This document shows positions 1 through 37,825 of a stretch of DNA of 37,825 bases, piece by piece. Source of the stretch: a virus. Position numbers and translations under genes: made by a program. The DNA lies in the IMG/VR virus record IMGVR_UViG_3300009167_000018, positions 1 through 37,825 of that record; one strand, written 5' to 3'. The notes beneath the pieces were generated by a model, which did not search any database, had not been told where the DNA came from, and saw only the letters and a program-made list of their open reading frames with translations. The stretch's first letter is position 1, and the number at the start of each line of letters is the position of its first letter.

Positions 1-477
1 GACGTGCTGTCCGACATCGACGAGCCCGCCGTCGTGTTCTGCCGGTTCAAGTGCGACTTGGCAAACGTCGCCAAGGCCTGCGACGACCTGAAGCGGCTGC
101 ACTACGAGCTGTCCGGCAGCAAGAACGAACTGTGGGTGTGGAAGTCACAGTGCGGGGAAGGGAACAGGCCGGTCATCGCGGTGCAGATCCAGGCCGGCGG
201 CGTCGGCATCAGCATGGTGCAAGCGCGGTACTGCATCTACATGTCGAAGGACTTCAACCTCGGCAGCTACGAGCAGTCCCTGGCCCGCGTCCACCGCCCC
301 GGCCAGGACGAGAACGTGACCTACATCCACCTCATTGCGAAGGGGACGATCGACGAGACCATCAACAAAGCGCTCGCGAAGCGCAAGGATACCGTGGAGG
401 CCCTGTTGGCAGAACTTGGAGAAAAAGATGGAGAAGAAGACGTGTCAGAGGTGTGGTCAGGAGAAGACGCTCGATGA
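1..477 (+). CDS. SNF2-type DNA helicase, C-terminal part (5' end outside window)
   Basis: The open frame enters from the left edge, so only the last 159 or so residues are visible. They form the C-terminal RecA-like lobe of an SF2/SNF2 helicase: a motif V-like segment (AGGVGISM, about residues 64-71 counted from the GTG at 4) and a clear motif VI (QSLARVHRPGQ, 91-101) whose arginines would contact ATP. A short acidic tail follows. Phage SNF2 helicases usually sit among replication and recombination genes, which fits what follows here. The GTG at 4 is only the first possible start in the visible part and is very unlikely to be the true start. The 3' end overlaps the next gene by 50 bp. The fold assignment is strong; the exact role (replication restart, recombination) is inference. 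Confidence 0.9.
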   Translation, partial: DVLSDIDEPAVVFCRFKCDLANVAKACDDLKRLHYELSGSKNELWVWKSQCGEGNRPVIAVQIQAGGVGISMVQARYCIYMSKDFNLGSYEQSLARVHRPGQDENVTYIHLIAKGTIDETINKALAKRKDTVEALLAELGEKDGEEDVSEVWSGEDAR

Positions 478-823
478 GTTCCACTACCGAGCACGCAGCA
501 AGGACGGCCGGCAGGCCTACTGCAAGGACTGCAACACAGCGCAGGCCGCAGAGTGGGGAGTGGACAACATAGAGAAAAGGAGGCTGTACCAGAGGAGAAC
601 GTACCAGCGCTACAAGATCAAGTTTGCCGTCAAGGACAAGGCACATAAGGCGTTTGCCAGAGGAGAGATCGAGTGGAAGCCGTGTGAGTTGTGCGGGTGT
701 AAGGAGTCGGAGATGCACCACGAAGACTACAACAAGCCGTACGACGTCACGTGGCTGTGTCACCAGTGCCACATGGCGCTCCACGCAGCGAAGCGAGAGG
801 CAGCTCGGAAGGTGAGGAGATGA
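428..823 (+). CDS. HNH endonuclease-like zinc protein
   Basis: 131 residues, starting at an ATG preceded by GGAG at 418-421 inside the end of the helicase gene. Two metal-binding parts are visible. The first is an N-terminal four-Cys knuckle (C6, C9, C32, C35) with the EFHxR...DG...YCKDC pattern seen at the N terminus of many phage endonuclease VII/HNH proteins. The second is a C-terminal HNH-like module (C86-x2-C89, H97-H98, N102, C111-x2-C114, H119). Such small HNH proteins are free-standing nucleases, sometimes homing-type, sometimes helpers of packaging or recombination. No neighbour fixes the role here. The stop overlaps the next start (ATGA). An open alternative is a non-catalytic DNA-binding zinc protein. 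Confidence 0.75.
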   Translation: MEKKTCQRCGQEKTLDEFHYRARSKDGRQAYCKDCNTAQAAEWGVDNIEKRRLYQRRTYQRYKIKFAVKDKAHKAFARGEIEWKPCELCGCKESEMHHEDYNKPYDVTWLCHQCHMALHAAKREAARKVRR

Positions 824-1434
824 GCTTCATCATCGACGATCGCATCGAGTTCATCCATATCCCGAAGACCGGCGGGCGGTGGATCGAGTCGTGCTGCGAG
901 GGGCACATACAGCAGATCGGCAGCCGACACTCTGGTCGTGAAACGATGCTCCCGAGCTTCGCCGTTGCGAGGGCGCCGTACCCGTGGTTCAAGTCAGTCC
1001 ACTCGTACCTCAAGCAGCGCTCGTACCTCAAGGACAGGAGCGTCAACGGTGTGAAGCGGTGGCTTCATGACACGGAGTACGCCTACCTCGGTTGCTTGAA
1101 GTCGCTCGGTGATCCGAATGCCTCTCTTGACGAGCTGCTCACGGAGTACCTCGCGAAGATGGCCGGGTGGTACAGCCGCAGCACCGTGGCCACGTTGCAG
1201 GGAGCAACCGTGCTGCTCGACATGATGGACCTCAGGAACGACTTCATGAAGGTGACCGTCGGGCTGGACTTCGGGGCCGGTGTCAAGATCAGAGAGAGGA
1301 TCAGAAAAAGCCCCATGGTCAACGTAACGTCGGGGAAGACCGACGCTCACAACACCGACCTCATCGTCAGACTGATCAACGCAGAGCAGGAGTACTACGA
1401 CTACGTTCTACCGAAAGGAGTGCAGCATGATTGA
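820..1434 (+). CDS. Sulfotransferase-like protein
   Basis: 204 residues, starting at the ATG of an ATGA overlap and preceded by GGTGAGG. The N terminus carries FIHIPKTGGRW (residues 11-21), the 5'-phosphosulfate-binding loop typical of carbohydrate sulfotransferases (usual form HIPKTGGT/S). About 30 residues later RAPYPWFKS (51-59) matches the 3'-phosphate-binding R-x-P-Y-x-x-x-x-S segment. The family uses PAPS to sulfate sugars or proteins. The length is short for the family (commonly 230-300), so the acceptor-binding part may be reduced. It sits in an early region among small unknown genes, so modification of a host target or a phage component cannot be told apart. The motif match is good; activity is inference. 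Confidence 0.7.
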   Translation: MSFIIDDRIEFIHIPKTGGRWIESCCEGHIQQIGSRHSGRETMLPSFAVARAPYPWFKSVHSYLKQRSYLKDRSVNGVKRWLHDTEYAYLGCLKSLGDPNASLDELLTEYLAKMAGWYSRSTVATLQGATVLLDMMDLRNDFMKVTVGLDFGAGVKIRERIRKSPMVNVTSGKTDAHNTDLIVRLINAEQEYYDYVLPKGVQHD

Positions 1435-1840
1435 CACAGCGTTGCTCACCGACTACCTCGACATCCTCGACAAGATCGACTCAACGGAGGCGTCGCTCCA
1501 GGACCTGAAGGACGCCAAGAAGGACATGGCGGCGAAGATCCACTCGATGCTGTCCGCAGAGGGCGCCGGCAAGATCAGCGTGCGTGGCGCCACCCTGTCG
1601 CCACGGCGTACCATGCGGGCGAGCGCCCACTCCATGCCGATGCTCATCGAGAAGCTCAAGGCTTTCGGGCTCGACCCGCTGGTGAAGGAGACCGTCAACG
1701 CGCAGACGCTCACGGGGTGGGTCAACGCGTTCGACCCGGACCGCATGTGCAGCGTCGACGAGCTGCGCGAGCGCCTGCCGGAGGAGGTGCGCGAGGCCAT
1801 CAACCTGTACGAGCAGCTCGAGATCAGCGTTCGGAGGTGA
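1427..1840 (+). CDS. Conserved phage protein of unknown function
   Basis: 137 residues; the ATG at 1427 overlaps the preceding gene by 8 bp and has AAAGGAG upstream. The first 45 residues are a charged helical stretch (probable coiled coil, SLQDLKDAKKDMAAK). A small glycine-containing turn follows, then a segment LVKETVNAQTLTGWVNAF (about residues 86-103) of a kind I recall from small proteins in phage DNA-metabolism clusters. No catalytic motif is visible. I do not recognise a function; the layout (helical hairpin plus conserved tail) suggests a small partner of a replication or recombination protein, which is inference only. Confidence 0.8.
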   Translation: MIDTALLTDYLDILDKIDSTEASLQDLKDAKKDMAAKIHSMLSAEGAGKISVRGATLSPRRTMRASAHSMPMLIEKLKAFGLDPLVKETVNAQTLTGWVNAFDPDRMCSVDELRERLPEEVREAINLYEQLEISVRR

Positions 1841-1844
1841 AGCC

Positions 1845-2090
1845 ATGAGCCCCTACGAAGACGCGGAGCGCCTGAACACGGAGATCGAGCACCTGAGAGA
1901 GCTGCTCCAGCAGACGCAGAAGACGATCACCCACCAGTACGACGTGATCCGAGAGCTGAAGCTCGAGCTGCTCAGCTACAAGGAAGCCGTCGAGGAGCAC
2001 GACGACCAAGAGGAGGAGTGCTACAGAATCGCCGACAGGATGGCGTTGCGCAGGGAGAATGATAAGATTGCTGACCGGAGGTCCACATGA
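1845..2090 (+). CDS. Small coiled-coil protein, unknown function
   Basis: 81 residues, ATG preceded by CGGAGGTG 5 nt upstream. Almost the whole sequence is a charged heptad-like helix rich in Glu, Leu, Arg and Gln (ERLNTEIEHLRELLQQTQK, then KLELLSYKEAVEEHDDQEEE), so it is probably an oligomeric coiled coil. It has no signal peptide, membrane segment or cysteine cluster. It sits 4 bp after the preceding gene, and its stop overlaps the start of the secreted-protein gene. Function unknown. Confidence 0.75.
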   Translation: MSPYEDAERLNTEIEHLRELLQQTQKTITHQYDVIRELKLELLSYKEAVEEHDDQEEECYRIADRMALRRENDKIADRRST

Positions 2091-2623
2091 AGATCGTGAT
2101 GACTCTGATCGCACTGCTCCTGGCCGTTGCACCGTGCTTCGCCCAGGCGTACCCGGAGGAGCTGGCCGGCGACATCTTCGTCGGCGCTCACGAGGGGCTG
2201 AAGTTCTTCCCCACGGAAGCCGTCAACATCCCCTGGAGCATGCCAGACCCGACTGGAATCGACCTGTTCTGGATCGTGGACATCGGTGGCCCGTCCATGC
2301 CTCCGATCCCCTACATCAACGTCCACACTGTGTGTCTGGCCAACGAGAGTGGGTGCCTGATTCCATCCAACACGCCGCAGATCGTCTACGTGTGGGATCA
2401 CGACATGAAGGCCTACGCCAGCATCGTGACCACGGGTGACGGTACACTCGGCATCGACGCCTACACGTGGTCGTACTACACGTGGCGCCACTACTACGGC
2501 ACATTGGAGTACACTGGTTCGCCCCCGCAGTGGTGGGACTGGGGCTGGTACTTCCTTGACGTTGCGGTTCCTGCTGTCCCGAGGTTGCCCGAACATCAAC
2601 AGATCGAACCGGCCATCGAATAA
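2087..2623 (+). CDS. Secreted protein with signal peptide, unknown function
   Basis: 178 residues, ATGA overlap with the gene before and GGAGGTCC as ribosome binding site. The N terminus is a textbook Sec signal (MK, then IVMTLIALLLAVAP) with a likely type I cleavage after AQA at residue 20. The mature part is rich in Trp, Tyr, Pro and Gly, with a short CLANESGC loop that could hold a disulfide, and a cluster of aromatic residues near the C terminus. There is no lipobox and no second membrane helix, so it should be periplasmic or extracellular. A soluble exported protein in an early operon could act on the envelope, for example in superinfection exclusion; that is inference. No family recognised. 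Confidence 0.8.
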   Translation: MKIVMTLIALLLAVAPCFAQAYPEELAGDIFVGAHEGLKFFPTEAVNIPWSMPDPTGIDLFWIVDIGGPSMPPIPYINVHTVCLANESGCLIPSNTPQIVYVWDHDMKAYASIVTTGDGTLGIDAYTWSYYTWRHYYGTLEYTGSPPQWWDWGWYFLDVAVPAVPRLPEHQQIEPAIE

Positions 2624-2638
2624 ACATAGGAGGTGTGT

Positions 2639-3369
2639 ATGGCCAAGAGCGAGATCGTGAAGGCTGGATCTTTCGCCGCCCTGGCTCCGATCGAGGGTGA
2701 CCTCGGTCTCCAGGACATCGTCAACATCAACATGGCGGGAGCGGCGTCGACCCCAGCATGCTCGACCGCGTCAAGGTCCCGAGCGGCGGCGGTCTGGCGT
2801 GGGAGGTCCCCACTCTCGAGGGCGAGACGGAGCCGAAGAAGGAGCTGGTCGGCGTCATCGTCGGCATCCAGAACATCCGGTCGTACTACGCGAGGGAGTA
2901 CACGGGTGGCAACGAGCCGCCGGACTGCTCCAGCCGCGACGGCATCTTCGGCGAGCCGGCGAGCGACTCCGCTGAGGGCTACGGCGGTCGCTGCTCTGCC
3001 TGCCCCATGTCCGCGTGGAAGAGCGGCAAGAACGGCGGGCAGGCGTGCTCGCAGCGCAAGCTCCTGCTCCTCCTCCAGGAGGACTCGATGCTGCCCATCG
3101 TGGTCAACGTCCCGCCGACCAGCCTGCGCGAGCTGGATCAGTTCCTGCTCCGACTGACCGCGAAGAAGCTCCCCTTCTTCAAGGCCGTCGTGGCCCTCAA
3201 GCTCGTGAAGGAGAAGAGCAGCGGCGGCATCGACTACGCCCGCATCGCTCCGAGCTTCGTCCGCGTCCTCGATGAGGGCGAGGCGAAGTCCGCTCAGGCG
3301 CTCTACGCCGGCCTCCGGTCCGTCTTCGGACACGTCGCCCAGGAGACCGCATCGCAGGGCACCTTCTAG
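2639..3369 (+). CDS. Conserved Cys-containing phage DNA-metabolism-like protein, interrupted by a frameshift
   Basis: An excellent ribosome binding site (GGAGGTG at 2629) and ATG at 2639 open a frame (MAKSEIVKAGSFAAL...) that runs well to about 2740, then turns into Arg/Ser-rich nonsense. From about 2742 the sensible protein continues one frame back (GVDPSMLDRVKVPSGGG to the stop at 3369) without its own ribosome binding site. Adding one G near 2741 joins the two as MAGGGVDPSMLDR, giving about 243 residues. The C-terminal part has Cys pairs (PPDCSS, GRCSACP, QACSQ) that could bind metal, and a LPIVVNVPPTSLREL segment of a kind I recall from conserved phage proteins beside recombination genes. 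Either a single-base deletion in the phage, an assembly error, or less likely recoding. Confidence 0.75.
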
Positions 3370-3387
3370 GCCAACATCTGTTGACCT
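3368..3387 (+). repeat. Dispersed 20-bp palindrome, noncoding copy 1
   Basis: AGGCCAACA-TC-TGTTGACCT, near-palindromic 9-bp arms with a 2-bp centre. The preceding base is T, so the first three bases of TAGG are the stop codon of the upstream gene. It reads in the direction of transcription and lies just before the hairpin at 3391. Outside the centre it is identical to the copies at 10841-10822 (minus) and 13928. Confidence 0.8.
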
Positions 3388-3390
3388 CAC

Positions 3391-3414
3391 CACCCGGCCC
3401 GAAAGGGCCGGGTG
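3391..3414 (+). terminator. Hairpin, probable terminator or processing stem
   Basis: Perfect 10-bp stem CACCCGGCCC / GGGCCGGGTG with a GAAA tetraloop, followed by CTTTCT. The T tract is weak, so attenuation or RNA stabilisation is as likely as full termination. The next gene starts only 18 nt downstream. Confidence 0.65.
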
Positions 3415-3431
3415 CTTTCTCTGGAGGTTTC

Positions 3432-3734
3432 ATGAAAAGCAAGCGAGAGCGATTCACAGACCGGCTCAACGACGTCCAGGGCGCTCAGGCCCTGATGATG
3501 TCGAACCTGGAAGACGCCTACGACTACATCCTGAAGTCGTTCGCCACCACCACGAAGCTGGCAATCGACGCAGCAGATGCGGAGATTGAGCGGCTGAAGA
3601 AGGACGAGCTGGAACTCATGCGCCAGAACCACCCGCTGTTCGACAAGCTGAGAGAGTTGCAGCGCCTTGCCTACCTGCACCAAGAAAGCGTCGACTGGCG
3701 CAACAAGCCCTGGTGGAAGCGGCTCTTCTCATGA
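3432..3734 (+). CDS. Hypothetical protein
   Basis: 100 residues, ATG at 3432 with GGAGG at 3423-3427. This start is preferred to upstream in-frame ones because they lie within the hairpin and have no ribosome binding site. The protein is mainly helical and charged, with Met/Leu-rich central helices and a basic, Trp-containing end (WRNKPWWKRLF). No known motif. Its stop overlaps the primase start (ATGA), so the two are probably translationally coupled. Confidence 0.75.
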   Translation: MKSKRERFTDRLNDVQGAQALMMSNLEDAYDYILKSFATTTKLAIDAADAEIERLKKDELELMRQNHPLFDKLRELQRLAYLHQESVDWRNKPWWKRLFS

Positions 3735-5368
3735 AGATGGAGTCTGACTTCTTCCGCGCTCTCTACGGCAGGTACGAGCCCGAGGGAGACGCGTGGGTAG
3801 TCGTCGGTCCGAAGGCCGGCCCGTACGAGTGTTTCCATGTCGACGACATCAAGCTCGACCAGGAGCTTGGCGCGAACGACATGTACTTCCGTCTGTGCCC
3901 GCTGTCGGAGAAGCCGCCGTCTGTCCACCAGCGCGGCACCGCCGACAAGAGCTGCGCGCTCACGTTCGTGTGGCTCGACCTGGACTGTGGAGACAAGGGC
4001 AACGGGAAGCGCTACTTCCCGTCCGTAGAGGAGGCCGTGCAGTGGGTAAAGAAGTACCTTCCGTGGAGCGTCATCGTTCTGTCTGGGACGGGTGTACACG
4101 TCTACTGCGTGCTGTCTTCCCCCATCGAGATCAACACGAGGGAGGACTTCAGCCGAGCACATGCCCTCTCCCACAGATTCCAGCAGTACGCAAGGGAAAT
4201 GAGTGGGTACGAGATCGACAGCACCCACGACCTCGCTCGCGTCCTGAGGATCCCTGGATCGACCAACTCCTCGTGTGGGAGAAGAGTCGAGGTACTGGAG
4301 CAGAGAGACTCAACCGTGGACGAGGAGGTCATTTCTGGCCTCCCCGTACAGAAGACCATCCAACATGCACCCCAGTCACGCTCGGATCAGGACTTCAGGT
4401 TGGACCCGGACTGCACGGTCGACGTCAACTTCCTGATGCAGCTCTTCCAGGTGAACCCGACACTCTACGAGGCGTGGTCGGGGAACAGGGAGCTGCCGGG
4501 GAGTGACCACAGCCCGAGCGCCTACAGGATGTCGATGATCTCGTTCCTCATGCACGCCGGCCTCGAGAAGCAGGACGTGGTCGACATCACGATCCGCTAC
4601 CTGCTCGACCAGAGGAAGTTCAGGGTCGACCAGATCAAGCTCGACAGGCCCGAGGTGTGGGCGTCCGAGATCGCGAAGTGCAAGGTCATGGACATGACCC
4701 ACGACGACATCCAGGTCGTGATCGAAAAGTCCAGCAAGGACGAGCAGCTCTCCACGGTGGCAGCGCTGATGGAGTTCCCCGACCCGAGCAAGCTGAAGGG
4801 GATCTCCAGGTTCAGCGTCATGTCGAGCGACGACACGCTCGACGACGTCGTGCTCCAGCTCCACGTGGAGGTCAACGGGGAGATCGTGAAGGTGCGTCTA
4901 CCGAACCCGACGTCGAGGTCGGACTCGAGGAAGGTGCTGTTCAACATGACCGGGATCTTCCTCCCGCACTACTCGTCGAAGAGAGCGGCCGAGGCCAACC
5001 GAAAGTGGGAGAGCGCCATGAGTCTGGCGTGGCACGCGGCAGAGATAGGCGACCCCGTCACCACAGACTCGGCGGCGTGCCTGCTGCACGCCATCAAGAG
5101 CTTCGCCGGCAGCGGGGAGATGGCAGACGGCCTGGAGCAGGCGAAGGCGACAGGGCGCCCGTGCATCGACGACGGCCTCTACGTGATCCCGACCAACTCG
5201 CTCAACGCGCTGGCCACGACCATGTATCCGGCGCTGCGCGCGAACAAGGAACTGCACAGGGCGGTCAAGGAACTGGGGAGGGTGGGCGTCATGAAGAACC
5301 AGCAGGTCTACAAGGGGATTCGCATGGCCTGCCTGCTCGTTCCACCCCACCTGATCGAGGAGGAATAG
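3731..5368 (+). CDS. Archaeo-eukaryotic-type primase (prim-pol)
   Basis: 545 residues, starting at the ATG of an ATGA overlap (a second ATG two codons later is possible). The N-terminal 180 residues hold the AEP catalytic motifs in order: motif I as LDLD within FVWLDLDCG (83-85 are DLD), motif II as SGTGVHVY (118-125), and motif III around D163 in DSTHDLARVLRIPGS. These residues would bind metals and nucleotide. The middle (about 245-330) looks like the helical primase C-terminal module (NPTLYEAWSGN, then YRMSMISFLM). The rest is unassigned and has no Walker A, so no fused helicase is seen. It would make primers for phage replication, probably with the helicase gene downstream. Confidence in the family is high. 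Confidence 0.88.
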   Translation: MKMESDFFRALYGRYEPEGDAWVVVGPKAGPYECFHVDDIKLDQELGANDMYFRLCPLSEKPPSVHQRGTADKSCALTFVWLDLDCGDKGNGKRYFPSVEEAVQWVKKYLPWSVIVLSGTGVHVYCVLSSPIEINTREDFSRAHALSHRFQQYAREMSGYEIDSTHDLARVLRIPGSTNSSCGRRVEVLEQRDSTVDEEVISGLPVQKTIQHAPQSRSDQDFRLDPDCTVDVNFLMQLFQVNPTLYEAWSGNRELPGSDHSPSAYRMSMISFLMHAGLEKQDVVDITIRYLLDQRKFRVDQIKLDRPEVWASEIAKCKVMDMTHDDIQVVIEKSSKDEQLSTVAALMEFPDPSKLKGISRFSVMSSDDTLDDVVLQLHVEVNGEIVKVRLPNPTSRSDSRKVLFNMTGIFLPHYSSKRAAEANRKWESAMSLAWHAAEIGDPVTTDSAACLLHAIKSFAGSGEMADGLEQAKATGRPCIDDGLYVIPTNSLNALATTMYPALRANKELHRAVKELGRVGVMKNQQVYKGIRMACLLVPPHLIEEE

Positions 5369-5369
5369 G

Positions 5370-5519
5370 ATGACCGGGGATATAGGCAAAAACGCGCCAA
5401 TGATTTCCTTGGCGACCCTGGGCTGTACCCATAGTCCTATACCGACCTGCTACTCATTGCATAGTCGTACCGGTACGCGTTCTATAAACTCTCTATACGC
5501 GTCATATAATTTGTACTAA
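5370..5519 (+). CDS. Possible 49-residue ORF over the AT-rich leader
   Basis: An ATG immediately after the primase stop has a good ribosome binding site (GAGGAGG at 5357-5363) and opens a 49-codon frame ending at TAA 5517-5519. Composition is unlike the neighbours: many Ser, Thr and Tyr with AT-rich codons, and no domain. The frame may be fortuitous, because the same stretch looks regulatory. Kept as a low-confidence leader peptide candidate. Confidence 0.2.
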   Translation: MTGDIGKNAPMISLATLGCTHSPIPTCYSLHSRTGTRSINSLYASYNLY

Positions 5520-5562
5520 GTCTTGAGTCTTCAAGACTCACATTTCTTGAGAATTGTCTCAA

Positions 5563-5582
5563 GAAGTTCTTGGCGAACCGGA
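5563..5582 (+). repeat. 20-nt direct repeat, copy 1
   Basis: GAAGTTCTTGGCGAACCGGA, identical to 13743-13762. Similarity continues weakly to a shared GAGCG word in both places. Here it is noncoding, directly upstream of the helicase ribosome binding site. Confidence 0.8.
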
Positions 5583-5614
5583 ACATGACATGAGCGGTTT
5601 GACTGGAAGGAAGG

Positions 5615-7216
5615 ATGCTATACCCCGTGGAGAACCACTACACGATCTACGGACCACCCGGCTCTGGCAAGACGACCACACTCGTGGGCCGGATCGTCAA
5701 GGCTGTGGGAGACACGCTGTACGGCGGCGACATCCTGATCTGTTCTCTCACCCGCACGGCCGCGCACGAGATCGCCGAGAGGGTGAAGGAGAGGATCCCA
5801 GGTGTCGAGTTCCCGCACGTCGGAACGGTCCACGCCCTCGCGCTGCGCGCCCTCAAGGCGATCGGCGAGGAGCCGAAGCTCGTCTACGAGGAGGAGCACG
5901 TCAGAGACTTCAACCAACAGACAGGGCGCAAGCTGCCGCTCCAGCTCGGCAACATGATGTACGAGTCCGAGACCCCCAACCAGCATCTGCTGTGCCTCGC
6001 TGAGTGCGACCGCATGCGCGCGGCAGAGACGCCGATCGAGAAGTGGACGCAACCGACGCGCCGCTTCTACAACCAGTGGGAGACCTGGAAGTCAATGCGA
6101 GGCCTGATGGACTTCACCGACCTGATCAAGCGCGCGCTCGTGGTGTGCCAGGAGCACCCGGCTGCGCCGCGCTACATCTTCGTCGACGAGGCGCAGGACC
6201 TGAGCCGGCTCGAGATGGCGCTGATCAACCAGTGGTCGATAACAACCGAGAAGACTATTGTCGCCGGCGATGATCAGCAGGCGCTGTACGAGTGGCGCGG
6301 CGCCTCGGTGAAGGACTTCATCGACTTCGCTCCGAAGGAGAACACGTACGTCCTGCCGCGCAGCTACCGCATGTCGGAGGCCGTCTACAAGCAGGCCAGG
6401 ATCTTCGGCGATGCGATCAAGCTGAAGGTCGAGAAGGAGTTCACGCCTGTTGGCGAGGGCGGCGTGGTTGTGCGCCAGCCCGTGACGTCCATCCTGCACG
6501 GGATCCAGGAAGACATGGAAGACGGCTCGGTGATGCTGCTCGCGAGCTGCGGCTTCATGCTGAACCCGCACCTCAAGGAGCTGCGCAAGCTGGGAGTCCC
6601 GTACCACAACCCGTACCGCTCGAGGGCCGAGGGCAAGACCTGGAACCCACTGCGCTCCCGTCAGGCCGAGGCCTACCGTGCGTTCCTGGCGCCGTCGCGG
6701 GGTCAACAACTGTGGACCTGGAACCAGTTCTACTGCATCGTGTCGATGCTCAACAACATCCCGAAGGAGATGCTCGTTGAGGTGATGACGAACAGGACGG
6801 TGCGCACACAGGTCGATCCAGACTTCGTCGATCGCTGGCAGCTCGACGAGTTCCTCACTGCTGCGAAGGACGGCGACTACCACACGTACTTCAACATGCT
6901 CCACCGCGACCACAGGCTGAGTGTGTCCCCGACGTCGCTGTCCCCGATGGCGTACCTCAAGCGCATGATGGACGCTCGAGGAACGCAGGCGCTGTACGAG
7001 ACGCCAAGCCTCATCGTAGGCACCATCCACAGCGTGAAGGGAGGCGAGGCAGACACGGTCTACGTGCTGCCGAACATCAGCCCCGAGGCGTTCAGACAGC
7101 AGGGCTACTCAGGGAAGGACGGCCTGCTCCGCACGTTCTACGTCGGCGTGTCGAGGGCACGCCGCAAGCTGGTCCTCGTGCAGGACCCCAACGAGAGGAG
7201 GGCCATGTGGCGTTAG
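5615..7216 (+). CDS. UvrD/Rep-like superfamily 1 DNA helicase
   Basis: 533 residues, ATG with GGAAGGAAGG just upstream. Helicase motifs appear in order: Walker A GPPGSGKTT (13-21), motif Ia region, Walker B VDEAQDLS near residue 190, motif III GDDQQALYEWRGA near 215, motif IV with LPRSYR, motif V TIHSVKGGEADTVYV near 470, and motif VI YVGVSRARRKL near 509. The spacing and the Q-rich GDDQQ motif are those of UvrD/PcrA-type 3'-5' helicases. It is shorter than bacterial UvrD (about 720), so accessory 1B/2B insertions are reduced. It lies between the primase and a set of small zinc proteins, consistent with a role in phage replication or recombination. Expression is probably set by the AT-rich region upstream. 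Confidence 0.92.
   Translation: MLYPVENHYTIYGPPGSGKTTTLVGRIVKAVGDTLYGGDILICSLTRTAAHEIAERVKERIPGVEFPHVGTVHALALRALKAIGEEPKLVYEEEHVRDFNQQTGRKLPLQLGNMMYESETPNQHLLCLAECDRMRAAETPIEKWTQPTRRFYNQWETWKSMRGLMDFTDLIKRALVVCQEHPAAPRYIFVDEAQDLSRLEMALINQWSITTEKTIVAGDDQQALYEWRGASVKDFIDFAPKENTYVLPRSYRMSEAVYKQARIFGDAIKLKVEKEFTPVGEGGVVVRQPVTSILHGIQEDMEDGSVMLLASCGFMLNPHLKELRKLGVPYHNPYRSRAEGKTWNPLRSRQAEAYRAFLAPSRGQQLWTWNQFYCIVSMLNNIPKEMLVEVMTNRTVRTQVDPDFVDRWQLDEFLTAAKDGDYHTYFNMLHRDHRLSVSPTSLSPMAYLKRMMDARGTQALYETPSLIVGTIHSVKGGEADTVYVLPNISPEAFRQQGYSGKDGLLRTFYVGVSRARRKLVLVQDPNERRAMWR
6700..6719. repeat. Dispersed palindrome, degenerate coding copy
   Basis: GGGTCAACA-AC-TGTGGACCT, with two mismatches to AGGTCAACA/TGTTGACCT, inside the helicase gene. 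May be chance. Confidence 0.4.
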
Positions 7217-7401
7217 CCAGCGACTACACCGAGCTGCGCGTCGACAGGGAGCGATGGATGGCTGCGCTCGAGAGCGACAACAAGGCACTGTTGGCCGGCC
7301 TGGGATGGCTCATCCTAGACCAACTCAAGAGGACTCCGCACCGACCGATCGTGGTCATGTTCAACGAGGAGGTGAGCGATGGGTCAGCCTCAGGGCGGTA
7401 A
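7207..7401 (+). CDS. Small hypothetical protein
   Basis: 64 residues, GTG start overlapping the helicase end by 10 bp, with GGAGG at 7197-7201. Mixed helix; a central hydrophobic stretch (LLAGLGWLILDQL) is too short and interrupted to be a membrane helix. No motif recognised. It overlaps the next gene. Confidence 0.65.
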   Translation: MALASDYTELRVDRERWMAALESDNKALLAGLGWLILDQLKRTPHRPIVVMFNEEVSDGSASGR

Positions 7402-7579
7402 GCCGCCGGCGTCGTATGGTCCGTACGAGATGCAGATGGAGATGATCGCGAGGCAGCAGAGGGCCATGGTCAACCAGCCGCTGCGCCATCGAGTGGAGCG
7501 ATGCAGGTACTGCGGCAGCAAGTGCAGCGAGAAGACACTGAGAGACGCCAAGTGCGAGAACTGTGGAGCAACGCTATGA
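7379..7579 (+). CDS. Small zinc-ribbon protein
   Basis: 66 residues, ATG at 7379 with GAGGAGGTG upstream. The C-terminal half is a zinc ribbon, C-x2-C-x3-C and a final C-x2-C (CRYCGSKC...CENCG), able to hold one zinc. The N-terminal half is Gln/Met-rich and probably disordered. It is one of several short zinc proteins in this genome; partner unknown. Confidence 0.7.
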   Translation: MGQPQGGKPPASYGPYEMQMEMIARQQRAMVNQPLRHRVERCRYCGSKCSEKTLRDAKCENCGATL

Positions 7580-7920
7580 CACCCAAGAACCCAGGCCCGT
7601 GCCCGAAGTGCGGCTTCTTCAACTGTTCTGGTGGAGAACACTGCCCAGCAGCATGGAACGCCGACGACACGATAGAGGAGCCGAAGATGAAGGTCTTTGA
7701 ACTGAAGCCGTCGCCAGAGATGCAGGACCACGAGGTCATCTCGTGGCCGAAGCACTACAACACCGGCAAGATCCAGGTGATCGACTTCATCCTCGACCAG
7801 AAGCTCGGCTTCTGCCTCGGCAACGCGATCAAGTACATCTGCCGGTGCAACCACAAGGGCGACAAGATCAACGACCTGAAGAAGGCGATCCAGTACCTGA
7901 AGTTCGAGCTGGAGAAATGA
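7576..7920 (+). CDS. DUF3310 protein (phage nucleotide kinase-like)
   Basis: 114 residues from the ATG of an ATGA overlap. The N terminus has CPKCGFFNCSGGEHC, a possible metal site. The C-terminal 60 residues match DUF3310 (SWPKHYNTG...QVIDFI...GNAIKYICR...KGDKINDLKKAIQYL), a small helical domain very common in phages near replication genes and sometimes labelled nucleotide kinase. The biochemical role is not established. An internal ATG at 7687 would give only the DUF3310 domain, but it lacks the coupling seen at 7576. Confidence 0.82.
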   Translation: MTPKNPGPCPKCGFFNCSGGEHCPAAWNADDTIEEPKMKVFELKPSPEMQDHEVISWPKHYNTGKIQVIDFILDQKLGFCLGNAIKYICRCNHKGDKINDLKKAIQYLKFELEK

Positions 7921-8237
7921 AGTACATGGACATCTGGGCCAAGCCCCAGCCGAGACCAAAGAAGCAGGCGCAGACCCACCACGAGCTGCCGAAGAGGGTG
8001 AAGGACTGGCCACCCGAGGCGAAGGCCGCGTTCAAGCACGTGAAGAACGAGCTGTGGAAGTGGGCCAAGGCCAAGCCAGGGCGCGATCGTGCCGGCCTCG
8101 CACTGATCGCGTACGTTGGGGTGAAGGAGGCGTTCGAGGGCGAGGTAGTGAAGGCGACAATCATCGACGACGTGATCACGTGCAAGACAATGGAGGAAGT
8201 ATGGACGACGCTCTTATCGCTCAAGTCTCAGCCTTGA
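7917..8237 (+). CDS. Hypothetical protein
   Basis: 106 residues, ATGA overlap with the DUF3310 gene and GGAG just before the start. Basic N terminus rich in Pro, Lys and Gln, then a helical part with many Trp and Lys residues (KNELWKWAKAK), then a hydrophobic helix. It might bind nucleic acid through the basic part, but no family is recognised. The last 37 bp overlap the phosphoesterase gene. Confidence 0.7.
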   Translation: MKYMDIWAKPQPRPKKQAQTHHELPKRVKDWPPEAKAAFKHVKNELWKWAKAKPGRDRAGLALIAYVGVKEAFEGEVVKATIIDDVITCKTMEEVWTTLLSLKSQP

Positions 8238-9427
8238 TGGCTCAGGGTTTCGGCGCCCGAAGGATCGCAGAGACCCTCGGTGTCACTCGACACGAGGCGA
8301 GCAAGTACATCAACGCCATCGACGGTGGGACTCCGAGAGGGAGAGTCTCTGTCCGTGCCGAGCAGAAGACCATGGAGGTGAGCGGCAACGTGCGCGCCAC
8401 GTCCAGGAGCCAGTCGCTCGCAGCCCTGATGGTCGACGCCGAGGTGGACCTCGACGTGTGGCGTGTCAGCCGCTGGGTTGCCAACATGTGGGGCAAGCCA
8501 GAGGATCCGTCGTGGCAGGTCAAGGCGTGGCTCGAGCGCAAGCCGCAGGAGGAGTGTCTGCTCGACGAGCTGATCACCAAGCTCGAGAACAACAGCCCTG
8601 TCGTGCCGCTCGAGTTCACAAAGCCAGACCGCAAGGTAGCGAACCGCGCTTTGGAGATCTCCATCGCCGATCCGCACTTCGGCATGAGAGCCTTCTGTGG
8701 TCCGTCAGGTTCGGACTACAGCTTCGAGAACGCTTCCGAGATCTACAAGCGGAGCATCGAGCTGCTGCTCGAGCGCGCCCTCGGGTGCGGCCCCATCGAC
8801 CAGATCTGCTTCGTGACTGGCAACGACTTCATGCACGCCGACAACGTCTTCCACACCACGACGGCCGGAACACACCAGCCCGAGATGGACTCGTGGCACG
8901 AGACGTTCATCAGGTCCGAGGAGCTGCTGATCTCGACCATCCTCGGGCTCGCCAGCATGTGCCCTGTGCATGTTGTGATGGTCCCAGGCAACCACGCTCG
9001 CCAGTCCGAGTTCGCACTCGGCCGCATCCTCAGGGCGTACTTCATGAACGACGAGCGCGTCACTGTCGACGCCGGACCAGAGCCCTACAAGTTCTGGCAC
9101 TTCGGCGTGAACCTCATCGGGTTCGACCACGGCCACAGCATCAAGGCGACGCGGCTCGCTAGCCTGATGGCCAACGAGCGCCCCACTGTCTGGGGCATGA
9201 CCTGGAATCGTGAGTGGCACTGTGCAGACCAGCACAGAGAGACGCCCACGTTCTCTGAGTTCGGCGTCAACATCAAGTACCTGCCGAGCATGGTGACCTG
9301 GAACGAGTGGCACAAGATCAAGGGCTTCTCGTGGGCGCACCGTGCATCTCTCGGCTTCCTGTACGACCACGACCGTGGCTTGATCTCGACACCTCAGGTC
9401 AACGTGAGGGAGGTCTACCATGACTGA
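8201..9427 (+). CDS. Calcineurin-like phosphoesterase with N-terminal HTH
   Basis: 408 residues, ATG with GGAGG at 8192-8196. Residues 1-40 form a helix-turn-helix (GFGARRIAETLGVTRHEASKY). After a linker comes the metallophosphoesterase core with all metal motifs: D-x-H in ADPHFGM (D157, H159), GND (207-209), PGNHAR (262-267) and a late DHGH (309-312). The order and spacing are those of Mre11/SbcD-like phosphoesterases, with two metal ions acting on phosphodiesters. The HTH in front would bring the enzyme to DNA. It lies just before a VRR-NUC-like nuclease, so recombination or host DNA breakdown are fair inferences. No SbcC-type ATPase partner is in the window. Confidence 0.85.
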   Translation: MDDALIAQVSALMAQGFGARRIAETLGVTRHEASKYINAIDGGTPRGRVSVRAEQKTMEVSGNVRATSRSQSLAALMVDAEVDLDVWRVSRWVANMWGKPEDPSWQVKAWLERKPQEECLLDELITKLENNSPVVPLEFTKPDRKVANRALEISIADPHFGMRAFCGPSGSDYSFENASEIYKRSIELLLERALGCGPIDQICFVTGNDFMHADNVFHTTTAGTHQPEMDSWHETFIRSEELLISTILGLASMCPVHVVMVPGNHARQSEFALGRILRAYFMNDERVTVDAGPEPYKFWHFGVNLIGFDHGHSIKATRLASLMANERPTVWGMTWNREWHCADQHRETPTFSEFGVNIKYLPSMVTWNEWHKIKGFSWAHRASLGFLYDHDRGLISTPQVNVREVYHD

Positions 9428-9731
9428 GAACAACTTGCAGGCCGCGATAGTTCGCTATCTCAACACCCTGCCCAACACAGTCGCCAGAGTGAACGGCCCA
9501 GGCCCCGCCCACGTGGTCGGCGACCCCGACATCTACGGCTGCGTCGGCGGGCTCATGTTCCACATGGAAGTGAAGGCAGAGAAAGGACTTGTGTCCCCCA
9601 TCCAGGAGCACCGCATGCACCAGTGGCAGACGGCCGGCGCCAAGGTCTACGTCGTGCGCAGCATGGACGACGCCAAGGCCGCGCACTCTCTGGCGCATCA
9701 ATACGCCAACATCCACGCCCTGGTCGACTGA
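9420..9731 (+). CDS. VRR-NUC-like PD-(D/E)XK nuclease
   Basis: 103 residues, start overlapping the phosphoesterase stop by 8 bp with GAGGGAGG upstream. The PD-(D/E)XK core is visible: GDPD (34-37) as the metal-binding aspartate motif and MEVKAEKG (49-56) as the E-x-K motif, followed by a helix with QEHRMHQWQ and a VYVVRS strand, the pattern of stand-alone VRR-NUC domains. Such phage enzymes resolve branched DNA or nick near junctions. It is the last gene before the bidirectional hairpin. Confidence 0.85.
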   Translation: MTENNLQAAIVRYLNTLPNTVARVNGPGPAHVVGDPDIYGCVGGLMFHMEVKAEKGLVSPIQEHRMHQWQTAGAKVYVVRSMDDAKAAHSLAHQYANIHALVD

Positions 9732-9738
9732 CAAAAGA

Positions 9739-9769
9739 AGAGGGCCGGAGCGCAACGCTCCGGCCCTCT
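9739..9769. terminator. Bidirectional hairpin between convergent operons
   Basis: Perfect 14-bp stem AGAGGGCCGGAGCG / CGCTCCGGCCCTCT with loop CAA. It lies 8 bp after the plus-strand nuclease stop and about 20 bp from the end of the minus-strand operon. A-rich (ACAAAAGA) on the left side gives a U tract for minus transcription; the right side is weaker. Confidence 0.85.
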
Positions 9770-9788
9770 GTGCTCCCCTAGCAGGGAG

Positions 9789-9962
9789 CTACTCGTCCTC
9801 GGCCGGCTCCGGCCTGCTCCACTTCCCCAGCTTGCGCAGCTTGGCCGCGCACTGCTGGCAGATGACGCCGCCCGTGCGGCTCGCCGCCCCCACGTGGACC
9901 TTGCGGGCGCGGTCCCGGTCGACCACCCACCCGCACTTCAGACACCGCACCTTGTCGCTCAT
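9789..9962 (-). CDS. Small zinc-binding protein
   Basis: 57 residues on the minus strand, ATG at 9962-9960 overlapping the stop of the ArdC-like gene (ATGA), so translation is probably coupled. Two CxxC pairs (CLKC and CQQC) separated by about 28 residues form a zinc ribbon. The C terminus is acidic with Pro. It is the last gene of the minus operon, next to the bidirectional terminator. Function unknown. Confidence 0.75.
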   Translation of the reverse strand: MSDKVRCLKCGWVVDRDRARKVHVGAASRTGGVICQQCAAKLRKLGKWSRPEPAEDE

Positions 9963-10810
9963 GAGCCCGCCTCCTCGATGATGCGCGCGACCGCGCCAGT
10001 GATCCGACCCAACAACAGGAACGCGGTCTTCCGAGGATCCGCGTCGTACTTGCAGACGTAGTCCCAGGCGCCGCGCAGGTCGACCTCGTTGTCGTAGCCG
10101 GCGAGGCGCAGCAGCACGCACGCGCCGACCTCAGCCACGACCTCGTTGTCGGGCTGCTGGCCGCGCGCCTTGGTCAGGGTGCCGTTGAGGTCCTCAGCGG
10201 CGTGGATCATCTCGTGCGCCCAGACCTGGAACTGCGCGGCGCTGAGCCCGATCTTCTTGCCGTGCTCGTAGTACCCGTCGGCCCAGCCGTTGCCGTTGAA
10301 GGCCTCGACCTTGAGCCCCCACTTGTCGGCCACGGCCAGCCACGGCAGCGAGTCGAGGAACGTCTGCACCTTGCCGTCCTTGTCGCTGTACTGCGCCCAC
10401 AGTTCCTCGTTGAACACGTCGGTCTGTTCGATGCCGAACACCGGCCACGCCTCGAAGCCGGCGAGGTACTGGATCTTCACGCGCTGCTTCTCACCGGTCA
10501 GGTTGCCGTCGTCGTCGCGCACGTCCACTTCCTTGAGGAAGCTGCGCATGATCGGCTTCAGGATCGCGAACGCGTGCTCACCCTCACGGACGTTGCGGCC
10601 TCTCGACTGCCACGTCTGGTAGGTCGCGGCGTCGTTGTGTCCGTTGAGGAACACGAGCAACTGGTTGCGGGCCGACCACCTCGAGCAGTAGCGCTCGGCC
10701 ACGTTGAGGTAGACCTTAGCCATCTTCGCCGGCAGGTCGTTGGGATTCTCGAACGCCTTGAGGATCAGCTCGAGGGCCTTCTCTGCGTGCTGTTCGACTT
10801 GCAGTGCCAT
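9959..10810 (-). CDS. ArdC-like antirestriction protein (zinc metallopeptidase)
   Basis: 283 residues, ATG at 10810 with GGGAGG upstream; a longer in-frame start is rejected because it crosses the palindrome and the previous stop. The N-terminal part fits the ArdC single-stranded-DNA-binding domain (SRWSARNQLLVFL, TYQTWQSRGRNVREGEHA, then AFAILKP). The C-terminal part has a metallopeptidase helix HEMIH (199-203) with a downstream glutamate in NEVVAE (about 223-227) as third zinc ligand. ArdC-type proteins protect incoming DNA from host restriction. It is slightly short but complete, and a 20-bp palindrome lies just ahead of its ribosome binding site. Target in this host is inference. Confidence 0.85.
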   Translation of the reverse strand: MALQVEQHAEKALELILKAFENPNDLPAKMAKVYLNVAERYCSRWSARNQLLVFLNGHNDAATYQTWQSRGRNVREGEHAFAILKPIMRSFLKEVDVRDDDGNLTGEKQRVKIQYLAGFEAWPVFGIEQTDVFNEELWAQYSDKDGKVQTFLDSLPWLAVADKWGLKVEAFNGNGWADGYYEHGKKIGLSAAQFQVWAHEMIHAAEDLNGTLTKARGQQPDNEVVAEVGACVLLRLAGYDNEVDLRGAWDYVCKYDADPRKTAFLLLGRITGAVARIIEEAGS

Positions 10811-10821
10811 GTGGACCTCCC

Positions 10822-10841
10822 AGGTCAACAGTTGTTGGCCT
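10822..10841 (-). repeat. Dispersed 20-bp palindrome, noncoding copy 2
   Basis: On the minus strand AGGCCAACA-AC-TGTTGACCT. As at 3368 the base before it is T, so the TAG stop of the upstream gene is part of the element. It ends about 12 nt before the ArdC-like start codon and borders its ribosome binding site. Confidence 0.8.
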
Positions 10842-11175
10842 ACTGCGAGCAGTGGCCGTGCTCGATGACGACGTCGCGCAGGTCGGCCTGCGCGTTCAAC
10901 TCGGAACGCTTCCACCCTTCCTTGCTCTGCTTGGACAGCTCGCGCGCCGTCACCAGCAGCTCGCGCACCTCGTCGGTCAGGTCCTCGACGAGCTGCACCG
11001 AGTTGTCGAGCATGCGCTTGCTGACCTCGTTGTTGACCAGCTCGTGGTGCCGGAACGCGGCCTGCCAGTCGTCGCGCGCCGTCATCAGCTCGCGCCCGAC
11101 CTTGATCGCCTCGGCATGCACGACCTTGGCCAGCCGGCCGGCGACGTACGTGCTGACGTTGAGTGTGATGATCAT
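10840..11175 (-). CDS. Helical hypothetical protein
   Basis: 111 residues, ATG at 11175 with AGGGGG upstream on the minus strand. Mostly long charged helices (RELMTARDDWQAAFRHHE, then ELLVTARELSKQSKEG), probably coiled coil. No cysteine cluster or membrane segment. Its TAG stop is the first part of the palindromic repeat. Function unknown; it is co-transcribed with the antirestriction gene. Confidence 0.7.
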   Translation of the reverse strand: MIITLNVSTYVAGRLAKVVHAEAIKVGRELMTARDDWQAAFRHHELVNNEVSKRMLDNSVQLVEDLTDEVRELLVTARELSKQSKEGWKRSELNAQADLRDVVIEHGHCSQ

Positions 11176-11185
11176 GTCGACCCCC

Positions 11186-11644
11186 TCAGCAGCTCAGCTT
11201 GGGCGGCGTGAAGGTCGCCGTCTTGTTCTGGCACTCGCTGCACATGTGCTTGGTCACGCCCTCGTGCTCGTACTCTTGCCAGTCTTCCGGCGTGGTGTGG
11301 CCGGTCTGAGCGCGCCAGCAGCCACAGACGCCGGTGCCGTCGCACTTGGTCTCTTCGACCCAGGTGATGGCGTCGAGGGTGTCCTGCACGCCGGCGATCT
11401 GCCTGCGCTCCAGCTTGAGGCCGTCCGACTTGAGCGGCACGATCGCGTACTCGTGGTCGGTGTGCTCGGTCCCTGGCTTGGTGAACTTCTCCCAGCGCCG
11501 CACGCCCACGGCGCGATCGAGCGCCGAGAACGCGGCGGCGGCGTCCGCTGCCGTGGCGAACGCGAACACCTCGTTGCCCACCTCGACGCAGATGGTTGAC
11601 GGCAGGTTCGCCTCGTTGATCTGGGACCTGTACCTGTAGCTCAT
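11186..11644 (-). CDS. Hypothetical protein with C-terminal Cys cluster
   Basis: 152 residues, ATG at 11644 with AGGAGG upstream on the minus strand. The N-terminal half looks like a small alpha/beta domain with an Ala-rich helix (TAADAAAAFSALDRA). The C-terminal third contains Cys residues in CDGTGVCGC and CSEC plus a final Cys, together with His, which could bind one or two zinc ions. No family recognised. It follows the hairpin at 11702-11681. Confidence 0.7.
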   Translation of the reverse strand: MSYRYRSQINEANLPSTICVEVGNEVFAFATAADAAAAFSALDRAVGVRRWEKFTKPGTEHTDHEYAIVPLKSDGLKLERRQIAGVQDTLDAITWVEETKCDGTGVCGCWRAQTGHTTPEDWQEYEHEGVTKHMCSECQNKTATFTPPKLSC

Positions 11645-11680
11645 GGGATCCTCCTTGGCTTGCCCTGAAGGGCAGCGAGT

Positions 11681-11702
11681 GGCGGCGCCCTGCGGCGCCG
11701 CC
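11681..11702 (-). terminator. Intergenic hairpin in minus operon (copy A)
   Basis: Perfect 9-bp stem GGCGGCGCC / GGCGCCGCC with loop CTGC (plus-strand reading), just after the stop of a 56-residue gene. There is no U tract, so partial attenuation, RNA processing or mRNA stability is more likely than full stop. A smaller hairpin TGCCCT/AGGGCA follows at 11674-11661. Confidence 0.5.
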
Positions 11703-11707
11703 CCGCG

Positions 11708-11878
11708 CTACACTCCACGCTTGCGTGCCACGCCTACCCGCTTGCGCGCCACCGAGCCGCGTTCCAGGCGGTCGGCCGCTTGGTACAGCGCCTCGGGGTA
11801 CCCCTGACCCGTCAGGCCCATCACGAAGGCGTACTTACGCAGGCCTGCGATCAGCTTGGGCAGTGGCACGGCTTCCAC
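11708..11878 (-). CDS. Small basic hypothetical protein (56 residues)
   Basis: A GTG at 11878 opens a 56-codon frame on the minus strand, one base after the stop of the ParB-like gene, with GGGGGAG upstream. It ends at TAG 11710-11708. The protein has an N-terminal helix with LPKLIAGLRKYAF and a very basic end (VARKRVGVARKRGV), so it may bind nucleic acid. Without it the stretch 11645-11879 would be an unusually large gap for this compact operon. No family recognised. Confidence 0.6.
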   Translation of the reverse strand: MEAVPLPKLIAGLRKYAFVMGLTGQGYPEALYQAADRLERGSVARKRVGVARKRGV

Positions 11879-11879
11879 C

Positions 11880-12653
11880 TCACTCCCCCTTGACCCGGTT
11901 GGCGTCCGCGAACGCCTTGAGCGACGCGGCCAGCTTGTCGAGGTAGTCCATGCGCTCGTTCCACGAGTTGACGCTCTTGCGGCCCACGCCCTCGGTCACG
12001 CGCACCGTGATCGCCTCGACGATCGCCTCGACGCCACCGCCCGACCAGCTCCCGCCGGCCATGTTCCAGGCGCTCGCCGGCTTGCCCTTGACCGGCACCG
12101 CCTCGACCTTGCCGCCCTTGTCGATGCTGACGCCGGCCTCGATCGTGCCCTTGGCCTTCGGCTTGGCCTTGTGCCCGCTCTGCGCGGCCTTCGGGCTCTT
12201 CTCACCGATCGCGTCGCGGTAGCGCTTGATGGTCATGTCCGACACACCCAGGCGCTTCGCGATCGTGGCGTTCGACAGCTTGCTGAAGGTCGCGGTCTGG
12301 ATCAGCTCGATGATGGCCAGCCGCTTCTCTTGGGCGGTCAGCGTGAGGCCGTGGGTCACGTTGTCGGTGAACGCCAGCACCTCGGCGTCGATCGCGGCCT
12401 TGCACTCGACCACGTTGACCGGCAGCTCTTCGATCTTGGCCTTGACGGCTGCGGCGAGCCGGTGGGCGCCGCCCACGAGCACCTCGGTGCCGGCCTTGCC
12501 GACCTTGGCGACGGTCAGGGCGGGAAACTCGACGCCGCGCTCCATGAGCGCCGCGTACTCCGCGACGGTCTCCGGGTTGGTCGCCTGCAACCGGAACGTC
12601 CGCGTCGGCATCAACACCAGCTCGGCCACCTTGCGCACTGCACTCTTTGCCAT
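11880..12653 (-). CDS. ParB-like protein (ParB N-terminal fold plus HTH)
   Basis: 257 residues, ATG at 12653 with GGAGGTGTGAC upstream. The N-terminal domain carries the ParB/sulfiredoxin-fold box GGAHRL (61-66), the site that in ParB CTPases and nucleases binds nucleotide, followed by a second conserved stretch NVTHGLTLT (98-106). A helix-turn-helix follows (ATIAKRLGVSDMTIKRY, about 129-145). The C-terminal third is Lys/Gly-rich then helical. Phage ParB-like proteins may be regulators, nucleases or partition factors; no ParA is seen nearby, so plasmid-style partition is not supported. It is the most likely local candidate to bind the dispersed palindromes, but that is only a guess. Confidence 0.82.
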   Translation of the reverse strand: MAKSAVRKVAELVLMPTRTFRLQATNPETVAEYAALMERGVEFPALTVAKVGKAGTEVLVGGAHRLAAAVKAKIEELPVNVVECKAAIDAEVLAFTDNVTHGLTLTAQEKRLAIIELIQTATFSKLSNATIAKRLGVSDMTIKRYRDAIGEKSPKAAQSGHKAKPKAKGTIEAGVSIDKGGKVEAVPVKGKPASAWNMAGGSWSGGGVEAIVEAITVRVTEGVGRKSVNSWNERMDYLDKLAASLKAFADANRVKGE

Positions 12654-12689
12654 GTCACACCTCCGTTGGCTTGGCACTAAGGCCAGCGT

Positions 12690-12711
12690 GCAGCGCCCCG
12701 TAGGGCGCTGC
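12690..12711 (-). terminator. Intergenic hairpin in minus operon (copy B)
   Basis: Perfect 9-bp stem GCAGCGCCC / GGGCGCTGC with loop CGTA, just after the stop of the 91-residue gene and 37 bp before the ParB-like start. Same position, stem length and loop size as the hairpin at 11681-11702, with a shared TTGGCTTG word toward the next start. No U tract. Confidence 0.5.
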
Positions 12712-12720
12712 TCGCTAGAC

Positions 12721-12996
12721 TCAGGTCGAGTAGTTGTGCTGGCGCGTCGCCGTCACCCACACCTTGGCGTCGGCGATCTGGTCGCCGCCCTCGGTGAAGG
12801 CGACGATGTAGTCGCTCACGTCGAGGGTGCGCCCGCCGGCGATCGACGACCAGTCGATCATGAGGTTGGTCTTCGAGGCCGACTCGATGCGCTCGATCAG
12901 CTTGCCGAACCGCACCAGGGCCTGCGCGAGGTTGTCGAACGCGTACTCGTCGACGCCGCTCTGCGAGTTCCACCGCACCACGTACAGCTTGGCCAT
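12721..12996 (-). CDS. Hypothetical protein, first gene of minus operon
   Basis: 91 residues from the ATG at 12996, which has the same GGAGGTGTGAC leader as the ParB-like gene. The protein is a small alpha/beta domain (MAKLYVVRWNS, a central helix AQALVRFGKLIERI, then strands). The frame stays open upstream to an ATG at 13155, which would add 53 residues including CARC and HRRC, a possible zinc site; see the promoter entry. I favour the short form because of its ribosome binding site. Function unknown. Confidence 0.65.
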   Translation of the reverse strand: MAKLYVVRWNSQSGVDEYAFDNLAQALVRFGKLIERIESASKTNLMIDWSSIAGGRTLDVSDYIVAFTEGGDQIADAKVWVTATRQHNYST

Positions 12997-13161
12997 GTCA
13001 CACCTCCGATGAGCTAGGCCGTTGTGGCCTGCCACAAGCGCACCGTTGCCCGACGAATCCCTTGGAGAGGCGTCGGCGTGGCATCTTGCGCAGTCGCCGA
13101 CTGTGTCCCTGTTGATAAGTCCGGTGCGCTTGCGGTAGGTCACCTCGTTCCTCATGCAACC

Positions 13162-13190
13162 ACAGTACAGAGGTCCTGGGACTAAGTCAA
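13162..13190 (-). promoter_or_regulatory. Sigma-70-like promoter for the minus operon
   Basis: On the minus strand TTGACT (13190-13185), a 17-nt spacer, then TACTGT (13167-13162). The predicted start is near 13155, the position of the first in-frame ATG of the 144-residue form. A small inverted repeat GTCC-CA-GGAC sits in the spacer and could be an operator. Confidence 0.6.
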
Positions 13191-13235
13191 GCCCCCTCTC
13201 TTGCGATGTTGTATCGTGCTGGTTGGAGGTACGAC

Positions 13236-13790
13236 ATGAGCCTGGAAGACCTGAAGGCAGACGCCCTGCGCCGCAGCTCCGAGTGTGCAGCGCGCGACGC
13301 CATGATCGACGCCGAGGCAGCGCGCCTCGTGGCGTTGAAGGTGGAGCGCGAGCTGTCCAAGTTTACGACCGAAGAGAAGACCGCGTTCCTGGAGGCCCTG
13401 GAGCAGCACGGCAACATCTCCCGCGCGTGCCGCTCGTGCGGCATCTCGCGCCGCACAGCGAACGTCGCACGGAGCAAGGATCCGCTGTTCGCCGACGCGT
13501 GGCACGAGATCTTGGAGGCCAAGGTCGACGACGTCGCCGGCGTGCTGTACCAGCAGTGCATGGACCCCAGCTCGGCGAACACGGTCGCCCGCATCTTCTA
13601 CCTGAAGTCCATGCGTCGCGAGCAGTACGGCGAGCACGTACGCGTCGACCACGGCCACCGCGTGGAGCTGGAGGTCGTGCTGCTGCCTCCCGAGCGGTCG
13701 CGCCTCGGCGCCGGCGTTGTGGAAGCTGAGGTCGTCGACGCTGAAGTTCTTGGCGAACCGGACAGTGATCAGAGCGCATCCATTGGATGA
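13236..13790 (+). CDS. Terminase small subunit-like HTH protein
   Basis: 184 residues, ATG at 13236 with TTGGAGGT upstream. A basic, Ala-rich N-terminal helix is followed by a helix-turn-helix of the phage TerS/phBC6A51 type (FLEALEQHGNISRACRSCGI, about residues 53-72), then RTANVARSKDPLF, a helical part, and FYLKSMRREQYGE, a pattern common before the disordered C terminus of such proteins. It would bind the packaging site and load the large terminase, which lies 3 kb downstream. The 3' end contains one copy of the 20-nt direct repeat. A plain DNA-binding regulator is the alternative. Confidence 0.7.
   Translation: MSLEDLKADALRRSSECAARDAMIDAEAARLVALKVERELSKFTTEEKTAFLEALEQHGNISRACRSCGISRRTANVARSKDPLFADAWHEILEAKVDDVAGVLYQQCMDPSSANTVARIFYLKSMRREQYGEHVRVDHGHRVELEVVLLPPERSRLGAGVVEAEVVDAEVLGEPDSDQSASIG
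13743..13762 (+). repeat. 20-nt direct repeat, copy 2
   Basis: GAAGTTCTTGGCGAACCGGA inside the 3' end of the terminase-small-like gene (coding EVLGEP), identical to 5563-5582. Confidence 0.8.
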
Positions 13791-13927
13791 GGTGAGCTAT
13801 ATCCCCGGTGTGTGCTAGCCACACACACGTGGAGCGCAGGGCACAGCGGGCGGGGGCGCACTGCCACGTGCAGCCACGCCGCAAAAGGCGCTGCCCTCTG
13901 CTGCGCTGCGCAGTGCGCACAGCACGC

Positions 13928-13947
13928 AGGCCAACAGATGTTGACCT
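13928..13947 (+). repeat. Dispersed 20-bp palindrome, noncoding copy 3
   Basis: AGGCCAACA-GA-TGTTGACCT in the 444-bp noncoding region, oriented with the plus-strand genes. Outside the centre it is identical to the copies at 3368 and 10841-10822 (minus). Here it is not next to a stop codon. Confidence 0.8.
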
Positions 13948-14131
13948 CATCGTTCTATCCTGTTTGGAATCAATGTGTTGCGTGCGCTGAGCTGCGATCA
14001 GAGCCCGCTGCTGCGGCGGGCGAGGCGCGCCGATGGGGGGAGGGGGGCGCGTCCCCCCGCGCGGGTCATTCAGTAGGCCCTGTGCGCTCCACACCCGGCT
14101 GCGCCAAAAAGGGTCGACTAAGTCGTTACGT

Positions 14132-14172
14132 TTCCTCGGTCACCGTTGACATTCCCCGAGGAATCGTAATAT
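14132..14172 (+). promoter_or_regulatory. Promoter with flanking inverted repeat (probable operator)
   Basis: A perfect TTGACA at 14146-14151 is followed after 15 nt by TAATAT (14167-14172). The spacer is shorter than the ideal 17, so the -10 may be read one or two bases later. A perfect 8-bp inverted repeat, TTCCTCGG (14132-14139) and CCGAGGAA (14156-14163), brackets the -35 box, as an operator would. It would drive the genes from 14235 through the terminase. Confidence 0.65.
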
Positions 14173-14234
14173 CCTGCCCTCAGGACGGAGCACCGGGCAT
14201 GTCGCCCACAGCCCCACAACCACAAGGAGGCCCC

Positions 14235-14525
14235 ATGCTGGTTGTGAAGTGTGACGTGTGCAAGCAAGCCATCGAAGAGGACATGGACATCCTGGAGATC
14301 AGGCAGGGCACCGCCGGCGCCGGTCCGACCGACGTCACCACCGCCCACGTGTGCAAGGCCTGCCAGGAGAAGCTGGGCATCGGAGAGTACCTCCACAAGC
14401 TGCGCAGCGCCGGGTTCCGAAGCCAGAACGTACGGAAGGACGTACGTTCAGAGATCGCTCAACCTGACGGGACACCCATCCCGGTCGACCCGCGCTTCAT
14501 CAAGCGCATCCAGGGAAGGAGCTGA
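14235..14525 (+). CDS. Zinc-binding hypothetical protein
   Basis: 96 residues, ATG at 14235 with AAGGAGG upstream; an in-frame ATG at 14199 lacks such a site. Two Cys pairs, CDVC (near residue 6) and CKAC (near 46), form a split zinc knuckle around a Gly/Thr-rich stretch. The C-terminal half is basic and Arg-rich (RKDVRSEI, then RFIKRIQGR). It is the first gene after the promoter at 14146. I do not recognise the family; a small transcription or replication helper is possible. Confidence 0.75.
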   Translation: MLVVKCDVCKQAIEEDMDILEIRQGTAGAGPTDVTTAHVCKACQEKLGIGEYLHKLRSAGFRSQNVRKDVRSEIAQPDGTPIPVDPRFIKRIQGRS

Positions 14526-14527
14526 CC

Positions 14528-14869
14528 ATGGCCGAGACCAAGAAGAACTGGACCGAGATCCCCGGACCGTACCCCCGCAAGGCGTGCCTGGAGGCCTACA
14601 ACAAGGCGTCGAGGTGCATGTACGACTACTTCCCGGCGTCGAACGCGGACGAGGCCTGCGAGGCCATCATCCGTGAGGTGCGGGCGGTGCTGAAGGCCAA
14701 GAGCCTGGAGGAGGCGGTGGCGTTCCTGGAGGGCGACGCGAACCAGCTCAACGAGGACACCGTCTTCGACGTGTGGGCGTCGGACTGGAAGCTCAGCTAC
14801 ACCGCCGCCGCCATGATCAAGCGGGTGCGCGCCGTGTGGCGCCAGATGATGGGACTGGAGGCCGTGTGA
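14528..14869 (+). CDS. Hypothetical protein
   Basis: 113 residues, ATG at 14528 two bases after the preceding stop, with GGAAGGAGC upstream. Helical and Ala/Glu-rich with scattered aromatic residues; a VRAVWRQMM helix ends the protein. No cysteine cluster, signal or membrane helix. Its stop overlaps the next start (TGATG). Function unknown. Confidence 0.75.
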   Translation: MAETKKNWTEIPGPYPRKACLEAYNKASRCMYDYFPASNADEACEAIIREVRAVLKAKSLEEAVAFLEGDANQLNEDTVFDVWASDWKLSYTAAAMIKRVRAVWRQMMGLEAV

Positions 14870-15099
14870 TGAAGGCCTGCCTGCACTTCGACCTGAAGGA
14901 CGACGAGGACCACAACGACTTCGAGCTGATGCTCAAGTCGCAGGACTGGAAGGAAGCGTTCCAGGCCGTCTGGAAGTACGTCCGAGACCAGCTCGAGTAC
15001 TACTCCGAGGCGCACACCAAGGAGTGGGCAGAGACCGTCGCGACCGTGAAGGAGAAGATCACCGAGATCGCAACCGAGTACGACGTGGAGGTGTGGTGA
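14869..15099 (+). CDS. Small acidic hypothetical protein
   Basis: 76 residues starting at a TGATG junction and ending at another. Strongly acidic (DLKDDEDHNDFE) with several Trp and Tyr residues and a C-terminal helix TVKEKITEIATEY. Such small acidic phage proteins can be inhibitors or DNA mimics, but nothing specific is visible. Function unknown. Confidence 0.7.
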   Translation: MKACLHFDLKDDEDHNDFELMLKSQDWKEAFQAVWKYVRDQLEYYSEAHTKEWAETVATVKEKITEIATEYDVEVW

Positions 15100-15854
15100 T
15101 GGGCATCTTCGACGAGTACGAGAAGTACATCAACATGTTCCTGTCTCAGCAGTCGGCCAACATCTTTGGCGAGGGAGGCTACGCGCCGAAGCCGATCGCG
15201 GAAGACCCGATCGCCAAGCAGAAGGAAGACGCCCTGAAGGACATGGCCAACTGGTTCCAGAGGGCGGCGGTGGGTCAGGTGATCCACAACTTCCACAACG
15301 GTCCGGTGAGCAACGAGCGGCCGACCGGGCCGCACCCGGACTACACCAAGAGGTCGAGCACGTCGTTCGACCTGCACGACGACGTCCACGGCCCGACGTT
15401 CCACGTCAGGACCACCGTCTCGCTCAGCGACACTGCGGCGAGGATCGCCAAGAACTGGGACTCGCTGTCGCTGCAACTGAAGACCGACGCGTTCGAGCGG
15501 CACGCTCTGAGCTGCGCCTACCAGATCCTGTACTCCGTCGGGGCGAAGGGCACCTTCGCGAAGGTTGAGGACTGCCCGACCTGTGGCACCAAGAGGGTGA
15601 TCGGCAACACGTGCCCGGAGCAGGGGTCGGGGTTCGTTGAGCGGGTCGGACGGCTCCCGAACTACGACTACGACAAGTGGCGCCTGCTGTACTGCTCGGA
15701 CCGGCTGATTCGGTTCATCAAGGTGAACGACCGCGAGTCGTACTGGAGCAGCCAGTTCAAGCTCGTGATCGACAGCGCCGGCGGCATCAGGAACGGAGAG
15801 GGCGGCAGGCCGTACTACTGGCGGCTCGACCCGCGCCCGTGGTACCGCAAATGA
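15099..15854 (+). CDS. Hypothetical protein with Cys cluster
   Basis: 251 residues, TGATG junction at the start. An N-terminal helix (DEYEKYINMFL) leads into a domain with many His/Asp residues (SFDLHDDVHGPTFHVRTT) and a later CPTCGTKRVIGNTC motif (about residues 165-178) that could bind zinc. The C terminus is rich in Tyr, Trp and Arg (YYWRLDPRPWYRK). No known family recognised. It sits in the run of small genes between the terminase-like genes. Confidence 0.75.
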   Translation: MGIFDEYEKYINMFLSQQSANIFGEGGYAPKPIAEDPIAKQKEDALKDMANWFQRAAVGQVIHNFHNGPVSNERPTGPHPDYTKRSSTSFDLHDDVHGPTFHVRTTVSLSDTAARIAKNWDSLSLQLKTDAFERHALSCAYQILYSVGAKGTFAKVEDCPTCGTKRVIGNTCPEQGSGFVERVGRLPNYDYDKWRLLYCSDRLIRFIKVNDRESYWSSQFKLVIDSAGGIRNGEGGRPYYWRLDPRPWYRK

Positions 15855-16030
15855 AAGGGCCGAGCTGGAACAGGTCGGAGAAGGAGCGCAAGCAGGACGA
15901 GTGGAAGGAGCACTTCATCGAGGAGTTCGGGTGGGACGCCTACGCTTTCTTGAAGCGCGTCCACCCCGTCGTTGACGTGCTCGTGTTCGAGCCGGCCGAG
16001 ACCGTGGATGCCGAGGTGGTGGGTGACTGA
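15851..16030 (+). CDS. Small hypothetical protein
   Basis: 59 residues from the ATG of an ATGA overlap. Basic N terminus (NRSEKERKQDEWKEH), a helix with aromatic residues, and an acidic, Val-rich end. No motif. The next gene starts inside its 3' end. Confidence 0.65.
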   Translation: MKGPSWNRSEKERKQDEWKEHFIEEFGWDAYAFLKRVHPVVDVLVFEPAETVDAEVVGD

Positions 16031-16319
16031 CCAGCTCGTCACCGTGCTCGCTGAAGCGGCTCCGTCAGACGGGTACTCTCAGGCGTACGAATGGCGCTGC
16101 CCGCACTGCGACGTCAAGTGCTTCGGAGAGCGATGCGCGTGGGGCTTCAGGTACAGGCACTACGTCCATCGCTGTGCGTACTGCGACCACGAGTACGTCG
16201 TGCGGCGCGAGAGCTACAACGAGACGATGGATCGCCTGTATCCGAACTTGAAAGACGTGAGGGCGATCATCGAGCGGGTCATGGGGGCAGATCGTGGCGA
16301 TACAAGAAAGAACTTGTAA
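16023..16319 (+). CDS. Zinc-binding hypothetical protein
   Basis: 98 residues; the start is taken as GTG at 16023 (GAGGTG upstream), overlapping the previous gene by 8 bp. Cys and His residues in CPHCDVKC, C, HYVHRC and CAYCDHEY form what looks like one or two zinc sites in the middle. The C-terminal part is helical. Start assignment is moderate. It overlaps the FmdB-like gene. Confidence 0.65.
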   Translation: MTDQLVTVLAEAAPSDGYSQAYEWRCPHCDVKCFGERCAWGFRYRHYVHRCAYCDHEYVVRRESYNETMDRLYPNLKDVRAIIERVMGADRGDTRKNL

Positions 16320-16545
16320 GAAGTGCGGGCACCACTTCTTGCTCTGGCGGCAGTTCATGAAGGACCTGCCGAAGCGACCGTCGTGCCCACAGTGTGGAAG
16401 CAGGGCCACCAAGCCAGAGATCGTCGGCCGGCTTGCGGTACACTTCAAGGGGCCTGGGTGGACGCCCAAGAGCGGTCAGGTCAAGGACCTCCGCGACATC
16501 AAGGGCATGGACGACCCCAAGCTGGCGGCGGCGATGGAGGACTGA
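16294..16545 (+). CDS. FmdB-like zinc-ribbon protein
   Basis: 83 residues, GTG start at 16294 with GGGGGCAG upstream. CKKCGHHF (residues 8-15) and CPQCGS (31-36) give a compact zinc ribbon, followed by LAVHFKGPGWT, the F-K-G-x-G-[FW] ending typical of FmdB-family putative regulatory proteins. In phages these small ribbons often lie near terminase genes. A role in transcription is suggested by the family name but not shown. Confidence 0.75.
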   Translation: MAIQERTCKKCGHHFLLWRQFMKDLPKRPSCPQCGSRATKPEIVGRLAVHFKGPGWTPKSGQVKDLRDIKGMDDPKLAAAMED

Positions 16546-16823
16546 TGGACGGGAAGAACGTAGGCCACGATGAGGCCACGACAGCTCTTTCGGAGACGGG
16601 GGCGAACGCGCCCCCGTTTTTTGTTGCTGCGATGGCCAAGTCAGTGACGTGTGAGAAGTGCGGCTGTGAGGTGATCCCACCTGGGCGCCTGACCATGTTC
16701 GATGGTATGGTGTCCAGGACGTGGTGCGACTGCATCACGGAGCAGGAGATGAACGATCTGGCGGTCCAGTTCGAGGCGCTCTGGCGCATGTGGACTGGGA
16801 GCCCGAAGGTGATGCAAGCGTGA
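16545..16823 (+). CDS. Zinc-binding hypothetical protein overlapping a terminator
   Basis: The frame opens at a TGATG junction (16545) and runs 92 residues. Its first 30 residues are encoded across a strong intrinsic terminator (16596-16622). From the ATG at 16632 a 63-residue core carries CEKCGCEV and CDC, a likely zinc site, then a helix with LAVQFEALWRMW. The short form lacks a visible ribosome binding site, so the long form may be translated by coupling, with the hairpin as an attenuator. The stop overlaps the terminase start. Confidence 0.6.
   Translation: MDGKNVGHDEATTALSETGANAPPFFVAAMAKSVTCEKCGCEVIPPGRLTMFDGMVSRTWCDCITEQEMNDLAVQFEALWRMWTGSPKVMQA
16596..16622 (+). terminator. Intrinsic terminator
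   Basis: Perfect 9-bp stem ACGGGGGCG / CGCCCCCGT with loop AACG followed by six T residues. It is the most canonical terminator in the window and lies 200 bp before the large terminase start, within a reading frame. Confidence 0.85.
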
Positions 16824-18211
16824 ACGACGAACGGGTACAGAAGATCAAGCTGAGCGTGGGGAGCACCCCACCGCAGAGCGAGTTCTGGCAAAACGACCGA
16901 AGGTTTCGGGCCTTCGTGGGCGGGGTCGGGTCGGGGAAGACCTATGCTGGCGTCCTCGAGATCCTTCGTCAGCCTCCTGGTTCGCGCGGCGCTGTCATCG
17001 CGCCGACCTACAGGATGCTCATGGACGCTACTCTTGACACCCTGATGAAGATCTTTCAGCAGGCGAACCTGATCGGGGAGTGGATCAAGAGTGAGATGAG
17101 GTTGATCACGTCGCACGGGACAGACATCATCTTCCGCTCAGGTGATGACCCGGAGAAGCTGCGTGGTCCCAACCTCGGCTGGTTCTTCCTGGACGAGGCG
17201 GCGATGATGCCGGAGCTGGTGTGGGACATCATGATCGGCCGGCTCCGTCTCGACCCAGGTCGCGCGTGGTGTACGACGACTCCGAAGGGTATGAACTGGC
17301 TGCACCGCCTGTTCGTCACGGAGAAGCGCGAGGACTATTCGCTCGTCCAGTGCTCGTCGCACTCCAACCAGTTCCTCCCCGAGTACTTCATCAAGTCACT
17401 CGAGTCGAAGTACAAGGGGGCCTGGAAGGACCAGGAGCTGATGGGGCAGTTCGTCGATTGGGTAAACTCTCCGGCGTACGAGGAGTTCCATCGCTCGCTC
17501 CACGTGCGGAAGAATCTCATGGAGGAATACCGTGACCGACTCCCTCTCAAGCTCTGCTGCGACTTCAATGCCCGCTGTATGGTTTGGCCTGTTGTACAGG
17601 TCAACGGCAGGACGCCACGTGTTCTTGTGGAGATCGCGCAGGTTGGGCGAACGTCCATTCCCCAAATGGTCAAGGAGTTCAGGCTCGCGTTTCCGAATCA
17701 CTCTGGAGGTGTTCAGGTTTTCGGTGACGCTACTGGCATCGGTCTGGCTGCGCAGACCGGGCAAACGTCGTTCGACGCCATCGTAGAAGCGTTCCGTGGG
17801 TACAGCTCGTACGTCGAGCTGATGGTCCCGAAGACAAACCCTACGGTTCGCTCTCGCGTCAACTCCATGAATTCGGTCCTGCGTGGCACCGGCGAGTGGG
17901 AGCCGCTCATGATCGACGAGAAGTGCGAGATGCTGATCCGCGACTTCGCGTTCGTGGAGTGGGACGAGCGTGGCACCGGGCTCCTCAAGATCTCCGACCT
18001 GAACGACGAGCGGAGCACCCTGACGCACGCCACGGACGCGCTCGGGTACTGGGCGGCGATCGACATCCCGTCGTCCAACGTCTACATCTCGAAGAACGAC
18101 GACAACTACATGGAGCTGCCGAGGGAGAACGAGGCCAGGAGGCAGTGGATGAGCGAGCTGCACGGGAAGAGAGCTTCCGGCGCCGGCTTGACGGGCCTCG
18201 ATTTGGAGTAG
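16820..18211 (+). CDS. terL: Terminase large subunit
   Basis: 463 residues, GTG start in a GTGA overlap with AAGGTG upstream; a longer in-frame start is less likely. ATPase motor motifs: Walker A GGVGSGKT (34-41), Walker B WFFLDEAAM (121-129, with D125 and catalytic E126), and motif III CTTTPKG (151-157). The C-terminal RNase H-like nuclease has its acidic residues in CCDFNARC, in FGDATGIG and in ATDALGYW. This is the enzyme that packages phage DNA into the procapsid through the portal encoded 2 kb downstream. Length and motif order are normal for the family. Confidence 0.95.
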   Translation: MNDERVQKIKLSVGSTPPQSEFWQNDRRFRAFVGGVGSGKTYAGVLEILRQPPGSRGAVIAPTYRMLMDATLDTLMKIFQQANLIGEWIKSEMRLITSHGTDIIFRSGDDPEKLRGPNLGWFFLDEAAMMPELVWDIMIGRLRLDPGRAWCTTTPKGMNWLHRLFVTEKREDYSLVQCSSHSNQFLPEYFIKSLESKYKGAWKDQELMGQFVDWVNSPAYEEFHRSLHVRKNLMEEYRDRLPLKLCCDFNARCMVWPVVQVNGRTPRVLVEIAQVGRTSIPQMVKEFRLAFPNHSGGVQVFGDATGIGLAAQTGQTSFDAIVEAFRGYSSYVELMVPKTNPTVRSRVNSMNSVLRGTGEWEPLMIDEKCEMLIRDFAFVEWDERGTGLLKISDLNDERSTLTHATDALGYWAAIDIPSSNVYISKNDDNYMELPRENEARRQWMSELHGKRASGAGLTGLDLE

Positions 18212-18307
18212 CGTGCGCAACCCCAGCTCCTGTGGACCGGGGGCTGCACTTGCGCATGCGAGGTAGAATGTGCGAGTCTATGGACTGGAGTCACCAAGGA
18301 GGACATG
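18212..18307 (+). promoter_or_regulatory. Short intergenic region, possible promoter
   Basis: This gap holds an imperfect stem (AGCTCC with GGGGGCT, about 18224-18243), then TAGAAT (18264-18269), a fair -10 box without a clear -35. A good ribosome binding site (GGAGG, 18298-18302) follows. A weak promoter for the structural genes is possible. Confidence 0.35.
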
Positions 18308-18679
18308 ATGTCAGACTACCCAGAGAGCAAGGCAACGAAGAAGGTCAACCCGAGAGACAGGGTGTTCCTCTTCGACTACAGCGTGGATACAGATCTCACG
18401 GCGGCGATCAACAAGGAGCACCTCGACATCTGCGGGCTCCGGTTCCCGGCCAGCTTCGAGGGGACGGCCGTGACCTTCCTCGAGTCGGACACCGAGGCCG
18501 GCGCGTACAACGCGGTCTGGTGGGAGGGGGCGCTGTTCACACTCGTGTGTGCAGCGGACAAGACCGTGATGTTCGACCCGGCGAAACTCTCCGGCTTGAA
18601 GTGGCTGAAGCTGACATGCGCTCCTGTCGTCGCCGCTGACCGGATCGTGACCCCGATCTATCGCGATTTCTCTGGCTGA
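18308..18679 (+). CDS. Hypothetical virion-region protein
   Basis: 123 residues. Two tandem ATGs exist (18305 and 18308); the second is preferred because it lies 5 nt from GGAGG. The protein looks beta-rich and acidic, with conserved-looking aromatic strands (VFLFDYSVD, AVWWEGALFTLVC, LKWLKLTC). No signal peptide. It opens the set of three genes between terminase and portal and is coupled to the next by TGATG. A small structural or capsid-surface protein is possible but unproven. Confidence 0.7.
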   Translation: MSDYPESKATKKVNPRDRVFLFDYSVDTDLTAAINKEHLDICGLRFPASFEGTAVTFLESDTEAGAYNAVWWEGALFTLVCAADKTVMFDPAKLSGLKWLKLTCAPVVAADRIVTPIYRDFSG

Positions 18680-19566
18680 TGTCCGAGCACCTTCCGTTCA
18701 TGTCGCCCAGTCCTTGGGCGCTGTCTTCTCGTAGGGGGGATAACATCATCCCCAACGCCTACTTCGACGGCAACTTCTTTGGCGACGACGTGACCTACAC
18801 GAGCAACCAGAGGATCTTGGAAGTCCACACCGACAAGTTCGAGCACGGTTACTGGATGAGCGCTGGCGAAAAGACGGAGATGACGAACGAGTGGATTAAG
18901 GTCACCCATCCGACCTATGGTGCGCACCAGACGAACATCTCGACGCCAGGTTCGTGGACGGGGTACTACATCGTCAAGTGTGGACGGTATGTACCGTCTG
19001 CTGCAAGGCAAGGTCTGACTACGAACACCGTAGATTTCTCAACCCTCTACAACGGGATGCGCGGGTTCCTTTGGAACTATTGGACGAACAGCAACTCATC
19101 GGACCAGCAAAACTTCCATATCGCTGAGAGGCCAACAGTTGGGAGTTCCGGTGGCAATGGAGCCATCTATGTCTCCATTGACCGTAACCACACGAACAAA
19201 TGGAGGCTTTGGGTCAACGATGGTGACGGTGTCGATACAGACGACTACCTCGCTGGGGTCCCAACTACTGAGGGCGATAGCTGCGCCGTCCAATGGGAGT
19301 TCGTGAAGGGTAGCCACGTCATCGTCAAGCTGTACCACCTCAACGCCAACGCGCTGAAGTTTGACGACTTCGAGCTTCCGACGTGGCCCATCGCGGAAAC
19401 TGGCTACTACGCGAAGAAGACGTTGACGGCTTCCCCGCTTGACCAGCTCGTCCCGATCAGTCCACTGGTCGTTTCGGCTTCATCTGTCGATAGTTCCAAT
19501 GGCCGCATCGGGAGGTTCGCGTTCGAGTTGCGTGGCATCGGGAACGAGTGGAGCAACCTCGTATGA
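18679..19566 (+). CDS. Beta-sandwich (lectin-like) protein, probable adhesin
   Basis: 295 residues from a TGATG junction. Rich in Asn, Thr, Ser, Tyr and Trp, with alternating strand-like segments and hardly any helix. The stretch with KWRLWVNDGDG and the later strands resemble a concanavalin/LamG-type jelly roll. Base composition is less GC-rich than in the neighbours, as is usual for exchangeable receptor-binding genes. It may be a virion surface or fibre component. The fold call is by eye. Confidence 0.5.
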   Translation: MSEHLPFMSPSPWALSSRRGDNIIPNAYFDGNFFGDDVTYTSNQRILEVHTDKFEHGYWMSAGEKTEMTNEWIKVTHPTYGAHQTNISTPGSWTGYYIVKCGRYVPSAARQGLTTNTVDFSTLYNGMRGFLWNYWTNSNSSDQQNFHIAERPTVGSSGGNGAIYVSIDRNHTNKWRLWVNDGDGVDTDDYLAGVPTTEGDSCAVQWEFVKGSHVIVKLYHLNANALKFDDFELPTWPIAETGYYAKKTLTASPLDQLVPISPLVVSASSVDSSNGRIGRFAFELRGIGNEWSNLV

Positions 19567-20039
19567 ACTGGACGGTTGGCCCAGACCCATCCGTGGTCAG
19601 ATCTCGGAAGACGCCAGACTGGAGTCGGTCTCTGGAGCTTGTGACCACGCTGACGAATCCAGTCAGCGGGACGCAGTACGAGTCGGCCGCTGATTCGAGG
19701 TACGTGCTGACGTTCACCTACGACCCGCTCCACTGGATAGAGTTCTACTACCGCTACCAGAACAACAGCAACTGCTTCCTGGTCAAGCAAGACTCGGACA
19801 CCGGAGACCTCTACATCAACAAGGTGATTGCTGGGTCGCCGACCATCCTGTTTTACGAGCCGGCGTTTTTCAAGGAAGACCCCTATGAGATCATCGTCGA
19901 GGCACACGGACAGAACCACACGTTCGTCATCAACGGCGCGCTCGTGTTTGCCAGGACCGATCCGATGCTCCCGACAGAGGCTGGGCTGAGGATCTACGAT
20001 GACTACGTGACCGACGTTGTGCTCAAGGTATACTCGTAG
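19563..20039 (+). CDS. LamG/DUF1080-like jelly-roll protein
   Basis: 158 residues, ATGA overlap with the preceding gene. The sequence fits a concanavalin-like beta sandwich: WIEFYYRYQNNSN, FLVKQDSDTGDLYINKV, YEIIVEAHGQNHTFVINGAL, and a final GLRIYDDYVTDVVLKVY strand, the usual ending of LamG and DUF1080 sugar-binding domains. It has no catalytic residues I can point to. Together with the gene before it, it probably binds host surface sugar or decorates the virion. Confidence 0.6.
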   Translation: MNWTVGPDPSVVRSRKTPDWSRSLELVTTLTNPVSGTQYESAADSRYVLTFTYDPLHWIEFYYRYQNNSNCFLVKQDSDTGDLYINKVIAGSPTILFYEPAFFKEDPYEIIVEAHGQNHTFVINGALVFARTDPMLPTEAGLRIYDDYVTDVVLKVYS

Positions 20040-20050
20040 AGGAGATTGGC

Positions 20051-22042
20051 ATGGAAGACACCACGGAACGAACAGAAATCGAGTTCGAGGAACAGCCGCT
20101 CGACATCAGGCTGGATCCAGACAACCCGAACGGACTGCACGCGAAGCTGCTCCAGGACCTCATCACCATCATCCGTGATGCGGACGAGCACGTTCGCAAC
20201 CGCTACGAGGACTGGGACGAGGTCGACAAGTACAACCGTCTGTACCTCGACCTATCAGCGAAGGCCGTGAAGGGTGACAAGACCAGAGACCCGGACAAGA
20301 AGGAGATGCCGTTCAAGGGCAGCGTCGCCGTTCCCCTGATCTACCACATCATCCAGACCCGCCTCGCCCACAACTACAACATGCTCACGTCGATGGACCC
20401 GTTTGTCCACCTCGAGAGCTACAGCTCGGACGGTTTTCGCAAGTCTCGACTCATGGAAGCGAGGCTCGGGAAAGACGTTCGCGACACCAAGAACGACATC
20501 CACATCTGGCAGGCCCTGTACGACGTCGAGCGCTACGGCATCTGCATGTGGAAGCTCGGGTGGGTCGAGTCGTTCGAGATCGTGCCGGCGTGGCAGGCCT
20601 ACAACCCGCAGGAGCTGTTCATGCGCGGCATCCCTCCGGACGAGCCGGTCGAGCGCGTACGCACTCAGGGCAACAGGTGGGAGACTGTCGACCCTAGGAA
20701 CATGATCCTTGACCCAGCCGTCCCGAGTTCTCAGTGGTACAACATGGAGTACATCGGTGACGTGGCCTACATCTCGTGGCTCGACCTCGACTCTGCGCGC
20801 TACGAGCGCCGTCAGGGTCCGTACATCAACGTCGACAAGGCGCGCGAGCTGACTCGTCAGGAGTACAACCGGCGCAAGGACGACGGGAGGTGGATGGAAG
20901 GGACCTACAGCTACAAGTCGAAGGACCCGTACCCCGTCATCGAGCTTGCCAACATCCAACGGAAGCTCATCCCGGCCGAGTACGGGCTCAGTCCTGCCAC
21001 CGAGCAGGAGATCTGGCAGTTCGCGGTAGCCAACGAGCACGTCATCGTTCGCGCGCACAAGCTCGAGCAGGGCAGTGGGCGTCAGTTCACCTACTTCACG
21101 GCCCACGGCGACCTCGACATGCACGCTCCGTGGGTGCCAAGCACCGGACAACTGCTCCTTGGGCTCCAGAGGTTCGACAACTGGATCATCAACTCGCACG
21201 TCACGAACACGAAAAAGTCCGTGAACGACCAGATGGTCATCAACGACGACCTGATCAACAAGTCTGACCTCGCAAACCCATCACCTGGGCGCATCATCCG
21301 GCTCACGAGGGAGGGGAAGGCGCTGCACAAGACTGGCCGGCTAGGCATCAACCAGATGTACGCGCAGCTACAGCTCACGAACATCACCGCGCAGCACCTG
21401 GACACCCACTCGATGATCATCCAGACAGCGCAACGCCTCGCGGCGACTCCCGACAGCGTGCAGGGGATGCCTCTCCCCACGAAGCGCACGTTGGGGGAGA
21501 TCGAGAACCTGTCGAACGCGGCCGGAATCCGCATCGGAACGACCGCGCAGCTCATCGACGAGCAGCTCATCCAGCCCTGCATGATGGCCGCTGTGCAGAA
21601 CATCCAGGATTTCGCAGACATCCAGGAGATGATCATGCTCACCGGTCGCTTGGTCGACCAGATGGGTGCCGCAGCGCAGAGCCCGTTCATGCCGATTCGC
21701 GGAATGGACCTCCAGGGCGACTACGAGTACATCGTTCGGACGCCCACGATGGCCAAGGACCCGGCCAGAAACGCCTCCGTTTGGGGCCAGATCATGCAGG
21801 TCCTGTCGACGGCGCCTCAGCTCCTCAATCCGATGCCTGACGGCCGCGCGCTCAACCCGCACGCCATCTTCAACGAGCTGGTGCGCGCTCTTGGAGTCGA
21901 CTACTTCGACCAGTTCTACTTCCAGACCCAGCCGATGCCGCCGCCGATGGTCGCCGGCAGCTCACAGGTTCAGCCGATGGAGCAGATCCAGGCTGGTGTC
22001 CAAGCCGGGAACATGGTTCCCTTGGAGCAGTTCTTGCAATGA
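20051..22042 (+). CDS. Portal protein
   Basis: 663 residues, ATG with GAGGAG upstream. The size is that of podovirus portals (about 540-725). Features of the family: an acidic N terminus, then YEDWDEVDKYNRLYLD, PFKGSVAVPLIYHIIQTRL, MDPFVHLE, and a stem/crown part with many helices, followed by a Gln/Met/Pro-rich tail (QTQPMPPPMVAGSSQ). Twelve copies would form the DNA channel at the capsid vertex, docking the terminase and later the adaptor. Position after the terminase and before scaffold and capsid genes agrees. No motif is diagnostic alone; the call rests on size, pattern and order. Confidence 0.85.
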   Translation: MEDTTERTEIEFEEQPLDIRLDPDNPNGLHAKLLQDLITIIRDADEHVRNRYEDWDEVDKYNRLYLDLSAKAVKGDKTRDPDKKEMPFKGSVAVPLIYHIIQTRLAHNYNMLTSMDPFVHLESYSSDGFRKSRLMEARLGKDVRDTKNDIHIWQALYDVERYGICMWKLGWVESFEIVPAWQAYNPQELFMRGIPPDEPVERVRTQGNRWETVDPRNMILDPAVPSSQWYNMEYIGDVAYISWLDLDSARYERRQGPYINVDKARELTRQEYNRRKDDGRWMEGTYSYKSKDPYPVIELANIQRKLIPAEYGLSPATEQEIWQFAVANEHVIVRAHKLEQGSGRQFTYFTAHGDLDMHAPWVPSTGQLLLGLQRFDNWIINSHVTNTKKSVNDQMVINDDLINKSDLANPSPGRIIRLTREGKALHKTGRLGINQMYAQLQLTNITAQHLDTHSMIIQTAQRLAATPDSVQGMPLPTKRTLGEIENLSNAAGIRIGTTAQLIDEQLIQPCMMAAVQNIQDFADIQEMIMLTGRLVDQMGAAAQSPFMPIRGMDLQGDYEYIVRTPTMAKDPARNASVWGQIMQVLSTAPQLLNPMPDGRALNPHAIFNELVRALGVDYFDQFYFQTQPMPPPMVAGSSQVQPMEQIQAGVQAGNMVPLEQFLQ

Positions 22043-22392
22043 CGACCAACGAGTACATCCAGAGCGAGCAGGAGTGGCTTCGCGACAACAGTGACAGATA
22101 TAAGGAGGCGGTTTCACACATGTCGGACCAGTTCTACGTCCGAGGCCTCCTGAGGGGCATCGAGGACAAGCTGGTGCCGATTCTGGCCTACAATCCGAAC
22201 GAGCAACCTGCCCACGCGGCCGTTTTCGCGGCCGGCGCCGTGCAGGCGAAACTGGAAGGTCTATTGACAGACCTTGACTTCATAGACGAGTATGAGGATC
22301 GGAGAAAAGACCTTGTTGAAGCGATCAACAACGCCGAACCGCAGGGTGACGGGAGCCGTTCCGGCCAACCTGTCGACCCCGGCCAACTGTGA
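22039..22392 (+). CDS. Hypothetical protein between portal and scaffold
   Basis: 117 residues, ATGA overlap with the portal gene. Helical N-terminal half (EQEWLRDNSDRYKEAVSHM), Ala-rich middle, and a Gly/Pro/Asp-rich flexible end. No known motif. Genes in this place often encode small head-assembly factors; that is inference from position. Confidence 0.7.
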   Translation: MTTNEYIQSEQEWLRDNSDRYKEAVSHMSDQFYVRGLLRGIEDKLVPILAYNPNEQPAHAAVFAAGAVQAKLEGLLTDLDFIDEYEDRRKDLVEAINNAEPQGDGSRSGQPVDPGQL

Positions 22393-22433
22393 CGACCTGC
22401 AAGCGGTGAGCGGGATCACGAAAGGAGTGGTCA

Positions 22434-23549
22434 ATGCCTGACCCTGAGAAGGCAACGCAGACCGAGGAACCAGCCTCTGAGTTTGAGAAGTTCGCGCAGG
22501 AGTACCACGACGCGAAGTTCCAGCGCACTCCTCCAGAGGAGCCGGCGACCGGTGACGAGAAGGTGACTCTCGAGTCCAAGCCCGAGAAGACCGAGCCCGA
22601 CACCAAGCCAGCTCCTGCGGAAGAGGGCGCCAAGGGCGCTACCGTCGAGGAGACTCCGAAGCAGACTCCACCGGACTCAGTAGAGGAACCCCAGGTCAAG
22701 CTGTACACCGTGCCAGATCACGAGATGTACGGCGCACTGCGTGGACAGAAAGTAACTGCCGCGCAGTTGGAGGAAGCGGGACTGATCTCGAAGGTGATCA
22801 CTCGCGACCACCAGGAGATGCACAACACGAAGCTCTACCAAGAGCTGAAACGCGAGTTCGAGGAGAAGCTGGCCGATGCCATGAAGCAGGGGGTGAAGAC
22901 CGCTCCTGCCCAGAGTGACAAGCCGCAGATCTCTCCGAAGGACTTCGCCGATCAACTCGAGCGTACCTACGTGCCTGTGTTGAAGCAGCTTGCGGAAGCT
23001 GGCTCGTTTGAGCCTGACTTCGTCGAAGCGTACCCGAAGTTCGCGGCTCACGCTGCGCACCAGTTCGAGACCATGCGGCTTGTTGGCGCAGGTCTTGTGC
23101 AGGCGATGCAGGAGATCCGTGGGTGGGTTGGTACGAAGCAGACCAGGGAGACCTCAGAGTCATCCAAGGCCTATTTGGACCGGGCGATGACTGAGCTGGC
23201 CGGCACCGAAGACCTCTACAAGGGCCTCGGTGACCCGTCGGAACGAGAGGCGTTCGTTGCTTGGATGGCCGACAAGGACAACAAGCAACCGTGGAAGAAG
23301 CTGGACATCGTCAAGGAGCTGGCCGAGCCAGAAACCCTGAAGGGGGCTTACGCCGCCTACAGGACAGCAACTCGGCACCTCAGGACGGAACGACCCCCAG
23401 CCACACCTGACACGTCCAGAGACCGGAAGGTCTTGGCTGCTCCCGGCGGCGGTAACGCGAGGCCGGCGACGAAGACAGACCCAGGCGACGAGTTCAGCCA
23501 ACTCAAGAACGAGTTCCTGGAGTCGAAGGCGAGGGCGTTCGGGAGATAG
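22434..23549 (+). CDS. Scaffolding-like protein
   Basis: 371 residues, ATG with AAAGGAG upstream. The first 100 residues are Pro/Glu/Lys/Thr-rich and disordered; the middle is helical and charged (LYQELKREFEEKLADAMKQ, then helices to about residue 300); the C terminus has a Gly-rich linker and a short basic helix (LKNEFLESKARAFG). Disordered acidic N terminus, helical core and small basic C-terminal helix immediately before the capsid gene is the usual scaffold layout. The basic C-terminal helix would bind the capsid protein. No protease motif seen. Confidence 0.75.
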   Translation: MPDPEKATQTEEPASEFEKFAQEYHDAKFQRTPPEEPATGDEKVTLESKPEKTEPDTKPAPAEEGAKGATVEETPKQTPPDSVEEPQVKLYTVPDHEMYGALRGQKVTAAQLEEAGLISKVITRDHQEMHNTKLYQELKREFEEKLADAMKQGVKTAPAQSDKPQISPKDFADQLERTYVPVLKQLAEAGSFEPDFVEAYPKFAAHAAHQFETMRLVGAGLVQAMQEIRGWVGTKQTRETSESSKAYLDRAMTELAGTEDLYKGLGDPSEREAFVAWMADKDNKQPWKKLDIVKELAEPETLKGAYAAYRTATRHLRTERPPATPDTSRDRKVLAAPGGGNARPATKTDPGDEFSQLKNEFLESKARAFGR

Positions 23550-23587
23550 CCCACTTCCTCTAGTGACACCATCACTGGAGGATTCCG

Positions 23588-24946
23588 ATGGCCGTTGAGA
23601 CCACATACTTCGGAATGGAAGGTACCGGGAACTGGGATCACCCGGACTACCGCCCGAAGAACTACCGTCAGCAGGCGTTCGAGCTGTTCCCCGACAGCCC
23701 GTCGCCGTTTACCTACATCCTCAGCAAGCTGCCGACCAGCTCTGTGGATGATCCCGAGTTCAAGCTCTTCGAGTGGCGCCTGCCCAAGCAGACCTGCATC
23801 GTGCAGTCTGGGATGGACGCCTGCGATGCGCTGCTCCACGAAGATACCCTGGAGATCTACCAGTCCGGCGACGGCGCTGCCTACGCGGACGAGGGCACGA
23901 CTCCGGCTCGCGCCTTCAAGGCGGGCGATATTCTCCGCGTCGAGAACATCGCTGACTGCTCCGAGGGCACAGTTGCTGCCAAGGCCAGCAACCCGACCGA
24001 CACCGCCAACGTGACCGGTCCTGAGTTGATCGTCATCAAGTCGATCGACGACGCCGACACCATGACCGTTTACCGGTACTGGGGCGGCACCAACGTGGAC
24101 GGTCCGTCGTCCACCACTCCTGTCTTCGGTACCATCTCTGCGGGCGCTGTGCTCCGCTGGGCCGGTTCCGTCTACCAGGAAGGCTCGAAGACCCCGTCCT
24201 CGCTCACCAAGCGGGCAACCCTGGTCTCGAACTACTGCGGTATCTACAAGGATACCGTCGAGATCACCGGCACCGCCGAACAGATGAAGACCCGGCCCTA
24301 CAAGCCGTGGCCGCAGTTCAAGGGTGAGTGCCTCGAGCGGCACATGATGAAGCTCGAGTGGAGCCTCCTCAATGGAGTTCCTGAGGAGACCACGTCGATC
24401 GACCCGCTGGGCTCTGGCAACGCCAAGTACAGCAGGACGACCGGCGGCTTCCGGTACTTCGTCGAGCAGGCTCAGGGTTCCGTCGACTTCTCCGGCGGCG
24501 TCGACATCGACACCGTCGAGGACGAGATGGAAGTCACCTTCACCTACGGGTCGAAGGAGAAGGCCGGTGTCTCTGGATACCGCGCCCTCAACATCCTGAA
24601 CAAGCTCGTTCGGACCAACAGCTCTTGGAACTGGAACGCCGAGTCGCTGCCCAAGAAGCAGACCTACGGTCTCGAAGTGTTCCAGCTCATCTCGCCGTTC
24701 GGCAAGCTGAACATCATCCCCCACAAGCTGCTGGCTGAGTCTGCCGTGCAGACCCAGGACGTGCTCATCATCGACACCAAGTACGTCGAGTACGTCTACA
24801 TGGCCGGCCGCGACACCAAGTGGAAGGACAACGTCCAGGACAACGACGAGGACACGCGGAAGGGCTACTTCATGACCGAGTGCGGGCTCCGGCTCGCGCT
24901 TCCCGAGGTCCACGCCGTGTGGACCGGGCTGTCGGCGCTTGCCTAA
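23588..24946 (+). CDS. Major capsid protein (SU10/DUF5309-like)
   Basis: 452 residues, ATG with TGGAGG upstream. An N-terminal segment FPDSPSPFTYILSKLP, then DPEFKLFEWRLP, leads to a GDGAA-type region. Later come the signatures of the SU10/DUF5309 capsid group: LVSNYCGIYKDTVEITGTAE, a helix ending ECLERHMMKLEWSLLNG, and RTTGGFRYF. The C terminus has strands ending in VHAVWTGLSAL. It should form the HK97-fold shell. It is the only gene of the right size and place, and a strong hairpin follows it, consistent with high, separately controlled expression. Confidence 0.88.
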   Translation: MAVETTYFGMEGTGNWDHPDYRPKNYRQQAFELFPDSPSPFTYILSKLPTSSVDDPEFKLFEWRLPKQTCIVQSGMDACDALLHEDTLEIYQSGDGAAYADEGTTPARAFKAGDILRVENIADCSEGTVAAKASNPTDTANVTGPELIVIKSIDDADTMTVYRYWGGTNVDGPSSTTPVFGTISAGAVLRWAGSVYQEGSKTPSSLTKRATLVSNYCGIYKDTVEITGTAEQMKTRPYKPWPQFKGECLERHMMKLEWSLLNGVPEETTSIDPLGSGNAKYSRTTGGFRYFVEQAQGSVDFSGGVDIDTVEDEMEVTFTYGSKEKAGVSGYRALNILNKLVRTNSSWNWNAESLPKKQTYGLEVFQLISPFGKLNIIPHKLLAESAVQTQDVLIIDTKYVEYVYMAGRDTKWKDNVQDNDEDTRKGYFMTECGLRLALPEVHAVWTGLSALA

Positions 24947-24962
24947 ATAGCGCCCTAACCCC

Positions 24963-24988
24963 GCTCGGGGGGCTTCGGCCCCCCGAGC
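24963..24988 (+). terminator. TTCG-loop hairpin after the capsid gene
   Basis: Perfect 11-bp stem GCTCGGGGGGC / GCCCCCCGAGC with a very stable TTCG loop, 16 bp after the capsid stop. No T tract follows, so it may stabilise the capsid mRNA 3' end or terminate partially; the next ribosome binding site lies 6 bp downstream. Confidence 0.75.
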
Positions 24989-25004
24989 ACTTCTGGAGGA
25001 CGAA

Positions 25005-25640
25005 ATGGGAGTTGCATACAGATTCGACGATGGCCGGCTGAAGGTCCGCAACACCGGCGAAAATGGCGGTGTTGACTACGGAACCTCGTCCAGCGAGGTC
25101 GTCACCGACAACCCGAACACCAAGTTCATCTCGCTGTACTTCAAGAGCACGGCGGTAAGCGGCGACATGCGCGCCATCTACGCGCGCCTGAACCTCGCTG
25201 GGGTGACTGGTGGAGCTGGCTACGGTGATGCGGTTCGGGCGCTCGCCTACGTGACGGGCACCGGCTACGCCAATGCGGTCGGCATCCACTCGACCGTGTC
25301 GATCCAGAGCGGCGCGACTGCCACCGGGCAGAGCGCAGGACTCCGAGCGACGTTCGAGGCCGCTTCGGCCAGCCGCACTCTGAGCGGCAAGGTGGCGTCG
25401 CTGATCGTGGACTCCAACGTCGGCGCGAACAACACGATGCCGTCGGTTCACGGTTTCATCCGGTTCGTTGACGTTGGCTCCGTCAGGATGTCCAATCTCG
25501 CGGTCATTCCGGCTGCGAGCAACGGGACCATCTTCGCTGCGCACGTCACGCAGACGATGACCCACTCGATCCGCATCGTGGACGAGGCCGGCGTGGCGTA
25601 CTACATCATGTGTACCAACGCCGCAACCAACAGGAGCTAG
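25005..25640 (+). CDS. Capsid decoration/head-fibre-like protein
   Basis: 211 residues, ATG with TGGAGG upstream. Short N-terminal segment, then a Gly/Ala/Ser/Thr/Val-rich beta protein (AVRALAYVTGTGYANAVGIHS, SLIVDSNVGANN), with alternating hydrophobic residues typical of stacked beta strands. It lies directly after the capsid gene between two TTCG hairpins, the place of decoration or head-fibre genes. No diagnostic motif; the call rests on composition and position. It could also be a minor head protein. Confidence 0.65.
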   Translation: MGVAYRFDDGRLKVRNTGENGGVDYGTSSSEVVTDNPNTKFISLYFKSTAVSGDMRAIYARLNLAGVTGGAGYGDAVRALAYVTGTGYANAVGIHSTVSIQSGATATGQSAGLRATFEAASASRTLSGKVASLIVDSNVGANNTMPSVHGFIRFVDVGSVRMSNLAVIPAASNGTIFAAHVTQTMTHSIRIVDEAGVAYYIMCTNAATNRS

Positions 25641-25643
25641 CTC

Positions 25644-25802
25644 ATGGACGAAGTTCGCTCGTACCTGGAGCAGCGGAAGCGAGAGCTGAGAGACGCACAG
25701 GCTCAGGCCATCCACTCTCTCGGCGTCGTCACTGGCAGACTCGAGGAGATCGAGCTGTTGATTCAGCGGCTCGATGACGAACAAGAACCCGTCGAGCAGT
25801 AG
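25644..25802 (+). CDS. Short coiled-coil protein (52 residues)
   Basis: ATG at 25644 with AGGAG upstream (25632-25636), 3 bp after the decoration-like stop, and TAG at 25800-25802. The sequence is one charged amphipathic helix (YLEQRKRELRDAQAQAIHSL, then LEEIELLIQRLDDEQE) with heptad spacing, so probably an oligomeric coiled coil. It fills what would otherwise be a gap before the next hairpin. Small coiled-coil genes behind head genes are frequent; function unknown. Confidence 0.7.
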   Translation: MDEVRSYLEQRKRELRDAQAQAIHSLGVVTGRLEEIELLIQRLDDEQEPVEQ

Positions 25803-25817
25803 CTCGACCCAACATCT

Positions 25818-25841
25818 AACCGGGGGCTTCGGCCCCCGGTT
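25818..25841 (+). terminator. TTCG-loop hairpin before the adaptor block
   Basis: Perfect 10-bp stem AACCGGGGGC / GCCCCCGGTT with loop TTCG, 15 bp after the 52-residue gene. Very like the hairpin at 24963-24988. A short CTT follows but no long T tract. Confidence 0.75.
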
Positions 25842-25853
25842 CTTGGGGGCAAC

Positions 25854-26183
25854 ATGATCGCGAGAGAGAACAAGCACTACTTCGGACGGTTCTCTGGCCG
25901 CTTGGCCGGAGTCCCCTCGTGGAGAGGCGGGCACTTCTTCACGCACGACCACCACATGCAGCAGAAGATCGAGAACCACCCGATGTTTCTGGCTGGTTTG
26001 ATCGAGCTGATCAAGGAGGAAAAGAGGAAGCCGGAGGTGGCGCCGGAAGAGAGGTCAACAAGTGTTGACCTCGAGACCATGCCGTGGGTGGAGCTGCTCA
26101 AGCTCGCCAGGGGACTTGGGTTCGAGGTCAAGGGGAAGAAGAGGGTAGAATTGATCGCGGAGATGTCGGAGGATAAGGGATGA
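25854..26183 (+). CDS. Hypothetical protein with C-terminal Rho-N/SAP-like motif
   Basis: 109 residues, ATG with GGGGGC upstream. The N-terminal half is basic with several His and aromatic residues (GRFSGRLAGVPSWRGGHFF). The last 35 residues, PWVELLKLARGLGFEVKGKK with a following helix, look like a small Rho-N or SAP helix-turn-helix that binds nucleic acid. It contains the perfect palindromic repeat at 26051-26072. It overlaps the adaptor start (ATGA). Function in assembly or packaging unknown. Confidence 0.7.
   Translation: MIARENKHYFGRFSGRLAGVPSWRGGHFFTHDHHMQQKIENHPMFLAGLIELIKEEKRKPEVAPEERSTSVDLETMPWVELLKLARGLGFEVKGKKRVELIAEMSEDKG
26051..26072. repeat. Dispersed palindrome, perfect coding copy
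   Basis: GAGGTCAACA-AG-TGTTGACCTC, perfect 10-bp arms around a 2-bp centre. It lies inside the gene at 25854, between its two domains, where codons have some freedom. Confidence 0.85.
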
Positions 26184-26854
26184 ACATCACTGAAGCCGCG
26201 AAGATGCTCGGAGACCTACTTGAGGTTACCCTGGAGAGGTACCCGGATGGCGTCAGGACAGTCCACCTCAACCAAGCCATCGACTACCTAGGGAAGAGGT
26301 TTGAGACTTCCTACAACGAGGGTGTAGGTCACGTGCTTCTCGAGGCCGGTGACACGTCGTTCATCGCTTCTAACCTGTCGGATATTGGAGGTAACACAAT
26401 CCAGGCCGAGGTTATCGAGGCGCTGTACTTCTCCGACGACTTCAACGAGATCGGGTCCAGTCCTGGTAATTGGACAACCAACGTCGGGTGGGAGAAGATC
26501 CAGATCTACAGCTCGCTTGAAGCGCTGCTCGACGTTGCCAAAGAGAGCGATGATGGGATCCTCTACGGATCTGCTCAACGCGCCGGGATTGTCTATGTTC
26601 TAAACGCCCAGAGCAACGACCTGTTGCTCAAGGCCATATTCAACGGCGCCCACTTCTACACAACAACGCAGAACAACTGGCTGATCTACGCTCCGTACCC
26701 AGTCATCTACAAGGCAGCGTGCTACGCATGCGCCTACCTTGAAGACGAGATGCGGATCCCGGTGTACGAGAGGCTGATGGAAGATGCAGTGGAGGTTGTG
26801 AACCTTGCTGACTCGATGCGGAACGATTCCCCGGTACTGATGCAGGAGGCATAA
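26180..26854 (+). CDS. Head-tail adaptor-like protein
   Basis: 224 residues, ATGA overlap. An N-terminal helical segment (MNITEAAKMLGDLLEVTL), a strand-rich middle, and a C-terminal helical hairpin APYPVIYKAACYACAYLEDEM...YERLMEDAVEVVNLADSM. This helical end is the pattern I know from podovirus adaptor proteins that sit below the portal. It lies between head and tail genes as expected. No catalytic motif. Confidence 0.7.
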   Translation: MNITEAAKMLGDLLEVTLERYPDGVRTVHLNQAIDYLGKRFETSYNEGVGHVLLEAGDTSFIASNLSDIGGNTIQAEVIEALYFSDDFNEIGSSPGNWTTNVGWEKIQIYSSLEALLDVAKESDDGILYGSAQRAGIVYVLNAQSNDLLLKAIFNGAHFYTTTQNNWLIYAPYPVIYKAACYACAYLEDEMRIPVYERLMEDAVEVVNLADSMRNDSPVLMQEA

Positions 26855-28216
26855 ATGGCTGAGTTGGCTAGCAACAGAACGAGCAACGCGACCAAGATCG
26901 GGATGACCGATGATTGGGACAAGGAACTAGAGCAGGACATTGCGGACATCATCGGGATCGCCATCGACCACACGATCACGTCTCCGATCTTCGCCGGCCA
27001 GTCAACGCCAGCAGAAGCAGTGGCGGGGTCCGGTGGCGCTCAGGTCAACGCCGATGGGTCCATCAGCGGAGTTCTGCGCTTCCTGACAACGACAACTACG
27101 GCTGTAGCATCTGCCGGGATCGAATTCCAGGCCGGGGATGGGAGGCGCTTCAAGCTGTGCGCGACATCGTCTGAGCTATGTCTGTACGAGTACGACTCCG
27201 ACGACGACATTTGGAATCTCATTGGGACGCTCAGTCTTGGGCTTGGTAGGTTTCTCGCCCTCGAAGACGTCTTCCCAGGAGAAGACCCTAAGACATACAC
27301 CGACAAGGGGCTCTTTTTCCTGAGAATCAGAGAGGACGAAACTGGTGTTGAAGCTACGGACATCTCACCTACCGCTAGCGTAGAGTTTCTCTCTGACGTC
27401 GGTGACGTTCCTGACTACCCAGCGATACCACACACCGACCGGTATCTACGACTTGACGGTGATTTCCACACGTTTGAGTGGGTGACCTCGGAGCCCGGTC
27501 AGGGAGCGCACATCATCTCCGAGTTGGACGACGTCGACGACGACGCCATCCCGTCAGACTCAACGCTTCAGGGCGTCCTTGAGGTTATGAACACTGGGAC
27601 CGTTCCAACTCCAGTCTGGGCCTACGTCAACCAGCCACTCGTGTGGGGGTACGGGGTGTCCATTGGCCTCAACGAAGAGCCAGATCTCGACAGCATCTCG
27701 ACGGCAGACCCCGAGCTGTGGAACGTCTACGACGATGTCTACAAGTACGTCTACTGGGGTCCGCTAAACAATGACGGGTCTCCAGGTAACATGACTGGTG
27801 AGATCTTCAGCGGAGGACCGTTCGGGTACGACCACTCCACCATCACAATCCCGTGGAATCTGAACGGCCTCTGGGAGGCAACGGTTGTTGTGAACATTCA
27901 ACCGAACGGCGACTGGCCCGGTTTCATGATGCTCACAGTTGAGGAGCTGTACGACCCCGACGGCACGTTGGATTTTCAGAACCAAACCGCCTACTTCGAC
28001 AACGTCTGGTACTGGAACGTGGCAGAAAGCCAAATGAAGCACTACCACTTCCCCAACAGCTACTACACGAAGGGACACACGTTCAACATCATCAAGAAGT
28101 ACGGAGCAGCCTCTCCTCAGTTTGCTCTCAAGGTGAAGGCTGGACTAAATAGCCTTGTCCCAGTTCATCTCGTGCATAACATTGGCGTCACCCTTGCGAT
28201 CAAGAGGCTGCACTGA
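26855..28216 (+). CDS. Virion protein, probable tail fibre or tail component
   Basis: 453 residues, ATG directly after TAA, ribosome binding site GCAGGAGG upstream. N terminus short and charged, then strand-rich repeated-looking segments with many Asp, Thr and Gly residues; a later Trp/Tyr-rich domain (YVYWGPLNNDG, NVWYWNV) ends in a compact beta domain. It is AT-richer than the replication genes. Position between adaptor and nozzle-like gene argues for a tail part. No family recognised with confidence. Confidence 0.6.
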   Translation: MAELASNRTSNATKIGMTDDWDKELEQDIADIIGIAIDHTITSPIFAGQSTPAEAVAGSGGAQVNADGSISGVLRFLTTTTTAVASAGIEFQAGDGRRFKLCATSSELCLYEYDSDDDIWNLIGTLSLGLGRFLALEDVFPGEDPKTYTDKGLFFLRIREDETGVEATDISPTASVEFLSDVGDVPDYPAIPHTDRYLRLDGDFHTFEWVTSEPGQGAHIISELDDVDDDAIPSDSTLQGVLEVMNTGTVPTPVWAYVNQPLVWGYGVSIGLNEEPDLDSISTADPELWNVYDDVYKYVYWGPLNNDGSPGNMTGEIFSGGPFGYDHSTITIPWNLNGLWEATVVVNIQPNGDWPGFMMLTVEELYDPDGTLDFQNQTAYFDNVWYWNVAESQMKHYHFPNSYYTKGHTFNIIKKYGAASPQFALKVKAGLNSLVPVHLVHNIGVTLAIKRLH

Positions 28217-30879
28217 TGACCGAGCGTGTCCAGATCATCGTACCGACGAGTGGCGTTCGGAAGGACGTCGCCGATCTGATCCAGACACCGGACATGATGC
28301 GCAGTGGCGTCAACGTCATGGTGTACGACGGGACGGTGAGGCCACGTCCAGGTTCCAACAGAGTTGACATCGGAGGCGTGGTGACGACCTGGGCCGTGAT
28401 CGGAAGTGGGATCAACTGTTTCGCAGCCCTAACCGACACTCTTTTGAAGCAGGAGACGGTCGACGATCTGTGGCTCTACTCTCTCGACCACGGGTTCGAG
28501 TGGTTCGACATCACGGCCGACGTGACTGGTCCGGTGACGGTGAACAAACTGGTGCATCTCCGCACGAAAGGCGTTCTGCTGGCCTTCGACTCACTGGGGG
28601 ACCTGTGGACGGCAGATGTTTCTACCTTCCCAACGCCGACAGACATCACGTTCACCAAACTCGGAAGCTACAAGGCAACATTTGGAACTTCTGCGGTTAT
28701 CCACTTCTCGGATCCTGTGTTCTACGATTCGATCCGCGACACGTTGTGGTGGCAGACAATGTGGTACGGAGGCCAGGGTCTGGCTCGAATCAACTCGCTG
28801 ACTAACGCAAGCACGGTAACAGCGGGTACCTATGCCGCCAATCGCTTCTGCGGACCAAAGGCTCAGACATGGCAACAGAAGCTGATCGGCTGCGGCATCT
28901 TCAACAGTGAAGGCTTTGGGTGGACGAGGTCGACTAGTTTCAACGACCGCTGGATGTACCGAGCCTACGCGCCGGACGGAGATGCCCACAACCGGTGGTT
29001 CACATGTGACGAGTGGTTCGCGATGCTCCACTCATACACTCAGGGTCCGCTCCAAAGGGTATTTGCGCTACGAGGGCGAGCACTCTACAACCCGCCGTAT
29101 GTCAGCAACGCGTACAACGACTTCGACTACTGGAAATACCCAGTAACTCCAATTTCTGAGGCTGCGCAGCTCCGTGTATGGCAGGTTGCTGGAGGCGGCA
29201 GCGATGGTGCGTGCGCCATCGGAGCGGACAACATCAGGACTAGCGACAACTGGGCGACGTACGAGCAGTACGAGGACTTCCCAGGCAACCCCAACAACAT
29301 CATTTGCCTACAGGCGTACGACAACGGTGACGAGTACTACTTCCTTGAAGCTACGAACAAGCTCGGCGCCTACCAAGCGTGGTTCGTCAACGGACAAACC
29401 GGGACCGGAGTCCAGGGAGACGCATTGATTGGGAAGGCTCTGTCTCTGTTTCAGGGCGACCTCGACACTGAGCCGAGCGGTCTCTACCTCGGGACAGAGC
29501 ACAGGCTACTGCACTTCAACCTCGACACTGAGATCTGGGACGACCTGAGCCCGCAGTACATCGAGAGCGACCCCCCAGACCCAGGCGACGACTTGACCTA
29601 CAAGATCGACGGCGACTCGGACCAGAACCGTTGGGTCTTCCGCGTCACTGAGAAGATGGGCGACAAGTACATCATCGCCACCAACGGGCAGATCCCCCCC
29701 GTGGCGTGGAAGGAAACGCTGGACGAGTTCAGGCCAGTAGGGGACGTCGACGAAGATGGTGTCATCGGAGAAGGGGAAACTGGGGCTCCGCTAGCGACCT
29801 GCATGGCGATGGCGAACAACAGGCTCATTCTTGGTCGCGATCTTTCGATCTTCATTTCTGCGCCGCAGGACTTCGATACCGGGTACGGAGACGAGTACAA
29901 GCTGACCGACACGTACGGCCCCATCGTTGCCATGCGGGAGTTGAACGCGCTGACGATCGCAGTCCTCAAGTCCGACGCGATCTACCACGGGATCTCTCAG
30001 GTCGAGTTCATGGGCGTGAGCGCTCCCATGCGGTTCGAGCTGATCAAGGCCGGCATCGTTGGGCCGTGTACAGATGCTGGGGTGGTGTATCTGCCGGATG
30101 GAAGGATCTGCTGGCTTGGGCGCGACGGTGGCGTGTACGTGTACGACGGGGCCGTTCCGGTCGACATTGGTCGCCACATCAGGCACGCTATCTCCCCACT
30201 GCTCGATACCGACAGGCTCGGTTGGGTTCACGCAACTGTGGACACGAAGAGAAACCTCTTGTGGTTCTTCTTCCCGTACAAGGCGCCAACTGGGTATGGG
30301 ATGAACATGGGACTCGTACTGAGCATCGACCAGGGCTCGTCGTGGCCGGCGTGGTTCGTGAAGTGGCCTGTAGAGTGGCAGATCATGTCGTCGATGAACG
30401 TCTACACGCAGACTGACTTGACCTACGGAGACTTCCCAGACACAACATACCTCGACATGCAGGAGGTTCCGTACGGAGCGTTTGAGGGCGGCGTGTGGAG
30501 GTTCATGTTCGTTCGCGACAATCTTGCCTGCTACACGATGGACTGGGACATCGCGAACGACAACGAGCTTCCTGTCAGCGTCTTGATGGAGACAGGGTGG
30601 TACGACTTCGACGACGTCTACGCGTTCGATACGTTCCACGAGATGCACCACTTGGTTGAACTTGTTCCGCACGATGAGTTGACCTGGACTCTGATCTCTG
30701 AGCAGAGCGACGGAGGTGAGCTTTCGCAGTCTGCTGTGCTCAGGAAAGACTCCCCGCGCCTGAAAACGTCCTACCGTCAGACTGGGCGCAGGCACCGTTT
30801 CCGCATGGAAGGTGACGTCACTAGCGTCTTCCGGTGGGGTGGGGCAGCAGCCCAGTTCTCGCGTAGGGGTGGCAGATGA
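28216..30879 (+). CDS. Large tail nozzle/DNA-stabilisation-like protein
   Basis: 887 residues, TGATG junction. N-terminal GVRKDVADLIQTPDMMRSG and DGTVRPRPGSNRV are typical of tail-tubular B/P22 gp10-like proteins, which set out in a PRPG stretch and build a beta-propeller-like nozzle. Further typical parts: NRLILGRDLSIFISAPQDF, DAGVVYLPDGRICWLGRDGG, VYDGAVPVDIG and KRNLLWFFFP. It probably forms the short tail nozzle that closes the DNA channel. Size is in the family range. One of the best supports for a short-tailed virion. Confidence 0.75.
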   Translation: MTERVQIIVPTSGVRKDVADLIQTPDMMRSGVNVMVYDGTVRPRPGSNRVDIGGVVTTWAVIGSGINCFAALTDTLLKQETVDDLWLYSLDHGFEWFDITADVTGPVTVNKLVHLRTKGVLLAFDSLGDLWTADVSTFPTPTDITFTKLGSYKATFGTSAVIHFSDPVFYDSIRDTLWWQTMWYGGQGLARINSLTNASTVTAGTYAANRFCGPKAQTWQQKLIGCGIFNSEGFGWTRSTSFNDRWMYRAYAPDGDAHNRWFTCDEWFAMLHSYTQGPLQRVFALRGRALYNPPYVSNAYNDFDYWKYPVTPISEAAQLRVWQVAGGGSDGACAIGADNIRTSDNWATYEQYEDFPGNPNNIICLQAYDNGDEYYFLEATNKLGAYQAWFVNGQTGTGVQGDALIGKALSLFQGDLDTEPSGLYLGTEHRLLHFNLDTEIWDDLSPQYIESDPPDPGDDLTYKIDGDSDQNRWVFRVTEKMGDKYIIATNGQIPPVAWKETLDEFRPVGDVDEDGVIGEGETGAPLATCMAMANNRLILGRDLSIFISAPQDFDTGYGDEYKLTDTYGPIVAMRELNALTIAVLKSDAIYHGISQVEFMGVSAPMRFELIKAGIVGPCTDAGVVYLPDGRICWLGRDGGVYVYDGAVPVDIGRHIRHAISPLLDTDRLGWVHATVDTKRNLLWFFFPYKAPTGYGMNMGLVLSIDQGSSWPAWFVKWPVEWQIMSSMNVYTQTDLTYGDFPDTTYLDMQEVPYGAFEGGVWRFMFVRDNLACYTMDWDIANDNELPVSVLMETGWYDFDDVYAFDTFHEMHHLVELVPHDELTWTLISEQSDGGELSQSAVLRKDSPRLKTSYRQTGRRHRFRMEGDVTSVFRWGGAAAQFSRRGGR

Positions 30880-32609
30880 CCACCGAGGCTCAGCTCGCTG
30901 CTGAGCGCTTCCCCGACACGACGCTACCGTCAGTACTGCCACTGCCGTCTCCACCGCTGACGCCGGAGGACTGTGTACGGTACCTCCGACAGCTACACGT
31001 CATCCTCAACATGAACCAGACGCGGCTAGCCGAGATCATGCGAATCATCAGCTATCACCGCAGCACGGTATCAACAGACGACGACACTGGGGACGGGGAA
31101 CCGACCGGCGGCACAGCCGACATGCCAGCAGCCACTGGCTCTGGCGTTCAGCACGTCACCGTGGACAAGACCAGCGGGCAGGCGCGCTTCTTCGTTGATA
31201 CGTTCGATGACGCCGGGAACCCGTACTGGTACGAGATTGGGAGCGGCCCGAGCTTCACGCGGACCAGCGGCTTCGAGAATCAGACCGACTCGGCGCTGTC
31301 GTGGAACGACGGGAGCAGGCGCCTGACCATCACCCCAGGTGAGGGCGGGTACGACTTCTGGGTCACTGGACTGAAGTTCCACAAGGACGCTGCTCTCACC
31401 GTTGACATCACGGACGTTGAGGGGCTGCACTTCATCTACTTCGACAACACCGGAACGCTCTCGCACCAGATAGCCGCTGGATCCGACCTGCACCAACTGA
31501 TCTTCGAGACGGCGCTCGTAGCCATCGTGTACTGGAACGCAACGAACAACAGCATGGTGTTCGTGTGCGACGAGCGCCACGGACTGATGGACCCGGATGT
31601 CCACTACTGGATCCACAGCTACGGAGGCGGCACCCGACACGGGGACGGTCTCTCTCTGAGCGACATCCTGGCCGACGAGTCCGGCGACGACAACAAGCAC
31701 GCTGAGTTCACCGTTGAGGAAGGCTCCATCGTCGACGAGGATGTCGTCCACACGATCAGCACCAAGAGCACCCCGGCGAAGATCCCAGTTCTGTACAAGA
31801 GCGGCTCGACTCCAGTGTGGAGGAGGGAGTCCCCAGCCAACGTCCCGATCAAGTTCGACACTGGAGTTCCTCAATACAACAGCAAGGGCGGCGGGACCTG
31901 GAATCAGACTCCAGTCACCAACGGCAAGTATTTCCTTATGCACCTTTTCGCCGTGAACGACTACGACCAGTCCAACAACGTCGTGGCGATCCAGGGAGAG
32001 GCCGAGTACAACAACCAAGTTGAGGCCAGGGAGGGTGCCCTGGCCGAGATCAACAGCATCACTACCTCCGGCCTGCCGATGCCAGAGTTCCTGGCGCTGG
32101 GCACGATCATCTACCAGTACAACACCGCCTACGCCAACGACTACGACTGCCGGATCCGCTCCACTGACGCCGGCGAGGACTACGTGAACTGGCTGACGAC
32201 CGAGCTGACCCCAGGCTCGACTCCGGCCAGCCACCCGACGCTGACCGACAGAGACGAGCCCAACCAGCATCCGGCAGACGCTGTCAGCACAGTAACTACC
32301 TCATTCGATGGGTGCTTGAGCGCGACTGACACGGACGTGCAGTTGGCCTTGGATACCCTCGACGACCACACACACGTCGAGGCAGACATCACGGACCTCG
32401 ACCACTACGACGCGACCGCTATCCACGACGACGGGAAGGACGAGATCAGCGCGATCACGGAGAAGGTGGCCCCGGTCTCAGCAGACATGCTGCTGATCGA
32501 GGACTCAGAAGATGGTAACATCAAGAAGATGGTGCAGGTTGGGAACCTGCCGGGGGGCTCCGGTGGGCTCTCGCAGGCGCAGGTACTCGCAAGGGGGCTC
32601 GGAGCATGA
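30876..32609 (+). CDS. Tail fibre-like virion protein
   Basis: 577 residues, ATGA overlap with the nozzle-like gene. The N-terminal 80 residues (LTPEDCVRYLRQLHVILNMNQ) are helical and may attach to the tail; a Gly/Thr linker follows; the rest is beta-rich with DFWVTGLKFHKDAALTVDIT-type strands and a late DHTHVEADITDLDHYD segment, a common fibre repeat end. The protein is strand-rich throughout, as trimeric fibres are. Adjacent to the glycine-rich adhesin gene. Confidence 0.65.
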   Translation: MTTEAQLAAERFPDTTLPSVLPLPSPPLTPEDCVRYLRQLHVILNMNQTRLAEIMRIISYHRSTVSTDDDTGDGEPTGGTADMPAATGSGVQHVTVDKTSGQARFFVDTFDDAGNPYWYEIGSGPSFTRTSGFENQTDSALSWNDGSRRLTITPGEGGYDFWVTGLKFHKDAALTVDITDVEGLHFIYFDNTGTLSHQIAAGSDLHQLIFETALVAIVYWNATNNSMVFVCDERHGLMDPDVHYWIHSYGGGTRHGDGLSLSDILADESGDDNKHAEFTVEEGSIVDEDVVHTISTKSTPAKIPVLYKSGSTPVWRRESPANVPIKFDTGVPQYNSKGGGTWNQTPVTNGKYFLMHLFAVNDYDQSNNVVAIQGEAEYNNQVEAREGALAEINSITTSGLPMPEFLALGTIIYQYNTAYANDYDCRIRSTDAGEDYVNWLTTELTPGSTPASHPTLTDRDEPNQHPADAVSTVTTSFDGCLSATDTDVQLALDTLDDHTHVEADITDLDHYDATAIHDDGKDEISAITEKVAPVSADMLLIEDSEDGNIKKMVQVGNLPGGSGGLSQAQVLARGLGA

Positions 32610-33955
32610 TCGTACTTGACGGTGTAAACGACAAGCTACAGGCTGTAGAGGGCGACGCGACACTCGGCACGGAGCTGGACTACTTCACGTCCTACCGTGA
32701 CATCACGACCACGACCTACGTCCCTGGACAGAAGGCGGGGACGCTCAACGGAGTGACGGACGTTGACATTGTGGACGTGCCAGCGGCCTCAACGCAGCGT
32801 GTAGTGGACTTCATCTCGATCTACAACCCGAACCCAGCAACCAAGACCGTGACCGTGAAGCTCGACGTGAGCGGGACGGAGAGCATCCTCTTTCGCGCCT
32901 CGCTGACGCAGTACGAAAAGCTCATCTACCAGGAGGGCATCGGGTGGGTGAAGTACAACCCGGCTGGCGGCAGCGTCCAGTCGTACCAGTCCAGCCCGAC
33001 CGACCTAGTGAGTAACGTGGCGACAGTTGGCAGCGTCCTTGGGACGTGGACGAAGCCTACCGCGTTCACCCCCAAGTTCGTCCACGTCGTCATCTACGGG
33101 TCCGGCGGCGGCGGTGGAGGTGGTGCGTCGCAGACCGGTGCTGTTGTGCGCTCCGGTGGCTGTGGAGGTGGCGGCGGGGCGAGGGCCGAGCGGCTCTACC
33201 AAGCTGCTGACCTTGGTGCCACAGAACCGTATACGCTCCCGGTCGGCGGTACAGGTGGTAACGGCGGCGCATCAGGCGCTGACGGCTCAGTCGGGACGGC
33301 TGGGAGCAACTCAGACTTCTCAAGCGGTCAGACGCTGCTCCGCGCCTACGGCGGCGGCGGCGGTGCGTTCGGAGACAACGCGGCCTCTGCTGGGGCTGGC
33401 GGTGCTGGTGGCGGTCTTGCCGCGAACGGCGGCACAGGGACGACCTCGGCTGCAACCGGCGGCGGTCCTGGCGCTCCAGCAACTCCGAACGGTGGCTGCG
33501 GTGCCAACTCGCTCAACACGGCTGGAACCCCAGTCGAGTCAGAGTACGGCGGCGGTGCTGGTGGTGGCCACACGAACGTCGTCGCCAACGGCCCTGGTGG
33601 GAACAGCATCTTCGGAGGGGCCGGTGGCGGGACCGGTGCTGGGACAACTTCTGCTCCAGCGCTTGTTGCTGCGACGGCTGGAGGTTATCGCCATGGTGTG
33701 TCTGGAGGCTCTCCAGGTTCGAGCGGAGCTGCTCCGACTGCTGGTAGCGCAGGAGCAGCCGGAAACTCAGAGCACGGTGGACAGGGCGGCGGTGGAGGCG
33801 GCGGGACTATCACTGGTGGTGTTACAGGTGGGGCCGGCGGCAACGGCGGCTCGCACGGAGGCGGCGGGGGCGGCGGTGGAGTAGGCTGCAACGCTGGGCT
33901 TGGTGGTAGGGGCGGCGACGGTGGTGGAGGGGCAATCTACATCTACTCCTGGTAG
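32606..33955 (+). CDS. Glycine-rich tail adhesin
   Basis: 449 residues, ATGA overlap. Residues 1-165 look like a small attachment domain (TQRVVDFISIYNPNPATKT). From about residue 170 to the end the protein is dominated by glycine runs (GSGGGGGGGA, GGAGGGTGAG, HGGGGGGGG), separated by short Ser/Thr/Asn loops, ending in GGAIYIYSW. This matches the glycine-rich domain of phage adhesins whose glycine stretches pack as polyglycine type II helices, with loops that contact the receptor. It is therefore a strong candidate for the receptor-binding tip. Confidence 0.78.
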   Translation: MIVLDGVNDKLQAVEGDATLGTELDYFTSYRDITTTTYVPGQKAGTLNGVTDVDIVDVPAASTQRVVDFISIYNPNPATKTVTVKLDVSGTESILFRASLTQYEKLIYQEGIGWVKYNPAGGSVQSYQSSPTDLVSNVATVGSVLGTWTKPTAFTPKFVHVVIYGSGGGGGGGASQTGAVVRSGGCGGGGGARAERLYQAADLGATEPYTLPVGGTGGNGGASGADGSVGTAGSNSDFSSGQTLLRAYGGGGGAFGDNAASAGAGGAGGGLAANGGTGTTSAATGGGPGAPATPNGGCGANSLNTAGTPVESEYGGGAGGGHTNVVANGPGGNSIFGGAGGGTGAGTTSAPALVAATAGGYRHGVSGGSPGSSGAAPTAGSAGAAGNSEHGGQGGGGGGGTITGGVTGGAGGNGGSHGGGGGGGGVGCNAGLGGRGGDGGGGAIYIYSW

Positions 33956-33986
33956 GTGCGACATGTGTCATGAGAGGAGAGTTGGG

Positions 33987-34325
33987 ATGGCAAAGGTCGA
34001 CTTCACGGGCGACGAGCCCAAGACTGTGTGGAGCCTGAACCTGAACACGGCGCAGCTCGTGCTCGGGTTCATTGCTCGTCTGGCTGGCGCGGGGCTGTTG
34101 GTGTGGGCGATGGTGCAGTGGTCGGCGAGCTACGTCTTCCGGCAAGAGCTGGATCGGTTCCACAAGGAAGCCGTCCCACAGATCGAGCGCATGATCGACT
34201 CACGCGTTGCGCTTCAGGAAGCCCAGGGTGCAGCGGAACTGGCGAACAAGCTCGACGAGATCAACCAGCGGCTGGCCAGGATCGAGGGCCAGCTAGGTAG
34301 GGCTGAGACGAGGGACCTGAGATGA
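33987..34325 (+). CDS. Membrane protein with coiled coil, probable lysis component
   Basis: 112 residues; the ATG at 33987 is chosen for AGAGGAGA upstream, over an in-frame ATG at 33963. One membrane helix (LVLGFIARLAGAGLLVWAMV, about residues 22-41) is followed by a charged coiled coil (KLDEINQRLARIEGQL). It comes right before the amidase, so a holin-related or anchoring role is likely; a single-helix spanin-like or signal-arrest partner is also possible. Confidence 0.65.
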   Translation: MAKVDFTGDEPKTVWSLNLNTAQLVLGFIARLAGAGLLVWAMVQWSASYVFRQELDRFHKEAVPQIERMIDSRVALQEAQGAAELANKLDEINQRLARIEGQLGRAETRDLR

Positions 34326-34858
34326 GGGTGGCCGTCGACGCTGGGCACGGCGGCGGTGACCCCGGTGCCATGTACATGGACGGCGTGGAGAAGGACATCG
34401 CCCTCATGTACGCTGCATACCTACACGGGATCCTTGAGGCTCGAGGCCACTCACCGTACCTGATTCGCTCCGACGACACCTACATCTACCCTTCGCACCG
34501 CGCAGCCATGGCCAATCAGGCCAACTCCGACGTGTTCGTGTCGCTGCACTGCAACTCGCACGCTGGGCAACCGGAGACAGCTCGTGGAGTCGAGGTGCTG
34601 CACTTCCCCAGCTCTGTCCCGGGCCTGTTCCTGGCAAAGACGATTCTGAGTCGATGGCCCAAGGTTCTCCCCAACCGTGGCGCCAAGCCACGAGGGGACC
34701 TCGCTGTGCTCAAGTTCACGCGCATGCCAGCGGTCCTCGTGGAACTGGCGTTCATCAACCACAGCGACGATCTCGCTCTGCTCAAGAGCGATGCGTACAG
34801 AACCGAAGCCTGCTTCGTTATCGCTGATGCACTGGAGGAGTACGGTGGACTCATCTGA
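34322..34858 (+). CDS. N-acetylmuramoyl-L-alanine amidase (endolysin)
   Basis: 178 residues, ATGA overlap. Amidase_3 fold: zinc ligands H9 in DAGHGGGDPG and the glutamate of EKDIAL, then H in SLHCNSH, and the catalytic glutamate in LVELAFINH. It has no signal peptide, so a holin is needed to reach the peptidoglycan, and no cell-wall binding domain, as is common for enzymes acting on Gram-negative walls. Substrate is the amide bond between muramic acid and the stem peptide. Confidence 0.92.
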   Translation: MRVAVDAGHGGGDPGAMYMDGVEKDIALMYAAYLHGILEARGHSPYLIRSDDTYIYPSHRAAMANQANSDVFVSLHCNSHAGQPETARGVEVLHFPSSVPGLFLAKTILSRWPKVLPNRGAKPRGDLAVLKFTRMPAVLVELAFINHSDDLALLKSDAYRTEACFVIADALEEYGGLI

Positions 34859-35072
34859 AGGCGGTCGCAAGTGGGCTCTCACGCGTGGCATTTTCTGGTC
34901 GGCGAACGTCGGCGGCGGGCTCACCGCGCTCATGTTCGTCATCAAGGGCGGCGACGTCATGGACGTGCTCCACTGGTGGAGCTACATGATGGGCGCGCTC
35001 CTAACCCTCTACGGAGGCATGAACGTCGTGCAGAAGGGAGTTGTGAAAAATGATCCCAATCCCGTACCTTAG
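34845..35072 (+). CDS. Holin-like protein
   Basis: 75 residues, GTG start (34845) overlapping the amidase end by 14 bp with GGAGGAG upstream. Two membrane helices (GIFWSANVGGGLTALMFVI and WWSYMMGALLTLYGGMNVV) are joined by a short polar loop; the ends are charged, with a basic N terminus. This is the layout of a class II-type holin. It follows the endolysin directly, and the spanin-like gene starts inside its end. Confidence 0.72.
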   Translation: MDSSEGGRKWALTRGIFWSANVGGGLTALMFVIKGGDVMDVLHWWSYMMGALLTLYGGMNVVQKGVVKNDPNPVP

Positions 35073-35463
35073 GGAAGCACTGGGGGGAGCATGTCTGCTG
35101 CTACTCATCGCCTGCGTCGCCCTCGGGGTGGCGCTGAAGACGGCCAACGCCCGCCTCGACGCCAAGACGGAGATGGTCGTGGCGCTCGAGCAACAGGTCG
35201 CTTCGGCAGGTCAACAACTGTTGACCTCGCAGAAGAAGATCGACGAGCAGAACGAGACGATCCGCAAGGCCGAGATCGCCGGCGCTAAGGCCCAGGCCAC
35301 ACAGGCAGAGGTTGACCGGATGGCCAAACAGCTCGACAATCAAAAAGCGTTGATTCAGCGGATTCAACGGGAAAACATTGACTTGCGCGAGCGCACCAAG
35401 GACCTCACGGTCTGCGAGACCTACGAGCTGTGCTTGCGCTCCATCGCGGGGGTACTGCCATGA
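35050..35463 (+). CDS. Inner-membrane spanin-like protein (Rz-type)
   Basis: 137 residues, ATG at 35050 overlapping the holin-like gene. N-terminal membrane helix (ACLLLLIACVALGVAL, residues 14-29), then a periplasmic coiled coil from about 30 to 120 (EMVVALEQQVASAG, KIDEQNETIRKAEIAG, IQRIQRENIDLRERTK), ending with a Cys pair. The layout is that of an i-spanin which spans the periplasm to contact the outer-membrane partner. One perfect palindromic repeat lies inside (35208-35227). Confidence 0.75.
   Translation: MIPIPYLREALGGACLLLLIACVALGVALKTANARLDAKTEMVVALEQQVASAGQQLLTSQKKIDEQNETIRKAEIAGAKAQATQAEVDRMAKQLDNQKALIQRIQRENIDLRERTKDLTVCETYELCLRSIAGVLP
35208..35227. repeat. Dispersed palindrome, perfect coding copy
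   Basis: AGGTCAACA-AC-TGTTGACCT, perfect 9-bp arms, inside the coiled coil of the spanin-like gene. Confidence 0.85.
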
Positions 35464-35807
35464 AGAGACCTGTCCTGAACGCCGATCACATCAACGTCGC
35501 CATCCTCATCACGCTGATCCTGATCATCTTCGGGATCGCGCTCGGGTATGGGTGCAAGACGGCCTGCATCCCCGAGATCGTGTACCAGGACGTCGACCGC
35601 CCGCAGCCGTGCGTCGTCCAGATCGGGGCACTGGAGGAGCTTTCGCTACCCCCATACCCTCCGTTCGATACCTCCAATCCGAAGGAGTGGGCGCTCCAGG
35701 TGGAGCAGATCGCTAAACAGCGCGAGGCGCTATTGAAGGCTCGGGTCGAAGCGTTGAACTACCAGATCACCGAGCACAACCGATTGGAGCCCAAATGCGC
35801 GCAGTGA
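35460..35807 (+). CDS. Outer spanin-like protein (Rz1-type), tentative
   Basis: 115 residues, ATGA overlap with the inner spanin-like gene. An N-terminal hydrophobic segment (VAILITLILIIFGIALGYGC) ends in Cys that might be a weak lipobox (the -3 position is not canonical). After it come CIPEIVYQDVDRPQPC and a Pro-rich LPPYPP stretch, as seen in o-spanins, then a helix. It might be an outer-membrane lipoprotein or a second membrane protein. Position right after the i-spanin supports the pairing. Confidence 0.55.
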   Translation: MKRPVLNADHINVAILITLILIIFGIALGYGCKTACIPEIVYQDVDRPQPCVVQIGALEELSLPPYPPFDTSNPKEWALQVEQIAKQREALLKARVEALNYQITEHNRLEPKCAQ

Positions 35808-36271
35808 TCATGGAGAAGGGCAACCCCAAGGCGTGGCTACTCATGCCGGTGCTCCGCATGCGGGTCATGGAGTTCGACAAGAAGTACACCCTCGACGGTA
35901 GCGTGTCCAACATCGCGGAGCTGTTCGAGCAGTGCTTCGCCGCCGGCGACAAGCGCATGCTGGCTCTGTTGCTCTTCCCTGACGACACGATCGGGAACCC
36001 TCCCGTCGGCCACCTGATCGCTGGGATTGACACCTACCACGGGACTCCACAGGCTGTGATCTACCAGTACGAGAAGGACGTTGAGGACGCGTCGTTCGCG
36101 GAGACCAACGCTATGGTACAGTCCATTGTGGACACCTGGGTTCTAGGTCTAGGACTCAGGGATGTCCTGGCTCTTGCGATGAGCGCTAGTCGTGCAAAAC
36201 ACTTCGAGCACTGGGGTTACCGATACTCAGCGACGCTCGTAACAAGGAGAATCGGACATGGGGAAGAATAA
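35795..36271 (+). CDS. GNAT-like protein (weak match)
   Basis: 158 residues, ATG at 35795 with GGAG upstream, overlapping the previous gene by 13 bp. Mixed alpha/beta with strands around NPPVGHLIAGID and a C-terminal helix-strand FEHWGYRYSATLVTRR, which resembles the end of a GNAT acetyltransferase (a helix followed by a yGF/W-strand). The acetyl-CoA loop is not clear, so a non-catalytic relative is possible. Phages of this group often carry such a gene after the lysis genes. Confidence 0.5.
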   Translation: MRAVIMEKGNPKAWLLMPVLRMRVMEFDKKYTLDGSVSNIAELFEQCFAAGDKRMLALLLFPDDTIGNPPVGHLIAGIDTYHGTPQAVIYQYEKDVEDASFAETNAMVQSIVDTWVLGLGLRDVLALAMSASRAKHFEHWGYRYSATLVTRRIGHGEE

Positions 36272-36536
36272 CCACGGTACCTCCACCAACACGCCAACCA
36301 TACCGCCCTGGTTGTCGGGGATCCTCGAACCGCTACTGAAGGGTTCTGCCGGGAAGCTCACCACGTTGCAGAACCAGGGTTGGAACGCCCTTCAGGGGCT
36401 CCCTGTAGAGACAGGGGTGAGCCTTGAAGAGATCGCCAACACCAACGCCCAGAACGCTGCCACATCGCAGCAGCAGGCCGCTGCGGCTGCTGCCCCAGGT
36501 ATCAGACCCGGCGGCGCTTCTCCGTACCAGAGGTAA
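36258..36536 (+). CDS. Hypothetical low-complexity protein
   Basis: 92 residues, ATG with AAGGAG upstream. N terminus with NNHGTSTNTPTIPPW, a short helix, and an Ala/Gln-rich part (NAATSQQQAAAAAAPG). No membrane helix. It is likely a small internal virion or assembly protein, by position before the next gene. Confidence 0.65.
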   Translation: MGKNNHGTSTNTPTIPPWLSGILEPLLKGSAGKLTTLQNQGWNALQGLPVETGVSLEEIANTNAQNAATSQQQAAAAAAPGIRPGGASPYQR

Positions 36537-36538
36537 CG

Positions 36539-37798
36539 ATGCCGGAAGAAAACGCCAACACCACGACCAACCAACAGCCCGCTGGCGGCAAGCAGGGAGG
36601 CGGGAAGCCCAGCGGAGGGACAGGAACAGGGACAGAGACCGGTGGCCAGCAGGGCGGGAAGCAGAGCGGTGGCGGGAAGCCCAGCGGAGGGACTGGTACT
36701 GGTACTGGTACTGGTACTGGTACTGGTACTGGTACTGAAGGCGGTAAGCCGAACCCGTTCATGTCTGGGACTCCTGGGTATCAGCCCGGTGGAGCCTTCT
36801 ACGACTTCCAGGCTCGACCTGTCGCAGGAGCAAACCCGCTCCAGAACGCGGCAGGCGGGCTTGGATTCAAGCTGCCTGGGGCTGGCCAGGGCGGTGTCCA
36901 GGGCGGCTACGACGCCCTTGCCGGCGCTCAGGGCACCCTTGGTCAAGCCGGCCAGATGGTCGGAGGCGCCCAAGGTGCCCTCGGTCAGGCAGGCCAGATG
37001 TTCGGTGGGCTGGGCCAGCTCAACCCCTACTACCAGCAGATGGTGAGTGGCGCGGGCCAGCTCGGGCAGCTCCCGAGTCAGACCCAAGAGGCCATGGACA
37101 TGTACCGGCAGATGCAGGGCATCGCCGGGAAGCAGGTCACCGGCGAGAACGTCGCGAACGACCCCGCTGTGAAGGCCGCGCAGGCCAAGTTCCAGGAGGT
37201 CATGGCCCCCATGATCAAGGACGCTGCCGGTCTATCCGGCATCGGTCGGTCCGGCGCCATGACGAACGCCATGGCTTCACAGCAGGCGCAGACGCTGCTC
37301 CCCCTCATCCAGGACTCGATGGCGCGTGAAGAGCGCGGCATCGACCGCCTGCTCGGTGGGACGCAGGCTGGGGCCGCAGGGCTCTTCGGCGGTGGACAGC
37401 AGGCCAACCAGCAGCTCATGCAGCAGCTCGGGCTCTACGGCACGGCTGGTGCTGCGCAGCAGCAGGGACAGCAGGCCGGAGCGGCCGGCATGCTCGGCGT
37501 CGGTCAGGCGCAGGGCGGTCTCGGAAGCCTCCTCGCCGGCATAGGCGGGCAGCAGGCCGGGATCGGTCAGGCGCTGGCTGGGCTCGGAGCCCAGGAGCAG
37601 GGCATGCTCATGAACGCCATCAGCGGCATGAGTGGGCTCGGCGAGCAGTTCCGTGGAATCGAGCAGGAGTTGCTGAACGCCCCCTACGAGGAGCAGCAGA
37701 GGATATGGTCCGAGGCGCTCAACCAGATCTACGGTCCGTTCGGCATGATCCCCGGCTTCACGGGTAGCGCAGGGACAACGACTGGAGGGAAGAAGTAA
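36539..37798 (+). CDS. Gly/Gln/Ala-rich protein, probable internal virion protein
   Basis: 419 residues, ATG with GAGG upstream. Residues 1-70 are Gly/Lys/Thr-rich with a GT dipeptide repeat coded by a hexanucleotide array (36692-36733). The rest is helical with many Ala, Gln and Gly (GQAGQMVGGAQGALGQAGQM, and GMLGVGQAQGG), and a central conserved-looking helix (DSMAREERGIDRLLGG). Such proteins are found as ejected internal proteins in podoviruses, but no motif proves it. Confidence 0.65.
   Translation: MPEENANTTTNQQPAGGKQGGGKPSGGTGTGTETGGQQGGKQSGGGKPSGGTGTGTGTGTGTGTGTEGGKPNPFMSGTPGYQPGGAFYDFQARPVAGANPLQNAAGGLGFKLPGAGQGGVQGGYDALAGAQGTLGQAGQMVGGAQGALGQAGQMFGGLGQLNPYYQQMVSGAGQLGQLPSQTQEAMDMYRQMQGIAGKQVTGENVANDPAVKAAQAKFQEVMAPMIKDAAGLSGIGRSGAMTNAMASQQAQTLLPLIQDSMAREERGIDRLLGGTQAGAAGLFGGGQQANQQLMQQLGLYGTAGAAQQQGQQAGAAGMLGVGQAQGGLGSLLAGIGGQQAGIGQALAGLGAQEQGMLMNAISGMSGLGEQFRGIEQELLNAPYEEQQRIWSEALNQIYGPFGMIPGFTGSAGTTTGGKK
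36692..36733 (+). repeat. Hexanucleotide array ACTGGT x7
   Basis: Seven exact tandem copies of ACTGGT, coding Thr-Gly repeats, followed by ACTGAA. Copy-number change by slippage would keep the frame. Confidence 0.9.
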
Positions 37799-37825
37799 TG
37801 CCTTTCCCGATCGCAGCCGTCATCA
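37798..37825 (+). CDS. Next gene, partial (3' end outside window)
   Basis: An ATG at 37798 overlaps the preceding TAA stop (TAATG) and begins MPFPIAAVI. Only 9 codons are visible. With the arrangement upstream, another virion protein is expected. Confidence 0.6.

Follow-up and report, generated by a model that had tools for sequence, protein, structure and literature searches.

T7-like phages carry intercistronic RNase III processing hairpins between their early genes, and these hairpins are long and imperfect, with small internal mismatches. Cluster K mycobacteriophages encode ESAS, inverted repeats that lie just ahead of the starts of several genes and are specific to that phage group (PMC3203893). 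ArdC binds transferred DNA and protects it against restriction, and its ArdC-N domain and a metallopeptidase domain commonly occur together (PMC5512222). Here, we describe a block of phage genes that encodes a relative of ArdC and has a repeated, predicted hairpin between its genes. The window that we analysed spans a whole IMG/VR record (37,825 bases). Its left end holds an open helicase fragment, so the record may be incomplete.

The explanation that we favour, and consider moderately probable, is that the block is a leftward accessory operon with a constant ParB-like member, swapped cargo that includes ArdC, and intercistronic hairpins that cut or insulate the mRNA. It would be a single operon in one group of uncultured tailed phages, bordered by the last of the replication/repair genes on one side and the packaging genes on the other. 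Transcription would run from a putative promoter in the divergent junction with the small-terminase gene (terS) to a clear terminator before a convergent nuclease-like gene. The ParB-like helix-turn-helix (HTH) protein would be the constant member, the remaining genes would be exchanged among phages, and the ArdC relative would be one cargo gene of the window phage. A hairpin reaching from the upstream stop codon to the next Shine-Dalgarno (SD) sequence would cut or insulate the polycistronic mRNA, and each gene may thereby be translated from its own ribosome site.

Gene content of the block

Seven minus-strand genes had been predicted at 9789-13155, and the open reading frames (ORFs) are present where claimed, each with an SD-like sequence. 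They lie, also as described, between a converging and a diverging gene, which are the nuclease-like gene and terS, respectively. GC3 is 0.92-0.99 in six of the seven ORFs (0.81 in g3), and the block overall reaches 0.94, compared with 0.80 in 32 plus-strand genes (Mann-Whitney p 0.0007). High GC3 and SD-like sequences are what genes would show, and the block is real. A related phage (L003, see below) has homologues of g1, the ParB-like gene, g4 and g5 at the corresponding position and with matching orientation; thus, the overlapping plus-strand ORFs are not genes.

The first gene, g1 (12721..12996, minus strand), encodes a 91-aa protein with no assigned function and 66% identity to its L003 counterpart. 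Its start is most likely at 12996 (MAKLYVV) and not at 13155, because 12996 is preceded by a good SD and coincides with the start in L003, whereas the extension to 13155 lacks an SD and has weak coding bias. The region 12997..13161 (minus strand; GC3 0.72) is either a leader or an in-frame 52-codon N-terminal extension of g1, with an ATG at 13155. It contains a small hairpin, AGGCC-ACAAC-GGCCT, upstream of the g1 SD. Ahead of g1' in L003, GTCGGGCAACGG and AGGCC-ACAWC-GGCCT are also present. A leaderless, longer form of g1 starting at 13155 is possible, as its ATG lies ~6 nt past the putative -10, like those of leaderless messages. The extension (12997-13155, minus strand) carries CxxC and H/C residues. 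An AlphaFold model of g1 built from two sequences was uninformative (pLDDT 41).

The remaining genes, all on the minus strand, are g2 (11880..12653; 257 aa), which is ParB-like with an HTH; g3 (11708..11878; 56 aa), whose start was corrected to a GTG at 11878, right after the ParB stop codon; g4 (11186..11644; 152 aa), with a cysteine cluster (CDG..G.C.CWR...HMC..CQ) that is kept in L003; g5 (10840..11175; 111 aa), with 35% identity to an L003 gene; the ArdC-like g6 (9959..10810); and the zinc-ribbon-like g7 (9789..9962; 57 aa). The cysteine or basic clusters anticipated in three of the uncharacterised proteins were found in g7 (CxxC...CxxC), g4 (CxxxxxCxC...CxxC) and the basic C-terminal tail of g3. 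A search for homologues of g3 returned none.

The block in related phages

A near-identical contig, IMGVR_UViG_3300006224_000056, has 99.95% identity over window positions 3154-20634; judging by this identity, the two are the same or nearly the same phage, recovered twice. Searching with the ParB-like protein, exo and g1 retrieved two distinct relatives, L003 (IMGVR_UViG_3300037486_000106, 45 kb) and L005 (IMGVR_UViG_3300031578_000365, 22.6 kb), and the comparison covers three distinct phages, whose records may be incomplete. With the block as query, no match was obtained among cultured phages at the nucleotide level. In the exo relatives L008-L010, nothing block-like was seen next to exo, and no block protein was matched by tblastn.

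Both L003 and L005 carry a reversed block in the same slot as the window, from the nuclease-like gene to terS. The gene order in L003 is a 98-aa ORF, g1, g4, ParB, a short TM-like ORF, g5, a 118-aa ORF and a zinc-ribbon ORF. The L005 block contains two unrelated ORFs, ParB, a 98-aa ORF and two zinc-ribbon ORFs. Common to the three phages are ParB, which is the sole clear gene family, and, at the 3' end, a zinc-ribbon gene. The genes g1, g4 and g5 were found again in one relative, L003. As L005 shares only the ParB and zinc-ribbon ORFs, the operon 'core' is based on few genomes. A profile search found ArdC only in the window and its near-duplicate contig, and not in the L003 and L005 records. 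Since the same operon occurs in both relatives, and both lack ArdC, the operon appears to be a standing feature and ArdC an optional one.

Transcription signals

The original prediction had the block read from one promoter. A candidate exists (TTGACT-17 nt-TACTGT; 13162..13190, minus strand), and a 10-of-12 promoter, TTGACA-17-GATCAT, lies at the equivalent place in the L003 divergent junction. However, the window site was recognised by eye, has a weak -10 and falls below the tool threshold, so the claim stops short of proof. In L005, a long palindrome at 7110-7160 (GTCAACCAC...GTGGTGATGGTTGAC) lies across the block promoter's putative -35 and is a possible operator.

An intrinsic terminator with a 14-bp stem (z -7.1) closes the block at 9739..9769 (minus strand). 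L003 has a similar terminator at 9873-9896, and a comparable GC hairpin followed by a T run was seen by eye in L005.

The ArdC relative and its neighbours

The ArdC-like call for g6 holds. The protein combines an ArdC-N ssDNA-binding domain with a zincin metallopeptidase of the HExxH...E type (HEMIH...E) and has full-length plasmid relatives. It matches PF08401 (ArdC-N) at 26.7 bits (cut-off 22.6; E 6.8e-6; 28.4 bits in the genome search) and phrog_7245 at E 3.5e-8. Over 89% of its length, it has 32% identity to a plasmid protein from Alicyclobacillus whose annotation is ArdC-like, and its HEMIH and downstream E align with plasmid ArdC-like proteins. A profile of g6 and its relatives matched the ArdC structure 6SNA in the PDB (E 8.5e-14) in an alignment that spans the HExxH motif; phmmer with g6 alone gave no ArdC match in the PDB, and the match needed the profile. 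Protein searches of cultured phages with g6 found nothing at 1e-5 and returned only weak matches in Lactobacillus JCL1032 and Gordonia Stormageddon/RedWattleHog. The AlphaFold model of g6, built from one sequence, was likewise uninformative (pLDDT 38). By analogy with its family, the likeliest role of g6 is to bind single-stranded phage DNA, either incoming or replicating, and to protect it against host nucleases. It adds an unusually placed phage member to a plasmid antirestriction family.

The block had also been proposed as a cluster of anti-defence genes, and of this proposal the true ArdC relative and the variable accessory operon are supported, and the anti-defence role of the neighbours is not supported. 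In the related phages L003 and L005, the operon persists without ArdC, and thus g1, g4, g5 and ParB go with the operon and not with ArdC. The five uncharacterised block proteins had no match at a meaningful level in Pfam or NCBIfam. ArdC is the single recognised anti-defence gene in the block by Pfam, PHROG and NCBIfam; several together were not found. The genes g1, g3, g4, g5 and g7 are operon residents or swapped cargo.

It is rather unlikely that ArdC and the small proteins form a set of early-expressed anti-host factors in which the swapped genes are other anti-defence genes. Such a set would accord with the restriction-protection role described for the ArdC family (PMC5512222), with small proteins that lack homologues, and with cargo that varies among relatives, as arms-race selection would predict. 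However, no cargo protein apart from ArdC and ParB matches a described family, g1, g4, g5 and ParB are kept where ArdC is missing, and the other restriction-alleviation-like match of the genome sits outside the block. The cargo of the accessory operon may have an anti-host role; the locus warns that adjacency to one known gene is a poor ground for inferring anti-defence function.

The match outside the block, the only other of its kind in the genome, is the product of 431-820 (plus strand), which hits Pfam Lar_restr_allev (restriction alleviation protein Lar) barely above the cut-off (E 7.9e-7). Its function is uncertain, because the matched family is a zinc-ribbon family. Beside it, 820-1431 (plus strand) encodes a HIPKTGG motif reminiscent of sulfotransferases; the protein had no Pfam match (820-1431) and no PHROG match (751-1431).

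The ParB-like protein

The prediction that g2 is a ParB/HTH protein is borne out by a match to phrog_1033 (E 3e-9 over residues 26-145) and by matches to several phage ParB families. The protein has 73% identity to the L003 copy and 56% to the L005 copy. It scores 13.9 bits against TIGR00180 parB_part, under the cut-off of 58.45, and so lies outside the canonical partition model. A ParB scan of GTDB genomes gave only weak matches to Streptomyces HTH regions. No ParA-like gene was recognised in a scan of the seven block genes, the flanking proteins and the main proteins of the window. Thus, we anticipate that g2 is not involved in partition and probably serves the operon as a regulator that binds DNA or as an accessory factor.

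An intercistronic RNA element

A feature absent from the original prediction, and the most interesting part of the block, lies in the gaps between its genes. It is an imperfect hairpin of ~55 nt that starts on the upstream stop codon or next to it, and the element ends just before the next SD in six of seven copies. Copy 1 extends from the g1 stop codon to the ParB SD (12654..12726, minus strand; z -4.7; covariance model E 5.1e-17 as a training sequence), and copy 2 from the end of g3 to the g4 SD (11645..11719, minus strand; E 4.3e-16, also a training sequence). The 28-nt 3' part of copy 2 is the same as in the element ahead of the L005 ParB gene. Folding z is about -4.7 or lower in five of six copies, the g3-g4 copy having a z of -2.6.

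The RNAalifold consensus has 19 pairs with internal mismatches, and nine of these pairs show two-sided (compensatory) changes. In an alignment whose cell counts are inflated by near-identical paralogues within L003, 95.4% of cells are paired, compared with 38-45% when partners are slid, and there are 10 G-U cells against one A-C cell, which suggests that it is the sense strand, as RNA, that is conserved. None of 500 shuffles matched the element on any measure. The covariance model (R1) recovered the six training copies and one L003 copy outside the training set (E 4.4e-6). This further copy lies directly 3' of the stop codon of the first block gene; it has no SD behind it and opens a ~400 nt leader ahead of g1'. 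The other matches were antisense shadows of known copies and two weak hits (E 0.07 and 0.2), and the model found no clear copies outside the block in the window, L003 and L005. Rfam gave no match above the gathering score in the same three records.

The missing U tract shows that the element is not an intrinsic terminator. Apart from the known relatives, a scan of viral contigs for the element core gave two hits (L014 and L015), which fall within coding sequence of unrelated contigs and were judged to be chance.

That the cargo genes share no common role and the hairpins are mere GC-rich intergenic sequence is very improbable. The genome is GC-rich and has many strong hairpins by energy alone; energy therefore fails to single out the element, and the case for it consists of covariation and placement. 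It is the covariation, the restriction to the operon, the placement after stop codons and the independent recovery of a further copy that argue against mere composition. Other hairpins of high stability, at about -42 to -45 kcal/mol for each 70 nt, occur in or beside intergenic gaps at 14001-14070 (plus strand) and 24921-24995, and were not found by the covariance model of the element.

The inverted repeats could instead be parS-like DNA operators to which the ParB-like protein binds, and the block a partition or plasmid-like maintenance cassette. They do lie directly ahead of parB in all three phages, and a long palindrome covers the putative -35 of the L005 promoter. However, the arms differ between copies and yet remain paired through compensatory and G-U changes, which points to RNA, and the proteins scanned included none recognisable as ParA-like, as an integrase or as a plasmid replication protein. 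We consider such a cassette improbable, if slightly less so than mere composition.

Within the favoured accessory operon, the role of the element is most likely mRNA processing or translational insulation of neighbouring cistrons. More tentatively, and with less than even confidence, it may represent a new family of phage structured RNA, in which the upstream stop codon is clamped in a repeated hairpin that governs processing or translation at cargo-operon boundaries, newly swapped genes being slotted between standard RNA modules. If confirmed, the element would reveal how expression of a variable cargo operon is maintained in a phage during gene swaps, and it would provide a sequence handle for locating cargo genes in related phages.

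Comparison with known systems

Like ArdC of plasmids pSa and R388 (PDB 6SNA, 6I89; Pfam ArdcN and MPTase-PolyVal), g6 has an N-terminal ArdC-N domain and a C-terminal zincin with HExxH and a downstream E, and is of similar length. Unlike these, it is encoded in a phage operon and not on a conjugative plasmid, and it has 25-36% identity to its aligned relatives. The g2 protein resembles the ParB/sulfiredoxin-like phage proteins of phrog_1033 and phrog_4715 in its ParB-like N-terminal region and GGxHR motif followed by an HTH, but differs from them in that a ParA partner was not recognised among the window proteins scanned and the TIGR00180 match is weak.

The intercistronic element shares with the hairpins of T7-like phages a long, imperfect stem between cistrons, its 19 pairs agreeing with the ~20 bp expected of RNase III substrates. 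It differs from them in being confined to one operon of a phage group. Among described systems, the nearest analogue of the element is SAS/ESAS of the cluster K mycobacteriophages (PMC3203893). Both consist of inverted repeats that are specific to a phage group and lie just ahead of several gene starts, and in our comparison the position of the element matches, with no common consensus between the arm sequences. ESAS arms have a 17-bp consensus and adjoin SAS (PMC3203893), whereas the element has variable arms that compensate each other and a stem that includes the upstream stop codon.
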